A DNA stretch of 64,000 nucleotides from Rhodopseudomonas pseudopalustris. GTDB taxonomy: Bacteria; Pseudomonadota; Alphaproteobacteria; Rhizobiales; Xanthobacteraceae. The translations under genes and the position numbers were made by a program. Below the pieces are notes generated by a model. That model made no database searches. It had not been told where the DNA came from and saw nothing but the letters and a program-made list of their open reading frames with translations. The stretch spans positions 1 to 64,000 of the forward strand of contig NZ_FODT01000015.1 of assembly GCF_900110435.1 (NCBI RefSeq). The letters are read 5' to 3'. Numbering within the stretch: the first letter of the stretch is position 1; each line of letters opens with the position of its first letter. This document shows, piece by piece, positions 1 to 64,000 of this stretch.

Positions 1-1300
1 CGAGCGCATCGGCTACCGCCTGCTCAGCCTTCGTGGCCGCCGCATCCAGGGTGTCGTCCATATATTTCTGAAAGCGGTGCATACGGCTCACGCCATCGGG
101 CAGAAGCGGCTGCTGACACAGCACGCAAGCGGCGGGCTCCGCATCCGTCGCCACCACAGGAAATGGCTTGCCTACATAGGCCTCCTTCAGCGAGTAATCC
201 CGGGCCGCGGCCCAAAGCGCCCGCCAGGTGTCGCTCCCGACACCCGGCAGCGGGTCGTCGGTGAACAATGCGCCCGCCGCGACCGTGGCGGCTTCCCGCG
301 CTGCTGTCGCGGCCTCGCGCAGGGCGGTGAGTTTCTGCAACGGCTCGTCCATAAACGCAGCTACCACTGCGGTGCATTCGGTCACCAGGGTCTCAGCCCA
401 TCGGGCAAACGCCGTAACGTCGGCGGCCGCCGCGGCGCTGGCAGACAGCGCGGCGGTGATTCCATCCAGACGCTCCTGATCGGTCTCACCGAATGCGGTC
501 GCTACGTCGATCTGGGCGTTTGTGGTGGACTTGCTCAGCGCCTTATCGAACCGCTGGGCTCCTGTATCGCGTACAGGAGCGAAGGCGATCGTCGTTAGGC
601 TGACCTTGTTGCCGACCTCGGTCGCCCGTTCCGCTTCCAGCGTGTCCTTCAAGCCGATACAGATCGCATTGAGCCGATGGGGCAGGGCGAGCCCGAAGGG
701 GAGAAAGCGGATTTGATTTCCGCCGTCGACATAAAGCTGCGCGGAGGCGGTGTCGAAGACAGCCACCTGCATGAGCTGCGGCGATGCGGCTTTCCCGGGA
801 GACCAGGAAATCGGCGTGTCGCCGGCCCCGGCGTCGATGACGATCTCGGCAGTCTGCGGTCCTGCGGACGCCCCATACACATCGGCCAAGACCTTGAGCT
901 TGGCCGGGTTCTCGACGCGCGTGCGGCAAGCCGTCCTGAGGATTCGCACGAAGCCGCTCTTGCCACTTCCATTTCGGCCATACACGATCGTCAAGGCCTT
1001 CGGACAAAAGGTGAGGCCAGCCTTCGGAACCAGACGGTTGATATTTTCGACGTTGGCGATTCCTTTGAGGATGATGGGCTGATGCTTCCCGCCTCCGAAA
1101 TGGGCCTTAGCGAACGGGACGGCGCCAGGGGGTGCGCTCGCAAGGCTGAAGCCCGCGGCGGTCTTGACCATGGCGAGCAACTCGCCAAGGTCCGTGTCCG
1201 TGAGGTCATTGCTGATTGCGAGCCGCCGCAGCGCGTCCTGTTTCCAGGATGAGAGCTTCTTGGCCCAGTCCAAGACGTCGTCGATCGGCTCTGCAGTCAT
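1..1300 (-). CDS. AAA family ATPase, SMC/RloC-like, C-terminus beyond window
   Basis: An uninterrupted minus-strand frame of 433 codons runs off the left edge, so the C-terminal part is missing. It starts at the ATG at 1298-1300, preceded by a GGGGGGA ribosome site. A Walker A motif GRNGSGKS lies at about residues 108-115, followed by beta-rich sequence and an Ala/Glu-rich helical stretch that probably forms a coiled coil. A CxxC motif (CVLC) near residue 396 sits in the predicted arm, as in zinc-hook or CxxC-bearing ATPases related to RloC/AAA_13. The Walker B and signature motifs should lie outside the window. Such proteins are common in defence islands, and the divergent nuclease/ATPase genes next door support this. 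Whether it is an anticodon nuclease or only an SMC-like ATPase cannot be decided here. Confidence 0.75.
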   Translation of the reverse strand, partial: MTAEPIDDVLDWAKKLSSWKQDALRRLAISNDLTDTDLGELLAMVKTAAGFSLASAPPGAVPFAKAHFGGGKHQPIILKGIANVENINRLVPKAGLTFCPKALTIVYGRNGSGKSGFVRILRTACRTRVENPAKLKVLADVYGASAGPQTAEIVIDAGAGDTPISWSPGKAASPQLMQVAVFDTASAQLYVDGGNQIRFLPFGLALPHRLNAICIGLKDTLEAERATEVGNKVSLTTIAFAPVRDTGAQRFDKALSKSTTNAQIDVATAFGETDQERLDGITAALSASAAAAADVTAFARWAETLVTECTAVVAAFMDEPLQKLTALREAATAAREAATVAAGALFTDDPLPGVGSDTWRALWAAARDYSLKEAYVGKPFPVVATDAEPAACVLCQQPLLPDGVSRMHRFQKYMDDTLDAAATKAEQAVADAL

Positions 1301-1318
1301 CACCATCCCCCCGGAGAG

Positions 1319-1330
1319 ATAACAAGTTAT
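1319..1330. promoter_or_regulatory. Short palindrome in the divergent promoter region
   Basis: The sequence ATAAC-AA-GTTAT is a perfect 5-bp inverted repeat in an AT-rich patch. It lies 18 bp upstream of the minus-strand ATPase start, in the 141-bp divergent gap before the YhaO-like gene. It could be an operator or part of a promoter. The palindrome is seen; the role is inferred. Confidence 0.25.
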
Positions 1331-1441
1331 TCGCGTGATTCTTGCGGGAAATCCGGCTCCGTTGAGCTATTTCAATATCACGCTGATTGCCCAGCGCGTA
1401 AGGTCCGGCGGACGCGCAGGGGACGTAAATAGGGGGAGACG

Positions 1442-2710
1442 GTGACGTATCGCTTTGTCCATGCTGCGGATATTCATCTTGACTCACCCCTGCGCTCGCT
1501 TGCGCTGCGCCATCCCGACCTGGCGGAGCTGATCGGCAACGCCACCCGGCGCGCCTTCGTCCGGGTGATCGACGTTTGCCTGGACGAGCAGGTCGACGCG
1601 CTCCTGATCGCCGGAGATCTCTACGACGGCGATCAGACCTCGATGAAGACGGCGCGTTTCCTCGCCGAACAGCTCCGGCGGCTCAGCCAAGCTGGCATTC
1701 GAGTCTTCATCATCCGCGGCAACCACGACGCGCTGTCAAAAATCACCAAGGAATTGGTACTGCCGGATTCCGTGAAAGTCTTCGGCGGGCGAGCGGAGGC
1801 AATCGATATTAATCGCGCGCCGGGCCATGTTCCTGTTGTCGTCCACGGCCTGAGCTTCGCGCAGCCGCACGCCCCGGAGAGCCTCCTCGGACGATTTCGC
1901 CCCACGGTCGATGGCGCGGTCAATATTGGCCTCCTGCACACGAGCCTTGCAGGAGCTCCGGGACACGATCTCTATGCGCCGTGCAGCGTTGCCGATCTCC
2001 AGGCGAGCGGTTTCCACTATTGGGCCCTCGGCCATGTTCACAAACGCTCGGCTATCGAGGGCGGATGCGCGATCGTGATGCCCGGCATACCGCAAGGCCG
2101 CGACATCAATGAAGCCGGCCCCAAATCGGTGACGCTCGTCACCATCGCCAACGATCACTCAATTCACATCGAGGAACGGATCACCAGCGTGGCTCAGTTC
2201 GAGCGGATATCGGTCGACGCGAGCGGCTTGGAAGACTGGCGCGACCTCGTCGCGGCAGTGACCCAGGCGCTCGAAAAGGAGCGCGACGCTGTGCGGTCCG
2301 AGCATTTGGTCGCTCGCGTGCGCATAACGGGCGCGACGTCGTTAGCCTGGCGCATCCGGCGCGACGCGGACTTGCTGAAGACAGAGGCCGACGACAGGGG
2401 CTCTGTCATCGGGGGATGCTGGATCGAGCAACTCGAAATCGCCTGCCGGCCGGCCGAGCAGCAGGGCCAGCCGTCGGGCGACCCGATCAGGGAGCTCCAT
2501 CGCCTGATCGAAGACGATGTCTTTGGATCGGAGGCGTTTCGAAGCCAACTGATGGGCGTCGCCGAAGAAATCAGGGCTCAGCTTCCGCAAGACTGTCGTG
2601 ACATCTTCGGATCGGACGAAGCCTCTTCCAAGGAGGTGATGGCTCGCCTCGCGCGCGAAGGCGCCGAGGGCGTCATGGCACGTCTTGAGGCTGCCGGCGA
2701 GGAGACTTAA
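1442..2710 (+). CDS. YhaO-like metallophosphoesterase, DNA repair exonuclease family
   Basis: A 422-residue protein of the SbcD/Mre11/YhaO calcineurin-like phosphoesterase family, expected to be an Mn-dependent nuclease. The metal-binding motifs are all present: DIH at residues 10-12, GDLYD at 58-62, GNHD at 93-96, GLLH near 163 and GHVH at 197-200. The start is a GTG with AGGGGGAGA just upstream. The stop is 3 bp before the YhaN-like ATPase, so the two are almost certainly co-translated and form a nuclease-ATPase complex like SbcCD. The C-terminal 200 residues are a family-specific cap and partner-binding region. Close relatives act in DNA repair; the neighbouring AbiV-like gene makes a defence role plausible here. 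Confidence 0.85.
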   Translation: MTYRFVHAADIHLDSPLRSLALRHPDLAELIGNATRRAFVRVIDVCLDEQVDALLIAGDLYDGDQTSMKTARFLAEQLRRLSQAGIRVFIIRGNHDALSKITKELVLPDSVKVFGGRAEAIDINRAPGHVPVVVHGLSFAQPHAPESLLGRFRPTVDGAVNIGLLHTSLAGAPGHDLYAPCSVADLQASGFHYWALGHVHKRSAIEGGCAIVMPGIPQGRDINEAGPKSVTLVTIANDHSIHIEERITSVAQFERISVDASGLEDWRDLVAAVTQALEKERDAVRSEHLVARVRITGATSLAWRIRRDADLLKTEADDRGSVIGGCWIEQLEIACRPAEQQGQPSGDPIRELHRLIEDDVFGSEAFRSQLMGVAEEIRAQLPQDCRDIFGSDEASSKEVMARLAREGAEGVMARLEAAGEET

Positions 2711-2713
2711 GTC

Positions 2714-5700
2714 ATGCGCTTGCGTCGCCTCGACCTTACTCGATACGGCAAGTTCACCGACCGAAGCATCGATTTCGGTGAGCGGACGGAGGGTCAGCCT
2801 GACCTGCACGTCATCTATGGACCGAATGAAGCCGGCAAGTCGACCGCACTCGCGGCCTTTCTCGACCTGTTGTTCGGAATTGGTTCGCAGAGCCCGTTCG
2901 ACTTCATTCATCCGTATCCCACGATGCGGATCGGCGCCGCGTTGGACCTCGCTGGCGATACGCGGGAGTTCGCGCGGATCAAACGGCCACAGAACAGCCT
3001 CCTCGACGGAGACGGTCGCACCCTGCCCGAGGCCGCAATCCGGGCTGAGCTCGGCGGCATCGAGCGCGATGCGTACCGCACCATGTTCTCGCTCGATGAT
3101 GAGACGCTCGAAAAAGGCGGCGAGAGCATTCTGGCGAGTAGGGGTGATCTCGGACAGTTGCTGTTTTCGGCAAGTGCGGGCCTCTCGCATCTCAGCGACA
3201 AGCTCGTTGGTCTGAAGGGGGAAGCGGACGGCTTTTACAAGTATCGCGCTCGCACGGGAGCGCTCGCTGATCTGAAAGCGCGGCTGGCAGAACTCAAGGC
3301 GGAGCGCGAGCAATTCGACACTCTCGCATCCGATCACGCCCGGCTCATCGACACGCGCGACCGGGCGTCCGTGCAATATGATGAGGCGGTCGAGGAACGC
3401 GGGCGTATCCATCGACGCAGTGATGAAATCCAGCGCTATCTTACGGCGTTGCCGCGTCTCTCCGCCTTGCGTGGCATCCACGAGCGCCTTGCGCCGCTGG
3501 CTGATGTCCCCGCGGACCCGCCGGCATGGGCCGGGGAACTGCCCCAGCTTCGAAAGCAAGAGATCGAGCTCGGCGTCAAAACCAGAGCGATCGCTGAGCA
3601 GATCGATCAGCTCGCGGTCGAGCTGGCCGAGGTCGTCGTTGACGAGGCCGCATTGCGTCTCGAGGAGCGCGTTGAGCGACTAGCCGATTCGCGTGCGCGC
3701 CACGTGACTGCCGACAAGGATATTCCCGAGCGGCGTTTGCAATTGCGTCAGCTCGATCTCGCGATCTCCGGGATCCTGCAGCGGATCGAGCGATCCGATG
3801 AACCTGATCCCAAACGCCTCGTGCTGCCAGCGGCGACCATCGGCCGTTTGCGCGATCTGATCGAATCTCGCTCGGGCATCGAAGGCGCGACGCGCAACGC
3901 CGCGCGAGAATTGGCCGAAGCGCGTCAGCGACTCGATGAGGCGACATCGAGGCTGCCGGAGGGCGAGGCGGATCCTCAGCTCCGTGCCGAACGGGATCGC
4001 GCTTTGGCCGAGCTGGCCGTCGTGGTCGAGGCGATACGCTCCGCCGACCACCATATTCGGCGTCGGCTTGCAGAGCGTGCCCGCGAGGCCGCGCTCGATC
4101 TGCTGACTGACCGACTTGCCACTCTGGGACCACGGCATGGCACCGTCGATGAGCTTGCCGCTATGCAATGTCCCAGTGCCGAGGCCTTGCAGCGTTGGAA
4201 GGCAGCGCGAGGCGAGGCGGAGGTCGCAGTACTGCGTCACCAGGCCGAGGTCGAACGGCTCACGACGCTGGTCCGGCACTGTGAAGCTGAAGAGGCGAGC
4301 TTCGCTTCTACGACCGGCATCGTCTCCGATCACGAAGCTGCCGACATACGGTCGCGGCGTGAGCAAACCTGGTCGGCACATCGGCGCCTGCTGGACGCTG
4401 ACTCTGCCGATGCCTTCGAGGCGGCGCTGCGTCAGGACGACATCATCAACGCGAGTCGTTTCTCACACATATCCGAGTTGGCGAAGCTGCATCAGAGCGG
4501 ACAGGCGCTTGCCCTCGCACGAGCGGACCATGACCGTGCTGTCGAGCTCAGCGAGCGCGCCGCCACGGCCTTGGCGGCGATCGACGTCGAGATTGCGGCG
4601 GCGGTGCAGCCGATCGCCTCGCATTTTGCAAAACCGCCATCGCTGCCGGATATCGATGCGTGGATCAGCCGCCGCGAGAAGGCGCTCGAGGCGAGCGCCA
4701 CAGTACGGACCGCGGAACGGGATATACGCAATGCTGACGCCGACGGCACAACTGCTGCCAAGCGGCTGGCGGCTGCGATAACCGCAGCCGGGCTGCCGCC
4801 CGCATCCGATGTAAGCTTCGACGCTATGCTTGCCAGCGCTCAAACGACACTTGATCGGGAAGCCGAACTGCGCCGTCTGCGCGGCGAAGTGGACGAACGC
4901 CGGCGTGAGGTCACGTCGCGTGAGCGGGCGGCGGAGCAGGCAGGATCGGACGATCGGACTTGGGAGGAGACCTGGTCCACGACATGCCGCGGATGCTGGC
5001 TTGGCGAAGTAGGGGAAGCGCCGGCGATCGGTGCGGTCCGCGAAGTTCTCTCTGCGATCATCGAACTCTCGCCGACGATCGAGAAGCGGGCAGCGCTGAT
5101 CGACCGCATCGAGAAGATGGAGAGAGACCAGCTAGCGTTCGGTGAAGAAGTCACCGCTCTGACGACGCTTCTGAAAATTGACGATAGTGCCGACCCAGCT
5201 CTCGAGTTGGCCCAACGTATCGGCGAGACGGTACGAAACGCGGCTGCGGCCCGCCAGCGTCATCTGAATCTGACAAAGCGGCTTGAAGACGCGAGGGCGC
5301 GGCAGCGCGAGCTCGCCGAGGCGACCGCGGTTCATGATGAACAGACGGATCGGATGACAGCATTCTTCCAGGTCACCTCTCTGGATGAGGTGGCGCAAAA
5401 GCTGTCCGATATCGCTCGCCGCGCCGATCTCGTCGAACAGGCACGGCAGGCGGAGCAGGATATTGTCGAGACACTCCGCGCGACGGATCTTCAGGGCGCG
5501 CAAGCGGCGCTCGATGCAGCGGACAGACCTGCTCTGGAGACCGAACTTGCCGAGTTGACGGCACGCGCGGACGATCAGGACAAGCGGTGTCACGAGCTGT
5601 TCGCGGCGAAGTCGGCGGCCGAAGATCGCGTAGAGGCGATCGGCGGCGATGCGAGAGTCGCCATCATCGAGGAGCGCCGGCGGACGACGCTGCTTGAGAT

Positions 5701-6217
5701 CGAGGATGGCGCGATGCGCTATCTGCAGCTTCGAGCGGGCATCGCAGCCACCCAGCAGGCGCTCGCCACTTATCGCGAACGTCATCGTAGCTCCATGATG
5801 ACGCGCGCGTCGGAGGCGTTCCGCACCATCAGCCGAGGCGCGTATACTGGCCTCGTCGCCCAGCCTGGCAGGGATGGCGATACATTGATCGCGGTCTCGG
5901 CCGAGGGAGGCTCAAAAGCTGCCGACAAGCTCTCCAAGGGTACCCGCTTCCAGCTCTATCTTGCGCTGCGCGTCGCGGGCTATTACGAGTTCGTGCGGGC
6001 TCGCAGCTCCGTCCCCTTCGTCGCAGACGACATCATGGAGACGTTCGATGATTTCCGCGCAGAGGAGGCGTTCCGCCTATTTTCGGAGATGTCGCAAGTT
6101 GGCCAGGTCATCTATCTCACCCATCATCAGCATCTGTGCGAGATCGTCCAACGTGTGTGCCCGGGGGCGCAATTGCATCGGCTCGAAGACGAAGTGATGA
6201 AACGCGAGTTTGCTTGA
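2714..6217 (+). CDS. YhaN-like SMC-type ATPase (AAA_27 family)
   Basis: A 1167-residue SbcC/Rad50-like ATPase. The N-terminus matches the YhaN AAA domain, with Walker A GPNEAGKST at residues 36-44. A long Ala/Glu/Arg-rich coiled-coil body follows. Near the C-terminus are the ABC-type signature region LSKGTRFQLYLALR and a Walker B/D-loop stretch (FVADDIMETFDD) close to residue 1115, then a His switch in LTHHQH. ATP-driven clamping is expected to control the MPE nuclease encoded immediately upstream. The start ATG sits 3 bp after that gene's stop, with GAGGAG as ribosome site inside its last codons. The next gene begins 44 bp downstream on the same strand. Confidence 0.88.
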   Translation: MRLRRLDLTRYGKFTDRSIDFGERTEGQPDLHVIYGPNEAGKSTALAAFLDLLFGIGSQSPFDFIHPYPTMRIGAALDLAGDTREFARIKRPQNSLLDGDGRTLPEAAIRAELGGIERDAYRTMFSLDDETLEKGGESILASRGDLGQLLFSASAGLSHLSDKLVGLKGEADGFYKYRARTGALADLKARLAELKAEREQFDTLASDHARLIDTRDRASVQYDEAVEERGRIHRRSDEIQRYLTALPRLSALRGIHERLAPLADVPADPPAWAGELPQLRKQEIELGVKTRAIAEQIDQLAVELAEVVVDEAALRLEERVERLADSRARHVTADKDIPERRLQLRQLDLAISGILQRIERSDEPDPKRLVLPAATIGRLRDLIESRSGIEGATRNAARELAEARQRLDEATSRLPEGEADPQLRAERDRALAELAVVVEAIRSADHHIRRRLAERAREAALDLLTDRLATLGPRHGTVDELAAMQCPSAEALQRWKAARGEAEVAVLRHQAEVERLTTLVRHCEAEEASFASTTGIVSDHEAADIRSRREQTWSAHRRLLDADSADAFEAALRQDDIINASRFSHISELAKLHQSGQALALARADHDRAVELSERAATALAAIDVEIAAAVQPIASHFAKPPSLPDIDAWISRREKALEASATVRTAERDIRNADADGTTAAKRLAAAITAAGLPPASDVSFDAMLASAQTTLDREAELRRLRGEVDERRREVTSRERAAEQAGSDDRTWEETWSTTCRGCWLGEVGEAPAIGAVREVLSAIIELSPTIEKRAALIDRIEKMERDQLAFGEEVTALTTLLKIDDSADPALELAQRIGETVRNAAAARQRHLNLTKRLEDARARQRELAEATAVHDEQTDRMTAFFQVTSLDEVAQKLSDIARRADLVEQARQAEQDIVETLRATDLQGAQAALDAADRPALETELAELTARADDQDKRCHELFAAKSAAEDRVEAIGGDARVAIIEERRRTTLLEIEDGAMRYLQLRAGIAATQQALATYRERHRSSMMTRASEAFRTISRGAYTGLVAQPGRDGDTLIAVSAEGGSKAADKLSKGTRFQLYLALRVAGYYEFVRARSSVPFVADDIMETFDDFRAEEAFRLFSEMSQVGQVIYLTHHQHLCEIVQRVCPGAQLHRLEDEVMKREFA

Positions 6218-6261
6218 GGGCTGTCGCAACTGGCGGAGGCGTCCGGGATTGTTTTTCGACT

Positions 6262-7146
6262 ATGATGTCGATCGGGGCGATGACGAAGAAGCTGCAGATT
6301 GGACAGAGACAGGCTAGCCGCATTTGCCAGATGGCGGCGACCGATCAGCTAGCGTTCCTCGCGGAGGGGCTTCCGATCATCCACGCTAGCGCGATGGGAT
6401 TCTGGTCGGCCTCCACGGAGCTGCGAGATAGGCCTCGGGAGGCCGAGGTGCTCGCCGGGTTCGCGAAGGAGGAGGCGGCAAAGGCTCTCATTCTTCTCGA
6501 TATTGCTCGCTGCCCAGAGAAGCAGGTCGCCGGCAAGCTGAACAAGTTGCTGAACCGGTTCTATGGACATCTCGATCGGCTGATTTACGCCCAACTAACG
6601 GAATGGTGGTTCACGGACGTGGCGGAGTTGCGAAAAGCGGTCGAGCCCTTGCGCAAGGCTCACTATCTTGAGGGGCACATGGGCGAGTACATCGTTCCGA
6701 ATGACACCCTCTATCGGCGGGAGAGCAAGCTCTACGCCGATGTGGAAGCGTACGAGGATGGAACCCCGATCTGGAACGCGCCCGTCGTCCACCCAAGCGG
6801 CTTCCCAGCGCACATGCCCGCCGTGGTGCAGGTTGTCGACGCGATGGCCGCCTGCGGAATCTTTTCGCTCGCGGGGCTGAAAGCCACGTCTGAGGTTTGG
6901 GGGCAGCTGGAGTTCCAGAAGATGGAGACGTTGCGGGATGCGGAGTGTCTGACGAAAGAGCTACTGGATCGGCTGATTGCCGAAGGGCTGCCGAATGCTT
7001 CCGCCACGCAGGACCACGTCAACGCATTGTATCGGCATTGGCCATTGCCAATGTACAATGTCGAGCTCGATCCGATCCCAGTGTCACTCGAAGAATTGAA
7101 GGCCGAGCAGGATCGCCTTTATTGGGCGGAGGTCGGCGCGCCATGA
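6262..7146 (+). CDS. AbiV-like abortive infection protein
   Basis: A 294-residue protein whose N-terminal third resembles the HEPN-like AbiV family: a helix with a GFWSASTELRD-type start, then a helix carrying FAKEEAAKALILLDIA, the EE-x-x-K-A motif characteristic of that family. Lactococcal AbiV stops phage translation when it meets a phage trigger. The gene follows the YhaO/YhaN pair after 44 bp and is probably in the same transcript. Starts at 6262, 6265 and 6280 are all in frame. None has a strong ribosome site, though GGGGCG precedes 6280. The last 28 bp overlap the convergent PLD gene. The family call rests on motif resemblance only. Confidence 0.6.
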   Translation: MMSIGAMTKKLQIGQRQASRICQMAATDQLAFLAEGLPIIHASAMGFWSASTELRDRPREAEVLAGFAKEEAAKALILLDIARCPEKQVAGKLNKLLNRFYGHLDRLIYAQLTEWWFTDVAELRKAVEPLRKAHYLEGHMGEYIVPNDTLYRRESKLYADVEAYEDGTPIWNAPVVHPSGFPAHMPAVVQVVDAMAACGIFSLAGLKATSEVWGQLEFQKMETLRDAECLTKELLDRLIAEGLPNASATQDHVNALYRHWPLPMYNVELDPIPVSLEELKAEQDRLYWAEVGAP

Positions 7147-9617
7147 ACGCTTGCCGTCACTCGATTAAAGATGGCGCGCATCATCGACTGATGGCCTTCT
7201 GCTAGCGTCTTCGCATCAAGTCCCAAGCGGATGCGAAAACGCTCGCTCAGTCGCGTCATCAGCAATACGAAACCCTCGTCATGCAATTCAGCCTCATTCA
7301 TGCCCGTCAACCGATAGGTCTTCTCGCCTAATGGCAGGATGTGTTTGGCGAGGGCGGCTCGCTCATCCTTCGCGCATGGTGCGCCAAGGCAGGCGTGGAG
7401 GCACCAACAACACGTCGCCCAGCACTCCAGAATGTCGTCGGTGAGTTGGTCATGCAGTGCGTCGAGGTTCAAATGCCGTATGGCAGGATCTGGGCCTCCG
7501 AAGAAGCAGAACAGAATGCGCCCCATAAGCTTGGGCCAGCTATCTCCGCCACCTTCTACGGCCAAAACCTGCAATGATGTTCTCGCAGGGACCGCTCTGC
7601 CGTCGGCGTCGCTGCCGTTCCAGCCAGCCGCAGCCACAATCATCAGCAATGCACGGAGGCGAAGGACATCGAAGGTTGTGAGCGCGCGGTCTCTTTTCCG
7701 CTGAGAAATCCGCTCGCTGAATGCGGCGACAGCAGCGGCAATTTGCTCGCGCGTCGCCTTTCTCTGCGTCGCCTTTCGCCGCAGCTCTTCACGTTGCTCC
7801 TCCTTCGAAGACAAGTCACCCGCTCCCGGCTCAAAACTATCGCCGCGAGTCGTCGCGTCCTCTGCATTGACCGCCTCATCGCCAAGGTCGAAGGCGTTGT
7901 CGAGATCTGGTTCCGCTTCGATTCCTGGTGCGGCGTCGTCAATTCCGACACCAATGATTCTATTGAGGAAGCTCCGCACCAATGAGGCCTCGCTTGCGCT
8001 GAGACTACTCCTCCCAATTGCGGCGCCGTCGGTCCGCGCTCTGCGTCCTGCGATGAATTTCTCATAGGTCATCGTCCGAAACTGAGCCGGCGCATCGCTG
8101 GGCTCTCTGCTCGTCTTGCGCGCCAGTCTGACGGGTGGGCGCACCTCCTCGGTCTGTAGCAGGCGCTCCGCCGACTCGATCGTATCGAGAATGTCGAGCA
8201 GCAATAGGCTCTCGTCGGTTTCTTCATTGAGCTGGGAGGCGGCCTCTTCAGTTTGCTTGGAACGCGCCTCCCTTGCCTCTTCCTGAATTCTATCGACAAG
8301 CGTCACAATTGCCGGCGCTGATCGCGCACCGTCGGAAAGTTGCAGAACTGCAAAAGCCGGGCGTTGAACGGCGCCGAGAATTTCATACCGTCGCGTGCCA
8401 CCTCTAACCTCGGCTGCCCCGAGACGGCAGCCGAGTTCCTTCTGATCGATATCGAGCAGGCTGATCGATACCGCGTCAGGGTCGAGTCCTGTCGGTGGCG
8501 TCCACGTCAAAGTGCCGTAGTTGCATTCGAAACGACCTATCGCGCGGCCGCGCCAGAAGTCGAGATTGACGGCATTCGCGTCATCGACTTCGTCGAGATC
8601 GTCGGGATCGATCTCGCGACTCGGACTAAGGAGCTCCTTCAGCTCGAGACGGTCAAGTATCGCGCCCAGAGGAAGTCGTCGATACATCGAGACCTCCTCA
8701 TTGCTGCCGGCGAAGCCCTTCGCACCGAGGGCTGCCAGGGTGCAGTTCGCGCTGCCATAGAGGACGTGATCCGCCTTACGCGTTTGCGCGATGAGGATCT
8801 TCGCATGGAGAAAGCGGCCTTTGCGAAAGCTATCGCGGTCGAATAGCCGCGCCCCCTTCACCTTTTTCAGTGCGGACACCGGAAAAAGGCGTGCGTCTGC
8901 ATCGATAAGCAAATCGACTTTCGAGACCGACAGCGTCTTTGCGATAGTGCTGAGCGCGCGAAGGTTTGCATCCCAATAGGGGCTGAGGACAACAAGGCGC
9001 TTTACGCTGTCATCGCCGACGAGGGCGGCGAACCGCTCCCCGATGCCGGCAGACTCGCCAGTTGTGAGCAAAGCAGCAATCGAGCCGTCGCTTAGCGAGA
9101 CGCTATCCGTCGCCGGGAGCGCGCGTCGCAACCACGGCGCGCGGCTTTCGGCCCATGCGATCTGAGCGTCCAACGCCTGTCCTGTTCTGTCACAGTGCCG
9201 CAACGCATAGCGCCAAGCTTGCGCGACGAGCCGCTGTTCGCCGCTGTCTTCCGCGCCACAGACAATCTCCTCGGCAAGTTCGAGATTTCCCGCAAGGCCG
9301 GTTGCAGTCATGTTGGCGGAGCTGACGATGATCCGTCCGCCATTTCTCCCCAATTGAACCACCAGCTTCGGATGGAAGGCGCCCGGCGCATAGGCGCTAT
9401 TGACCGTATAGTGGCGGCCAGCGGTGCGCGGGAGTGACGATAAACCAGCTAGAGATTGCGTGAGCAGCGCAGCATCGCACAGCAGGATGTTGTTGTTGCA
9501 GCCGGCGCCCTTGAGGCGAGCCAACACGACATTCTCATAGGTGTCGAAATCGAGGCCAAAGGTGGTGATGATGCTGGTGTGGTAGCCGCGCTCTCCAAAG
9601 CGTTCGTAGAGTTTCAT
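7119..9617 (-). CDS. Phospholipase D-fold protein, likely defence nuclease
   Basis: An 832-residue protein with an N-terminal PLD-fold module of about 330 residues. There are two active-site half motifs: H82-x-K84 followed by SSANMT (about 99-104), and H271-x-K273 followed by GSANCT (288-293). PLD-fold enzymes in defence systems act as nucleases or helicase partners. The rest is acidic linker, a basic coiled coil (KEEQREELRRKATQRK) and a C-terminal helical domain of unknown type. The start ATG overlaps the stop of the upstream 527-residue gene by 4 bp, indicating translational coupling. The 3' end overlaps the convergent AbiV-like gene. Substrate and trigger are unknown. Confidence 0.72.
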   Translation of the reverse strand: MKLYERFGERGYHTSIITTFGLDFDTYENVVLARLKGAGCNNNILLCDAALLTQSLAGLSSLPRTAGRHYTVNSAYAPGAFHPKLVVQLGRNGGRIIVSSANMTATGLAGNLELAEEIVCGAEDSGEQRLVAQAWRYALRHCDRTGQALDAQIAWAESRAPWLRRALPATDSVSLSDGSIAALLTTGESAGIGERFAALVGDDSVKRLVVLSPYWDANLRALSTIAKTLSVSKVDLLIDADARLFPVSALKKVKGARLFDRDSFRKGRFLHAKILIAQTRKADHVLYGSANCTLAALGAKGFAGSNEEVSMYRRLPLGAILDRLELKELLSPSREIDPDDLDEVDDANAVNLDFWRGRAIGRFECNYGTLTWTPPTGLDPDAVSISLLDIDQKELGCRLGAAEVRGGTRRYEILGAVQRPAFAVLQLSDGARSAPAIVTLVDRIQEEAREARSKQTEEAASQLNEETDESLLLLDILDTIESAERLLQTEEVRPPVRLARKTSREPSDAPAQFRTMTYEKFIAGRRARTDGAAIGRSSLSASEASLVRSFLNRIIGVGIDDAAPGIEAEPDLDNAFDLGDEAVNAEDATTRGDSFEPGAGDLSSKEEQREELRRKATQRKATREQIAAAVAAFSERISQRKRDRALTTFDVLRLRALLMIVAAAGWNGSDADGRAVPARTSLQVLAVEGGGDSWPKLMGRILFCFFGGPDPAIRHLNLDALHDQLTDDILECWATCCWCLHACLGAPCAKDERAALAKHILPLGEKTYRLTGMNEAELHDEGFVLLMTRLSERFRIRLGLDAKTLAEGHQSMMRAIFNRVTASVHGAPTSAQ

Positions 9618-11197
9618 GACGCCTGAAGCACCTCCACGCCGCGGCGGGTAAGCCCGTTCTCGCCCAAGAGATGAATATCGTGAAGAAACCGGATAGCAGG
9701 CCCGAGCCGCGGGTTCGTGAACACGGGACCGTCCTTTTCCCGAAGCCGAATGAGGCCATCATCGGATTCGACGAGGAAGGTGTAGTCGCCTTGGCGCTGG
9801 AATTTGCGGAGAGCAACCCAAAGATGTCGACGCATTACGCGCTCCTCGATAATTCGCGCGACGGCGTCCTGAAACGGCGCGTCACCGACTTGCTCCAGAT
9901 ACCGGCCTTCCGTCAGCAATGAATGAAATGCAGTGAAGTCGAGGTTCTTCAGTTCTTCGGTGATTGCCTGCGTATTGGCGCGAAACGCCCTGTGGAGGAT
10001 GGCGAGAAGCGTGAGGGCGTTTCGAGCGACATCCGCCGAGCAGCGGTGAATCGGGCGGCGGGCCGCCATGATAGCATTTACGAGGGCGAATTCACTGTCT
10101 TGGATATTCGGATCGCCGGGGTTGGCGCCGGGCGGCAAGCTTAAGACAAAGGCATTCCAAGAAGGGGGCGGATGGGTTGACGTTGAGGTGATCTCATCCA
10201 CGCACCGCGCGATCAACGAAGATGGGGCGATGCCGCGCGGGTACTCGTCCAGTGTGTCCAGAATGTATTTCAGCAGGCATTCGAGAGCGACATGGCACAG
10301 ATCATTCGCATGATAGAGCCGCCAGCGCTCGGTCTGCGCCTGCAGTTGTTGCGCGGCGGGTGTGAATAATCGGCCTTCTTGGTCCTTGCCAGCGTAGAGG
10401 GTCCACCGCACGTCATCCGGTGTTGGCGCGCGCTGAATTTGTTTCGCGATGGTCAGGATCAACAGCAGGCTTGCACGCCGGGAGGTGGCGGCCTCATCTT
10501 GCGGGCCAATGCGACCGAAGAGAATGTCTTCGTAGAGCTTGCGCTCAGTCCCGCCGTTCCGGATCCCGGACGGAGCGAGGCGTACAAATGCGTCGAGATC
10601 GCGAACGGATACTCGGCCGCGCTGGATCGCGTCGTAGAACTGACCGGACAGCTCCCCTAGTTCCTTGTCAAAAGCGAGCGCCAGCTTCTCACCGAGGTCA
10701 ACACTGGGGAGGGCGATAGCGTGCTCTCGTGACGGATCAAAGATCCCGATCTGGAAAAGCTGGCTCGCGTATGCCAACCCATAGGCGCCCCAATCGACTG
10801 CGAAATAGTAGTCCGGGGTTTCTTTTCTGGTCTTGGCGGCCTCCGCAAAGTCGATCGTGCGGCCGTGCAAATTGTCGAGTGTCTTTTGGGCCCAGTCGCT
10901 GCCGGTAACGCCGCCCTCGTCACCCCGGCGCTGTGCGATGAGCGCATAGAGCGCCTCGGCACGGCGTATCATCCGCTGCCAGGTTTGCGGATTGGTATCG
11001 CCAATGCGCTTGGCGTAGACCCAGCTAAGCCAAGCGTAGAGTCCATAATATCGCATCCGCAGCGTCACGTTGCCGATGCCGGGTATCAGCGTTTGGTACA
11101 GCGTGACGCTGCTATTCTGCATCCCCAGGGGATCAAGTCCGTTCTTCTTGCGGTACTCGGTCCATTCGGGAAAATTGACTACGGCCACAGCGCTCAC
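9614..11197 (-). CDS. Uncharacterised partner of the PLD-fold protein
   Basis: A 527-residue cytoplasmic protein that I do not recognise. The N-terminus contains a distinctive stretch (NFPEWTEYRKKNGLDPL, then a Tyr/Trp-rich segment with MRYYGLYAWLSWVYAKR), followed by mostly helical sequence rich in Arg and Leu; no catalytic motif is visible. It starts at a GTG (11195-11197); a second GTG nine bases downstream is an alternative. The stop overlaps the PLD gene start by 4 bp, so the two form one translational unit. By position it should be the sensor, adaptor or regulatory half of a two-gene system, but this is inference. Confidence 0.6.
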   Translation of the reverse strand: MSAVAVVNFPEWTEYRKKNGLDPLGMQNSSVTLYQTLIPGIGNVTLRMRYYGLYAWLSWVYAKRIGDTNPQTWQRMIRRAEALYALIAQRRGDEGGVTGSDWAQKTLDNLHGRTIDFAEAAKTRKETPDYYFAVDWGAYGLAYASQLFQIGIFDPSREHAIALPSVDLGEKLALAFDKELGELSGQFYDAIQRGRVSVRDLDAFVRLAPSGIRNGGTERKLYEDILFGRIGPQDEAATSRRASLLLILTIAKQIQRAPTPDDVRWTLYAGKDQEGRLFTPAAQQLQAQTERWRLYHANDLCHVALECLLKYILDTLDEYPRGIAPSSLIARCVDEITSTSTHPPPSWNAFVLSLPPGANPGDPNIQDSEFALVNAIMAARRPIHRCSADVARNALTLLAILHRAFRANTQAITEELKNLDFTAFHSLLTEGRYLEQVGDAPFQDAVARIIEERVMRRHLWVALRKFQRQGDYTFLVESDDGLIRLREKDGPVFTNPRLGPAIRFLHDIHLLGENGLTRRGVEVLQAS

Positions 11198-11370
11198 GGA
11201 GGCACCTGTCGCTAGGAAGGTGAAGTGACTTCCTTATGCCGCAGCTTCGCGGAACCTGGCGAGCGATACCTTCTTTCCGCCCCTTTGTTCGGTCTCGAGC
11301 ATGTACCGTTCGACGCCCGGCCGGTGTCAGTGCTGGAAGTGCGTCAGGCCGCCCCAGCCCTCGGGAAAAC

Positions 11371-11423
11371 TTGACAAATCAGCCAGGCGAAGACTTAGTG
11401 TCCTCTGTCCGAGGACAGAGGAC
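11371..11423 (+). promoter_or_regulatory. Promoter with 24-bp perfect palindromic operator
   Basis: A consensus -35 TTGACA lies at 11371-11376. About 17 bp downstream is a weak -10 (CTTAGT), then a perfect inverted repeat GTCCTCTGTCC-GA-GGACAGAGGAC at 11400-11423, ending 14 bp before the ATG at 11438. A dyad covering the transcription start is typical of autorepression by the first gene product of a toxin-antitoxin or defence operon. The dyad is seen directly; the repressor identity is inferred. Confidence 0.6.
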
Positions 11424-11437
11424 AGATCGGTGATGCC

Positions 11438-11992
11438 ATGAAAACTCAGGATATTGTCGTCCTGCTCAAGCTTGTGAGCTTGCAAGATCATGAAACAGCA
11501 GGCGGAACGAACCACCACCGAGATGGCGAGGACCCGTACTCCGTGAGAGGGCTCGAGGCTTCTCTCGGGATCAGCAAAACGGAAATCGGGGCCTCGATCA
11601 AGCGCAGTCTCGCATCCGGCATAGCGATCAAGGATCGCAACACGAACCGCCCAAATCCCAATCGCAGAAATCTGCGCGATTTTATCACCTACGGGCTGAA
11701 GTTTGTTTTTCCGGCAAAGCCAGGTCCGATGCAGCGCGGTTTGCCGACAGCTTTCGCCGCCCCTGTCCTGAAAGAGTCACTCCACAGCGCGGGCAGCCTG
11801 ATTCACGTCTGGCCCTATGCTCGTGGCTACGAGATGGGGCAGTCTATCGAACCGCTATTTAAGACCGTGCCGGAAGCTGCCGAGAAGGATGAGCGCCTCT
11901 ACGCCTATTTGGCGCTCGTTGACGCAATACGGCTCGGCAATCAGCGCGAGGCGAACCTTGCCGCCAATCTGCTTAAGGAGAGGCTGGGATGA
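11438..11992 (+). CDS. Probable winged-helix regulator/antitoxin of NTase operon
   Basis: A 184-residue basic protein. Residues 28-60 (YSVRGLEASLGISKTEIGASIKRSLASGI) look like a helix-turn-helix with a recognition helix, and the following segment is rich in Arg and Asn. It is the first gene downstream of a large palindromic operator and overlaps the nucleotidyltransferase gene by 4 bp (ATGA). Winged-helix proteins paired with AbiEii-like nucleotidyltransferases are usual, with the DNA-binding protein acting as antitoxin and autorepressor. That role fits the context but is not proven by the sequence. The start at 11438 has only a weak ribosome site. Confidence 0.6.
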   Translation: MKTQDIVVLLKLVSLQDHETAGGTNHHRDGEDPYSVRGLEASLGISKTEIGASIKRSLASGIAIKDRNTNRPNPNRRNLRDFITYGLKFVFPAKPGPMQRGLPTAFAAPVLKESLHSAGSLIHVWPYARGYEMGQSIEPLFKTVPEAAEKDERLYAYLALVDAIRLGNQREANLAANLLKERLG

Positions 11993-12690
11993 CGATCCAA
12001 GGCCGTCTCAAGGAGATGCTGACGACGGTTGCCGTCGCGCTCGGCGACGAACTTCTTGCGCGACTGGTCTTTGTGGGCGGCTGTACAACCGCTCTGTACA
12101 TAACCGATCCCGTCACGCTCGAGGGAGTCCGAGCCACAGATGATGTCGACCTGATTGTGGATCTCGCCGGCTTCCCGGCGTGGGCACAGCTCGTGGAGCA
12201 ACTTCGCCAGCAAGGCTTCTCCGAGGCAGCCGACGAGAATGTCATATGTCGGATGAAGCTCGGCGAGCTCAAGGTCGACTTTATGCCGGACGACGAGGCG
12301 ATCCTCGGCTTCAGCAATCGCTGGTACGCAAACGGGATCGAAACAGCCGTTCAGACGTCTCTGGATGACGCCATCACCATCCGTCGTCTCACCGCGCCAT
12401 TGTTCATCGCAACCAAGCTGGAAGCTTATCGCGGAAGAGGGGCTGGCGACCTGATCGGCAGCCGCGACGCCGAGGACATACTCCTCGTCATTGATGGCCG
12501 GCCGGAATTGGTTGACGAAGTTGCTGCCGCCGATGGGGACGTTCGCGCCTACATTGCGGAGGAATGCAAAAGCCTACTTGCAGATCGCGACTTCGATCAT
12601 TTCCTCCAGGGAAATATTCGCGGGCCGGAGGGACGCGCTAATATTGTGCGCGACCGCGTCATCGCACTGAGCAAGCTCGGCGGCGACTGA
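11989..12690 (+). CDS. AbiEii/MNT-type nucleotidyltransferase-fold protein
   Basis: A 233-residue protein with the nucleotidyltransferase core: G30-G31 with a hydrophobic strand before it (LVFVGGCTTAL), then ATDDVDLIVDL supplying the D-x-D metal site (about D52 and D54), and SRDAEDILLVI further on as in AbiEii-like proteins. Such enzymes transfer nucleotides to tRNA, proteins or other NTases and act as toxins or antitoxins. It is translationally coupled to the upstream regulator, and its stop lies 1 bp before the PP2C-like gene, so three genes form one operon. It is not closely similar to the AbiEii homologue at 14758-15846. Confidence 0.75.
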   Translation: MTIQGRLKEMLTTVAVALGDELLARLVFVGGCTTALYITDPVTLEGVRATDDVDLIVDLAGFPAWAQLVEQLRQQGFSEAADENVICRMKLGELKVDFMPDDEAILGFSNRWYANGIETAVQTSLDDAITIRRLTAPLFIATKLEAYRGRGAGDLIGSRDAEDILLVIDGRPELVDEVAAADGDVRAYIAEECKSLLADRDFDHFLQGNIRGPEGRANIVRDRVIALSKLGGD

Positions 12691-12691
12691 C

Positions 12692-13588
12692 ATGGCCTTC
12701 GCAATCCAATGGCAGAGCCAGCAGGGAACGAGAACGCCTGACAACCGGGACTGTGCAGGGATCGGCATACGGCAAACGGACATCCTCGCCATCGTCCTTG
12801 ACGGTTCGAGCTCCGGAGCAAACAGCGGAGCGTTCGCCTGGGAGATTGCGCGCCGAATGGTCGATTGGTTTGTGTCGACGGAACAGGCAATCACTGCGGC
12901 AGTCCTGACTGCGCAGCTTCGGGCGACGCATGCCGAACTCGCGACGGATTTCCGGCAGGATTCGGCGAGCTACCTCCTGATACACCTCGGCGATGGGCAA
13001 GAGGCGCTCATCCTGCACGCAGGCGATTGCTTGGTTGGCGATTGCTCACCGACAGGTCAGGTATCCTGGCTGGTCCAACCGCACACACTCGCAAACGCCG
13101 TAGCGCCCATGAAGATCAGCGAACTCGCGAAGGATGTCAGTCGTCATCGTCTCACACGAAGCTTCCGCTCGCGAGAATTTGTCGAACCAGCCACCTGTTC
13201 AATCTCGTCGGACAAGACGACGCTGCTTGTGGCAACGGATGGATTTTGGGCTGAGCTTGATGAGGCACAACAGGGCGCGTTCATCCATGGACGCATGACG
13301 GAGCACACCGGAGAGGGAGATGATCGCAGCGTGCTTCAAATAATGCGGATTGGCGGAGATGGATCGACCAAGGTCTCAGGGACTGAAGCTCCACGCAAGA
13401 TCTACATAAAAGGGCGCGAGAGAAGGAATGGTGGAACGCGGCGAAAGCCAATAGGAAGTAACCTACGACATCAATCCATCGAAAGCCGCGGATTTGAGAA
13501 AATGCGTGAACGGCGGCCGGCCGTCGGGATGCACCGGCAGCCTCACCCTGTCAGAGGCGCTCGATGTCGGCCGCCAGGGTTGTCCTGA
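12692..13588 (+). CDS. PP2C-like serine/threonine phosphatase
   Basis: A 298-residue protein carrying the main PP2C/SpoIIE metal-site motifs: D20 in NRDCAGIG, D37-G38 in VLDGSSSG, GDC at 111-113, D183-G184 in ATDGFW and D210-D211 in GDDRSV. This makes it a probable Mn/Mg-dependent protein phosphatase. The catalytic domain ends near residue 220; the last 75 residues are very basic and look unstructured, possibly read-through of a degraded end. The ATG is 1 bp after the nucleotidyltransferase stop. A phosphatase here suggests that the operon uses reversible phosphorylation or removal of a transferred group, which is inference. Confidence 0.72.
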   Translation: MAFAIQWQSQQGTRTPDNRDCAGIGIRQTDILAIVLDGSSSGANSGAFAWEIARRMVDWFVSTEQAITAAVLTAQLRATHAELATDFRQDSASYLLIHLGDGQEALILHAGDCLVGDCSPTGQVSWLVQPHTLANAVAPMKISELAKDVSRHRLTRSFRSREFVEPATCSISSDKTTLLVATDGFWAELDEAQQGAFIHGRMTEHTGEGDDRSVLQIMRIGGDGSTKVSGTEAPRKIYIKGRERRNGGTRRKPIGSNLRHQSIESRGFEKMRERRPAVGMHRQPHPVRGARCRPPGLS

Positions 13589-13659
13589 TTGAACTTAGGC
13601 GAACGGCTATTAGCTTCGACGCCTGCAGGAAGGTCATGCAGGCCGGAATCATCCCAGGG

Positions 13660-14745
13660 CTAGAAGAGATATTGTTCGTCGGCCCAGCGCAGCAGCACCT
13701 TGGCATCGTGCTCGGGGAGGCGGACACGCGCCTCGCGCAGGCCTTGCGCGATCGCCTCGCCGACTGCGGGAGAGACTTTGTTGCCGTGCGTCATGAAGAA
13801 AAACCACGCGAACGGCAGGCCCATCTCCCGGTCGATCGCCTCAACGCGATCCATAAGGATGTGAACGGAAGAATCGCCCGCCTCCAAGTGCTCTTCCGGC
13901 AGACGCAGCGGACGAGGAATGAAGGCGAGCTCGCGCTCACCCTTGTGTTCGTAGTCCCTGATGTCGAGGGCCCAATGCTCGTAGACGCGGCTCGTGCGCG
14001 CGCTCGACTCCTCCCAGTCCTGAAAGAAGCGGACCTCGCGCGGCGTGAAATCGAAGTAGTTGGGCTGCAGATCGAGAAACGGTGTCCGCGTGCCGTCGGA
14101 GCCCACCCAGACGCGCCGCTCCAGTTCCGGCCGTCGCGCCTCCCGCTTGTCGCGTTCGAGGCGCGCGCAGCGCGCGAGAAAAGTACGGACATACACGACG
14201 CTGCTGGTGCGATTCAGGCTGTAAAGCGGACCCGCAAGCACCTTGTCAGCTGACATTTCGTCGTGGCTGATCCACGACGGATCGAGCAGTTCCTCCTCGC
14301 CCCACGGCCGACGGGATGGGTTCACGATCGGACCCGCGCACCACTCGGTCTCGCGACCGAGCGAAATCTGCACATAGTCAGCGGCGCTGGGTCCTGTCGG
14401 CGCGAAAGCATAGACGCTGTTGCCGTGCCATTCCGAGATCTGGAGATCTGTGTCCTGCAACCGTCGCCAGACGGCCGCGATGTCTCCATTGTCTTTCGCA
14501 AGCTCGACTTTCATCCACGGACGATACTCGGCGATCCGCATTCCGTCGACGGCCAGCACCGAGCGCGTGTCCCGCCAATACTGGTCGTCGATGTTCGACG
14601 CCGAAAATGCAAATCCCGGGAAGGCGCGACTCAATGCCGCCGCCAAAGCGGTCTCGTCGGCGCCCGCCGACAGACGCGCCAGGACGGCCTCGACCGAGCC
14701 GTGGTCAGGCAGTCTGGTAGGTGCGTTCTCCGAAATCTCAGCCAT
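13660..14745 (-). CDS. Uncharacterised third gene of the AbiE-type operon
   Basis: A 361-residue protein with no motif that I recognise. It is rich in Trp, Tyr and Arg, has no signal peptide or membrane span, and contains conserved-looking aromatic blocks such as RIAEYRPWMKVEL near the N-terminus, LQPNYFDFTPREVRFF mid-protein and LPFAWFFFMTHGN near the C-terminus. It starts 12 bp downstream of the AbiEii-like stop, so it is the third gene of that operon. It may be an accessory effector or target modulator. The open frame is clear; function is unknown. Confidence 0.55.
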   Translation of the reverse strand: MAEISENAPTRLPDHGSVEAVLARLSAGADETALAAALSRAFPGFAFSASNIDDQYWRDTRSVLAVDGMRIAEYRPWMKVELAKDNGDIAAVWRRLQDTDLQISEWHGNSVYAFAPTGPSAADYVQISLGRETEWCAGPIVNPSRRPWGEEELLDPSWISHDEMSADKVLAGPLYSLNRTSSVVYVRTFLARCARLERDKREARRPELERRVWVGSDGTRTPFLDLQPNYFDFTPREVRFFQDWEESSARTSRVYEHWALDIRDYEHKGERELAFIPRPLRLPEEHLEAGDSSVHILMDRVEAIDREMGLPFAWFFFMTHGNKVSPAVGEAIAQGLREARVRLPEHDAKVLLRWADEQYLF

Positions 14746-14757
14746 GTGGCCACCTTA

Positions 14758-15846
14758 TCATTTCGGGCCCGCGCGGTCCTTGACCGGCTTCGCGCGGTCG
14801 CCCGCCGCACCGCCATTTACAGAGCGTTCGATCGCTTCAATTGACGCCATAATTTCCTCAAGCGAAGGCGCCGCGCCGAAAATCATCGCCGTCATGTTCG
14901 AATAGTCGCGGGTGAGGCCGGGAACCATCTTCGAAGTTGGTACAAGCGCGAACGAGCCAGCCACGGCAGAAGCGAGGTCGTAATCGGGCCGGTTGAAAAA
15001 CATTCGCGCATGTCGGACGCAGTCGGCGCCCAAGTCCGCGTCGGCGAGGGCTGTCTTGCCGGCCTCGGACGCGAAGAGGCAATGCAGGTCGTAGAAGTGG
15101 CGTGAGATGCGCTGCCCTTCCTGCCTCAGTTCGCCGCGACGCTCGAACCAGCGACGCAAGCCGTGCGCGATCACGACCTTGTCCCAAAACGTGCGCGTTG
15201 CGTCGATCGTGGTGACGTTAGGCACCAACAGATCGAGGTCTGCGGCTTCATCTGCAATGTAAGGACGGATGTCCGCAGGATGGTTCGGGTCGAGCGCCGA
15301 CTTCGCTCCCGATTCAATGCGCACCGCAGGACGCACATAAGCGCCGTCCCGCGGCTCGACCTCCGGATACCAGATCAGAAGCGTCTGGGCGTCGGAATCA
15401 ACCTCGTCAATCTCGACGCGTCCTCTTCCTCCCGTGGCCTCGGCAAGTTGTTCAGCCAGGAACGCATGAAGTGGGCCGGTGATGTAGCTACGGCAGGCGT
15501 CCCGGATCGCATCCAGTCGAGCACGACGCTTCTTGTTCGAAAGCGCTTCGAACTCCTCAACCGAAGCAGGCTCTTCGAGATCATCGCGAAACACTGTGAC
15601 GTCGATGTCTTCGGAAAAGCGCTCGATCAGCCCATGCGCCTTCGACAGAGACGTGCCGCCCTTAAACAGCAGACGCGGCCCTCCGGCTGGTCGCTCATGA
15701 TAGAGAGCGTTCAGTGTCCAACAGACCCAAAAGTCCTTCTCAATGTTTCCGATCGGCGCGCCGAGCCGGTTTGCCGTCGTCAAGAAGAGATCGAGCCTTT
15801 CGTTCGCTGGCGCGAGAATGACCTTGTTATAGGCGGCGCTGCTCAC
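14758..15846 (-). CDS. AbiEii/AbiGii-family nucleotidyltransferase toxin
   Basis: A 362-residue member of the AbiEii toxin family. Diagnostic motifs are visible: KDFWVCW at residues 37-43, KGGTSLSKAHGLI starting at 62, and SEDIDVTV at 78-85 with the catalytic D-x-D. Known AbiEii proteins are GTP-binding nucleotidyltransferases, and MenT homologues modify the tRNA acceptor end and stop translation. The gene overlaps the AbiEi-like antitoxin by 4 bp (15843-15846), the classic antitoxin-toxin coupling. The C-terminal 20 residues are basic and may be disordered. Confidence 0.88.
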   Translation of the reverse strand: MSSAAYNKVILAPANERLDLFLTTANRLGAPIGNIEKDFWVCWTLNALYHERPAGGPRLLFKGGTSLSKAHGLIERFSEDIDVTVFRDDLEEPASVEEFEALSNKKRRARLDAIRDACRSYITGPLHAFLAEQLAEATGGRGRVEIDEVDSDAQTLLIWYPEVEPRDGAYVRPAVRIESGAKSALDPNHPADIRPYIADEAADLDLLVPNVTTIDATRTFWDKVVIAHGLRRWFERRGELRQEGQRISRHFYDLHCLFASEAGKTALADADLGADCVRHARMFFNRPDYDLASAVAGSFALVPTSKMVPGLTRDYSNMTAMIFGAAPSLEEIMASIEAIERSVNGGAAGDRAKPVKDRAGPK

Positions 15847-16514
15847 GCGCGAGTCTCTGGCACGGCGTCGGCGGATCCGAGCAAAGGTCTGAGAAAATCC
15901 TGCATCCAGATCGGCATTGCCGCCAGGCCTGCGCGAAGATCGTCGCAGATCTCCTTTCCATGCTCGGGATTCTTGAACAGTCTGTTGAGGCCGTTCTTTA
16001 TGGCCTCCCGATCATTGTCCCCCTCCATCATATCTTGCATCCAATAAAGCGCTTGAACGACCCGCATGCCAGGGCGTCCAGCCCAATAGAGACGGCTCGG
16101 CGCCGCCGCCTTGAAATGGATAACCTGCTTTCCGAGCTTGATCGGTTTCAGACGGGCGTCGATGAGGACCTCAATGCGCGCCGGTACGGCTGTGGTGAGA
16201 CCAAGATCGTTCGCGGCCGTCATTCCGTCGACCACGATGCGAGCCTGGTCGCGGCGTGCCACAGCTCTGATCACGGCTCGATAGTCGGGGACCCCGACCT
16301 TGCTCATGAGTTTGCTCATTCGCGGCCGGTCGTAGAGTCCACGGTCGATACGGCGTAACTCGCCAGCGGCGACGAGGCGCTGCAGCGTCTTGTCGACGGC
16401 CGCACGACTGCCGAGATCGGCGAAATCGCTCGGCGTCCATACCTCTCCAGGAGGTGCCACGTTGATACGGGCGAGGAGTCGCGGCCGGAGGTCTGTGGTC
16501 GGTTTATCAAGCAT
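15843..16514 (-). CDS. AbiEi-like (DUF6088-type) winged-helix antitoxin
   Basis: A 223-residue protein with an N-terminal winged helix (VWTPSDFADLGSRAAVDKTL to GELRRIDRGLYDRPR, about residues 20-62), the AbiEi/DUF6088 layout, followed by an antitoxin domain. It is coupled to the AbiEii toxin by a 4-bp overlap. The frame stays open for 53 codons further upstream, but the ATG at 16512-16514 is preferred. The extra upstream sequence consists of operator-like inverted repeats, and the homologous region begins here. AbiEi proteins bind such repeats and repress their own operon. Confidence 0.82.
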   Translation of the reverse strand: MLDKPTTDLRPRLLARINVAPPGEVWTPSDFADLGSRAAVDKTLQRLVAAGELRRIDRGLYDRPRMSKLMSKVGVPDYRAVIRAVARRDQARIVVDGMTAANDLGLTTAVPARIEVLIDARLKPIKLGKQVIHFKAAAPSRLYWAGRPGMRVVQALYWMQDMMEGDNDREAIKNGLNRLFKNPEHGKEICDDLRAGLAAMPIWMQDFLRPLLGSADAVPETRA

Positions 16515-16580
16515 GTCCGAAATATGATGCAATTTTCGGACATAAGCAAGGGCGTCCGAATGATGCTGCATTTTTCGGAC
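16515..16580. promoter_or_regulatory. Two tandem inverted-repeat operators of the AbiE operon
   Basis: Two near-identical imperfect palindromes lie immediately upstream of the antitoxin start. The first, 16515-16543, has arms TGTCCGAAA and TTTCGGACA; the second, about 16552-16579, has arms GTCCGAA and TTCGGAC. Each encloses an ATGATGC-type core, so they also form a direct repeat with 36-37 bp period. AbiEi antitoxins are known to bind tandem inverted repeats at their promoter. The antitoxin ATG touches the edge of the first palindrome. Confidence 0.65.
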
Positions 16581-16691
16581 ATGCGCCCGGCTCCCTACCC
16601 AGCCGGTTTCTCCCGGGCGAATACGGCTGCATTGACTCTCTTCGAAACGAGAACAAATATAGAACATACTCAATGCTGAGGCGTTAAGCCC

Positions 16692-17720
16692 TTCGTGGTC
16701 CGCGCGCAGATGAGCACGTTGCCGTGGCTCAAGCCACGCACGTTCTATGATCTGGTGATCGAAGTCGCGAAATCGTGCGGCCCGGTCCGATCCAGGGCGA
16801 CATGGTGCATCCGTATCTGCGCCGACGCGAGGGCAAAGAGGCCGTCTTTTACCCGCGGCCCGAGCTTGAGGCCGTGCTCGGCAAGACGCTCGGCGTACCG
16901 CTGTTTCAAGAGCAGGCCATGAAGGTGTCGATGGGCTGCGCCGGCTTCACCGCCAGCGAGGCGGATCAATTGAGAGACGAAGCATGGCGACGTTCAAGCA
17001 CACCGGCGGCGTCAGCAAGTTTGAAAAGAAGCTGGTCGAAGGGATGGTCGCAAACGGATACACGCGCGAATTTGCCGAAAAGACCTTCAGTCAGCTTGAG
17101 GGTTTCGGCAGCTACGGCTTTCCTGAAAGCCATGTCGCCTCATTCGCGTTGCTCGCTTACGCCTCCTCCTGGATGAAATGCTGGCATCCCGATGTCTTCT
17201 GTTGTGCGCTGCTCAACGCGCAGCCGATGGGCTTTTACGCGCCCGCGCAAGTCGTGCGCGATGCGCGCGCATCCGGTCTCGTTCCTGCGCGATGATCTGC
17301 GGAGTAGCAGCATCGTCACCTGCGCCGAGGCGATGTCTGCGCGTGACGGCCTTTGGCTGGAAGCCGCGGGCTTCGTTCTGGTGCGGCAGATGCCGGACAG
17401 CGCCAAGGGCGTTATATTCATTACGCTGGAGGATGAGAGCGGCATCGCCAATCTGGTGGTCTGGCCGCAGGTGTTTGAGCAATATCGGCGTGTCGTTCTG
17501 TCCGCCGGCATGCTGGCCGTGCGCGGCCGCATCCAGCGGAAAGGCGAGGTGGTGCATCCGGTTGCGCGGCACCTGTCCGACCTCGGCCGAACTTGCCAGC
17601 GTCGGCCGCCGGGACAGCGCCTTTCGTTACCGCATGGCCGCGGCGACGAGCTGCATCACGGCAGTCCGGCGCTCGATCGGCGTGGCCTGCCGAACTCGGC
17701 ATAAAGGGTCTCATCCCGAG
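16692..17720 (+). pseudogene. Decayed error-prone DNA polymerase ImuC/DnaE2 fragment
   Basis: Sequence matching the C-terminal third of ImuC (DnaE2), the LexA-regulated lesion-bypass alpha subunit, is spread over three frames. It begins mid-protein ([22 protein letters not shown]). A 2-bp insertion near 16770 shifts into [17 protein letters not shown], and a second 2-bp insertion near 16975 breaks [15 protein letters not shown]. Around 17265 a block corresponding to some 200 residues is missing between [11 protein letters not shown] and [13 protein letters not shown], and the frame is disturbed again near 17585. The palm-coding N-terminal part is absent. The gene is dead. Confidence 0.85.
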
Positions 17721-17845
17721 CCGGAGACTATGCCGATCAAGCTACCTAAGCCGCGGGACTTCCGATAAAGCCGATCAATCGGCTCGGCATAGTTCTGGCC
17801 TGCGTCTGGATCAACCGCCAACCTGTCGCTGATACGGCGAATGAG

Positions 17846-18259
17846 CTACCTGCGCCCATCCGGTGAGAGTGATTCGATGATGCGGCAATCGGCGACAATG
17901 CCACAGCCGCAATGATCAATCATCCGATCGAGTTCCTTCTTGAGCGATTGCAGGTCCGCAATCTTGCGCTCGACTTCGGCGCGATGCTCCTTGGCGATCG
18001 CGTTGACCGCTGCGCAGGACTGTTCGCGGTCGTCGGAGAGCGCGAGCAGCGCACGAACTTGGTCGAGCGAGAATCCCAGGTCGCGCGCCCGGCGGATGAA
18101 GCTCAGCCGGTTGAGATGCGTCCGGTCATAGGAGCGGTAGTTGCCCTCGGTGCGCGCCGGGGCCGGCAGCAGGCCGGACTTCTCGTAGAAGCGGACTGTC
18201 TCGACCTTCGTGCCGGTCTCGCGGGCCAATTGGCCGATCGTCAATATTCTCGCGTCCAT
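17846..18259 (-). CDS. cadR: CadR/PbrR-type MerR-family metal regulator
   Basis: A 137-residue MerR-family activator. The N-terminal winged helix begins LTIGQLARETGTKVETVRFYEKSGLL, followed by a long dimerisation helix. Metal ligands fit the Cd/Pb/Zn branch: C82 at the start of the dimer helix, and C117, C119 and C125 in the C-terminal loop, the equivalents of CadR/ZntR ligands. It is divergent from the P-type ATPase gene, and its start codon is 3 bp from the promoter that it would distort. It should repress without metal and activate cadA with Cd, Pb or Zn. Confidence 0.9.
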   Translation of the reverse strand: MDARILTIGQLARETGTKVETVRFYEKSGLLPAPARTEGNYRSYDRTHLNRLSFIRRARDLGFSLDQVRALLALSDDREQSCAAVNAIAKEHRAEVERKIADLQSLKKELDRMIDHCGCGIVADCRIIESLSPDGRR

Positions 18260-18262
18260 AGC

Positions 18263-18294
18263 TTGACCCTGTAGTGACTACAGGGATCATTTAG
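18263..18294 (+). promoter_or_regulatory. MerR-type promoter/operator of cadA
   Basis: A -35 TTGACC at 18263-18268 is followed by the perfect dyad CCCTGTAG-TGA-CTACAGGG (18267-18285) lying in an extended spacer before a poor -10 around 18288-18294. An over-long spacer filled by a dyad is the hallmark of MerR-family promoters. The half sites closely resemble those described for CadR-type regulators. It lies in the gap between cadR and cadA. Confidence 0.8.
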
Positions 18295-18325
18295 GGTGTC
18301 ACGTCGCAAGAGTCGAGGTGACACG

Positions 18326-20455
<2,130 letters not shown>

Positions 20456-20462
20456 CCAGGAT

Positions 20463-20957
20463 ATGGCCTTACTCAAGACAACGCTCGTGATGCTTGCCGT
20501 GTTCATCGGCTTGGCAACTCCGTCGATCGCCCACGACTACACGGCTGGCGACATCAGGATCGGCCATCCCTGGTCGCGGCCGACGCCGCCCTCCGCGAAG
20601 GTCGCCGGCGGCTATGTCAAACTGAACAACGCTGGATCGGAGCCTGATCGGTTGGTCGCTATTGCGTCGCCAATTGCGAACCGTGCTGAAATCCATCGTT
20701 CCGTCGTCGAGGACGGCATAGCCAGGATGAGGTCGCTCGATGGCGTGACCGTCGAACCAGGCGCAACCGTCGACTTCGTGGCGGAGCGCCTGCACTTCAT
20801 GTTCATCGAGCCGAACCGGCAGTTGTGCAACGGCGAACGCTTTCCCGCCACGCTCGTCTTTGAGAAGGCCGGTCGTGTCGATATCGAGTTCATGGTGCAG
20901 ATGCGAACATCCGCGCCGGCGGTTGAAGATCATTCCGGGCATGGTGGCTCGCAATGA
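20463..20957 (+). CDS. PCuAC-type periplasmic copper chaperone
   Basis: A 164-residue secreted protein with a signal peptide (MALLKTTLVMLAVFIGLATPSIA, cleavage about residue 23). The mature part has the PCuAC/DUF461 pattern: HPWSRPTPPSAKVAGGYV, an IHRSV...GIARM stretch and a LHFMFI segment, giving the H...M...H-x-M copper ligands. PCuAC delivers Cu(I) to cytochrome c oxidase subunit II. A C-terminal HSGHGG tail may add metal binding. It starts 7 bp after the cadA stop, within the same transcript, and overlaps the SCO1 gene by 4 bp. The ATG at 20463 places the signal peptide correctly. Confidence 0.88.
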   Translation: MALLKTTLVMLAVFIGLATPSIAHDYTAGDIRIGHPWSRPTPPSAKVAGGYVKLNNAGSEPDRLVAIASPIANRAEIHRSVVEDGIARMRSLDGVTVEPGATVDFVAERLHFMFIEPNRQLCNGERFPATLVFEKAGRVDIEFMVQMRTSAPAVEDHSGHGGSQ

Positions 20958-21565
20958 GCGCACTAAAGATCCTCCGGATCGCGGCCTGGGTGGCGGTTGC
21001 GATCGCGGCCGGCATCTGGATCGGCTTTAGCGGCATCCTGCCGGGAACCGGGCGGGTTCAGCAGCCTGTCGCGACCGGCGTTGCCGCCATCGGTGGTCCG
21101 TTCGAGCTGACTTCGCACAAGGGCGAGACCTACAACAATGCCCGGCTTGCTGGAAAGCCCTATCTGGTCTTCTTCGGCTTCACTCATTGCCCTGACATCT
21201 GCCCGACCACGCTGTTCGAGCTGACCGATCTCATGAGTAAGCTCGGTCCTGCCGCGGATCGCCTCACGCCTCTCTTCATCACTGTCGATCCCGAGCGCGA
21301 CACGCAGGAGCTTCTTGCCAGCTACATGACCTCGTTCGACGCGCGCATCGTCGCGCTGCGGGGAAGTCAGGCACAGACGGACGCAGCCGTGAAGGCGTTC
21401 GCGGCCTATTATCGCAAGGTTCCCATCGAGGGCGGAAGCTACACGATGGACCACACGGCCGGCGTGATCCTCATGAATGCGGAAGGGCAACTCGCCGGCA
21501 CGCTCGACATGCACGAACCGCGCGAGACCGTGCTGACGAAGCTGAGGCGGCTGGTCGGTGCCTGA
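20954..21565 (+). CDS. SCO1/SenC-family copper-binding thioredoxin-fold protein
   Basis: A 203-residue membrane-anchored protein: one N-terminal transmembrane helix (residues 7-29), then a thioredoxin fold with the copper/redox motif CPDIC preceded by FFGFTH, and the conserved His ligand in SYTMDHTAG. SCO1 proteins metallate the CuA centre of cytochrome oxidase together with PCuAC. Translationally coupled to the PCuAC gene by an ATGA overlap, and the stop overlaps the flavoprotein remnant that follows. Confidence 0.92.
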   Translation: MSALKILRIAAWVAVAIAAGIWIGFSGILPGTGRVQQPVATGVAAIGGPFELTSHKGETYNNARLAGKPYLVFFGFTHCPDICPTTLFELTDLMSKLGPAADRLTPLFITVDPERDTQELLASYMTSFDARIVALRGSQAQTDAAVKAFAAYYRKVPIEGGSYTMDHTAGVILMNAEGQLAGTLDMHEPRETVLTKLRRLVGA

Positions 21566-21893
21566 CGGGCCGCTCGATGCGCTTGTGATCGGCGCGGGCC
21601 AGGCGGGTCTCGCGACCGACTACCATCTCAAACGCAAAGGTCTCGACCTCCATATCGTCGAGCAGTTGGTCCGCATCGGCGACAGCTGGCGCAAGCGATA
21701 CGAGTCCCTGGCACTGTTCACGCCGCGCAACCTCAGCGCCCTTCCCGGCTTGCCGCTCGCCGGCGATCCGGACGGCTATCCGTCGCGTGAGGAGTTCGCC
21801 GACTATCTGGAGGACTATGCCGCGGGATGGCGGCTAAGGTCGTCGGCTCGTGGCAAGTCGAGTTCGGTATACCAAGCTCCAGATCCTGCATAG
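21558..21893 (+). pseudogene. N-terminal fragment of a flavin-containing monooxygenase
   Basis: The first 90 residues match FAD/NAD(P)-binding oxidoreductases of the TrkA/YhhO-like flavin monooxygenase type: ALVIGAGQAGLATDYHLKRKGL is the Rossmann FAD motif, followed by the WRKRYESLALFTPR block. After about residue 92 the similarity ends and a stop follows at 111, whereas full-length members have 350-600 residues. The GTG start overlaps the SCO1 stop by 8 bp, so the intact gene was once part of this operon and was truncated by a deletion near 21835-21890. Confidence 0.75.
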
Positions 21894-22072
21894 ACATTGC
21901 ACATAGACCCATCATTTAGGTCCGTGCCGAACCGAATGCGAGATGAGAGGGCCGGGCGTGTCGCTGCGGGACCGGGCTCTCGGCTCCGCTGAAACCCCGG
22001 CCGCGCCGGGTTTTCACCCTTCGGGCGTCGATCCCTTCTGTAATCCGACCCAACAAGTCAAGCGGCGCGATG

Positions 22073-23044
22073 CTACGGGCCGTTCCGCGCGGGCAGTAGT
22101 TTGAGGAAGCGGACATACGCCAGTTCGGACAGCAGCTCGACCACCGTCTGGGTCACGATAACCGCAGGGATGAGTGGAACGCCGCCAGGAACGGCAAAAG
22201 CGAAAGGAAGGACTACCAGTGAGTTGCGCGTCGCGGCGCTGAAAGCGACGGCCAAGGTAGCTTGCGGGCCGAGACGTCCAGCGCGAGCCGCTAGCCACCC
22301 ACACAACGGCGCTACCACGGCATAGATTAAATAGATCGGCAGAGCTGCGAGTGCAGCGGCGGAGGCTTGACCAACGCGCGGCATGACAATGGCCAATACT
22401 AGAAACAGGACCAAGGCTGTCGCTGGCACGGGCAATAGGTTGAGCGCGCTGGAAAACCGCGCGATGCCAGAGGATCGTGTCGCTCGCGCCTGCACGATGC
22501 CAGCGAGCGCCAACGGCACAGCTATAAGCCAGATAAAGGCATGAAGAAAAGGCTCCGGCTCGACCAAACGCGAAGCGTCTGGTCCGAGAAAAACGCCGAG
22601 ATAGAGAGGCAGTAGCAGCATCTGTACGATCAAGAGCAGCGGTGTTGCCGCCAAAAGGGATTTTGCGTCACCCCGCCCGAGATGCGTAAACGTCACCACG
22701 TAATCAATGCATGGGGTCAGAAGCACCAGCAGGACACCCAGACGCAACATCGGATCAGCGGGCAAGAACATCACAAGCGCGGCCACGATCAGCGGTATGA
22801 TCGCGAAATTGACGATCAAAAGGCACAGCAGGAACCGCTTACTCAAAAAGGACTTCGGCAGGTCTGATAGAGGCACTTGCAGGAACGTGACGAAGAGCAT
22901 CAACGCCAGCGCAGGGTTGATGGACCACTCCAGTTTCTCAACGCCTGCAATAGAGAAAGCGGCAAGCATACCCAGTACAATCGCGGCGAAGTAGACCGCG
23001 ATCTGATTTGCCTCCATCCACGAACGAACACGTTCCACCAACAT
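22073..23044 (-). CDS. ArsB/ACR3-like arsenic resistance transporter (SBF superfamily)
   Basis: A 323-residue polytopic membrane protein with about ten hydrophobic segments, of the bile acid:sodium symporter/ACR3 superfamily. Members annotated as arsenic resistance proteins share the LTPCIDYVVTFTHLGRGD and AFSAATRNSLVVLPFA blocks seen here. The likely role is extrusion of arsenite or a similar oxyanion. There is no arsR, arsC or arsH beside it. The start ATG has GGAGGGG directly before it, rather close; M10 is an alternative. It faces away from the cad operon and ends 180 bp from the truncated monooxygenase. Confidence 0.75.
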   Translation of the reverse strand: MLVERVRSWMEANQIAVYFAAIVLGMLAAFSIAGVEKLEWSINPALALMLFVTFLQVPLSDLPKSFLSKRFLLCLLIVNFAIIPLIVAALVMFLPADPMLRLGVLLVLLTPCIDYVVTFTHLGRGDAKSLLAATPLLLIVQMLLLPLYLGVFLGPDASRLVEPEPFLHAFIWLIAVPLALAGIVQARATRSSGIARFSSALNLLPVPATALVLFLVLAIVMPRVGQASAAALAALPIYLIYAVVAPLCGWLAARAGRLGPQATLAVAFSAATRNSLVVLPFAFAVPGGVPLIPAVIVTQTVVELLSELAYVRFLKLLPARNGP

Positions 23045-23382
23045 CCCCTCCCGAGTCGAACGGGCATCGTAGCATAATCATGAAAATGCCTTCTTGGGCG
23101 GCCCCTTCGCTCTGCTCGGTCACGCTCTACTCGCAGGCAGACGCCTGCGACCGGAGCCGCGCCGCGTCTCCGCCCTTCGGGTGACGATCGTTGCCGCAAA
23201 CTGCTCGTGCCTGGCCCGCGCTTCTGTCCGGAGTCGGCCTAAGGCGCGCTCCATGATGGGGTTCGGCGAGTTAGGTCGTCCAAGCTCACAGCGCGTGCTG
23301 GATACTCGCACCGCACAGGGATCGAAACGGACTGACCTTCCCCACGTCCTCGGCAGAGCAGATCGCTACGCCGGAACGATCC
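23045..23382. other. Intergenic stretch with a repeat shared with 42.9 kb
   Basis: No convincing gene is seen in these 338 bp. Positions 23153-23189 contain a segment (ending TTCGGGTGACGATC) that recurs with few changes at 42894-42933, beside another backbone gene. The repeat is of unknown nature and suggests that both places derive from the same mobile backbone. Confidence 0.4.
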
Positions 23383-24422
23383 CTATGCAGACCGCGCCAC
23401 AGGCGGATGGCCGAACTGGAAGTCCCTTCCGTCCACCCACATGCGATGCATAATAATTGCAAGCTTGCGAGCCACCGCCACGCAAGCCTTCTTCGCGCCA
23501 ATGCGCTTGGCCAGCTTCACGCCCCAGGCCCGCAGAACGGACCACTTCTTCGAGATCCGCAGATGCGAGTTCGCGGCTTCATACAGCGCGTGGCGCATCA
23601 TCTTGTCACCGCACTTGCTGATATTGCCCGAGCGGTCAATCTCACCCGACTGATAGACACGGGGCGTCAGGCCGAGATGCGCGGCGACCGCCTTGGAATC
23701 CTTGAACCGGCTTGGATCGTCGATCGTCGCCTTAAATGACAGGCTCACGATTGGCCCAACACCGGAGACCGTCATCAGGTGCTTGCAAACGTCATCCTTG
23801 CGGGCCACTTGCGAAAGTTGCCGATCTAACGTCACCTTCTTTGCCCGCATCATGTTGCGTGCTTCCAGTAATGGCTCAATCGCGCCGCGCAGTTCCGACG
23901 CATCGGCGAGCATGGCCTCAACCTTCGCTGCGAAACGCACCCGATGGACTAATCCGAGCTTGATGCCGTGAACCTTGAGCAGACCACGGATGGAATCTTC
24001 GATCCGCCAGCATGTGGTCCACGAATTTACGACGGGCGATCAGCATGGTTCGCAGCAGTTGCGACGTCTTTGCTCTTCACGTGGACGGGCCGGTAGTGAC
24101 CAAGCCGCATCATGTCGGCGATGCCGCGTGCGTCGCTCCGGTCAGTCTTGTTGGGCCGAGAGGAACGAAAGCGTTGCGCGTGACGAGTCTCGATGCAGAC
24201 TGTTCGAAATCCGCTCTCGACCAGCGCGCCGTAGAGCCATTCCGATAGCGGGCAGGCTTCGATACCGACGAGCGTGATGGTCTCGCGCCAGCGTATGAGT
24301 GCCTTGATGAGAGCTGCGGGTTCGCTCTCGGCCTTGCCCTCCCAAACGGGTGAGCCATCCGCTTCCACAACACAGATTGAAGTGGTCTTGAGGGAAACGT
24401 CCAGTCCGACGAACAGGTACAT
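23383..24422 (-). pseudogene. IS110-family transposase with two frameshifts
   Basis: The N-terminal DEDD domain (MYLFVGLDVSLKTTSICVVE, first acidic residue D9) and the C-terminal Transposase_20 domain (LMTVSGVGPIVSLSFKATID, AAHLGLTPRVYQSG, conserved Ser in RSGNISKCGD) are both well preserved, but in different frames. A one-base insertion near 24060 breaks HVKSKD|SQLLRTMLIARRKF, and another near 24003 breaks FVDHMLA|IEDSIRG. The element cannot make an intact transposase unless both are programmed shifts, which is unlikely. IS110 elements lack long terminal repeats, so the ends are not defined. Confidence 0.85.
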
Positions 24423-24528
24423 CGCGCATCTCCTTTGCTGGGCAGAATCAATCCCAGCGTAAGATTATCGAGAGGCCGGGATCGGATTACCCCAGCTCAC
24501 GTAACGCCGCCGCCAGCCTTGGCGTTGT

Positions 24529-24855
24529 CTATTCCGTGGGATTCCAGATCACCGCAAATTCGTCGTCGCTCTCCGATCCGGCGGCCCGGCCGAGATTGGC
24601 GAACAGCCTGCGCGGTCCGAACTCGGGCGCCGAGATCGAAACCGACACATAGTCGGCGCCGTTCTCCTTGTTCTTGCGAATCCAGGCGCCGCCAATCTCC
24701 GCGCCATTGGCATAAACGCGATAGTCGGGCTGGTCGCTATCCGGCTTCTTCTCCTTGTTCGGCATGATCTTCAGCGCCGCCGAGATCGACAGCGTCCGCA
24801 GCGTGCCGCGATAGGAACCGTCGTCGAGCTTGTTGACGTAGCCGATGGCTGGCAT
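24529..24855 (-). CDS. DUF736 family protein
   Basis: A 108-residue single-domain DUF736 protein (IGYVNKLDDGSYRGTLRTLS at the start; DYRVYANGAEIGGAW and GADYVSVSISAPEF following). DUF736 genes are a regular part of alphaproteobacterial plasmid and ICE backbones; their function is unknown, possibly DNA or nucleotide related. The ATG at 24853-24855 has GGGGAG 8 bp upstream, so I reject the 212-codon N-terminal extension. A second, more diverged copy lies at 41507-41821. Confidence 0.85.
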   Translation of the reverse strand: MPAIGYVNKLDDGSYRGTLRTLSISAALKIMPNKEKKPDSDQPDYRVYANGAEIGGAWIRKNKENGADYVSVSISAPEFGPRRLFANLGRAAGSESDDEFAVIWNPTE

Positions 24856-25345
24856 GTGATGTCTCCCCGTTTCATTCCGGCTGGCATCCGGCCCGGCATG
24901 CGCGGCGGTCTTGGCCGGAACGTCGGACTTGCCTGCGTCCGCGCCATGCCCAAGCAGCCGCGCCATTCCACTTGCTCGCATTCCGATCGCTCCCATGCCG
25001 ACGCGCGCCGTGGGCAGGAGCATCCACCGGGGCGCCGCGCCGCACACCCTGTCGAATCCGACGGGTCTCACAAGCCCAATGTCCCTGTGACAAAGCCCGC
25101 CCTCCGATCCCGATCGGCCGGATGGAGGGTGGCTGGGGCGGGTGCTGGCTGCCGCTTGCGCCATGCCGGCCGCAAGGGAGGCTTCGCCGCGCCCGGAGCC
25201 CGACGAATGCGACGTCTTGTCAACGCGCCCTTGCCCCCGGCAGGCTTCGCGGCCGGTCGGAGTCGTCCCGTCAATGGCGGGAATTGCGAAGCCAACCGAA
25301 GAAAGGGCTGGACATCGCCGCCGCGGCGGGTTCGGCGTAAGGGTC
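24856..25345. promoter_or_regulatory. Divergent GC-rich leader with conserved hairpin (copy L1)
   Basis: These 490 bp separate DUF736 (minus) from the DUF3991/TOPRIM gene (plus) and hold no gene. On the plus strand, 25165-25241 forms a two-part stem: GCCGG (25165-25169) with CCGGC (25237-25241), and GCAAGGG (25172-25178) with CCCTTGC (25228-25234), around a GGCTTCGCC loop. The same architecture recurs at 26941-27022 and 28308-28387 with compensatory changes, so it is probably an RNA leader element of the TOPRIM gene. Confidence 0.5.
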
Positions 25346-26251
25346 ATGGCGAAGAAAGACATTGACGAGCTGCGGGGAAAGGTGCCCTGCGCGTCCGTCC
25401 TGGAGAAGGCGGGCTGGAAAGTCGACCTGAAGGAAAGCACCCGCAAGGCGGTCAAGTACCGCCACGGCGAGGGCCAGATCGTCATCGTCATTCACGACGG
25501 GCGCGGCTGGTTCGATCCGATGTCGGACGCGAAGGGCGACGTCTTCGACCTCGCCGTGCATCTCGGCGCAGCCGGCTTTGCGGTAGCTCTGCAGCAGGTC
25601 GCCGATCTCGTTGGCTTCACGCCGAGGCAGCCGGCCTGGAAACGCCCGGCCCGGACGAAGCCGCCGGCGCCGCTTGCGCATCGCTGGACCGCGCGCCTCA
25701 AGCCGCGGCCGGGCTCGCCGACCTGGCGTTATCTCGCTGAGACGCGAGCCATTCCCGATCACTTGATTCAGGAGGCCGTCGATCAGGACCGGCTGCGCGA
25801 AGGCCCGCATGGCAGCATGTGGGCGGCCCATACCGACGAGTCCGGCGCCGTCGTCGGCTGGGAAGAGCGCGGCTCCGAATGGCGCGGCTTTGCGACCGAT
25901 GGATCCAAGGTGCTGTTCCGCCTCGGCGCGACGCATGCGACGCGTGTCTGCATCACCGAGGCAGCGATCGACGCGATGAGCCGCGCGGCGATCGAAGGTC
26001 TGCGCCACGATACGCTCTATGTCAGCACCGGCGGCGGCTGGTCGCCGGCGACCGAAGCTGCGATCCGCGCCATCGCCGCGCGCCCAGGCACGCTTCTTGT
26101 CGCCGCGACCGACAGCAACCTGCAGGGCGACGTGTTCGGCGACCGCCTGCGCGCCATCGCAAAGGATGTCGGCGCCCGCTACGATCGCCTGCGGCCGTCG
26201 CGTGACGATTGGAATGAGGACTTGAAGGAGGCGGTGCGAGCGACTCGTTAG
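25346..26251 (+). CDS. DUF3991 and TOPRIM domain protein
   Basis: A 301-residue protein. The N-terminal 110 residues (LRGKVPCASVLEKAGWKVDL, GRGWFDPMSDAKGDVFDLAVHL) form the primase-like DUF3991 region. The C-terminal TOPRIM domain shows VCITEAAIDAMS (acidic strand E) and TLLVAATDSNLQGD (D-x-N), equivalent to the catalytic Glu and DxD positions of primases. Such proteins occur in mobile-element replication or transfer modules. The start is the ATG at 25346 with AAGGG upstream; the frame is open further but the homologous part begins here. A toxin-antitoxin pair follows convergently. Confidence 0.82.
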   Translation: MAKKDIDELRGKVPCASVLEKAGWKVDLKESTRKAVKYRHGEGQIVIVIHDGRGWFDPMSDAKGDVFDLAVHLGAAGFAVALQQVADLVGFTPRQPAWKRPARTKPPAPLAHRWTARLKPRPGSPTWRYLAETRAIPDHLIQEAVDQDRLREGPHGSMWAAHTDESGAVVGWEERGSEWRGFATDGSKVLFRLGATHATRVCITEAAIDAMSRAAIEGLRHDTLYVSTGGGWSPATEAAIRAIAARPGTLLVAATDSNLQGDVFGDRLRAIAKDVGARYDRLRPSRDDWNEDLKEAVRATR

Positions 26252-26260
26252 GGCCCGGCC

Positions 26261-26584
26261 TCACCGCAAGAGGCGGCGCTCCAGGAGCGTTTGCATATCA
26301 CGACGGCCGTCGACGACGCAGTAGACGACGACGTCGCGCCCCATGATGCGATAAATGATGCGATACGGCCTGTAGTGCGTCTCGCGATAGTCGGTGATTC
26401 CGAGACCGGCCAGCTCCTTCGGGATGTTACCGCGCTCTGGCATCTCGGACAGCCGCTCACAAGCCCCTTCGAGCGCGGCCAGCACGTGATCCGCGCTGCC
26501 GACAGAGTCGTGGCTCGCGATGTAGCGATAGATGTCCTCGATGTCCCGCTCGGCATCCTCGGCCAGCAGCACGCGAAAGCGCAT
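26261..26584 (-). CDS. RelE/ParE-superfamily toxin
   Basis: A 107-residue basic protein with the ParE/RelE fold signature: an N-terminal strand and helix (FRVLLAEDAERDIEDIYRYIA), then YRPYRIIYRIMGRDVVVYCVVDGRRDMQTLLERRL at the C-terminus, as in ParE-type toxins. ParE toxins poison gyrase while RelE toxins cleave mRNA; the sequence fits ParE better. It starts 9 bp after the antitoxin stop. The pair probably stabilises the element. Confidence 0.88.
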   Translation of the reverse strand: MRFRVLLAEDAERDIEDIYRYIASHDSVGSADHVLAALEGACERLSEMPERGNIPKELAGLGITDYRETHYRPYRIIYRIMGRDVVVYCVVDGRRDMQTLLERRLLR

Positions 26585-26593
26585 CGCGCGCGA

Positions 26594-26866
26594 TCAGCCT
26601 TTGACGCGCGCGCGAATGCGCTTGAAGGCCTCGCCGGCGGGACGAACCTTGCCCGCTTCGACCTGCGCGTTGGTCAGGGCGAGCACCTTGAGAAGCGCGA
26701 GGGTTTCCTGCGTCTGCTCGTAGCGACCGACATCCTGCAGCACGGCCTTGGCTTCGCCATGCACCGTGATGACGACGGGATCCTGCCCCTCTGCCAGGCC
26801 GCGAATGATCTCCGGCGCATGCGCCTTGAGATGGCTGAGGGGTTTCACCCGATCGGATAGTTTCAT
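26594..26866 (-). CDS. Phd/YefM-family antitoxin
   Basis: A 90-residue antitoxin. The N-terminal Phd/YefM DNA-binding fold is recognisable (VKPLSHLKAHAPEIIRGLAE, PVVITVHGEAKAVLQDVGRYEQ). The C-terminal helix, rich in Lys and Arg, would bind the toxin. I use the ATG at 26864-26866, which begins the conserved MKLSDRVKPL block. It is first in the operon, with the toxin 9 bp downstream and an operator-like repeat just upstream. Confidence 0.88.
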   Translation of the reverse strand: MKLSDRVKPLSHLKAHAPEIIRGLAEGQDPVVITVHGEAKAVLQDVGRYEQTQETLALLKVLALTNAQVEAGKVRPAGEAFKRIRARVKG

Positions 26867-26888
26867 CTGCCTTCGCCTCACCAGACCA

Positions 26889-26911
26889 GAATATGGACCG
26901 AATATAGTCCG
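26889..26911. promoter_or_regulatory. Operator-like tandem repeat upstream of Phd antitoxin
   Basis: Two 12-bp units, GAATATGGACCG and GAATATAGTCCG, lie head to tail about 22 bp upstream of the antitoxin start, sharing a base. Together they contain GGAC-N8-GTCC as an inverted repeat. The AT-rich core would also hold the -10 on the minus strand. Phd/YefM antitoxins bind such short palindromes to repress their own promoter. Confidence 0.5.
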
Positions 26912-26940
26912 AACCAGAAGGAGAGGGAAGGGGCTCCCGC

Positions 26941-27022
26941 TGCCGCATGCCCGGCCGGCGCCTCAAGGGTGAAGCTTCGCCCGCGTTCCGCGGCCCTTGA
27001 CCCGCCGGACCGGCGAGGCGGC
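26941..27022 (+). promoter_or_regulatory. Structured leader element, copy A1
   Basis: An 82-bp element nearly identical to 28308-28387. It forms CCGGCG (26955-26960)/CGCCGG (27003-27008) and TCAAGGG (26963-26969)/CCCTTGA (26994-27000) stems enclosing GAAGCTTCGCCCGCG. It lies 45 bp before the ATG at 27068. Compared with L1 at 25165-25241 the inner stem closes with T-A instead of G-C, a compensatory change that supports an RNA structure. Confidence 0.55.
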
Positions 27023-27067
27023 CGCGCCCCGAGGGTGTCTTCAACACCCGAAGGGGAGGACAACCTC

Positions 27068-27457
27068 ATGCCAATCTTTACAATCGAGACGACCTATCGC
27101 CTGCCGGTCTATCGCCAGCGCAGCTACGAAGCGGCCGATCTCGCCGCGGCCTGCCGGCTTGCCGTCGAGGACGACGACTGGGACGGCGCGAAGCACGACC
27201 ACGAAACCGTCGGCGAGACCTATGTCACCGGCGTCTGGGAAGGCCGCGACGCCGCTTATAGCGGTCCGTCCGCGCCGGTCCCCTCGCACTATCGCGAGAC
27301 CGTCCAGCGCAAGGCCGATCACTTCGAGGTGCTGCTCGGCCTCGTGAAGGTGCTGAGCGGCGCTGAGGCGTCGGATCGCGCCTATTGGCAGGACCGCGCC
27401 GTGTCCGCGATCGCCAAGGCCGAGGCCATCCTCGTCGGCGCCCGCGATCCGGACTGA
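27068..27457 (+). CDS. Conserved ICE/plasmid backbone protein, unknown function
   Basis: A 129-residue acidic protein without a recognised domain. It begins with a beta-rich region (FTIETTYRLPVYRQRSYEA), followed by an acidic stretch (EDDDWDGAKHDHETVGETY) and a C-terminal helical part. The start at 27068 is fixed by GGGGAGGA 9 bp upstream; the in-frame extension upstream is the structured leader. A short hairpin terminator follows at 27489-27511. The arrangement of leader, small gene and terminator suggests a separate transcript. Confidence 0.7.
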   Translation: MPIFTIETTYRLPVYRQRSYEAADLAAACRLAVEDDDWDGAKHDHETVGETYVTGVWEGRDAAYSGPSAPVPSHYRETVQRKADHFEVLLGLVKVLSGAEASDRAYWQDRAVSAIAKAEAILVGARDPD

Positions 27458-27488
27458 TCCGGCGCCAGCCCCACCATCCCGTAATCCC

Positions 27489-27511
27489 GCCCGGTCCCGC
27501 CGGGCTTTGTC
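27489..27511 (+). terminator. Hairpin terminator
   Basis: GCCCGG-TCCCG-CCGGGC followed by TTTGTCATTT, 31 bp after the preceding stop. The stem is short (6 bp) but GC-rich. Confidence 0.5.
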
Positions 27512-27527
27512 ATTTCAGGAGACCAAC

Positions 27528-28298
27528 ATGGCCAGCTACTACGTGCCGACCGTCGTGCAGACGACGATTCCCAACACCGACATGACGCCGCTCGAGCGGC
27601 TCGTCCTCTCACATATGTTCGACGCTGAGCCGGACGACGACGGGCTCTATTTCTTCGCCGAGGAAAGCCCGCGCGAGTGCATCAAGGTCGACGCCGCCGA
27701 GCTGCGCGCCGCGCACCGGGATTCTGCCGACGGCGACAGCGTTCTCGACTCAATCGTCGGGGAGCGCCTGGCGGAAAGCGCCGACGCCGAGACCCACATC
27801 GAGCTCGACCTGACCGTGACGTCGTGGGCGACCGTCTTTCAGGACATCGTGCGGCGTTCCGTGACGCTCGAGGAGATAGCTGTCTCATCGGCATTCACGT
27901 GCTCGCGCATGCGGCCGGACGGATTTGGCGGCATGGCCACACTGATCACTGCCGATTCGATCCGGTCATGCTCGACGGACGAGGCGCTGCAGCAATTCCG
28001 CGAGGAGCTTGCGACCGCAGCAGCGCCGCGAACGCATGTGCTCCTGCGCTTCGACGAAAGCGAGGTGCGGACGATGATCGGCGAGGTCATCACCTATGAC
28101 GACGCTCTTACGACGCTGTCGCCGGATGCCATCACCGGCGATGACGTGCATGCGGCATGTCTCGCCGTTGCCGCAGCGACCCAACTCATGGAGGAGCATG
28201 GCACGGCTGTGTTCAAGGCCGCGCTCGCGGCCATCAAGAGCGCCGAACAGCGCCGTGCCGAATCGAATGCAGGAAAAGGAAGAAGGGAGGGGGAATGA
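27528..28298 (+). CDS. Conserved ICE/plasmid backbone protein, unknown function
   Basis: A 256-residue acidic protein that I do not recognise. It has no signal peptide or membrane span. It is rich in Asp, Glu, Ala and Thr, with a region resembling a helical scaffold (DEALQQFREELATAAAPRTHVLLRF) and a mixed-charge C-terminal tail. The start ATG at 27528 has AGGAG 8 bp upstream. Its 3' end runs directly into the next structured leader (28308-28387). Confidence 0.65.
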   Translation: MASYYVPTVVQTTIPNTDMTPLERLVLSHMFDAEPDDDGLYFFAEESPRECIKVDAAELRAAHRDSADGDSVLDSIVGERLAESADAETHIELDLTVTSWATVFQDIVRRSVTLEEIAVSSAFTCSRMRPDGFGGMATLITADSIRSCSTDEALQQFREELATAAAPRTHVLLRFDESEVRTMIGEVITYDDALTTLSPDAITGDDVHAACLAVAAATQLMEEHGTAVFKAALAAIKSAEQRRAESNAGKGRREGE

Positions 28299-28307
28299 GA
28301 AACGCGA

Positions 28308-28387
28308 TGCCGCATGCCCGGCCGGCGCGTCAAGGGAAGCTTCGCCCGCGTTCCGCGGCCCTTGACCCGCCGGACCGGAGAGGCGGC
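28308..28387 (+). promoter_or_regulatory. Structured leader element, copy A2
   Basis: An 80-bp copy of the element at 26941-27022 with only a few differences. Stems are CCGGCG (28322-28327)/CGCCGG (28368-28373) and TCAAGGG (28330-28336)/CCCTTGA (28359-28365), loop AAGCTTCGCCCGCG. It lies 89 bp upstream of the DUF1419 start. Confidence 0.55.
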
Positions 28388-28476
28388 CCGCGGGAGGAGG
28401 TGATGAAGGGCTGAAGTGAATGAGGGATCAGGCGGATCACTCACGCTTTCGGTCCGCGAGGCTGAAAGGAGCCGCC

Positions 28477-29076
28477 ATGCACACCCTCCCGATCATTCGC
28501 AAGATCTTCCAGGGCGTCGCCACGCGCCATGAGATGCACCGTTTGTTCAACCGACATCGTGGCGATCCGTCCTATGGGGCAGGCGATGCCGCGCCTCTCT
28601 TTGCCGGCGAGTGGTTCGAGATCGCCGAGCGCGAGCATGACTACATGCTGGAAATTCTGCCGCCATTGTGGATGCGCGGCGATATGTTCGCGATGCGCGA
28701 ATTCATGACGGACAACGTCACCAGCATTTTCTTCGCGCTCTGGATCGACGGTCACAAACGCTTCTTCCACGCCTATTGCGACTTGTCCGATCGCAGCTCG
28801 CCCGAGCAGATGAAGCGAACGATCATTGAGCGCGAGTCTCGGCCGATCCGCGCCATGACGCGCGACGAACGCCTCGAGCACATCTGGTCGAGCACGCATG
28901 ACGACTACCGCGGCTATGCCGGCAAGGGCTGGCCGTCCAACATGCAGGGTAAGCGCACCGTGCTCGTCTATTGCGGCGGTCTCGGCACGGTCCTGAAGCC
29001 GCTCGCCGATCTCACCGATGTCGAGATCGCCGCGAAGCTGCCGGTTCAGTTCCGGCATCTTCCCGAGGCGGCATAG
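28477..29076 (+). CDS. DUF1419 domain protein
   Basis: A 199-residue protein of the DUF1419 family, known from rhizobial plasmids and ICEs, function unknown. Recognisable blocks are IIRKIFQGVATRHEMHRLF at the start, FAGEWFEIAEREHDYMLEIL and the C-terminal GGLGTVLKPLADLTDVEI. The start ATG at 28477 has AAAGGAG 7 bp upstream. It is preceded by structured leader A2 and followed by a terminator hairpin. Confidence 0.82.
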   Translation: MHTLPIIRKIFQGVATRHEMHRLFNRHRGDPSYGAGDAAPLFAGEWFEIAEREHDYMLEILPPLWMRGDMFAMREFMTDNVTSIFFALWIDGHKRFFHAYCDLSDRSSPEQMKRTIIERESRPIRAMTRDERLEHIWSSTHDDYRGYAGKGWPSNMQGKRTVLVYCGGLGTVLKPLADLTDVEIAAKLPVQFRHLPEAA

Positions 29077-29102
29077 ACCGCGATCCCCCCGAACCTGCGA
29101 CC

Positions 29103-29130
29103 AGCCCGGCCTCCGCGCCGGGCTTTCGCA
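29103..29130 (+). terminator. Rho-independent terminator after DUF1419
   Basis: AGCCCGGC (29103-29110) pairs with GCCGGGCT (29117-29124), followed by TTCGCATTTT. The 8-bp GC stem lies 27 bp after the stop. Confidence 0.65.
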
Positions 29131-29242
29131 TTTTCGCGGCCCGGTGACGGAGCCGCTCCCCCCAACCCTCCGCAACGCCGTGCCGCCGTCGCACTCGCGA
29201 CGCCGGCGATGGCCGCGCGCGCCCAACAGAAGGGCTTCTCCA

Positions 29243-32200
29243 ATGGCGCACGACGATCCCTTCACACTCGACCTCTTTGGCAATTCCGCAATCGCGCCGG
29301 GTCTCGGCCTCGGCGTCACCGCCTTCGCGCCGGACCCCGCGGCCGACGGCAAAGACGATGAACCGCCGCCTGCGATGCCGGCGCCTGCGGCGCCGTCGGC
29401 ATCGCCCGGCGGATCAATGCCGAAGGGCGAGAATGTCCGGCTTCGCGACGGGCGAGGCCTCGCTGCGTCCTGGCGCGATCGCGCCCGCGACAACATCTCG
29501 GCGATCCGTCTCGCAGCCGAGCTCGACGCGGCTGGTCGGCCGGCGACGCCGGACGAGCAGGCAGCGCTCATCCGCTTCACCGGCTTCGGCGCATCGGCGC
29601 TCGCCAATACCGTCTTTCGCCGCCCGGGCGAGGACGAATTCCGCGACGGCTGGGACACGATCGGCGCCGAGCTCGAGGCGCTCGTCACGCCGTTCGACTA
29701 TGCGTCGCTCGCGCGCTGCACGCAGTATGCCCATTTCACGCCGGACCATATCGTGCGCGCGATCTGGGATGGCTTGCTCCGACTGGGCTTCCGTGGCGGC
29801 CGCATCCTCGAGCCCGGCATCGGCACCGGCCTGTTTCCCGCGTTGATGCCCGACGAGCTGCGCACGACTTCGCATGTCACCGGCGTCGAGCTTGACCCCG
29901 TGACAGCGCGCATCGCCCGGCTGTTGAATCCACGCGCGACCATCCTCAATGCGGACTTCGCACGCGTCGGCCTGCCGCAGCATTTCGATCTGGCCGTCGG
30001 CAACCCGCCGTTTTCCGACCGAACCGTGCGCAGCGATCCCGCTTTCCGCGGGCTTGGATTGCGGCTGCACGACTTCTTCATCGCCAAGGCGCTTCGCCTG
30101 CTCAAGCCCGGCGGTCTCGCGGCTTTCGTGACTTCGCATGGCACGATGGACAAGGCCGATGCGAGCGCACGGCGGCACATCGCGGAGACGGCCGATCTCG
30201 TTGGCGCGATCCGGCTTCCCGAAGGCAGCTTCCGCGCCGATGCCGGCACCGATGTCGTCGTCGACATCGTGTTCTTTCGCAAGCGTGGCGCCGGCGCGAC
30301 GGCGTGCGGCGAGGGCTGGCTCGATCTCGCCCAGGTCCGCGCTGCGACCGCCGATGAGGGCGCCATTCGGATCAACGGCTGGTTCGCGAAGCAGCAGGAG
30401 ATGGTGCTCGGCATCCATGCGCTGACGTCAGGACCATACGGCGAGACATACACCTGCACGCCGCGCAGCGGCGTGGACCTCGACGCTGCGCTGACCGCGG
30501 CCGTCACTCGTCTTCCGGAAGCCATTTATGACGGCGAGCCGGAGGCGGTCGATCCGGATACCGAGGGCGATACGCCGCAGGTCGCGGCCGTGACCGCCGA
30601 TGGCGCAACGATCCGCGAGGGCAGCTACGTCGTCGGCCCGGGGGCCGCGCTGATGCAGATGCTCGATGGCGCGCCCGTCGTCGTGAGGGTGCGAAAGGCT
30701 CGCTCGACGGACGGCATCTTCGACAAGCACGCGCGGATCATCCGCAAGCTCATTCCGATCCGCGACGCCGTGCGCGAGGTGCTTCGCGCGCAGGAGCGCG
30801 ACGAGCCATGGAAGCAGGCACAGGTTCGCCTGCGCATCGCCTGGTCGAGTTTCGTGCGAGACTTCGGACCGATCAACACGACCGTCGTCTCCACGGTCGA
30901 GGATGAGGAAACCGGCGAGGTCCGCGAGACCCATCGCCGCCCAAACCTCGCCCCGTTCGCCGACGATCCCGATTGCTGGCTGGTCGCCTCGATCGAGGAC
31001 TACGATCTCGACAGCAACACCGCGCGGCCCGGCCCGATCTTCACCGAGCGCGTGATCGCGCCGCCGCCCGCGCCCGTCATCACCTCGGCTCTCGATGCGC
31101 TCGCCGTGGTGCTCAATGAGCGCGGCTACGTTGATCCCGAACATATCGCTGAACTGTTGCATCGCGACGTCGACGACGTGATCGCCGAACTGGGCGATGC
31201 GATCTTCCGCGACCCGTCTGACGGCTCCTGGCAGACCGCTGACGCTTATCTGTCCGGACCTGTCCGCGACAAGTTGAAGGCGGCGGAAGCGGCCGCGGGG
31301 CTTGACGACGCTTATGGTCGCAATGTCCGGGCCTTGCAGGCCGTACAGCCTGCGGACCTTCGCCCCTCCGACATCACGGCGCGGCTCGGCGCCCCATGGA
31401 TTCCGGCGGACGACGTCGTCGCCTTCGTCAAGGAGACGATGGGCGCCGACATCACGATCCGGCACATGCCGGAACTCGCCTCATGGACGGTCGAGGCCCG
31501 CCAGCTCGGCTGGACGGCCGCCGGCACGTCGGAATGGGGAACCGATCGCCGTCATGCCGGTCAGCTTCTGTCCGATGCGTTGAACAGCGCCGTCCCGCAG
31601 ATCTTCGACATCATCAAGGATGGCGACAGCGAACGTCGCATGCTCAATGTCATCGACACCGAGGCCGCGAAGGAGAAGCTGCAGAAGATCAAGACTGCGT
31701 TCCAGGCCTGGGTGTGGTCGGAGCCCGATCGCACGGACAGGCTGGCGCGTCTTTACAACGACCGCTTCAACAACATCGCGCAGCGCGCCTTTGACGGCAG
31801 GCATCTCAAGCTGCCAGGCGCGTCCGGCGCCTTCGTCCTTTATGACCACCAGAAGCGCGGCGTCTGGCGGATCATCGCGTCGGGCGCGACCTACCTCGCG
31901 CACGCTGTCGGCGCCGGTAAGACGTTGACGATCGCGGCCGCGATCATGGAGCAGCGCCGGCTCGGCCTGGTCGCCAAGGCGATGCTCGTCGTGCCGGGCC
32001 ATTGCCTTGCGCAGGCGGCGCGCGAGTTCCTGGCGCTCTATCCGAACGCACGCATTCTCGTGGCCGACGAGACCAACTTCACCAAGGACAAGCGTGCCCG
32101 GTTCCTCTCGCGCGCCGCAACCGCGACCTGGGACGCGATCATCATCACGCATTCGGCGTTCCGCTTCATCGGCGTGTCGTCCGCGTTCGAGCAGCAAATG

Positions 32201-34336
32201 ATCCACGACGAGCTGGCGCTTTATGAGGAGCTGCTCACCAAGGTCGAAAGCGACGACCGCGTCTCGCGCAAGCGCCTCGAGCGGCTGAAGGAGGGATTGC
32301 AGGAGCGGCTGGAATCGCTCTCCACGCGTAAGGACGATCTGTTGACGATCTCGGAAATCGGTATCGACCAGATCATTGTCGACGAGGCGCAGGAGTTTCG
32401 GAAGCTCTCCTTCGCGACCAACATGTCGACGCTGAAAGGCGTCGATCCGAACGGCTCGCAGCGCGCCTGGGACCTCCATGTGAAGTCCCGTTTCATCGAG
32501 ACGAAGAACCCCGGCCGCGCGCTCGTGCTCGCCTCCGGCACGCCCATCACCAACACGCTCGGCGAGATGTTCACCGTGCAGCGCTTCCTCGGCGCGGCCG
32601 CGCTGCGCGAGCGCGGCCTGCACGAGTTCGACGCCTGGGCCTCGACCTTCGGCGACACCACGACGGAGCTCGAGTTGCAGCCGTCAGGCAAGTACAAGCC
32701 CGTCACGCGCTTCGCCACCTTCGTCAACGTGGCCGAGCTGATCACGATGTTCCGCACCTTCGCTGATGTCGTGATGCCGGAGGATCTGCGCCAGTATGTG
32801 AAGGTTCCGGCGATCTCGACCGGCAAGCGGCAGATCCTCACGGCGAAGCCGTCGGCCGCGTTCAAGGTCTATCAGCGCCACCTCGAGGAGCGCATCAAGG
32901 CGATCGAAGCGCGCGACCGCGCGCCGGAGCCGGGTGACGATATCCTGCTCTCCGTCATCACCGACGGCCGCCATGCTGCCATCGACCTGCGCCTGGTCGA
33001 TCCGGACAGCGACAACGAGCCGGACAACAAGCTCAATCTCTTGATCGGCACCGCCTTCCGCATCTGGCAGGAAACGGCGCCGAACACTTACGTCCGGCCG
33101 GACGCCAAGCCCTACGAGCTGCCGGGCGCGGCGCAGATGATCTTCTCCGACCTCGGCACCATGAGCGTCGAGAAGTCGCGCGACTTCTCGGCCTATCGCT
33201 GGATACGCGATGAGCTCATCGGCATGGGAGTTCCCCCGTCCGAAATCGCGTTCATGCAGGACTACAAAAAGTCCGAGGCCAAGCAGCGCCTGTTCGGCGA
33301 CGTTCGCGCCGGCAAGGTCCGCTTCTTGATCGGCTCATCCGACACGATGGGCACCGGCGTCAACGCGCAGCTTCGGCTGAAGGCGCTGCATCATCTCGAC
33401 GTGCCGTGGTTGCCCTCGCAGATCGCACAGCGCGAGGGCCGCATCGAGCGGCAGGGCAATCAGCACGACGTCATCGACATCTTCGCCTATGCGACAGAGG
33501 GCTCGCTCGACGCGAGCATGTGGCAGAACAATGAGCGCAAGGCCCGCTTTATCGCGGCGGCGCTCTCCGGCGATACCTCGATCCGCAGGCTCGAGGATAT
33601 CGGCGAAGGCCAGGCGAACCAGTTCGCGTTGGCCAAGGCGATTGCGAGCGGCGATCAGCGGTTGATGCAGAAGGCGGGCCTTGAGGCCGACATCGCGCGG
33701 CTGGAGCGCCAGCGCGCTGCACATATCGACGATCAGCACGCGGTCCGCCGGCAGGTGCGCGACGCGGAGCGCGACATCGAACTCGCGACACGCCGCATCA
33801 CCGAAATCGGCCAGGACATTGCGCGGCTTGTGCCGACCGCCGGCGACGCGTTCACGATGATGGTCGCAGGCAAGCGTTACGACGAGCGCAAGAGCGCCGG
33901 GCGGGCGCTCATGCAGGAGATCCTGACACGCGCGCAGCGTCGGCAGGATGGCACGCAGACAGTCGCCGCGGTTGGCGGCTTCGATGTCGGCTATTGCGGC
34001 GAACGCTTCGGTCGCGACGGCTATCGCTACACGGCGATGCTGATGCGCACCAATGCCAATTACGAGATCGAACTTCCGGTCACGGTCACGCCGCTCGGCG
34101 CGGTCGCGCGGCTTGAACACGCCGTGTCCGGATTCGAGGACGAGCAGGAGCGCTATCGGCTGCGGCTGGCCGATGCCCGACGCCGGCTCGCATCTTACGA
34201 GGCCCGCCAGGGCGGGGAATTCGCATTCGCCGGCGAGCTAGAGGAGAAGCGGCGGCGGCTCGCCGAGGTTGAAGCCGATCTCGCGCGCGATCAGCCGGCT
34301 GACGGCGAGGCCGGAGATGCCCGCGCCGCCGCCTGA
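29243..34336 (+). CDS. N6-adenine methyltransferase-like/SNF2-type helicase fusion
   Basis: A 1697-residue protein. After a low-complexity Pro/Ala linker (residues 30-60), the first third is a class I methyltransferase fold with ILEPGIGTGLFPAL as SAM motif I and AVGNPPFSD as the NPPF catalytic motif IV of N6-adenine enzymes. A superfamily 2 helicase core follows: Walker A HAVGAGKT (about residue 892), IIVDEAQEF motif II, ASGTPITN motif III and QREGRIERQG motif VI. The C-terminal part is a charged coiled coil. The ATG at 29243 has AGAAGGG 9 bp upstream. Proteins of this plan are hallmarks of large alphaproteobacterial plasmids and ICEs and may protect or modify transferred DNA; the exact role is unknown. 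Confidence 0.85.
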   Translation: MAHDDPFTLDLFGNSAIAPGLGLGVTAFAPDPAADGKDDEPPPAMPAPAAPSASPGGSMPKGENVRLRDGRGLAASWRDRARDNISAIRLAAELDAAGRPATPDEQAALIRFTGFGASALANTVFRRPGEDEFRDGWDTIGAELEALVTPFDYASLARCTQYAHFTPDHIVRAIWDGLLRLGFRGGRILEPGIGTGLFPALMPDELRTTSHVTGVELDPVTARIARLLNPRATILNADFARVGLPQHFDLAVGNPPFSDRTVRSDPAFRGLGLRLHDFFIAKALRLLKPGGLAAFVTSHGTMDKADASARRHIAETADLVGAIRLPEGSFRADAGTDVVVDIVFFRKRGAGATACGEGWLDLAQVRAATADEGAIRINGWFAKQQEMVLGIHALTSGPYGETYTCTPRSGVDLDAALTAAVTRLPEAIYDGEPEAVDPDTEGDTPQVAAVTADGATIREGSYVVGPGAALMQMLDGAPVVVRVRKARSTDGIFDKHARIIRKLIPIRDAVREVLRAQERDEPWKQAQVRLRIAWSSFVRDFGPINTTVVSTVEDEETGEVRETHRRPNLAPFADDPDCWLVASIEDYDLDSNTARPGPIFTERVIAPPPAPVITSALDALAVVLNERGYVDPEHIAELLHRDVDDVIAELGDAIFRDPSDGSWQTADAYLSGPVRDKLKAAEAAAGLDDAYGRNVRALQAVQPADLRPSDITARLGAPWIPADDVVAFVKETMGADITIRHMPELASWTVEARQLGWTAAGTSEWGTDRRHAGQLLSDALNSAVPQIFDIIKDGDSERRMLNVIDTEAAKEKLQKIKTAFQAWVWSEPDRTDRLARLYNDRFNNIAQRAFDGRHLKLPGASGAFVLYDHQKRGVWRIIASGATYLAHAVGAGKTLTIAAAIMEQRRLGLVAKAMLVVPGHCLAQAAREFLALYPNARILVADETNFTKDKRARFLSRAATATWDAIIITHSAFRFIGVSSAFEQQMIHDELALYEELLTKVESDDRVSRKRLERLKEGLQERLESLSTRKDDLLTISEIGIDQIIVDEAQEFRKLSFATNMSTLKGVDPNGSQRAWDLHVKSRFIETKNPGRALVLASGTPITNTLGEMFTVQRFLGAAALRERGLHEFDAWASTFGDTTTELELQPSGKYKPVTRFATFVNVAELITMFRTFADVVMPEDLRQYVKVPAISTGKRQILTAKPSAAFKVYQRHLEERIKAIEARDRAPEPGDDILLSVITDGRHAAIDLRLVDPDSDNEPDNKLNLLIGTAFRIWQETAPNTYVRPDAKPYELPGAAQMIFSDLGTMSVEKSRDFSAYRWIRDELIGMGVPPSEIAFMQDYKKSEAKQRLFGDVRAGKVRFLIGSSDTMGTGVNAQLRLKALHHLDVPWLPSQIAQREGRIERQGNQHDVIDIFAYATEGSLDASMWQNNERKARFIAAALSGDTSIRRLEDIGEGQANQFALAKAIASGDQRLMQKAGLEADIARLERQRAAHIDDQHAVRRQVRDAERDIELATRRITEIGQDIARLVPTAGDAFTMMVAGKRYDERKSAGRALMQEILTRAQRRQDGTQTVAAVGGFDVGYCGERFGRDGYRYTAMLMRTNANYEIELPVTVTPLGAVARLEHAVSGFEDEQERYRLRLADARRRLASYEARQGGEFAFAGELEEKRRRLAEVEADLARDQPADGEAGDARAAA

Positions 34337-34426
34337 CGAAAAGAAGGGACGGCGATGAAGGTCGGTCGCAGAGCGTTCGGGCCGGCGACGAGCCTCAACC
34401 GCCGCCTCCGCAGTCCCGGCCACGGC

Positions 34427-34590
34427 GCCCTGCGCAGGGCCCAAGAGCCCCGCTTGGGCGGCCGGGCAGGGACGCTCGCCGGCAGTTGCGCCGGCCGCTC
34501 GCGCCCTGCGGGCCGGCAGGGGTCTCCGGAAGGAGACGGAAAAGGACCGCCGGAACCGCGCGGTCCGCAACCCCTGCAATGGAGATCATC
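34427..34590 (+). promoter_or_regulatory. Structured leader of the ParB-like gene with three-way junction
   Basis: Within the 256-bp gap, several perfect stems follow each other: GCCCTGC/GCAGGGC (34427-34440), CCCAAG/CTTGGG (34440-34458), then GCAGGGGT (34516-34523) with ACCCCTGC (34570-34577). The last pair encloses two hairpins: a GGAA-capped hairpin CTCC/GGAG (34524-34535) and GGACCGC/GCGGTCC (34544-34566). The junction ends 3 nt before the GGAGA ribosome site at 34581, so folding could gate translation. The stems are seen; the regulatory role is inferred. Confidence 0.55.
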
Positions 34591-34592
34591 CC

Positions 34593-36245
34593 ATGAGACT
34601 GATGAAGATCGATCCGCGCGCGCTTATCGAGAACCCCGATCCGACGCGCCTCACCAAGTCCACGCCGCAGAGCGACGCCCTGCTGCTTGCCAGCATCAAG
34701 GCCGTCGGCGTCATCCAGCCGCCCATCGTCACCCCGCAGTCCGGCCGCGGCAACGGCCTCGTCATCCAGATCGGCCGGCGGCGTGTGGCGCAGGCGATTG
34801 CCGCCAAGCTCGACGAGATCGAGGTTCTCGTCGCCGATCCCGACGACGACAAGGATGCTCTGCGCAGCCTGATCGAGAACGTCGCGCGCGAGCCGCTGAA
34901 CCCGGTCGACCTGTGGCGGCGCATCGAGCGCCTGGTCGCGCTCGGCTGGACCGAGGACTCGATCGGCATCGCGCTCGGACAGTCCGTGCGCCAGATCCGT
35001 AAGCTCCGCCTGCTTGCCAACATCCTGCCGGCGATGCTCGACCACATCGCCAAGGGCGACATGCCGAACGAACAGCATCTGCGCACGATCGCCGCGGCGA
35101 CGCAGGACGAGCAGGCGCAAGTCTGGAAGAAGCACAAGCCGCGCAAGATCGATCCGCAGGTCTCGTGGAGCGAGGTGGCGCGTGCGCTCACCAAGACGCG
35201 GATGTATGCGCGCGACGCGAGCTTCGGCGATGATCTCGCGCAGGCCTACGGCATCGTCTGGCAGGAGGACCTGTTCGCGCCGGCCGACGAGGACAGCCGC
35301 TACACCAACGACGTCGAGGCGTTCCTCGGCGCGCAGCAGGAATGGATGACCAACCACCTGCCCAAGCGCGGCGCGGTCATCGAGGTGTCGACCTGGGGCG
35401 AGCCGAAGCTGCCGCCGAAGGCCGAGCGCGTCTATGGCAAGCCGAACAAGAGCGACTGCACGGGCTGGTATCTCGACCCGCGCAACGGCTCGGTACAGTC
35501 GGTCGCCTACCGGATGCCGCGCCCGAAGAAGGATGCGGCGAAGGGCAAGGGCGCCCGTGCCGCGGAAGCGGACAGCATTGCCCCGACGTCGCGGCCCGAC
35601 GTCACCCGGCGTGGCATGGAGATGATCGGCGATCTTCGCACCGACGCGCTGCACGAGGCGCTGACGCGCGCCCCGATCGAGGACGACACGCTGACCGCGC
35701 TGCTCGTCCTCGCCATCGCGGCGAACAATGTCACCGTCGCATCGGGACGCACGTCCGGATACGGCGCGTGCGCGAAGCAGGCGAGGCGCCTCATCGCCGA
35801 GGACGGCACGCTTGCCTACGACCGCGACACCCTGCGCGTGGTCGCGCGCGAGGTGCTGAGTGACGTGCTGTCGTGCCGCGAGAACCGTTCGAACAGCGGT
35901 GTTGTCGCGCGCGTCGCCGGCGCAGCGGTCGGCGCCAACGAGTTCCTCCCCAATCTGGCGACGGAGGAGTTTCTCTCGTGCCTGTCGCGCACGGCGCTCG
36001 AGGCCGCGCTGCAGGGAACGTCGGTCCTGCCGCGTCCGCGCGTGAAGGATACGCGCGCCGCGCTTGTCGCGCATTTCGCCGAGGGCCGCTTCGTGCATCC
36101 CGCCGCGCTGTTCGCGCCGCAGGCCGACGCGATTGCGGAATGGACCGAGAGGCACGCGCACGTCGACGAAGGCGACGACGGCGAGTTCGACGAGACCGAA
36201 GCCGGCGACGACGAGCACAACGACTATGCGGTTGCCGCCGAATAG
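34593..36245 (+). CDS. ParB/RepB/Spo0J-like protein of mobile element
   Basis: A 550-residue protein. The N-terminal 150 residues carry the ParB nuclease-like fold (SIKAVGVIQPPIVTP, GLVIQIGRRRVAQAI, SLIENVAREPLNPVDL, the ENV-x-R-x-x-L box) and a helix-turn-helix (GWTEDSIGIALGQSVRQIRKLRLLANI). The long C-terminal region is specific to plasmid/ICE homologues, with an acidic tail. It is expected to bind DNA and perhaps CTP; there is no parA beside it, so it may act in transcription or element maintenance rather than partition. Start ATG with GGAGA 7 bp upstream. Confidence 0.82.
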   Translation: MRLMKIDPRALIENPDPTRLTKSTPQSDALLLASIKAVGVIQPPIVTPQSGRGNGLVIQIGRRRVAQAIAAKLDEIEVLVADPDDDKDALRSLIENVAREPLNPVDLWRRIERLVALGWTEDSIGIALGQSVRQIRKLRLLANILPAMLDHIAKGDMPNEQHLRTIAAATQDEQAQVWKKHKPRKIDPQVSWSEVARALTKTRMYARDASFGDDLAQAYGIVWQEDLFAPADEDSRYTNDVEAFLGAQQEWMTNHLPKRGAVIEVSTWGEPKLPPKAERVYGKPNKSDCTGWYLDPRNGSVQSVAYRMPRPKKDAAKGKGARAAEADSIAPTSRPDVTRRGMEMIGDLRTDALHEALTRAPIEDDTLTALLVLAIAANNVTVASGRTSGYGACAKQARRLIAEDGTLAYDRDTLRVVAREVLSDVLSCRENRSNSGVVARVAGAAVGANEFLPNLATEEFLSCLSRTALEAALQGTSVLPRPRVKDTRAALVAHFAEGRFVHPAALFAPQADAIAEWTERHAHVDEGDDGEFDETEAGDDEHNDYAVAAE

Positions 36246-36276
36246 GCGGGCGCGTTTCAGCCGCTTCAACCGATCC

Positions 36277-36314
36277 CCGCCGCCGGCGACCCAGCCGGCG
36301 GCGGTTTCGCTTTC
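36277..36314 (+). terminator. Rho-independent terminator after the ParB-like gene
   Basis: An 11-bp perfect stem, CCGCCGCCGGC with GCCGGCGGCGG, loop GACCCA, followed by TTTCGCTTTC. It lies 31 bp after the stop codon. Confidence 0.75.
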
Positions 36315-36337
36315 ACGCTCATCAACAGGAGGACATC

Positions 36338-36814
36338 ATGTCCGCACGATCGATCTTCGACTGCGCGCCGCTCGGCGCGATCATCCGCTATTCCGACGGC
36401 GCTCCGCGGCCACCCGCGCGATTCACGAAGAAGCTCGCCGCGTGGGAACGCCGCAACAGCGGCGGCCGACTGATCCGCAAGCAGGCCGAACGGCGCGTCG
36501 GCAACACGACATTGGCCGCGACCTTCACGCTGCACGAAGGCGACTACGGCGGCGGCGGTGTCGTCGTCCTTCGCGTGCATCGCACGTTTTCGGTCGACAG
36601 TGCGCTCACCTTCGTCGTCACCGAGCAGCCCGCTGCCGGCGCCGTTCGCGTGTTCGACCGCTGCGGAGACGATGCCGAGCTTGTCCATCTCGCCGGCAGC
36701 CGTGCCGACGCCGAAACCTGGCTCAAGAGCCACGGCTATCCCGATGCCGTCCTCGACGAGGTGACGGCGGAGACCGCCGCAAACGGGAGCGTTGAAGGGA
36801 GGGCCGTCGCATGA
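36338..36814 (+). CDS. Small backbone protein, unknown function
   Basis: A 158-residue protein with no recognised domain. The N-terminal half is basic (RFTKKLAAWERRNSGGRLIRKQAERRVG), and the C-terminal half is beta-rich and acidic. The start is well defined: AGGAGG lies 5 bp before the ATG at 36338. It overlaps the next gene by 4 bp (ATGA), heading a string of translationally coupled genes that runs to 38479. Confidence 0.7.
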   Translation: MSARSIFDCAPLGAIIRYSDGAPRPPARFTKKLAAWERRNSGGRLIRKQAERRVGNTTLAATFTLHEGDYGGGGVVVLRVHRTFSVDSALTFVVTEQPAAGAVRVFDRCGDDAELVHLAGSRADAETWLKSHGYPDAVLDEVTAETAANGSVEGRAVA

Positions 36815-37689
36815 CAACGCGCGCTCCAGCCACGATCGATAACGACCCCACCTCCGCAATACCGGAGGTGGAATTCGGACGCAGCGCCGAGGGTTTTCTC
36901 GCCGCGCGCGTCGGGGACATCGCACTCGCCATGCTGCCGGCGCGCGATGGACGTCACCATCTCGCGAGCGGCTGGCGCATCGGTCGGCCGATCGCGGAGT
37001 GGATGCGCTCCGACTTCTACGGGCATTCCGGCGAGCTCGCAGATGAGGCCGCCTTCCGCGCCAAGGTCGATGAAAACGCCGAGCACCAGCGCGAGAAGCG
37101 CATGCTCCGCCGCAGCGACATCGCCTCCACAGCGAATACGCCATGGGGCCGGTCGCAGGGCGCAACCGTCTATGCGGAGGGTGTCACCTGCCACGCGACG
37201 GCCGGTCACGGCGGCTTCCACCTCACGGCCGAGCGCAACCGCAAGGTCCACTCGATGTTGCGTGCGCGCGGCGGCTGGTACGAGGAAGACGCGGCCTGGG
37301 CGATCGTCGCGCTGACCTTCCCGCACCTCTTCACCAGCTATGAGCGGCGCTGCGCGGAGCGCACGGTCAAGGATAGCTGGCCCGATGCGTGGGAAACGAT
37401 CTTCGGGACCGTGCTGCAGCCTGGAGAATCCCGCGAGAAGGATCGGCGCGCTTTCGAGCGCGACCATGCCGGCGATTGGATCGTCGTCTCCGCGATCACC
37501 TCCGATCACGAGAAGGGCTTCGTCGAAGTCGTCGCCACGCTCGGCGGCAAGCGCGGCCTTGGCACCGAGGAGCGGCGTTTCCTCGTTCCCGCGGACGAGT
37601 ATCACGTCGGCCGGTTCGGCTTCGTCATCAATGAGGTTCGACATCGCCTCTATGGCGGTCCGTCGAGCTTCATCGGCTGGCAGCGATAG
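36811..37689 (+). CDS. Backbone protein, possibly DUF7007-type
   Basis: A 292-residue soluble protein. The middle holds conserved-looking aromatic blocks (TPWGRSQGATVYAEGVTCHAT, GHGGFHLTAERNRKVH, RGGWYEEDAAWAIVALTFP) of the kind found in a plasmid/ICE family annotated as DUF7007; the family name is from memory. The GHGGFHL stretch and the following His/Glu residues could bind a metal. Coupled by ATGA to the upstream gene and followed after 9 bp by the next. Confidence 0.65.
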   Translation: MTTRAPATIDNDPTSAIPEVEFGRSAEGFLAARVGDIALAMLPARDGRHHLASGWRIGRPIAEWMRSDFYGHSGELADEAAFRAKVDENAEHQREKRMLRRSDIASTANTPWGRSQGATVYAEGVTCHATAGHGGFHLTAERNRKVHSMLRARGGWYEEDAAWAIVALTFPHLFTSYERRCAERTVKDSWPDAWETIFGTVLQPGESREKDRRAFERDHAGDWIVVSAITSDHEKGFVEVVATLGGKRGLGTEERRFLVPADEYHVGRFGFVINEVRHRLYGGPSSFIGWQR

Positions 37690-37698
37690 GAGGCGGCG

Positions 37699-37896
37699 AT
37701 GCCCTGGAAAATCATCGCCGCCGCCTTCGGCTGGAAGGCGGCGCATGACGACGACGAGGATGTGCTCGTCGTCTGGCATCCGAAGCTGCGACGCCATTTC
37801 ACGGGCGCCGACGCGTGGAAGCGGGCCGCGCTGCTGTCGATCCGCGCGCCTGCGGGGCCGAACTTTCCACACACGCGGAAGGAGGCCTCGCGATGA
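37699..37896 (+). CDS. Small protein in coupled backbone string
   Basis: A 65-residue protein, rich in Trp and Arg at both ends with an acidic DDDED patch in the middle. Function is unknown. The case for a real gene is TAGGAGG 6 bp before the ATG and the 4-bp ATGA overlap with the next gene. Confidence 0.6.
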   Translation: MPWKIIAAAFGWKAAHDDDEDVLVVWHPKLRRHFTGADAWKRAALLSIRAPAGPNFPHTRKEASR

Positions 37897-38144
37897 CGAC
37901 CTATCTTGTCGCGGTTCATCTCCTTGTCGAGGCGAACGTATCGCCGGAAGCTGAGGTCGCCGATGCGCTGCACGGCATCCTCACCGAGGACATGCGCAAA
38001 TATGCCGGCGCTCACTCGTCACTCATCGACTGGGCCGTCGCCGGCGACGACATCGCGGGCTCGATTGTCCCGGTCGCCATCGCGGGCGACTACCAACCCG
38101 ACGCGACGGCGTTTCCGGCCTGGCCGCGGAGACGACAGCCATGA
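37893..38144 (+). CDS. Small protein in coupled backbone string
   Basis: An 83-residue acidic protein (TTYLVAVHLLVEANVSPEAEV at the start). The ATG at 37893 overlaps the previous stop by 4 bp and has GGAGG within the previous gene. It overlaps the following gene by 4 bp as well. No known domain. Confidence 0.6.
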   Translation: MTTYLVAVHLLVEANVSPEAEVADALHGILTEDMRKYAGAHSSLIDWAVAGDDIAGSIVPVAIAGDYQPDATAFPAWPRRRQP

Positions 38145-38479
38145 CGCGCCACACGGAAATCGGCGCCTTGCTCGCCCGCATGGACGCCGCGCGACGCGGC
38201 ACCCAGCACCATCTCGCCGTGATAGAGCGGCAGGTCGCCAAACGCGCCGAGCGGATGACGATCACGGCGCGGGCGAAACGGCGCCGTCGCCGATCTAGCG
38301 CTGGCGCCTGGACCGGCGCTGACGAGCGCGCCTATCAAGGCTATGTCGCCGACCTGATGCTCGCGCGCATGCCGGAGTTCGACGTGTTGATCCGCCACCT
38401 CGCCCGACAGGACGACGCCCTCACCGCCTTGCGCGTTCGACACGGCATCGCGGCCACCGCGGCCATCGTCGAGCGCTGA
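38141..38479 (+). CDS. Small basic protein ending the coupled string
   Basis: A 112-residue strongly basic protein with a helical N-terminal half and an Arg-rich patch (AKRRRRRSSAG) in the middle, suggesting nucleic-acid binding. Coupled by ATGA to the upstream gene. No known domain. Confidence 0.6.
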   Translation: MTRHTEIGALLARMDAARRGTQHHLAVIERQVAKRAERMTITARAKRRRRRSSAGAWTGADERAYQGYVADLMLARMPEFDVLIRHLARQDDALTALRVRHGIAATAAIVER

Positions 38480-38955
38480 TCGTCGGCAACCGTGGCCGCT
38501 CGCGCGGATCGCCCGGTGCATCGACATCTCCTCCGGGAGAAGCTGAACCGCGACGCGGACGCGGCGTCGGAGACGTCGCGACAATTCGGGGCGGCGGCAC
38601 GGGGGCGGAACGGATACCGGACGTGGCGACCGCGCGGCCAGGTCACATCCTTTCCGGCATCGCCAAGCCGGCCCGCACCCTGTCGGTCCTCCCCTCGGGT
38701 TTGCTGCGGTCTGCGCCGCCGGCGGTCCGCTTCAAGGCCAAGTCGCAAGCGACCGGAGCCCGCCGATCTCGGCAAGGCCCGGCCGCGGCCTGCGCAGGGC
38801 TTTCGCCCCGCTTGTCCGCAACCGGACCTCGCTCGCCTGGCGGCCCCCGGGCCTAGAAGTGGCCCTCAAACCGGCGGCGCCCGGCGACCGCACCCGAAGG
38901 GAGGTCCGGCAGGGGCCGGATCGAACCCGGCGGCGAAACCAGGAAAGGACTGCAC
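38480..38955 (+). promoter_or_regulatory. Long GC-rich leader before the 38956 gene
   Basis: A 476-bp stretch without a convincing gene. It holds CTGCGCAGGGC (38790-38800) and GCCCCGCTTG (38805-38814), the same two blocks in the same order as in the ParB leader (34430-34440 and 34447-34456). Other short GC stems are visible. It is probably the promoter and structured leader of the gene at 38956. Confidence 0.4.
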
Positions 38956-39543
38956 ATGACCAAGACCGCCCGCGCACCCCGCACCAGCGCCCGCGTCGTC
39001 CCGCTCCGCCGCGGCACCACCCTCGAAATGATCCGGCTCGTTTGCCCGGATGCCGCACAAGCCACCCGCATCGCGGAAAGCTTCGGCCTCACCGTCCTCG
39101 ACAGCGAAGGCATCCGCGATCTGCACCAGCGGCTCATCGTCGAGACTGCCGACGCGCTCAACGAAGGCCTCAGCGAACGCGCGATGCAGATTCACCTGCA
39201 GCGCATCGTCGGGTCGTATGTCGGCTCCGCGCACGGCGCCGGGCAATTCTACAGCCGCGCCGTCACTGAAGCGCGCGAGGCCACGGCGCGACTCGCCAAC
39301 GATGCGCGCGACGCCGACCTCGACGGTCCCGTCGGCTTCGACTCCGCAGCGCAGCGCAAGCGCGAGTTCGCGGCTGAGGTTGCCCTTCAGGCCCACGCGC
39401 TGCGCATGGCGGCCGAGGGCGCCGTGGCGGCTTACGAACACGCCGTCGGCGAGAGCTGGAAGCCGTTCGAGCGTCAGTCCGACCAACCCGGCGAAACCGT
39501 CAGCCGCAAGGCGGCCGAGGTGCAGATGGCGGCGTTCGGCTGA
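38956..39543 (+). CDS. Conserved plasmid/ICE protein, unknown function
   Basis: A 195-residue mostly helical protein with a basic N-terminus, then DLHQRLIVETADALNEGLSERAMQIHLQRIVGSYVGSA, which looks like a conserved helical core. The type is familiar from rhizobial plasmids near ardC and DUF736 but has no assigned role. The start ATG has AGGAAAGGA upstream, and a textbook terminator follows at 39594-39621. It stands alone between a leader and a terminator. Confidence 0.7.
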   Translation: MTKTARAPRTSARVVPLRRGTTLEMIRLVCPDAAQATRIAESFGLTVLDSEGIRDLHQRLIVETADALNEGLSERAMQIHLQRIVGSYVGSAHGAGQFYSRAVTEAREATARLANDARDADLDGPVGFDSAAQRKREFAAEVALQAHALRMAAEGAVAAYEHAVGESWKPFERQSDQPGETVSRKAAEVQMAAFG

Positions 39544-39593
39544 CGCCGCCGGCGGGGCTTCGGCCCCGCCTTCCTCGACCATCCTTCGATGCC

Positions 39594-39621
39594 GGCCGGC
39601 TCCTCCGGAGCCGGCCTTTTT
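39594..39621 (+). terminator. Strong rho-independent terminator
   Basis: GGCCGGCTCC-TCC-GGAGCCGGCC followed by TTTTT. A 10-bp perfect stem, 51 bp after the stop; a second GGCGGGGC-TTCG-GCCCCGCC hairpin lies just before it (39551-39570). Confidence 0.85.
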
Positions 39622-39898
39622 CATGTCGCGCGCCGCAGCCGTGCAGGCGCGCGAAGGGAATTGCACAAATAGAAATAAATCAGGTTCGAGCGCCTATCGC
39701 GGCCCGTCGCGGCTTTCGGTCCATGCTCCGGCCCGCGCGGCAGCGCAACGGCTGCGCCGTCCTCCACTGACGTTCCGGTCCGGCGTCTTAGCCGTCACGC
39801 CGCACATTTTCATGACCGGATGCGCGGCCCCGCGGACCTCCGCCGCGGACCGCCGTGACGGGCCGCGATGGCGCGGCCTCCAAACGGAGGTTTGAATC
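39622..39898 (+). other. Leader of ardC
   Basis: No gene is seen. An AT-rich patch at 39658-39682, unusual in this GC-rich stretch, is the likely promoter for ardC. Positions 39757-39775 (GCCGTCCTCCACTG-type block) recur at about 41396-41412 in the leader of the second DUF736 gene. Confidence 0.35.
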
Positions 39899-40825
39899 AT
39901 GAGCCGGAAGGAAACCAAGCCCCGCGCCGACATCTATGCGCGGATCACCGATCGCATCGCCGCCGACCTCGAACGCGGCGTGCGACCCTGGGTCCAGCCC
40001 TGGAACGCGGCCAATACGGCCGGACGCATCACGCGCCCGCTGCGCCACAACGGCATGCCTTATCAGGGGATCAACGTCGTGCTGCTCTGGTCGGAGGCCG
40101 TGTCGCGCGGCTTCACGTCGCCGATCTGGATGACATTCAAGCAGGCGGCCGAGCTCGGCGGCCATGTCCGCAAGGGCGAGACCGGCACGATGGTCGTGTA
40201 TGCCAATCGGATCACGAAAACCGAGACCGATGAGCATGGCGACGATGTGGAGCGCGCGATTCCCTTTCTGCGCGCCTACATCGTCTTCTGCGTCGACCAG
40301 ATCGACAACCTGCCGGATCATCATTACGGACGCCCGGCGCCGAACGGCGTGCCGGCCCAGCGTATCGCACACGCCGACGCATTCTTCGCCAATACCGGCG
40401 CGACTATCCGACATGGCGGTGACAAGGCCTACTTTGCGCCGTCGCTCGACATCATTCAGATGCCGCCGTTCGAAAGCTTTCGCGACGCCGAGAGCTACAC
40501 GGCGACGCTCGCGCATGAAAGCGTGCATTGGACCGCGCCAGCGCACCGTGTCAATCGCGACCTCAGCCGCTACGCGAAGGCTCGCAGCGAGCGCGCCCGC
40601 GAAGAACTGGTCGCCGAGCTCGGCGCATGTTTCCTTTGCGCCGATCTCGACATCGTGCCCGAACTCGCGCCGCGCCCCGACCATGCGAGCTACCTCGCTT
40701 CGTGGCTGGACGTGCTATCCAACGACAAGCGCTTCATCTTCTCTGCGGCGGCGCACGCGCAACGCGCGGTCGCCTATCTGCACGGACTTCAGCCCGACTC
40801 TGGCATGGTCCGGGAGGCGGCATGA
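39899..40825 (+). CDS. ardC: ArdC-type antirestriction protein
   Basis: A 308-residue protein with the ArdC layout: an N-terminal ssDNA-binding domain (DIYARITDRIAADLERGVRPWVQPW, GMPYQGINVVLLW, FKQAAELGGHVRKGETGTMVVY) and a C-terminal zincin-like metallopeptidase domain with HESVH (HExxH) followed by the EELVAELGACFLC block, whose Glu would be the third ligand. ArdC protects incoming single-stranded conjugative DNA from host restriction. The ATG has CGGAGG 9 bp upstream. A terminator hairpin follows at 40904. Confidence 0.9.
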   Translation: MSRKETKPRADIYARITDRIAADLERGVRPWVQPWNAANTAGRITRPLRHNGMPYQGINVVLLWSEAVSRGFTSPIWMTFKQAAELGGHVRKGETGTMVVYANRITKTETDEHGDDVERAIPFLRAYIVFCVDQIDNLPDHHYGRPAPNGVPAQRIAHADAFFANTGATIRHGGDKAYFAPSLDIIQMPPFESFRDAESYTATLAHESVHWTAPAHRVNRDLSRYAKARSERAREELVAELGACFLCADLDIVPELAPRPDHASYLASWLDVLSNDKRFIFSAAAHAQRAVAYLHGLQPDSGMVREAA

Positions 40826-40867
40826 TGTGTCCCGCCCCGTCGATTGCGGGGCAGGCCAGGCGCGCCG

Positions 40868-40938
40868 CCTTGCACATGATCGTTCTCCTTGTCTGATATA
40901 AGCGAAGGCCCCGCCACCCGGCGGGGCCTTCTTGCGTG
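40868..40938 (-). repeat. Inverted copy of the 41827-41897 terminator/leader unit
   Basis: Read on the minus strand, this segment matches 41827-41897 at 61 of 71 positions, including not only the palindromic hairpin but also the AAGGAGAACGATC ribosome site and the ATGTGCAAGG start of the DUF4326 gene. The DUF4326 reading frame is not continued beyond the start here. It is probably a relic of duplication or inversion. Confidence 0.8.
40904..40931. terminator. Terminator hairpin after ardC
   Basis: GAAGGCCCCGCC-ACCC-GGCGGGGCCTTC followed by TTGCGTGTTT, a 12-bp perfect stem 79 bp after the ardC stop. The flanks are A/T-bearing on both sides, so it may work in both directions. Confidence 0.75.
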
Positions 40939-41506
40939 TTTCGTCATGCGTGCGCCGGCGACCGGAGAGGAGCGGTCATTCCGCCCTCCCGACCGAGCCG
41001 CGCCGATGAGGTGGGGCAGCGGCGGTTCGCCTGGCTGTCCGCGACGTCGGCATGTCCCTGTCCTGACCCTCTTCCCGCGGCGATCGTCGGTCGCATCGCA
41101 GATCGGCTGTCCGGGGCGTCGCGGTGGTCTCAGGCGAGAGGCCTTGCGCGGTGTGCGGGAGGGTCTTTCGTCAGGTGCCCGGACACCGTTGTCGTTCGGG
41201 GTGGTGTGCCGGCCGCTCCGTCGTGTCCCCATCGTTCGGTCTGACGCGTCCACTGCGTCCTCGATTTGGCTTGTCTGACCGAAGGCCGTCGTCCCTGCGC
41301 TCCGCCTCGATCTCAAGTCCGCAACGGCCGTTCTCAGCTTTCTTCCCCTGGGCGCTGCGCGCCCATTCCTCGCGAGACAAGAAAGCTTCGCCCTGGCCGT
41401 CCTCCACTGCGTTGCGGCCCTTCGGGTGCGGCCCGATCGCCTCCGGTCAACGACAGCCATCGAGGTCGCGATGGTCGCGGCCCGAGAAACGAAAGAGGAC
41501 ACGAAC
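40939..41506. other. 570-bp gene-free GC-rich stretch before DUF736
   Basis: No convincing reading frame on either strand: codon usage and predicted proteins are Arg/Ser/Pro-rich shadows. It may be the leader of the second DUF736 gene, as other backbone genes here also have long leaders. A block at 41396-41412 is shared with the ardC leader. Confidence 0.4.
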
Positions 41507-41821
41507 ATGGCTACCATCGGCAACTTCACCGTGAACGGCAACGGCTTCGTGGGCACCGTCAAGACCCTCGCCCTCGGCACCGTCAAGGCGAAGATCGTCG
41601 CCGCCGAGCGCACCTCGGAGAAGGCCCCGGACTTCCGGATCTTCGCGGGCACCATCGAGTTCGGTGCCGCGTGGAAGAAGAAGTCCCAGGAGTCGAGCCG
41701 CGACTATCTCTCGGTCAAGCTCGACGACCCGAGCTTCGCAGCGCCCATCTACGCCACGCTGGTCGAGGTGGAAGGCGAGGAAGGCCACTCGCTCATCTGG
41801 TCCCGCCCGAACCGCGACTGA
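41507..41821 (+). CDS. DUF736 family protein, second copy
   Basis: A 104-residue DUF736 protein ([57 protein letters not shown]). It shares the family pattern with the protein at 24529-24855 but is clearly diverged. The start ATG at 41507 has AGAGGA 8 bp upstream. A terminator hairpin follows after 12 bp. Function is unknown. Confidence 0.85.
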
Positions 41822-41826
41822 GCGGT

Positions 41827-41897
41827 CACGCAAGAAGGCCCCGCCGCGCGGCGGGGCCTTCGCTCGTGAGCGGAAAGGAGAACGATCATGTGCAAGG
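41827..41897 (+). repeat. Terminator/leader unit with inverted partner at 40868
   Basis: This unit spans the DUF736 terminator and the start of the DUF4326 gene. It is repeated in opposite orientation 888 bp to the left (40868-40938), bracketing the second DUF736 gene. Confidence 0.8.
41834..41861. terminator. Terminator hairpin after DUF736
   Basis: GAAGGCCCCGCC-GCGC-GGCGGGGCCTTC, a 12-bp perfect stem like that at 40904, 12 bp after the stop codon. There is no long T-run on this side. Confidence 0.6.
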
Positions 41898-42157
41898 TCT
41901 TGAACGCGCGACAGGTCGGCAAGCACGCGAGCGCGACGCGCGTCTATATCGGACGCCCGAGCAAATGGGGCAACCCGTTCGTCATCGGGCGCGACGGCTC
42001 GCGCGCCGAGGTCGTCGCGAAGTATCGCGCGTGGATCGTCACGCAGCCCGCGCTGATGAACGCGCTCGAGGAGCTGCGCGGCCGCGATCTCGTCTGCTGG
42101 TGCGCGCCGCTCGCATGCCACGGCGACGTGCTGATCGACCTCGCCAACAGGCGCTGA
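41888..42157 (+). CDS. DUF4326 domain protein
   Basis: An 89-residue protein matching DUF4326: [20 protein letters not shown] near residue 18 and the Cys-rich [15 protein letters not shown] near the C-terminus. These small proteins occur in phages and mobile elements; the Cys/His cluster may bind metal. The start ATG has AAGGAG 8 bp upstream. The stop directly abuts the stop of the convergent gene at 42158. Confidence 0.85.
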
Positions 42158-42346
42158 TTACGCGCCTGTTCGATCGAGCGTCGCCAAACGCTCGGGCATG
42201 TCGAGCAGCTTGCGTGCCGCGGCGGTGAGGGCTTCCGCGATCGTCGGATAGGTTTCCTGCGAACTGATCGAGACGCCGTCGGGGAATGTCACGGTCGCCT
42301 GATAGCCGTTGCCTTTGGGCGTGGCAGAAAGCTGAATCGTCGGCAT
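42158..42346 (-). CDS. Small unknown protein, HicB-like in appearance
   Basis: A 62-residue protein (MPTIQLSATPKGNGYQATVTFPDGVSISSQETYPTIAEALTAAARKLLD) with a beta-beta-alpha pattern that vaguely resembles HicB-type folds; no partner toxin is next to it. The ATG at 42344-42346 has AAAGGAG about 10 bp upstream, which supports it over the longer start at 42373. Abuts the convergent DUF4326 gene. Confidence 0.55.
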   Translation of the reverse strand: MPTIQLSATPKGNGYQATVTFPDGVSISSQETYPTIAEALTAAARKLLDMPERLATLDRTGA

Positions 42347-42492
42347 ATCGCAGCGTCTCCTTTGCCAGACCACATTGCTGAAAGGACGCTCACCGCGCGA
42401 TTGATGTCAATCGCTGGCTGATGGGATTCTTCTGACCGACATCCATGCGGGACATGGAGACATGGCCTCTGAGCGCGAACCGACCACTCACG

Positions 42493-42738
42493 TCACCGAT
42501 CGACGTAGCCGCGGCGGCGCTTGCGGCTTTCGATCCGATTGAATGCCGCTTCCGCTTCTTCTCTGCGCCCAAAGAGTTCGATCCGCCGCCGGCCGCGGGC
42601 GCCGATCCGGCCCCATTCCCGGACCAGCGCAGCGGCGCCGAACAGCGACGGCTCGATGCTGAGGGCATAGAACCGCGCCATGTTGCGCGAAGGATCAATC
42701 CGGCGAAGCAGCGTGGGTGTGGAGCGGTCCTCGATCAT
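42493..42738 (-). CDS. WGR domain protein
   Basis: An 81-residue single-domain protein with the WGR signature (REWGRIGARGRRRIELFGRREEAEAAFNRIESRKRRRGY). WGR domains bind DNA or nucleic-acid ends and are found in PARPs and in small plasmid-borne proteins. The ATG at 42736-42738 is used; the internal M at residue 20 starts the domain proper and is an alternative. Confidence 0.85.
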   Translation of the reverse strand: MIEDRSTPTLLRRIDPSRNMARFYALSIEPSLFGAAALVREWGRIGARGRRRIELFGRREEAEAAFNRIESRKRRRGYVDR

Positions 42739-42893
42739 CTGCCGAGTCTCGCTCCGTCACCATCATGATGTCCAATCAGGAGATCGAATCGATCGTCCGC
42801 CAGTGATTCAAAATCATGATGGAACCCCGATGCGCTTGGCATGACGTGTTGGGCGAGCCGCCTTCGGCGGACGGCTCTATTCGCTTCGCTCAC

Positions 42894-42933
42894 GGAGCCC
42901 GCTGCGCGGTCTCCGCCCATTCGGGTGACGATC
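42894..42933. repeat. Segment shared with 23153-23189
   Basis: A 40-bp stretch in a gene-free gap. It contains a TCTCCGCCC-(A)TTCGGGTGACGATC block that recurs near the IS110 remnant at 23153-23189 with three or four differences. Nature unknown; possibly a leader or interspersed repeat of the element. Confidence 0.5.
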
Positions 42934-42973
42934 CTCTCGCGAACTTGGGACGGCAGGTGCCCCGCTATCGCGG

Positions 42974-43375
42974 TTACACTTCGGGGAAGTTCGCACGAAG
43001 ATAGGCGTTCGCGGCGTCCGCGGAGGGGAACGCCGCGAGCTGCTGCTGCGCTTCGTCCGGCCGTTGGGCCTGCCGCATCACCAGGACCTGACCTTCGTCG
43101 AACAAAAGGCACGGGCGCTCGCGGAACTTCAGCCATTCCGCTTGCTTGGCTTCGGCCAAGGCGCAGGCCGCGTCATAATCGTCTGCAATACCGAGATGAG
43201 TCGAGCGGTCCCACGCGCCGCCATTCAGGCACCGGACCTCGATGCGGCCATCCGACAGCGTGACGCCATAGGGACGATCCCACCATGCATCGAGCTGCGT
43301 CTTGCTTCGTGCGTCGTTGGGGGTCGCGTCGAAGGCCTTCGGCAGCTTGGGGTCGAGCGTAATCCGGTTTGGCAT
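42974..43375 (-). CDS. Hypothetical backbone protein
   Basis: A 133-residue soluble protein without a recognised domain. It contains a beta-strand region (YGVTLSDGRIEVRCLNGGAWDRSTHLG) and a C-terminal amphipathic part with ADAANAYLRANF. The start ATG at 43375 has AGAGGA 6 bp upstream. Monocistronic, in the segment between the DUF4326/WGR genes and the methyltransferase. Confidence 0.6.
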   Translation of the reverse strand: MPNRITLDPKLPKAFDATPNDARSKTQLDAWWDRPYGVTLSDGRIEVRCLNGGAWDRSTHLGIADDYDAACALAEAKQAEWLKFRERPCLLFDEGQVLVMRQAQRPDEAQQQLAAFPSADAANAYLRANFPEV

Positions 43376-43643
43376 TGTGTCCTCTGATCAGGCCGAAAAT
43401 GCCACAGGACGGGCTAAATTGGGATAGCTGAATTTCGACCGTCCAGGTTGATCCATGTGGCTGGCCCTGCGGGGTAGACGAGCAGCGCTGGCGATATGAT
43501 CCCTTTAACGTCGGCCACAAAGGCGGCACTCGCAGTCGATCTTCAAGGTACGGCGTGCTAGAGGGAATCATATGTGAGGTCGATCCCCATCCGAAATCAT
43601 CCAGCGCGCACGCTTGCGCGCGAACTTTGTCATGGGGATACGC

Positions 43644-44570
43644 ATGTCCAAACCGAATAAGTCTATAAGACCGCATTCCTCCGAGTTCTTCGGCAAGGAA
43701 CGCGACTATTTCTGGAATTCAGATTTTCTCGAATTGGTCGCTCACCGCCTCAATCTCGGCGCCGTCGCCGATGTCGCCGACATAGGCTGCGGTGTGGGCC
43801 ATTGGAGCGCCCTGCTTTATCCGCATCTTGCGATCGGCGCCGGTCTTGTTGGTATCGATCGCGAACAAAGCCATGTCATCGACTATCTCTCTCGATTGCG
43901 CACGTTGGCCACCGATCCCCCCTCGATTACCGCGCTGGTGGGTGAGGCGACCAATCTGCCCTTGCCTGATCGCGCGTTCGACATGGCGACCTGTCAAACG
44001 CTGCTTCTCCACCTCCAACACCCGGAGCAGGCTCTTGAGGAGTTGGTTCGCATCACCCGGCCAGGTGGCCTGGTGCTGTGCGCCGAGCCGAACAATCTCG
44101 TCGCGCGCTTCCCGTTCAGCGGACTCATGGGCGAGCAACCGCCGGAGCGCCTGATCCGGCTCTCGGAGTTGGCATGGCGCTATGTCCTTGGTCGAGCGCG
44201 ACTTGGCAAAGGCGCAGAATTCGTCGGCGAAAAGCTACCGGGCATGTTCGCCCGCCTCGGTCTCGAGGACGTCAGGGTGTGGCTCTCCGACAGAGCGAGT
44301 GCCAGCTATCCACCCTATTCCAGCCCCGGTGAAATCGCGGGCTTCGATGCGCTGGCGCGCTGGCGCGCCGACGGCATCGGACCCTACGATCGCGAAGAAA
44401 TGCGCGTCAATGTCATTGCAGGCGGAGGATCAGAAGCGTTCTTTGACGCAGCCTGGCACGACTATCTTAATCACGATCAAGAGATCGTCGCATCGGTGCA
44501 GGAACGCCGGTGGCACACGGCGGGCGGAGGCCTGTTCTACCTCGTTGCGGGCAGGCGTGCGGCAGACTGA
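43644..44570 (+). CDS. Class I SAM-dependent methyltransferase
   Basis: A 308-residue Methyltransf_11/25-type enzyme: motif I DVADIGCGVGHWSALL (near residue 40), acidic motif II (GLVGIDRE), and DRAFDMATCQTLLLHLQHPEQALEELVRITRPGGLVL covering motifs IV-VI. The substrate is unknown, probably a small molecule. The ATG at 43644 has GGGGAT upstream and is preferred over 43632. Base composition is somewhat lower in GC than the backbone genes around it, so it may be cargo. Confidence 0.85.
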   Translation: MSKPNKSIRPHSSEFFGKERDYFWNSDFLELVAHRLNLGAVADVADIGCGVGHWSALLYPHLAIGAGLVGIDREQSHVIDYLSRLRTLATDPPSITALVGEATNLPLPDRAFDMATCQTLLLHLQHPEQALEELVRITRPGGLVLCAEPNNLVARFPFSGLMGEQPPERLIRLSELAWRYVLGRARLGKGAEFVGEKLPGMFARLGLEDVRVWLSDRASASYPPYSSPGEIAGFDALARWRADGIGPYDREEMRVNVIAGGGSEAFFDAAWHDYLNHDQEIVASVQERRWHTAGGGLFYLVAGRRAAD

Positions 44571-44650
44571 TCGGTTGCGAGCGGGGTTGCCGTTCGGCAT
44601 TCCAGCCACAGGCAACACCGAAGCTGAAGCACGAGCCGGTGCTTCGGCAG

Positions 44651-44869
44651 TCAACCGCCGCACCAGCTCTGCCGGGGGCCGTTCCACCGCCGCGCCAAGC
44701 CTTCGGCGACAAGCACGTCACCGCCGCGCGTCACCGGCGCTTCCGACAGACTGCCGTCGCGAGAATGAAACATCCACGCCGTGACACCGGCGATCACCAA
44801 CGCCGCAATCACAAGCCGCGTGCCGACGTCATAGGCTGTCGATCCTCTGCCAGGTCCGCCGATCCTCAC
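44651..44869 (-). CDS. Small single-span membrane protein downstream of traG
   Basis: A 72-residue protein with one predicted transmembrane helix (VGTRLVIAALVIAGVTAWMF, about residues 15-34) and a short basic C-terminal tail. The GTG start at 44867-44869 has GGGAGGAA 8-9 bp upstream and lies 66 bp after the traG stop, so it may be the last gene of the traCDG transcript. Function unknown. Confidence 0.5.
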   Translation of the reverse strand: MRIGGPGRGSTAYDVGTRLVIAALVIAGVTAWMFHSRDGSLSEAPVTRGGDVLVAEGLARRWNGPRQSWCGG

Positions 44870-44935
44870 CTGCGCTGTTCCTCCCGTCCCGTCACGTCCG
44901 CACCCTTCGCATCCGTTGATTCGCCTTCTGTGCGA

Positions 44936-46864
44936 TTATGCCGATCGCCGCCCGCCCGTGGGCGCGAACCTGTTGCTGGCAACACAGGCGGTCATGTCCT
45001 TGCGCCGGAAATAGATCGCGCGTCCGCACCGCAGCGGCGGGTTGCCGGCCGTGAACACGATCTGCTCGTCGCCGCGCATCTGCGTGATCTCGTGCGGCAG
45101 GATCAGCGGCCGGCGTGACAGCAACCGCGAGCGCGTCCGCGACGACCCGGAGGCCTGCGAACTGCGGCTGATCTGGCTGACCTCGACCGTCGTGTCGCCG
45201 CAGCGCCGCGAGATGTATTCGGCGGTCTCGGGGTCGTTGATCGCGCTGAACGACATCCAGGACGCCGACTCGAACCACTTCGATGCGGCGTCGCGGCCGC
45301 CATAGACCTCGCGCATCTGGCCGATCGACTGGAACAGCATCAGAAGGGTGATGCCATATTTGCGTCCGGCGTCACGCGCGGTCTCGAGGACGCGCAGGAA
45401 CCCAAGCCGCGCCACTTCATCGAGCAGGAACAGCGTGCGGCCGGCCACCGCGCCCGCGCGGTTATAGATCGCGTTCATCAACGAGCCGATGATGAGGCGC
45501 GCCAACCCCGGATGGTTCTCCAGCGTCTTCAAGTCGACGTTGATGAACACATCCATCGTTCCAGCCGCCAGCTCGTCGGTCGAGAAGCTGCGGCCCGACA
45601 CCAGCGCCGCATAGTTCTCATAAGATAGCCAATGCGTCTCCTTGACCGCATTGGCATAGACGCCGCTGAAGGTCTCGGGTGTCATGTTGACGAACGAGGC
45701 GACATTCTCCTTCACGAAGTCCGACCCCGAATGATCGTAGATCGCCTGCAGCCGCTCGCGCAGCTTCGGCTCGGGCTCGGACAGGTTTGCCCGCACCTTC
45801 CGCAGGTGCTGGTCCTTCTGCTCCGTATGACCTGACAGGCAGACATCGGCGATCAGTGCGGTCAGCAATTGTAGCGCCGACGCCCTGAAGAAATCGTCGC
45901 GCACCGAATGGGTGCGCGCGACGTCGGTCATGATCCACGACGCGACCGAGGCGATGTCCTCCTCTTTCGTTGCGCCGAACCGGCCGATCCAGTCGAGCGC
46001 GTTGAAGCCGGTCTCCGGCGTCTTCGGATCGAGCACGAAGACGGTGCGGCCGGCGCGCTTGCGATGGTCGATCACCATCGGCGCGACCTCGTTGGACGGA
46101 TCGAGCGCGACCAGGCCGCCGCCCCATTTGAGCGCGGTCGGGATCGTCACCGACGTCGTCTTGAAGCCACCAGAGCCGGCGAAGACGATGCCGTGGGTCG
46201 AGCCCCACGACGCATCGAAGCACAGGAGCGGCGCGCGGCCGCCCGCGCCCCAGCTCTCAGGGTCGCCGGCGCGGAACGCGCGATCGCCGACGGAATCCCT
46301 GTCGACACGATAGCGTTCGCCGATGACGATGCCGCCGCCTTCCGGAAACAGCCGCGCGGCCTCGCCGACGCTCATCCATTGCGCGTCGCCGTGAATCGCG
46401 CGCTGGCCTGACACCCGCCGCGGCGCGGCCGCCGCGAAGGCGGCATTGCCTGCCAGCGCGACGCGCAATGCGAACAAACCGCATGCGAGCGCGGCGAACG
46501 ACCCCATCAGCGTGGCGGGGTCCGCATAAGCCAGAACCGATCCGTCGCGCACGCGGCCGGCGAGGGCGAACAGGCGACTCCCTTCCGACCATGCGGCGAA
46601 GCCGACGACAGCCGTCGCGCCGGCGAGGACGCCCCAGCCGGCTGAGCGCACGGCGAGCGCGCCGGCGCAGGCGAACAGGGTGATGACGCCGATTGCGGCC
46701 GCGCCGAGGTAGGGCAGGGCGATGCCGGTCCGCCCCAGCAACAGCGCCGCCTGCGGTGTCTTTGCGAAGCTCGCAAACCATTGCTCATGACCGCGCAGCG
46801 CGATCATCGCGCCGATCATCAGCGCGGCGGGCACGATCGTCAGCGCCACCTTATTCGCGTTCAT
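44936..46864 (-). CDS. traG: Ti-type type IV coupling protein TraG
   Basis: A 642-residue VirD4/TraG ATPase that links the relaxosome to the mating pore. Four hydrophobic segments lie in the N-terminal 140 residues. Walker A is the variant GSGGFKTTS (about residue 235), Walker B is [11 protein letters not shown], and the C-terminal [20 protein letters not shown] block is characteristic. The start overlaps traD by 14 bp, as usual in traCDG clusters. Confidence 0.95.
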
Positions 46865-47066
46865 CGCTGAAGGCCTTCGTGCCGATCGCCGCGAACCGCT
46901 CGCGCTCCGCTTCGCTCGCTCGCGCCCGCTCAGCGGCGTCGATCAGCATGCCGAGCAACAGCGCCCGCTTCTCGTAGCGCAGTCCCGCCTTCACGATCAG
47001 CCCGCCGAGCTGAATCTTCTCGCGGGTGTCCTTCTTCCTGTCGTCGCTGCGGCGAGCCCGGTCCAT
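46851..47066 (-). CDS. traD: Conjugal transfer protein TraD
   Basis: A 71-residue basic protein with the Ti-type TraD pattern ([28 protein letters not shown]), an accessory relaxosome protein. It sits between traC (4-bp gap) and traG (14-bp overlap). Confidence 0.9.
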
Positions 47067-47070
47067 GCGC

Positions 47071-47340
47071 TCAAGCCTCAGAAGATGCGCCCGGACCCGC
47101 GCCAGGCGGCTCGGGTGAACCCGACCCGCGCGCGGATCGCGGCGCGGCGCCGGCCTTGCGAAATCGGGCCTTCACCTCCTCGAAGGCGGTCAGCAACTCC
47201 CCCTCGTCGATCTCCAGGTCTCCGAGCCCGGCCTTCAGGGCTACCCGGCCGATGCGCTCGGCTTCGCGCGTCTCGGCCGCCTTGAGCTGGTCCTGCAGAC
47301 GGGCGATTTCCTCTCTGATCTGTCGTGACGGCTTTTTCAT
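47071..47340 (-). CDS. traC: Conjugal transfer protein TraC
   Basis: An 89-residue protein with a Ti-type TraC core ([40 protein letters not shown]), an accessory DNA-processing protein. The tail is Gly/Pro/Ser-rich. The ATG at 47338-47340 has AAGGAGG about 12 bp upstream. First gene of the leftward tra operon, facing oriT. Confidence 0.88.
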
Positions 47341-47482
47341 TCCGGTTGGTGATCCTCCTTCTGGCGCGCGGTACGCGCGAAGGAGAATTGACCGGGAATG
47401 CGCGAAGCGCACCCCGTCGGAAACGACAGGTCGGCGAAGCCGACACTTTGGGGGATCATCCCGCCGATCCGAAGGGTCGGCT

Positions 47483-47517
47483 CCAAGGGCGCAGTAATAC
47501 GTCGCTGGCGCGACGTA
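47483..47517. other. oriT: Origin of transfer (oriT) of the Ti/rhizobial-plasmid type
   Basis: In the 250-bp gap between divergent traC and traA lies CCAAGGGCGCAGTAATAC followed by ACGTCGC-TGGC-GCGACGT, a perfect 7-bp inverted repeat at 47499-47516. The complement contains TGCGCCCTTGG, the nick-region core that RSF1010-family and Ti oriTs share, so the nick should fall there on the minus strand. Position, orientation and neighbours all agree with pTi and rhizobial plasmids. Confidence 0.85.
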
Positions 47518-47590
47518 GGTCTGCTCAGCCGGAAGGACGACGCCGATCCCTGCGGACGAGCCGTGTCGTCATTCTCGCAGGACCGCCGCC

Positions 47591-50500
47591 TTGGCCATCA
47601 CGCACTTCACACCCCAGCTCATCAGCCGCGCCGATGGCCGCAGCGCTGTGCTGGCGGCCGCGTATCGCCATTGCGCGAAGATGACCTTCGAGGCGGAGGG
47701 CCGCACCGTCGATTACACGGCCAAGCGCAACATGGTGCATGAGGAATTCCTGCTGCCGGCGGACGCGCCGCAATGGGCGCGGGCGATGGTGGCGGACCGC
47801 TCCGTAGCGCAGGCATCGGAGGCGTTCTGGAACAAGATTGAGGGCTTCGAGAAGCGCTCGGATGCGCAGCTCTCCAAGGAGTACATCATCGCGCTGCCGA
47901 TCGAGCTGACGACCGCGCAGAACATCGCGCTCATGCGCCAGTTCGTGGCCGAGCACATCCTGCCCGCAGGGATCGTGGCGGATTGGGCCTATCACGACGA
48001 TCCGGGCAATCCGCATGTCCATCTGATGACGAGTCTGCGCGCGCTCACCGAGGACGGTTTCGGTCCCAAGCGCGTGGCCGTATTGGGCGCGGACGGAGCA
48101 CCGCTGCGCAACCGGGCCGGCAAGATCGTCTACAAGCTCTGGGCCGGCGACAAGAATGAGTTTCTGGCGGTTCGCCAGGGATGGATCGATCTGCAGAACC
48201 ATCATCTCGCGCTCGCCGGGCTCGACGTGCGCGTGGATGGCCGATCCTATGCCGAGCGTGGCATCGACATCGTGCCGACGACCCATGTCGGGGTCGCCGC
48301 AAAGGCGATCGAGCGCAAGGCGAAGCGGCAGGGACGCGGACCAAACCTCGATCGCCTGCGGTTGTTCGAGGAGCAGCGGCAGGTCTCGGCCGAGCGCGTG
48401 CTGCGCCGCCCGGAGATCATTCTGGATATCGTGTCGCGCGAGAAGAGCGTGTTCGATGAGCGCGACGTCGCCAAGGTGCTGCATCGCTATGTCGACGATC
48501 CGACCGCGTTCGGGGTACTGCTCGCGCGCATCCTGCAAAGCCCGGATGCCGTCCGCCTCGAGCACGAGGGGATCGACTTTGCGAGCGGCGCCAGAACGCC
48601 GGCGCGCTACACGACACGCGAGCTGATCCGCATCGAATCCGAGATGGCCAGGCGCGCGATCGGGCTTGCCGGCGCGGAGACGTTCGGCGTTCGCGATCAG
48701 ATCCGCAATGCCGTCCTCGATCGACACGCCATGCTCTCGGCCGAGCAGCGGTCGGCGATCGAGCATGTGACCGCTCCCGGCCGCGCGGCGGCCGTGGTCG
48801 GGCGCGCCGGCGCCGGCAAGACCACGATGATGCGGGCCGCGCGCGAGGTCTGGGAGGCCGCCGGCTATCGGGTTGTCGGCGGCACATTGGCGGGCAAGGC
48901 GGCCGAGGGTCTGGAGAAAGAAGCAGGGATCGCCTCGCGCACATTGGCGTCATGGGAGCTCGCCTGGAGCAAGGGCCGGTCGATCCTCGACACCCGCACG
49001 GTGTTTGTCCTCGACGAGGCAGGCATGGTCGCATCACGCCAGATGGCGACCTTCGTCGAGGCGGTGTCGCGCGCCGGCGCCAAGCTGATCCTGGTCGGTG
49101 ACGCCGAGCAGCTCCAGCCGATCGAGGCCGGCGCTGCCTTCCGCGCGCTGGTCGAGCGCATCGGCTATGCAGAGCTCGAGACGATCTACCGCCAGAACAC
49201 GCAATGGATGCGTGACGCATCGCTCGATCTCGCCCGCGGCCGCGTGGGCAAGGCGCTGGCAGCGTATCGCCATCATGGGCACGTCATGGGCTCCGAGTTG
49301 AAAGCGCAGGCCGTGGCTGCGCTGATCGACGATTGGAGCCGCGACTACGATCCGGTGAAGTCGACCTTGATCCTGGCGCATCTGCGCCGTGACGTGCGCG
49401 CGCTCAATGACATGGCGCGCGCCACGCTCGTATCGCGCGGAATCGTCGGCACGGGTCACGCCTTCCGCACCGAGGACGGAGAGCGCCGGTTCGCGGCGGG
49501 CGATCAGATCGTGTTCCTGCGCAACGAGGGGTCACTCGGCGTCAAGAACGGCATGATCGGACGCGTCATCGAAGCGGCGCCAGGCCGGTTCACGGCCGAC
49601 GTCGGGGAGGGCAGTCACCGCCGGCGCGTCGCGGTTGACCAGCGCTTCTACCGCAATGTCGACCACGGCTACGCCACCACGATACACAAGGCGCAAGGCG
49701 CGACCGTCGACCGCGTGAAGGTGCTGGCGAGCCTGTCGCTTGACCGGCATCTTGCCTATGTGGCGCTGACCCGACACCGTGAGGATGTTGCGCTCTATTA
49801 TGGACGCCGATCGTTCGGCAAGGCCGGCGGACTGATCCCCATCCTGTCCCAGCGCAACGCCAAGGAGACGACGCTCGACTACGAGCGTGGCGGCCTCTAT
49901 CGCGACGCGCTTCGCTTCGCCGCCAACCGCGGCCTGCATGTGATGCGCGTCGCCCGAACCCTCGTGTCCGACCGCGTGCGCTGGGCGCGGCGTCAGAAGC
50001 AGCGGCTCGATGATGTGGCCGCGCGCCTTCGGGCCGTCGGCGCCCGTCTCGGCCTTTTCAACCCTCGTCATGTTCCGCCCACCAGCCGCAAAAAGGAGGC
50101 CGCGTCCATGCTGCCCGGTGTCACCACATGGCCGAAATCCGTCGCCGAGTCGGTCGAGGACAAGATCGTCGCCGATCCGGCCTGCAGGAAGCAGTGGCAG
50201 GAAATGTCGAGCCGTTTCGCGCTCGTGTTCGCGAAGCCGGAGACCGCCTTCAAAGCCATGAACTTCGATGCCGTGTTGCACGATCCCGCAACCCGCAAGG
50301 CGACACTCAGCCGCCTCGCAACCGAGCCGGCATCGTTCGGCGATTTGCGCGGCGCGAAGGGCGTGCTCGCAGGGAAAGCCGCCACCAAGGAGCGCAAAGA
50401 GGCCGAAGCCAATGTCGCCACGCTCGGCCGCGAAATCGAGCGTTATGCGCGACTGCGCGCGGAGGCGTTGCGCAAGTACGAAACGGAGGAGCGTGCGCTG

Positions 50501-50911
50501 CGGCTGCGTGTCACCGTCGACGTCCCGGCGCTTTCGCCCGCGGCGACGCTGGTGCTGGAGCGGGTTCGCGACGCCATCGACCGCAACGATCTGCCGAACG
50601 CGCTCGCCTTTGCGCTCTCCAACAAGATGGTGGCGGCGGAGATCGAAGGGTTCAACAAGGCCGTGGCGGAGCGCTTCGGGGACGGCGCGTTCCTGTCCAA
50701 TCGCGCGAAAGAGCCGAAGGGCGCAGCCTTCGATGCCGCCGCCGCCGGCCTGCGGGAAAATGAACGACCCGCGCTCGCGGCTGCATGGCCCATGCTCCGC
50801 GCAGGACAGCAACTCGCCGCGCAGCAGAAATCCGCTCAAGCGCCGAACAAGGTCGAGACCGAGCGCCAGGTTCAGCGCCAAGCCCGGAGTCGCGGGATGG
50901 CCATGAAATGA
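47591..50911 (+). CDS. traA: Ti-type conjugative relaxase/helicase TraA
   Basis: A 1106-residue bifunctional enzyme. The N-terminal MobA/MobL-type relaxase has the three-His metal motif in [14 protein letters not shown] (near residue 140). The middle part is a RecD/TraI-like superfamily 1 helicase: Walker [10 protein letters not shown] (about 404-412), [20 protein letters not shown], and [15 protein letters not shown]. The C-terminal 300 residues are helical. It starts with TTG, preceded by AGGA; no in-frame ATG is available upstream and the MAI-x-HF family start fits. Coupled to traF by an ATGA overlap. Confidence 0.95.
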
Positions 50912-51438
50912 GACCGCGGCCTGTCATCTCAGTGCTGGGACTTGGCGCAGCCGCCGTCGCCGGCATCGCGGTCCTTGGCTGGGCGGGCGGCTTCCGCTTG
51001 AATGCGACCCCGAGCTATCCGCTTGGTCTCTGGCGCATCGAGCGGGCCGTCGCGCCGATCAAGGTTGGCGACCTCATCTTTATCTGCATGCCGGCGGGGC
51101 CCGGACTGACGCTTGGGCTCAAACGCGGCTACCTGCGCGCTGGTCTCTGCCCAGGCGGCGCCGGACCACTCATCAAGACGGTCGCCGCCATGGCCGGCGC
51201 GCATGTCGCGGTCGGTCGATCGGTCACGATCGACGGTCGCACGCTCGCCCATTCCCGCATCCGCCTGGTCGACGCCGAGGGCAGGGCGCTTGCCGCCTAT
51301 GCGGGCGGCGTCGTTCCGCCGGGACACCTCTATCTCCACTCCGACTACGCAGGCTCATATGACTCACGCTACTTCGGGCCACTCCCCGACGCAGGGCTCC
51401 TCGGGCTCGCCCGGCCGGTTGCCACGTTCGATCCGTGA
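50908..51438 (+). CDS. traF: Conjugative transfer signal peptidase TraF
   Basis: A 176-residue S26-family peptidase that processes the pilin precursor in Ti-type systems. An N-terminal membrane anchor (residues 6-26) precedes [11 protein letters not shown] (catalytic Ser in box B) and [12 protein letters not shown] (catalytic Lys). The C-terminal [19 protein letters not shown] is the conserved box E. The ATG overlaps the traA stop. Confidence 0.93.
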
Positions 51439-52594
51439 TGGGCTGCACGCGGCGGCATTGATCGCCGGAGCGGCCGCGGCCGGAGCGATCGGCTGGAGCG
51501 GCGTCGCCTTGGCGCTGCCTCTCGCGTTGGCCTTCCCCGCGCTCTGGGCGGCCGCGCCGACGCGCATGATCGCGACCGCGGTCTCGGCGGCGTATTTCCT
51601 GGCCGCCTCGCGGGGCCTGCCTCAAGGCGTGATGACCTTCTATGGGCCAGGAATCGCCTTGGGCGGGGCGCTCTGGATCGGGGCCTGCCTTGTCTTCGTC
51701 GCCGTCCACGGCCTTCTATGGTCCGTTCGGCCGGGATGGGGCCGGGCCGGGCGGTTTGCGCTGGCGAGCCTCCTGATGGCGGTGCTGCCGCTCGGGATCG
51801 TCGGCTGGGCGCATCCGCTGACCGCGGCCGGCGTGCTGTTTCCGGGATGGGGGTGGTTGGGCCTGGGGGCGACCGCGATGGTCATGCTCGCGCTCACGAC
51901 CAGGCTGTGGCCGGTTGCGGCGGTCGCGGTCATAGGCGCGTGGCTGTGGTCCGCCGCAGGATGGGCGCCGCCGTCCGGACCGGAGGGCTGGCGCGGTGTC
52001 GACACCACGATGGGCGCATCGCTCGGCCGCGCAACCGACCTCGAGCAGCATCGCGACTTGCTGGCGCATGTGCAGCGCGCACACGAGGCGGGCGCCCGCG
52101 TCGTCGTCTTGCCGGAGAGCGCGCTGGGCTTATGGACCTCGACTGTCTCGCAAGTCTGGATGGACGCGTTGCGCACGACGCGCGTTGTCGTGATCGCCGG
52201 CGCCGCCGTGGTTGATCGGCACGGTTACGACAATGTCCTGGTCGAGATTGCCGCAGGGCAGGCGCGCGTCCTCTATCGAGAACGAATGCCCGTGCCGGTG
52301 TCGATGTGGCAGCCGTGGCTGTCGTGGATCGGCGAGGGCGACAGCGCGCGAGCGCATTTCCTCGCCAATCCGATCGTGACGTCGCAAGGCCGGCGGATCG
52401 CGCCGCTGATTTGCTACGAGCAACTTCTGGTCTGGCCGGTGCTGCAGTCGATGCTGCATGCGCCCGACATGATCGTCGCGACCGGCAACGGATGGTGGAC
52501 CGCCGGCACATCCATCGTCGGGATTCAACGCGCAAGCGCCGAAGCCTGGGCGCGGCTGTTCGGCGTGCCGCTCGTGATGGCGTTCAATCTGTGA
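51359..52594 (+). CDS. traB: Conjugal transfer protein TraB
   Basis: A TraB protein of up to 411 residues: an N-terminal polytopic membrane region of about six helices, then a carbon-nitrogen hydrolase-like domain ([13 protein letters not shown] with the Glu, [12 protein letters not shown] with the Cys position) resembling apolipoprotein N-acyltransferase. The start is uncertain: the ATG at 51359 gives an 80-bp overlap with traF, while the TTG at 51419 gives a shorter product beginning just before the first membrane segment. The order traA-traF-traB-traH is that of Ti plasmids. Confidence 0.88.
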
Positions 52595-52604
52595 GGAGAC
52601 AGTG

Positions 52605-53228
52605 ATGGTCGATGCAGCCTTGATCCAGCAATGCGCCGATCCCGGGCTCAAGCCTGCGATCGTCGAGAAGTTCATCGCCACGGCGGGGTCGGCCGATCGT
52701 TTTGCTATGACGGTACGCGCCGGAGGGCGCGTGGTGCTCGTACCGCCGCCGAAATCGCCGGACGAAGCGCTCGAGCTCGTGCGCCGCTATGTCGGCCAGG
52801 CCGTCGTGCGCGTCGGCATCACGCAATATCCGGCCGGCGTCGGCGTGACGGACGCCTCGCAGCTCACAGCCGACCTGGTCGATCCTTGCAAGAACATCCG
52901 CATGGGCACGGCGCTGTTCGCGAAGGTCTATCGCATCGTCGTGAAATGGTATGGCGTCGAAAACGACAACGCATTCGAGGACGCCATCATCGCGTGGCGG
53001 ACCGGGACGTTCGAGGACGTTGCCGTGTTCTCGGCGCCCGATCCCGGTTCGACGGCGGCCGCGCCGCGGCGGGCTGACGACGGCGCTCCGCGCGGACCGA
53101 CTGCAAAGCCTGCTACCGAGCAGCCGGCGCCGGAGATCGATCCGAACCGCGCGGGAATTCGCATCGACCTGTCGGGAATCGGTGGTGCGAAGTTGAATAA
53201 TAAGCAAAGAAGCAAAGTGGATGACTGA
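52605..53228 (+). CDS. traH: Ti-type conjugal transfer protein TraH
   Basis: A 207-residue protein with the TraH pattern (LIQQCADPGLKPAIVEKFI, VRVGITQYPAGVGV, NIRMGTALFAKVYRIVVKWYG), distantly like a lytic transglycosylase-type domain lacking clear catalysis. The tail is Pro/Ala-rich. It starts at the ATG at 52605 with GAGGAGA upstream, 10 bp after traB, and is the last gene of the operon. Confidence 0.9.
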   Translation: MVDAALIQQCADPGLKPAIVEKFIATAGSADRFAMTVRAGGRVVLVPPPKSPDEALELVRRYVGQAVVRVGITQYPAGVGVTDASQLTADLVDPCKNIRMGTALFAKVYRIVVKWYGVENDNAFEDAIIAWRTGTFEDVAVFSAPDPGSTAAAPRRADDGAPRGPTAKPATEQPAPEIDPNRAGIRIDLSGIGGAKLNNKQRSKVDD

Positions 53229-53490
53229 GACGCCGCCTAGAGCGGGGGCTTTAGGTCGTCGCAAGGCAGCGCCGAAGGGTTCGCCACGAATCTATCTTGC
53301 GCCGTCAATGTGACGGCGACCAATTTAGCCCCATCATCTCTTGCCTGAAGAATTTCGCGCACCGACGCAAAATGCAACCCCGCAGAGCGTTGCGCCAGCG
53401 CTGCACCCGTTGGGCAAATTCTACTGCTGAAAAGTCGGCGTGCGTGCGCGCCTCAGCTAGCGTCACTCGCCTTGCCCGCTTATAACCCCT
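53229..53490. other. Gene-free gap after traH with one short dyad
   Basis: Nothing gene-like is seen. A perfect GCCGTCA-ATG-TGACGGC dyad lies at 53301-53317 and could be an operator or an attenuated terminator of traAFBH. Confidence 0.35.
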
Positions 53491-53652
53491 CCAGACAGTA
53501 CGCGCTGTCTGGGGCATAGAAACCCCGCACTCAACGGTTGGTGCCGACCGCTACGGCACCGGGATCCTCTGGCCAACGGCCGGGGGCCTGCGACGTATGT
53601 CCAGGTGCCTCGGCACTAAAGGTCACAGGGACCGTTTGAGTGCGGTTTTCTA
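53491..53652 (+). ncRNA. Candidate structured RNA between traH and traM
   Basis: A TATAAC box at 53481-53486 is followed by nested perfect stems: CCAGACAG (53491-53498) with CTGTCTGG (53505-53512); a long-range stem of CCGCACTCAACGGT (53525-53538) with ACCGTTTGAGTGCGG (53631-53645, one bulged T). Inside lie GGTGCCG/CGGCACC (53540-53560), GGCC-AAC-GGCC, GTGCC-TC-GGCAC (53605-53616) and GGTC/GGACC. The 3' end is GCGGTTTTCT, like an intrinsic terminator. There is no reading frame. It could be a small RNA or a leader of traM. Confidence 0.45.
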
Positions 53653-53719
53653 ACCCCCGGCTTGGGCTTACGGGATTGACGTCAGCGGGGGCGCACCGCG
53701 GACCTACCGACTGAAGGTT

Positions 53720-54037
53720 ATGGTGACGACAGAGGACGACGGCTGCCAGCACAACAACGTCGACGTGGCGACGACAATGGCGAATCTAATCGCGCCACTA
53801 TCATCAACCCAAATTGAGAGCCTGACAATCGACGCGATTCTTGAGCATCGTGAGTCGCTTGCGAAAGCCGAAGCAGCTTTCGATTCTTGGAAGAGCGCAC
53901 AAGCTGCTAACTTAGAGACGGTAGCCGAACTTTATAGTGACTATACGAGGCTGATGCTTGCAGCGCGAGCACGACAGATGGTGCTTGCAACCCTGATTGA
54001 ACGGCTCGGTTTCATTCCGAGTGTGCCGTCCACTTAA
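53720..54037 (+). CDS. traM: TraM-like quorum-sensing antiactivator
   Basis: A 105-residue protein. Its C-terminal 80 residues follow the TraM pattern: an IESLTIDAILEHRESLAKAEAAF helix, then a second long helix with MLAARARQMVLATLIERLGFIPSVP, matching the ITIDAI-x-x-HR and ALNTLI-x-x-LGFIP motifs of Ti TraM. TraM binds TraR and blocks transfer-gene activation until the signal accumulates. The gene is convergent with traR, 19 bp apart. The extra 25 N-terminal residues and a GAAGG ribosome site leave the exact start open (alternative M at 53777). Confidence 0.75.
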   Translation: MVTTEDDGCQHNNVDVATTMANLIAPLSSTQIESLTIDAILEHRESLAKAEAAFDSWKSAQAANLETVAELYSDYTRLMLAARARQMVLATLIERLGFIPSVPST

Positions 54038-54056
54038 GCGCAGGCTCGGTTGGCAG

Positions 54057-54770
54057 TTAGATCAGACCCTGTTCGACGGCGAGTCGGACAGCGTGTGTAG
54101 TATTGGTTGCGTTGAGCCTGTCGCGCGCGCCTTTGACATAGAAGCGCACCGCACGCTCGGAGATGCCGAGCAACTCGGCAATCTCGTCCATGGTCTTTCC
54201 CATGGACGCCCAAGACAGGCAAAGCGACTGACGAGGTGTCAGCACGACCATCGTGCTATGTGGCGCACGGACAAGCCGATTGAGGTGAACATGCACAAAC
54301 GCCACCGCCGTGATCGCATGAATCGAGTTGCGGACCTCGGCGTCAGCGCTCGGCCTGTCGGTTGCAAGCGTCAACAACGCCGTCCGGCCGAAGCCGCCGC
54401 GCACCGGGATCGAAACGCCGCTACGGATGCCAAAGTCGGCGGCTTCGCCAAAGAAGCGCACCGTTTCCGGCACGTTGCCTGCGTTTTCTTCGCGTGACCA
54501 AACGAATGGCTGCATCGTCCGTTTGGCGATGGTGACGACCGGATCGATGGCGGCGTAGTTGTTGTCAAGATACGTGTGCTGCCAATCGGCGGGATAGTTG
54601 GAGAGAGCGCGGGCGTCGCCCGCACGGACATTGAGGTAGGCAAAGCGATCAAATCCGACCGCGGCCGTGAAGTTGCGGAGCGCTTGATTGATGGCTCGCT
54701 CGTCTTGTGCGAGACCACTCGCTTCCATGAGGTCGTTGAATGCCCCATCAAGAGTCTGGACGCGCTTCAT
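54057..54770 (-). CDS. traR: TraR-type LuxR-family quorum-sensing activator
   Basis: A 237-residue AHL-dependent activator. The autoinducer domain keeps the ligand-contact residues of TraR with a +6 offset: W63, Y67, D76 and W91 (TraR W57, Y61, D70, W85). The C-terminal LuxR-type helix-turn-helix is LTPRQSLCLSWASMGKTMDEIAELLGISERAVRFYV. It should activate the tra genes when the matching acyl-homoserine lactone is present. No traI synthase is in the window. A TTGACA (minus strand, 54901-54906) next to CATG-TTATT-CATG lies 130 bp upstream, a possible promoter with a weak dyad. Confidence 0.9.
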   Translation of the reverse strand: MKRVQTLDGAFNDLMEASGLAQDERAINQALRNFTAAVGFDRFAYLNVRAGDARALSNYPADWQHTYLDNNYAAIDPVVTIAKRTMQPFVWSREENAGNVPETVRFFGEAADFGIRSGVSIPVRGGFGRTALLTLATDRPSADAEVRNSIHAITAVAFVHVHLNRLVRAPHSTMVVLTPRQSLCLSWASMGKTMDEIAELLGISERAVRFYVKGARDRLNATNTTHAVRLAVEQGLI

Positions 54771-55058
54771 TCCTCTGCGATCTCCCTCTCTTGTTGGTTG
54801 ATCTGACGTCGCTCTCCTGCGTCGCTGATAGCCCTGACCGATCCTCGGCCTTTCTTATTCAGCCGCCTTTTCGCGGCTCAGCTGATATCCATGTTATTCA
54901 TGTCAAGCCGAACCTCGAGCACAGCGCACCGCGAATAAAGGGCTCCTCAAGCATTTCCCCAGCGAGCGAGTTTACTATCAGCGCTTTACCGCCGGTTCCG
55001 GCCAAAAACCTGCGATCAACGTCATCGGCACGATTTCCCCGTTCCAAAATCATTCCGA

Positions 55059-58000
55059 TCACCTCATGCCGGGGCTCGCCTGTCCGACATCATCAGCGCT
55101 CTCACCATGAGAAGTCGGCAAAGAATCTTTCCGAAAGAGTACATAAAGCGCTGGTAGAACAAGAAGCGTCAGTATTGTCGAGGAGATGATTCCACCGATA
55201 ACGACCGTTGCAAGGGGACGCTGAACTTCAGCTCCCGCCCCCGTTGCGATCGCCATCGGCACGAATCCGAGAGATGCGACAAGCGCCGTCATGAGCACTG
55301 GGCGCAGCCGCGTCACGGCACCTTCGCGCACCGCGTCTAGGACAGGCTTGCCCTCCTCGCGCAAACGTTCGATGAAGGCGATAATGACGAGTCCATTGAG
55401 CACCGCAACACCGGACAGTGCGATGAAACCAACACCGGCGCTGATCGAGAGGGGAATGCCCCGCAGTAGTAGGGCTGCTATCCCGCCGGTCAGGGCTAAA
55501 GGCACTCCGCTGAAGACCAGCAGGGCATCGGCGACCGAACCGAGACTCATCAACAACAGCAGGAAGACCAACAGCAAGGCGACCGGAACAACGATGGTCA
55601 GTCGCTGGGTGGCGGAAACCAGTTGCTCAAACTGTCCCCCCCACGTTATCCAATATCCGGGGGGCAGCTTGACCTTCTCATTGACCAGACGTTGCGCTTC
55701 CTCGACGAACGATCCCAAATCCCTTTCGCGAACGTTGGCGGTCACAACAATCCGACGCTTACCATTTTCGCGACTGATCTGATTGGGGCCCGGGGCAGCT
55801 TCGACTTTCGCGACGGATGACAAGGGAATATATCGCATTCGCGCGAGTGGTGAGGCGGTCCACGAGGTCCTCGTCGCTGTCTGCGTATCATCGAGCGGCG
55901 GCAGAGGTATAGGAAGTGTTCGAATCGTATTGATGTCTCCGCGCATTTGTTCTGGCAGGCGGACAACGATGTCGAACCTTCGGTCTCCCTCGTACACCTT
56001 CCCGACTGCCTTGCCGCCGACAGCGATCTCAACCAGGCTTTGGACATCATTCGCGCTGAGACCGTACCGAGACAGCGCTTCGTAATCGAGTGTTACAGTC
56101 AACACGGGAAGGCCCGAAACTTGCTCGGTCTTGAGATCCGCAATCCCTCTCATCGGCTCGATCGCCGACTGAACATCCCGTGCGAGCTTTAAAAGGGTAT
56201 CGAGATCATCCCCGAATATCTTTATGCCGATGTCGCTGCGTACACCCGAAAGCAACTCATTGAAGCGAAGCTGAATTGGCTGCAAAATTTCGTATTGGCT
56301 GCCGGCAATCTCCTCAGCGGCCTTCTGGATCTCTTCGACCACGGTCGCCTTGGATTTTTTTGGATCAGGCCATTCCTCACGCGGTTTCAACATGACATAG
56401 CCATCCGAGATGGACGGTGGCATCGGATCGGTCGCAACTTCAGCAGTGCCAGTACGTGCGAAAAAGTCTTTCACTTCTGCAACCTGCTTGATCCGGTCTT
56501 CAAGAGTCTTTTGCATCTCGATCGATTGCGTAAGACTCGTGCCGGGAATCCGGATGGCTGCGAGCGCCACGTCGCCTTCATCCAAGCTTGGAATGAACTC
56601 TCCGCCCATCCGCGTTGTGGCGAACGCACTGACCGCAATGATAGCGACGGCTCCAACCGCGACACTCTTGCGAAAGCGAATGGACAGCGTAAGGAGAGGA
56701 ACGTAAACGCGCTTCGCCCCTCGCATAAGAATATTCTCTTTTTCCGACACTTTTCCCGTGACGAGCAACGCCACCGCCGCCGGAACGAACGTCATGGAGA
56801 AAATGGCCGCACCGAGCAGCGCCATCAGCACGGTGAGCGCCATGGGGGTGAACATCTTTCCCTCCACACCGGTAAGCGTGAGGACCGGAAGATAAACCAC
56901 TGCGATGATCATGGTGCCGAACAAGCTTGGCTTTATGACCTCGCGCGATGCGCTGAGGATCGTCTCAAAGCGCTCGCCGGCCGTCAGCAATCGGCCCTGT
57001 CTGTGTTGCTCCTCCGCAAGAACGCGCAGGCAGTTCTCGACGATGATCACAGCGCCATCAATAATAATACCGAAGTCGATTGCGCCGAGACTCATCAGGT
57101 TGGCGCTGACTTTGTTCTCAACCATCCCTGTGATGGTAAACAACATCGCCAGCGGAATGACACAGGCCGTCACGATCGCAGCTTTAATATTTCCCAATAG
57201 GAGAAACAATATGATGATGACAAGCAGCGCACCCTCCATCAGGTTGCGCTGAACGGTTTCGATCGTTGCATCGACAAGCCGCGTGCGGTCGTAGACGGTT
57301 TTGGTAACCACCCCTTCCGGTAAGGACTTGCCTATCTCGCTGAGCTTCTTCGAAACGCTCTGCGCAACGGTTCGGCTGTTCTCCCCGATTAATAGCATTG
57401 TGGTGCCGACGACTGTCTCTTTGCCATTGATGGTGGCGGCACCGGTTCGTAGGTCTGTTCCTTCTCGGACCTCGGCGACGTCGCGCACGCGTATCGGATT
57501 GCCACTACGAGCTCCGATGATGATGTTGCGAATCTGACCGAGGTTTGCCACCTGAGCAGGCGTTCGAACGAGGTATTGTTCGCCATTGCGTTCGATATAG
57601 CCGGCGCCAACGTTGTTGTTGTTGTTGGCGAGCGCCGTCATGATGTCTCGGAAGCTGAGCTTGTAGGCCATCAGTCGGGCAGGATCTGGAAGCACGTGAA
57701 ACTGCTTTTCAAATCCGCCGATTGTATTGACCTCGACAACACCCGGCGTCAGCCGAAGTTGCGGCTTGATGATCCAATCCTGGATCGTTCTCAAATCACT
57801 CGGGCTGTATTGCTCGCCATCCGTACGTTTTGCTCCCGGCCGAGCCTCCACCGTGTACATATAAATCTCGCCAAGACCGGTCGAAATCGGTCCCATCGCC
57901 ATTTCAACGCCCGCGGGAAGTTGGTCCTTAACCTGTTGGATGCGTTCATTGACCAATTGCCTGGCGAAGTAGATGTCGGTGCCGTCCTTGAAGATGACCG

Positions 58001-58280
58001 TGACTTGGCTCAGTCCATACCGCGACAGCGAACGGGTATAGTCGAGCTTGGGTAGACCACCCATCGCTGTTTCGATCGGATAGGTGATGCGCTGCTCTGT
58101 TTCCAGTGGCGAATAACCGGGCGCCTGAGTATTGATCTGAACTTGGACGTTCGTGATGTCAGGCACGGCATCGATGGGTAGTCTGGTGAAATTCCAGCCG
58201 CCAAACGCCGCGACCCCAATCACCGCGATCAGGACCAGCCATCGTTGCTTGATGGAGAAGCTGAGGATTGCATCGATCAT
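55059..58280 (-). CDS. czcA: CzcA-type heavy-metal RND efflux pump
   Basis: A 1073-residue inner-membrane RND transporter. It begins with a basic-amphipathic helix and the first membrane span (IKQRWLVLIAVIGVAAFGGWNF), has two large periplasmic loops and twelve membrane segments. The fourth helix reads AIDFGIIIDGAVIIVEN, the D-FG-x-x-x-DGA-VIVEN pattern of divalent-cation (HME1: Co/Zn/Cd) pumps. It takes metal from the periplasm and passes it through CzcB and CzcC. The ATG at 58278-58280 overlaps the PII-like gene by 4 bp; the 40-residue upstream extension is rejected. Confidence 0.93.
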   Translation of the reverse strand: MIDAILSFSIKQRWLVLIAVIGVAAFGGWNFTRLPIDAVPDITNVQVQINTQAPGYSPLETEQRITYPIETAMGGLPKLDYTRSLSRYGLSQVTVIFKDGTDIYFARQLVNERIQQVKDQLPAGVEMAMGPISTGLGEIYMYTVEARPGAKRTDGEQYSPSDLRTIQDWIIKPQLRLTPGVVEVNTIGGFEKQFHVLPDPARLMAYKLSFRDIMTALANNNNNVGAGYIERNGEQYLVRTPAQVANLGQIRNIIIGARSGNPIRVRDVAEVREGTDLRTGAATINGKETVVGTTMLLIGENSRTVAQSVSKKLSEIGKSLPEGVVTKTVYDRTRLVDATIETVQRNLMEGALLVIIILFLLLGNIKAAIVTACVIPLAMLFTITGMVENKVSANLMSLGAIDFGIIIDGAVIIVENCLRVLAEEQHRQGRLLTAGERFETILSASREVIKPSLFGTMIIAVVYLPVLTLTGVEGKMFTPMALTVLMALLGAAIFSMTFVPAAVALLVTGKVSEKENILMRGAKRVYVPLLTLSIRFRKSVAVGAVAIIAVSAFATTRMGGEFIPSLDEGDVALAAIRIPGTSLTQSIEMQKTLEDRIKQVAEVKDFFARTGTAEVATDPMPPSISDGYVMLKPREEWPDPKKSKATVVEEIQKAAEEIAGSQYEILQPIQLRFNELLSGVRSDIGIKIFGDDLDTLLKLARDVQSAIEPMRGIADLKTEQVSGLPVLTVTLDYEALSRYGLSANDVQSLVEIAVGGKAVGKVYEGDRRFDIVVRLPEQMRGDINTIRTLPIPLPPLDDTQTATRTSWTASPLARMRYIPLSSVAKVEAAPGPNQISRENGKRRIVVTANVRERDLGSFVEEAQRLVNEKVKLPPGYWITWGGQFEQLVSATQRLTIVVPVALLLVFLLLLMSLGSVADALLVFSGVPLALTGGIAALLLRGIPLSISAGVGFIALSGVAVLNGLVIIAFIERLREEGKPVLDAVREGAVTRLRPVLMTALVASLGFVPMAIATGAGAEVQRPLATVVIGGIISSTILTLLVLPALYVLFRKDSLPTSHGESADDVGQASPGMR

Positions 58281-58636
58281 TCCGGTGCTCCTCCTTGCTT
58301 TCCATCTGTCCGGATGCGCAAGAAATTCTTGACGACCTGCGTAAAGATGATGCCGTCGCCCTTGCTGCCAGTCCATGCAGCTCGCGCAATCCGGCTGCAA
58401 ATCTCGCCGGAAATCGCCTCTCGGCAGACAATCTGCATTTGCAGGTGCTCCTGATAGGAGAAGTTGTATTCGGTCGCATGGAATTGACCGCCGGCACCGC
58501 GTCCGCGGCCCTGTCCTCGAATGCGATCGATCGTGAACCCGGGAAATTCCGGCAGATCATGCAGGGCTTTCACGACATGACCTTCCATGTTCGGCTTGAT
58601 GAAAGCGGTGATGAGCACATTCGGTTCTTCATTCAT
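58277..58636 (-). CDS. PII-like protein in the czc operon
   Basis: A 119-residue protein with the PII/CutA-like ferredoxin fold: NVLITAFIKPNMEGHVVKALHDL at the N-terminus, a variable loop with GRGRGAGGQ, and GDGIIFTQVVKNFLRIRTDGKQG at the C-terminus. PII-like proteins next to heavy-metal RND pumps may bind nucleotide or metal and regulate the pump. It overlaps czcB by 8 bp and czcA by 4 bp. The start ATG at 58634-58636 gives the canonical N-terminus. Confidence 0.82.
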   Translation of the reverse strand: MNEEPNVLITAFIKPNMEGHVVKALHDLPEFPGFTIDRIRGQGRGRGAGGQFHATEYNFSYQEHLQMQIVCREAISGEICSRIARAAWTGSKGDGIIFTQVVKNFLRIRTDGKQGGAPE

Positions 58637-59603
58637 GTTCAGCCTCGGATTTGCCAATCTCTGCCTTCACCACAAAGCTGTTGTCGGCGGCATAGACTTC
58701 TCCGACGGACAGCCCCTTAGTGATCTCAACATAGTCTCTGTCTTGCTCTCCCACCTCGACCGGGCGAGCCTCCAACTTGTTGCCCTCTCGAACGAAAACA
58801 ACGGTCTTGTTTTCCATTGTTTGCAGGGCATTGGCTTTGATGGCAGCCGACACTCGCCGGCTGCTGAGAATGACGCTTCCACGAACGAAGAGTCCTGGCC
58901 GCAAACGTCCATCGGGATTGGCAACGACAGCACGAGCGATCGCACTTTGAGTATCGCTGCTTCCTACGGGGGATACATAGGAAATACGTGAACTGACCGG
59001 AGCGCCTCCGTCGCCGAGGTCGATAGTCAGTTCGTCTCCTACGCGCACCCGATTGAGATCCTGTACGTAAACGGACAGGTCAACCCATACCGCAGACAAA
59101 TCCGCCAATATGAACGCAGGCTTCTGTTCTGATGCGTATTCGCCAAGCGAAACCTGTCGATCGATGACTGTTCCGTCGATCGGCGCTTTTAGCTCGTAGG
59201 ACGTCAGACTCTGATTGCTTTCGATTGTCGCCATCAGGTCGTCCTTTCGCGCTTGATCGCCGATTCGCTTTTGAAGCTTGCGAACGACGCCAGGAAACCG
59301 GGGCGTCACCTGCACCAGCGTCTCCTGATTGGCGCGAATGACGCCGTTAAGCAGCAGCGTATTGCTCAACGTCGCAGGCTGCACTTTCAAGAGCACAATT
59401 TTTGCGGCGGCGACCCGTTCATCGCTCATGATGACTCTATCAGCGGCATGTTCGTCCTTTTCGACTTGTGTGTCGTTTGCTTCTCCCTTCTTTTCCGCTT
59501 GGCTGGCCGGAGGCCGCGGACCGTCTGTCGCCATCATGCGATAGCCGACGGCGGTCACCGCGATGAGTCCGGCAACTACCGCGAAAATGCCGAGTTTCCT
59601 CAT
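58629..59603 (-). CDS. czcB: CzcB-type periplasmic adaptor (membrane fusion protein)
   Basis: A 324-residue HlyD-family adaptor. The N-terminal membrane/signal segment (LGIFAVVAGLIAVTAVGY) is followed by a His/Asp/Glu-bearing linker. The lipoyl/barrel-sandwich halves are NGVIRANQETLVQVTPRFPGVVRKL and LTSYELKAPIDGTVIDRQVSLGEYA. The protein is short for the family because the alpha-hairpin is short. It connects CzcA with CzcC and overlaps czcC by 4 bp. Confidence 0.92.
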   Translation of the reverse strand: MRKLGIFAVVAGLIAVTAVGYRMMATDGPRPPASQAEKKGEANDTQVEKDEHAADRVIMSDERVAAAKIVLLKVQPATLSNTLLLNGVIRANQETLVQVTPRFPGVVRKLQKRIGDQARKDDLMATIESNQSLTSYELKAPIDGTVIDRQVSLGEYASEQKPAFILADLSAVWVDLSVYVQDLNRVRVGDELTIDLGDGGAPVSSRISYVSPVGSSDTQSAIARAVVANPDGRLRPGLFVRGSVILSSRRVSAAIKANALQTMENKTVVFVREGNKLEARPVEVGEQDRDYVEITKGLSVGEVYAADNSFVVKAEIGKSEAEHE

Positions 59604-60871
59604 GGTGCGCTCCCCCGTGAGAGTGAGAATGGGTTGCCAACCAATCCCTCGATGGTTGCGATCGCGACGTGGAAGTTCTGCAATGCTTCCTGCTCTCGCA
59701 ACTTCGCCTGCGTGAAGCTCGCCTGTGCATCAAGCACCTCCAGAAGCGAAAAGCGGCCTTGGCCATATCCGTCCAAAATTACGTCTGATGCTTGACGCGA
59801 CTTTGGAATTGCGATCGAGCGCAAAATTGACAGCTCGCGCAGCGAGCCCTGAAGGGAGTCGTAAGCGCGCCCGGCAATGGTGATCAGCGTGTTGCGGTTG
59901 GCTTCCCGCTCGGCTCGCGCCTTCGCGAGGTTCTCTTGTGCGGAAAGAATATTGCCTTGGTTCTGGTCGAAGAGCGGGATCGGCACGGAAAGGGTAAGGC
60001 GGACGGCGTTATCGTTCGTATCGTTATAGTGGCGCCATCCGGCGGCTACTCGCACATCCGGATAGGGTTTCAGCCGAGCTATGAGGAGTTCCGCATTGCG
60101 CTGCGCGTAAACGGCCGTCCACCGGACCAACTGCGGATTGGCGTCGATGGCTTTGACGACTGTCTGGAAACTGGGCGGCCGCCCCGTCGCCTCCAGCCGG
60201 CCCGATACAGCCCTGAATTTCGGGAAGGTATCGCCCATCAGCACAGCCAACTCGCGCCGCGCACTGTCGAGCAATGCGGCAGCCCGCTCGCGCTCGACCT
60301 TCACAAGGGCTGCCGCGACTTCGGCGCGCCCAGTCTCGGCCGGCGATGAGGCCCCTGCATCAAGCCGACGTTGCAAAAGGGGGGTCAGCCGATTGAGTGC
60401 TACCACCTGTTCGTCGAGGATCGCGATCCGATGCTGCAGTCCAAGGATGGTTAGGAAAGCGATGGCAGTCTCTGAGAGCACCTCCAGCCGGACAGCCTGT
60501 CTTTGGATCGCAGCATTCTCGACGCCCGCCCGGCCCGCAGCAATCCGTGCTGCGCGCTTACCGAACAGCTCGAAAAGCTGACTGATCTGCAAGGTGCTCT
60601 CGGCGGATTTCGTCCCACGGTAAGGCCCTGATCCAAAAGAATTGTCCTGCTCGTATGACACTTCAGGATTAATCAGCACGCCCGCTTGGATGCGCTGGCC
60701 AGTTGCTATGCCAACATCGCGTTCAGCGGCCGTCAGACGAGGACTTGCCAAAAGCGCTCGGGAAAGCGCGGTCCGCAACGTGAGCGGTTGCGAATGCGAC
60801 AGACTCACCAGCGCGGGGCTCGCGAGCAACGCAATCGCGCATGCAAGGCGCATGCCGATCTTCAAGAACAT
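59600..60871 (-). CDS. czcC: CzcC-type outer membrane efflux channel
   Basis: A 423-residue TolC-family protein with a signal peptide (residues 1-28), two OEP repeats of long helices and strands (TLRTALSRALLASPRLTAAERDV and the second starting near residue 230), and the LTLSVPIPLFDQNQGNI signature. Coupled to czcB by a 4-bp overlap. First structural gene of the efflux operon after the CzcI-like gene. Confidence 0.92.
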   Translation of the reverse strand: MFLKIGMRLACAIALLASPALVSLSHSQPLTLRTALSRALLASPRLTAAERDVGIATGQRIQAGVLINPEVSYEQDNSFGSGPYRGTKSAESTLQISQLFELFGKRAARIAAGRAGVENAAIQRQAVRLEVLSETAIAFLTILGLQHRIAILDEQVVALNRLTPLLQRRLDAGASSPAETGRAEVAAALVKVERERAAALLDSARRELAVLMGDTFPKFRAVSGRLEATGRPPSFQTVVKAIDANPQLVRWTAVYAQRNAELLIARLKPYPDVRVAAGWRHYNDTNDNAVRLTLSVPIPLFDQNQGNILSAQENLAKARAEREANRNTLITIAGRAYDSLQGSLRELSILRSIAIPKSRQASDVILDGYGQGRFSLLEVLDAQASFTQAKLREQEALQNFHVAIATIEGLVGNPFSLSRGSAP

Positions 60872-60926
60872 GAGAACCTACCTGACGAATGACGGAATTT
60901 GGGCGCAAGTGCGCCGGCCGGTCAAT

Positions 60927-61304
60927 TCAGGATAGAGATTTTGGCGGCGGTAGGTCGACGCCCCGGAACAGCCCCGAAGTAAGGATTGTCCGATACGCCC
61001 AATTCGCGGGCATCGGCCGGATGAACATGGAAGCTGCTAAAAGGGGATTCGGGATCGATGCAGAGAAGCAGCCATGACAATGCCGACTGACGATAACGGT
61101 CTTGCCGGACTGCCCGGAGTCCTCGTCAAAAGAACCCGCTGTCACGAAGGCAGAGCCAGGCGAATTGACCACATCGTCATCATAAAACGTATGCAGGGGA
61201 CCCGACAAAAGGTAAGCTGCGATCAAGAATACGACAACAAACGCACGTCGAATGCGCGGGCAGCACGTCTCGAAAATTGTGCCTCGATTTCGCAAAATAA
61301 GCAC
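60927..61304 (-). CDS. CzcI-like small periplasmic protein
   Basis: A protein of up to 125 residues with an N-terminal hydrophobic segment (FVVVFLIAAYLLSGPLH), a His-rich HCHGCFS motif mid-protein and a C-terminal GVDLPPPKSLS tail, the layout of CzcI/DUF2946-type proteins encoded ahead of czcC. Such proteins may modulate metal sensing. It starts at the GTG at 61302-61304, 55 bp before czcC; the ribosome site is weak, and a start a few codons further in is possible. Confidence 0.6.
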   Translation of the reverse strand: MLILRNRGTIFETCCPRIRRAFVVVFLIAAYLLSGPLHTFYDDDVVNSPGSAFVTAGSFDEDSGQSGKTVIVSRHCHGCFSASIPNPLLAASMFIRPMPANWAYRTILTSGLFRGVDLPPPKSLS

Positions 61305-62530
61305 TTCATCAGTTTCAAAGCTACCATTACACGACAGAGTATCGGACGTCGATCAGGAACATTGTAACATCTGCCAACTACTTTGGCATGCCGTCGTGAG
61401 CTATAGCGGTTCCGCTCGATGCCAGGAACATCGCGCAGTGTCGAGGAGCATTCTCCAAGCGCGAATTGTGGTGCAGAGATCACGGACCGCTGCCATTGAT
61501 GATGCGGCCTTGAGTTGGGGCAACTTCTGGAGTTCCACAAGGACGCGCAAGGACTGAAAACTTCGTCTGGACATACCGATCCTGCTGCCTGGTGTGCCGG
61601 ACGCCGATGACGCCTGCATCGCGCGGCTCAAGTCGGAGGTTGGTGGTCCCCGATCGTCTACGTGCGCTGCCGGGCGTACTGGTAGCGGAAGCGAGCGCGG
61701 GCATGCTTGTGCGCGTCGAGTTCGACCATACCCACGCGAGAGGATGATAGCGCCGTTCTGCGTCGGCGCGCCACGTCTTCCTGCATGACGGCGCCGTCAC
61801 ATACCACCGGCAAGGATGCTTCCGACAGGATGCGAATGACGCTCCCTTCGGCCAATCGCCAACGCTGTCGCCAGCCGCTATGCGCCCCGCGACCAGAAAA
61901 GTCCGCGGGCCCGAGCCCTGCATATCCGAGAGCCGGAATTCCCAGTGGTGTTGATCGTGATTCATTGCCTCTGATTTGGGAGGCAATGGGACCTCTGACT
62001 GTTCTGGCTTTCGGATCCGAAATGGGCTCGGGTCGAGCTGTTGTTGCCGACAGATGTCCTTGGGATGAAGCATGTTGATGCGACAGGTGTTGAGCGGAAT
62101 CGTACACGCCTTGCGCTGTGGCGCGCGCTGAGCGGATTGCGCGGATGTCTCCGGGCCGAAGAAGACGCTCTACAACCGTGTCGTCCGGTTGGCGAAGTGA
62201 GGCTGGCCGCGTTCGCTGGAGACGGCACGCAGCGGGACTCCGGCAATCGCTCTTGCATAGAACCGCACTGCGCAGCGGCGACGACGGGCCTCCAACTCCG
62301 CCACGCTGCTTTTCGCCATGAACCCCTTCCTAAATCTGAGAGAGTGTTGTTTTCCGAGAAAGGCGGCAGCACCACGCATGTAGCTTCTTTAATTTTTGTA
62401 TCGGCCGCGACGGCCCAGTCCTGTCGAGCAAATCCGAACACCGGGCTGATACTCAAGATCTGAGCAGATGCGTGATACGAAATCGACTACCGAAAGGTAC
62501 GAGCTATTGGCGCCGATCGGCTAAGCAGAC
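61305..62530. other. Decayed or non-coding region
   Basis: No intact gene is recognised in this stretch. On the minus strand around 61.7-61.97 kb two overlapping frames carry pieces of what looks like one protein: LSDMQGSGPRTFLVAGRIAAGDS and, one frame over, EGSVIRILSEASLPVVCDGAVMQEDVARR, suggesting a frameshifted gene of unknown family. A 45-bp repeat lies at 62362-62406. Composition is lower in GC than the tra region. Confidence 0.45.
62362..62406. repeat. 45-bp direct repeat, left copy
   Basis: GGCGGCAGCACCACGCATG followed by TAGCTTCTTTAATTTTTGTAT and CGGCC. The right copy is at 63580-63625 with three substitutions and one extra base. The pair brackets the universal stress gene. Confidence 0.8.
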
Positions 62531-62544
62531 TTGACGCAGATCAA
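62531..62544. promoter_or_regulatory. FixK/FNR-type box (anaerobox)
   Basis: TTGAC-GCAG-ATCAA fits the FNR/FixK consensus TTGAY-N4-RTCAA exactly. It lies 219 bp upstream of the universal stress protein ATG. In rhizobia such sites drive microaerobic expression, often of universal stress genes. The match is direct; use is inferred, and the long distance implies a long 5' leader. Confidence 0.65.
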
Positions 62545-62762
62545 TGCATCTAACGTCCAGGATAGCAAAAAAAGTTATCGTCTGTTGATTCAGTCAGAGA
62601 GGAATGTCACGGGATCATGAACGTCGCACCGGCAAGGCTGCGGTATCGACGATGAAATAAAGGCTATCGTCGGCTCGGGCTTTTGCAGCTACGCTTGGAA
62701 GCCATGACCAATCTGAGCGGCTACGGGCGTAGACTGGAGCCGACACTGAAGGAGTGCTGAAT

Positions 62763-63566
62763 ATGACTAATTATCGTGACATAGTCGTTGATGCTAGTCC
62801 GCGGGCCGACCTGCATCGAACGTTAGAATTTGCCCGCGACATGACTAAGATGTTTAGCGCCAAGTTGTCAGCAGCATCTTATGCTTGGCCGCGAACCTCG
62901 ATCGGAGATGTTTTGGTTCATAATACATTCCGAGATCAAGAGCAGACCATACTGATGGAACGTGCGCTTAAAGCGAGCCGAAGCGTGTTTGATGAGGTGT
63001 TTGCAAAGAATGAGGAAACGGGCTGGCAATCCGGGATAGGCGAGCCGACCCTTGCGATGCAAGCGCGCCTCTTGACCGCAGACCTGCTGATCACCGATTC
63101 GGCTGAGGAAGAAGCTTGTGTATTGGCGAACCCGGCTCACGTCGCCCTTGGCTCCGGGGCTCCGGTTCTTCGCTTGGGACGAGCGCCGCGAAACCCTGGC
63201 TTCTCAAACGTTGTGGTGGCGTGGAAAGACTCACCACACGCCTGCCGCGCTGTCCATGACGCCCTACCCATACTTAAGCGCGCGGACAGTGTCGCAGTCA
63301 TCGGAGTTGGTGATGAGCTTGCAGCAGAACGGCTCGAGGCGGTTACGGCGCATCTGCAACTGCATGCGGTCAAGGCGCGTCCTTGGCATATATCGGACAC
63401 GACGGGGGACGTGTGTTTGAGTCTGCTTAAGGAAGCGCAGCACGAAAACGCACAACTCATCGTTACAGGCGCCTATAGCCGTGGCCCATTGACTGAGCGC
63501 GTTCTTGGCGGGGTGACCGCAAGTATGCTCAAGAATGCAGAGATATCCTGGTTTATGTCCCATTGA
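62763..63566 (+). CDS. Universal stress protein (two-domain UspA family)
   Basis: A 267-residue protein. The N-terminal half is a degenerate USP domain (YRDIVVDASPRADLHRTLEFARDM). The C-terminal half has FSNVVVAWKDSPHACRAVHDALPIL and the ATP-loop-like LIVTGAYSRGPLTERVLGGVTASML, resembling the G-2x-G-9x-G-S/T motif. The ATG at 62763 has AAGGAG 8 bp upstream; a GTG at 62754 is also in frame. The FixK/FNR-type box upstream predicts induction at low oxygen. Flanked by 45-bp direct repeats. Confidence 0.88.
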   Translation: MTNYRDIVVDASPRADLHRTLEFARDMTKMFSAKLSAASYAWPRTSIGDVLVHNTFRDQEQTILMERALKASRSVFDEVFAKNEETGWQSGIGEPTLAMQARLLTADLLITDSAEEEACVLANPAHVALGSGAPVLRLGRAPRNPGFSNVVVAWKDSPHACRAVHDALPILKRADSVAVIGVGDELAAERLEAVTAHLQLHAVKARPWHISDTTGDVCLSLLKEAQHENAQLIVTGAYSRGPLTERVLGGVTASMLKNAEISWFMSH

Positions 63567-63579
63567 GGTCTATTAGGGC

Positions 63580-63625
63580 GGCGGCAGCACCACGCATGTA
63601 GCTTATCTAATTCTTGTATCCGGCC
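63580..63625. repeat. 45-bp direct repeat, right copy
   Basis: The right-hand copy of the 62362-62406 repeat, 13 bp after the universal stress protein stop. Direct orientation, 1218 bp apart. Confidence 0.8.
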
Positions 63626-63793
63626 CATGCTTCCACGGATGCGTAACGGTTGCAGAGATCAGACTATGGCGCCACCCGGGAGAGCCTACGTCTTAAAGCA
63701 AGAGCGGCGGTAATCAACACACGTGCTCCGCACGTGCGTGCGGCGGCAATGTCAGGCCGCCGTAGAGATGGTCGCTCACAGTGTGGATTGACA

Positions 63794-64000
63794 ATGAATT
63801 CGTCAGCGATTGGGCCAGCGGGCACGCATCTTTCCCTGAGACGCTCGCTTACGCTTTTAACGTTGCTCTTCTATGGACTCGCGGTTATCGTCGGGGCTGG
63901 AATCTATGTCGCAATTGCGTCGGTTATCGACCGGGCTGGCGATGCGACGCCACTCTCTTTTTTGCTTGCAGGAATAGTTGCCGGACTAACCGGCCTTTGC
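63794..64000 (+). CDS. APC-family amino acid permease, cut by window end
   Basis: An ATG at 63794 opens a frame of 69 codons to the window edge. The sequence (SLRRSLTLLTLLFYGLAVIVGAGIYVAIASVID) is the first transmembrane helix of APC-superfamily permeases with the GAGIYV substrate-binding motif, and a second helix begins before the edge. The C-terminal part lies beyond the window. Confidence 0.75.
   Translation, partial: MNSSAIGPAGTHLSLRRSLTLLTLLFYGLAVIVGAGIYVAIASVIDRAGDATPLSFLLAGIVAGLTGLC

What the first reader, a model, noticed from the sequence alone, without database searches (positions are those of the whole stretch)
25165..28387. Recurring structured leader with compensatory base changes (three copies)
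Elements at 25165-25241, 26941-27022 and 28308-28387 precede three different backbone genes (TOPRIM, 129-residue unknown, DUF1419). All share a two-part stem around a GCTTCGCC(C)GCG loop. Between copies the inner stem closes with G-C or T-A and the outer stem differs in sequence but still pairs. That is covariation and argues for a functional RNA family that coordinates element genes.
Basis: partly seen in the sequence, partly recalled or inferred. Interest (0 to 1): 0.7.

Follow-up and report, generated by a model that had tools for sequence, protein, structure and literature searches.

The report
Hairpin elements on transferred plasmid strand
Plasmids of rhizobia and their relatives carry a recurring folded element just before genes that enter a new cell first, and the sequence evidence suggests that it works as single-stranded DNA during plasmid transfer rather than as RNA, perhaps to switch those genes on early.

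Summary
The window has three related elements (25143-25265, 26934-27024, 28301-28392), all on the + strand, before toprim/DUF3991, a 129-aa unknown and DUF1419. One copy matches 360 plasmid records; its core lies in at least 120 genome-contig stretches. Rfam has no match. Seventy sequences show real covariation: 111 doubly changed cells against 41 shuffled.

The RNA reading is doubtful. With DNA parameters the strand opposite to the genes folds better in 127 of 129 DUF1419/129-aa-type and 74 of 85 toprim-type elements. Mispairs favour A-C on the gene strand, i.e. G-T on the other (36 against 12 events). The near-invariant GCTNCGC is GCGNAGC on that strand, a DNA mini-hairpin known (recalled) for extreme stability. 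The window carries a Ti-type oriT and traA; by homology the opposite strand is the one transferred and is the template of these leading-region genes, which face oriT. In 19 of 19 plasmid records found in both lists, element and traA share a strand, 20-40 kb apart.

Best reading: a single-stranded-DNA regulatory hairpin, probably a promoter that works like Frpo of plasmid F. It lacks a -10 box and is not shown to be an Frpo.

The parts
25143..25265 (+). toprim-type element (divergent copy); mini-hairpin GCTTCGC at 25181-25187; P3 GCAAGGG/CCCTTGC
   Evidence: R1 42 bits, E 5e-7; same type before toprim in 85 of 90 regex matches elsewhere
26934..27024 (+). element before the 129-aa gene; mini-hairpin at 26974-26980
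   Evidence: R1 75.6 bits (in training set); 14 other or same-type elements before homologues of this gene
28301..28392 (+). DUF1419-type element; mini-hairpin at 28339-28345
   Evidence: R1 97.4 bits (in training set); 115 of 140 regex matches lie before DUF1419
25346..26251 (+). toprim gene (DUF3991 + Toprim_2), 301 aa
   Evidence: Pfam; 61% identity to the pTiC58 protein
27068..27457 (+). unknown gene, 129 aa
   Evidence: no Pfam, NCBIfam or PADLOC match
28477..29076 (+). DUF1419 gene, 199 aa
   Evidence: Pfam PF07215, E 2.7e-55
29243..34336 (+). helicase / N6-methylase fusion, about 1697 aa
   Evidence: Pfam; 77% identity to the pTiC58 protein
34593..36245 (+). ParB-like plasmid protein
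39899..40825 (+). ArdC antirestriction protein
   Evidence: Pfam ArdcN + MPTase-PolyVal
47480..47525 (-). Ti-type oriT; nic inferred between 47490 and 47489, so the transferred strand is the minus strand and the side below 47489 enters first
   Evidence: alignment with pTiC58 oriT region; nic position and direction recalled from RSF1010/Ti work
47591..50911 (+). TraA relaxase (traG-traD-traC lie on the minus strand at about 44936-47340)
   Evidence: NCBIfam TraA_Ti, E 4.8e-302; synteny

Best explanation
The element is a DNA regulatory hairpin whose working form is the single strand sent to the recipient in conjugation (here the minus strand). That strand folds into a long stem topped by a three-way junction with two short hairpins, one the GCGNAGC mini-hairpin. 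The fold most likely recruits RNA polymerase, so that leading-region genes, whose template is the transferred strand, are transcribed towards oriT before the second strand is made. Shown by sequence: the family, its covariation, the strand bias of the fold, its fixed place before the genes. Inferred: which strand is transferred (oriT homology) and that it acts while single-stranded. Not shown: any polymerase binding or transcript. I put about 0.7 on 'works as ssDNA of the transferred strand' and 0.45 on 'as a promoter'.
For: Covariation. Opposite strand folds better in 127 of 129 and 74 of 85. A-C over G-T mispairs on the gene strand, 36 to 12 events, repeated in toprim-type P4. T-N-C triloop in 81 of 85 toprim-type elements = G-N-A on the other strand. 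Synteny with the pTiC58 leading region and oriT. Same strand as traA and 20-40 kb upstream in 19 of 19 joined records. Gene start at a near-fixed distance. In 77 of 104 cases the toprim stop lies 31 nt or less before the next element, leaving little room for another promoter.
Against: No -10 box: at most 2 of 6 matches to TATAAT in 91 elements, no better than shuffles. The -35-like CTTGAC is only in the DUF1419/129-aa type. P1 at the expected -10 place is G+C rich. No similarity to the F leading region (13.2 bits, E 1.8). One genus has chromosomal multi-copy relatives without constant orientation to genes. The control stretches lean slightly the same way with DNA parameters, 74 to 50. Deeper toprim-type P4 positions, poorly paired, do not show the mispair bias.
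Confidence: 0.48

Rival explanations
1. Cis-regulatory RNA leader: the gene-sense RNA folds and controls translation or transcription of the next gene.
For: Covarying structure directly before start codons; one element follows a gene closely, so it could be intercistronic RNA.
Against: Gene strand folds worse even with RNA parameters (119 to 10; toprim type 49 to 36 of 85); A-C rather than G-U mispairs; no Rfam match.
Confidence: 0.13
2. Single-strand priming site (ssi): the folded transferred strand loads primase or the toprim protein to start second-strand synthesis.
For: ssDNA fold on the transferred strand; a toprim gene is always nearby in these loci.
Against: Fixed distance to start codons of three gene types is not needed for priming.
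Confidence: 0.14
3. Double-stranded operator or promoter region: inverted repeats bind a regulator such as TraR.
For: tra-box-like palindrome in the P4 loop of 16 of 85 toprim-type elements, 0 of 85 shuffled; a DUF3991 gene of pLPU83a rises 2.76 log2 when tra genes are derepressed (PMC13055273, section 8 read).
Against: A duplex site has no reason for a strand bias of stability, mispairs and loops; most elements lack the box.
Confidence: 0.15
4. Passive palindromic repeat or insulator, spread by duplication.
For: Chromosomal multi-copy relatives in one genus. EGeRS1 of pLS20 holds no regular promoter and blocks readthrough (passages of PMC8708921).
Against: On plasmids the place and orientation are near-constant.
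Confidence: 0.06

Closest known systems
Frpo / ssi single-stranded-DNA promoters (plasmids F, ColIb-P9; passages of PMC11541004 and PMC9849209)
   Same: Hairpin of the transferred strand, upstream of leading-region genes whose template is that strand; several copies per plasmid; anti-defence neighbours.
   Different: No canonical -10 box, no sequence or model similarity to the F leading region, G+C-rich three-way junction with GNA-type mini-hairpin; no transcription shown.
EGeRS1 of pLS20 (passages of PMC8708921)
   Same: Repeated structured sequence before establishment genes including ardC.
   Different: There the transferred strand is the non-template strand, which the authors use against an ssDNA promoter; here it is the template (by homology).
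d(GCGNAGC) mini-hairpins (rule recalled; stability of such hairpins in passages of PMC10527192)
   Same: GCGNAGC on the transferred strand, N free.
   Different: Here it is one arm of a larger junction.
CUP elements of IncN pKM101 (recalled only)
   Same: Repeated upstream elements of a leading-region regulon.
   Different: Described as duplex promoters with a repressor; not compared here.

Membership tests
Frpo / ssDNA promoter | lies in the leading region, transferred strand is the gene's template | tested here: met
   Synteny and oriT, 19 of 19 joined records; the nic itself is recalled homology, not mapped
Frpo / ssDNA promoter | transferred strand folds into a stem-loop | tested here: met
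   Prediction only
Frpo / ssDNA promoter | fold rebuilds canonical -35 and -10 boxes | tested here: not met
   -35-like CTTGAC in one type; best -10 match 0-2 of 6 in 91 elements
Frpo / ssDNA promoter | similarity to known Frpo | tested here: not met
   R1 on the F leading region: 13.2 bits, E 1.8
Frpo / ssDNA promoter | RNA polymerase initiates on the ssDNA | not testable with these tools
   needs in vitro transcription
cis-regulatory RNA (Rfam) | match to a curated family | tested here: not met
   no match in the window or in 9 loci at gathering score; only chance-level hits in 4.4 kb of the window
cis-regulatory RNA (Rfam) | gene-sense strand keeps pairs through G-U | tested here: not met
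   A-C exceeds G-T
d(GCGNAGC) mini-hairpin | GC-GNA-GC with only N free | tested here: met
   81 of 85 toprim-type; 12 of 13 DUF1419-type in loci not picked by the pattern; 138 of 140 in a set mostly picked by a pattern fixing TTC
TraR regulon promoter | tra box at about 45 or 65 nt from the start of transcription | tested here: inconclusive
   box in 16 of 85 toprim-type; starts unknown
REP-like chromosomal repeat | many dispersed copies without gene orientation | tested here: not met
   on plasmids fixed place; true only of one genus's chromosomal relatives

The most novel reading that the evidence does not exclude
A new class of single-stranded-DNA promoter, without a -10 box and built on a three-way junction with GNA-type hairpins, that switches on the leading region (toprim, DUF1419, helicase/methylase, ArdC side) of Ti, rhizobial and related plasmids as they enter a cell.
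Probability: 0.38. Interest if true: 0.85.

Novelty: new variant of a known kind. Interest (0 to 1): 0.72.

Why it matters
The ssDNA promoters I saw described are enterobacterial (F, ColIb-P9 and relatives; passages). A covarying, strand-biased family on Hyphomicrobiales plasmids would extend the principle to another class of bacteria, give a search model for leading regions, and make a test of ssDNA transcription in rhizobial laboratory strains direct. It also illustrates that the direction of mispairs can tell an ssDNA element from an RNA one.

Tried and rejected
Known RNA family: none. Viral contigs: 0 matches to the exact core pattern. RNA hairpin in the leader after the element: the first count used ill-chosen arms (64 leaders parsed, 25 failed; G-T 29, A-C 15, 69 mismatches) and RNAalifold found nothing, so dropped. 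The first gene-association script read the query proteins in a wrong frame and was redone. The pattern missed elements with the shorter bulge; one search repeats the counts with a wider pattern, and those numbers are used. RNAalifold on the raw MAFFT alignment found only the upper part of the stem on the gene strand and more on the reverse strand; the structure was set by hand, which favours it there. -10 box: not found. pLPU83a is not held, so its element could not be checked; its DUF3991 induction may be plain TraR control. No structure prediction was run; two PDB sequence searches found nothing. Passages of PMC10469942 and PMC3738593 gave nothing on these sites.

Dropped rows: L095 (false positive, by eye); of 136 elements, 69 non-redundant ones plus one window copy went into A2; 6 of 138 full-length elements were not parsable, 9 of 100; the pair beside the shifting bulge was left out of the mispair counts; 11 of 140 elements without an assigned gene were left out of the stability count.
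Full report
WHAT IS THERE. Three elements lie on the + strand before toprim/DUF3991, a 129-aa unknown and DUF1419. The two close copies are not chance (2 matches, 0.00 expected). The third is divergent but is found by a covariance model that did not contain it (42 bits, E 5e-7). BLAST with copy 2 finds 360 of 72,556 plasmid records at E up to 1e-3, with copy 3 422, mainly Agrobacterium, Rhizobium, Sinorhizobium and Bradyrhizobium. The model matches 22 of 397 genomes of the order under stricter filters; 7 of these are one genus with chromosomal copies (see below).

ANATOMY. On the gene strand: P1 GCCGC/GCGGC; P2 of about 10 bp with a bulged A; P3 TCAAGGG/CCCTTGA; a 5' bulge holding GCTNCGC; hairpin P4 stacked on P3. 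In the toprim type P3 is GCAAGGG/CCCTTGC and P4 is longer with a variable loop. With the hand-set structure, 70 sequences give 91.7% paired cells, 12 pairs and 111 cells changed on both sides (shuffles 7.8 and 41.4); slid versions reach at most 31 cells. P3 and outer P4 pairs hardly vary, partly because the search pattern fixed them.

WHICH STRAND. (1) Stability, DNA parameters: the opposite strand is better in 127 of 129 DUF1419/129-aa-type elements, mean 4.0 kcal/mol; control stretches 300 nt downstream 74 to 50 of 126. RNA parameters: 119 to 10; control 50 to 76. Toprim type: 74 of 85 with DNA (control 42 to 43), 49 of 85 with RNA parameters. (2) Mispairs: in 132 parsable elements P2 has 54 A-C and 13 G-T cells on the gene strand, P1 7 and 3; parsimony on a FastTree gives 36 against 12 events for P1+P2, binomial p 0.0007, but P1 alone 3 to 3. 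Toprim-type outer P4 repeats it, 18 against 4 cells, 12 against 3 after collapsing at 85% identity, p 0.035; the deeper, poorly paired P4 positions do not (G-T 46, A-C 30). Relatedness weakens all these p values. (3) With the triloop left free, 81 of 85 toprim-type elements have T-N-C (TTC 42, TGC 34, TCC 4, TAC 1; 4 exceptions), and 12 of 13 DUF1419-type in loci not picked by the pattern. On the other strand this is GCGNAGC; that G-N-A loops make very stable DNA mini-hairpins is recalled, and passages of PMC10527192 support the stability of such hairpins. (4) DNA folding of the minus strand gives the junction with the 2-bp mini-hairpin for window copies 2 and 3 and pTiC58; the plus strand of copy 3 and of pTiC58 gives it too, less stably; copy 1 does not.

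WHERE IT SITS. The window is syntenic with pTiC58: toprim, DUF1419, helicase/methylase, ParB-like, ArdC and DUF736 on +; then traG-traD-traC on minus, oriT, and traA on +. The oriT regions align around a shared inverted repeat and TGCGCCCTTGGA. From the recalled RSF1010/Ti nic, the transferred strand is the minus strand and the side below 47489 enters first. PMC11541004 (passages) says that the relaxase is typically on the lagging side, which fits. So the element genes lie in the leading region, have the transferred strand as template and face oriT, as the F leading genes do. I joined the listed rows of the element searches with those of the TraA searches by accession: 19 records are in both, and in 19 of 19 the listed element is on the strand of traA and 19.7-40.4 kb upstream of its start. 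Several are near-identical plasmids. One of them, CP045495, has a further copy on the same strand 57 kb past the traA start. pTiC58 (25 kb) and pSinA (18 kb) agree. In pBBta01 (MOBP) mobC and the relaxase gene are on the same strand about 46 kb ahead round the circle, but its nic is unknown.

TIE TO GENES. Of 140 elements matched by the wider pattern, 115 have DUF1419 101-152 nt past P3, 14 have a homologue of the 129-aa gene 63-67 nt on, 11 have no assigned gene, four of these within 190 nt of the end of their stretch. Of 90 toprim-type matches 85 have toprim 65-113 nt on; 4 of the 5 misses are opposite-strand shadows. The toprim stop lies 31 nt or less before the next element in 77 of 104 cases, up to 322 nt in the rest. 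L112 has a further element before an ORF that begins like the window's helicase/methylase (by eye).

TRA BOXES. In 16 of 85 toprim-type elements the P4 loop holds a TGCAGATCTGCA-like box with 2 or fewer mismatches; with one shuffle per loop, 0 of 85 even at 3. The core is recalled. PMC3907764 (passages) puts tra boxes about 45 or 65 nt before the transcription start; 45 nt on is at the 3' end of the element, so the message would not hold the fold (inference). In PMC13055273 (section 8 read) a DUF3991 gene of pLPU83a, 22 gene numbers from traA, is the only listed induced plasmid gene away from tra/trb and their neighbours when transfer is derepressed. This fits TraR control or ssDNA transcription; whether pLPU83a has the element I could not see.

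CHROMOSOMAL RELATIVES. One genus of the order has dispersed copies of the core, 33 in 7 genomes by pattern (reversed pattern 0), within longer inverted repeats; 29 contexts show no constant orientation to flanking ORFs (crude ORF calls). The core fold is therefore not confined to leading regions.

MECHANISM AND LIMITS. I favour an ssDNA promoter for early expression in the recipient. ArdC, encoded in the same region, is needed in recipients and not donors for plasmid R388 (abstract and passages of PMC7213743), which makes early expression useful. Against it: no -10 box, no likeness to F, and the relatives above. A priming site, a duplex operator and an RNA leader remain possible.

NOVELTY. The held library has no paper with DUF1419, one with DUF3991, two with DUF3085. 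Searches for leading regions or ssDNA promoters with Agrobacterium or Rhizobium listed no paper that, by title and start of abstract, describes this. Subscription papers and preprints are not held there.

Noticed in passing
L162, L164-L168, L173, L175, L178-L184, L186-L207: One genus of the order carries dispersed chromosomal copies of the same core hairpin inside longer inverted repeats (33 in 7 genomes by pattern), with no constant orientation to genes.
   Followed up: partly
window 26261-26866, minus strand: A ParE/Phd toxin-antitoxin pair sits between toprim and the 129-aa gene on the opposite strand; pTiC58 has 'mobile mystery' A/B genes at the matching place.
   Followed up: no
toprim-type elements in L026, L035, L060, L061, L103, L132 and others: tra-box-like palindromes lie in the variable P4 loop (16 of 85 with 2 or fewer mismatches).
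   Followed up: partly
L112:4269-4364 and L101:7795-7890: Further elements; the L112 copy precedes an ORF that begins like the helicase/methylase, the L101 copy is near the end of its stretch.
   Followed up: partly
L015:5977-6061 (S. meliloti pSymA): Only the 3' half of the element matches (BLAST 45-97 of the query; 17.7 bits, E 0.28); it looks like a relic.
   Followed up: no
window 23383-24422, minus strand: Two neighbouring ORFs look like parts of an IS110-type transposase (recalled resemblance, no call), beside a DUF736-like gene at 24541-24855.
   Followed up: no
window 27507-28298, plus strand: A 263-aa ORF between the 129-aa gene and the DUF1419 element has no Pfam, NCBIfam or PADLOC match.
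   Followed up: no
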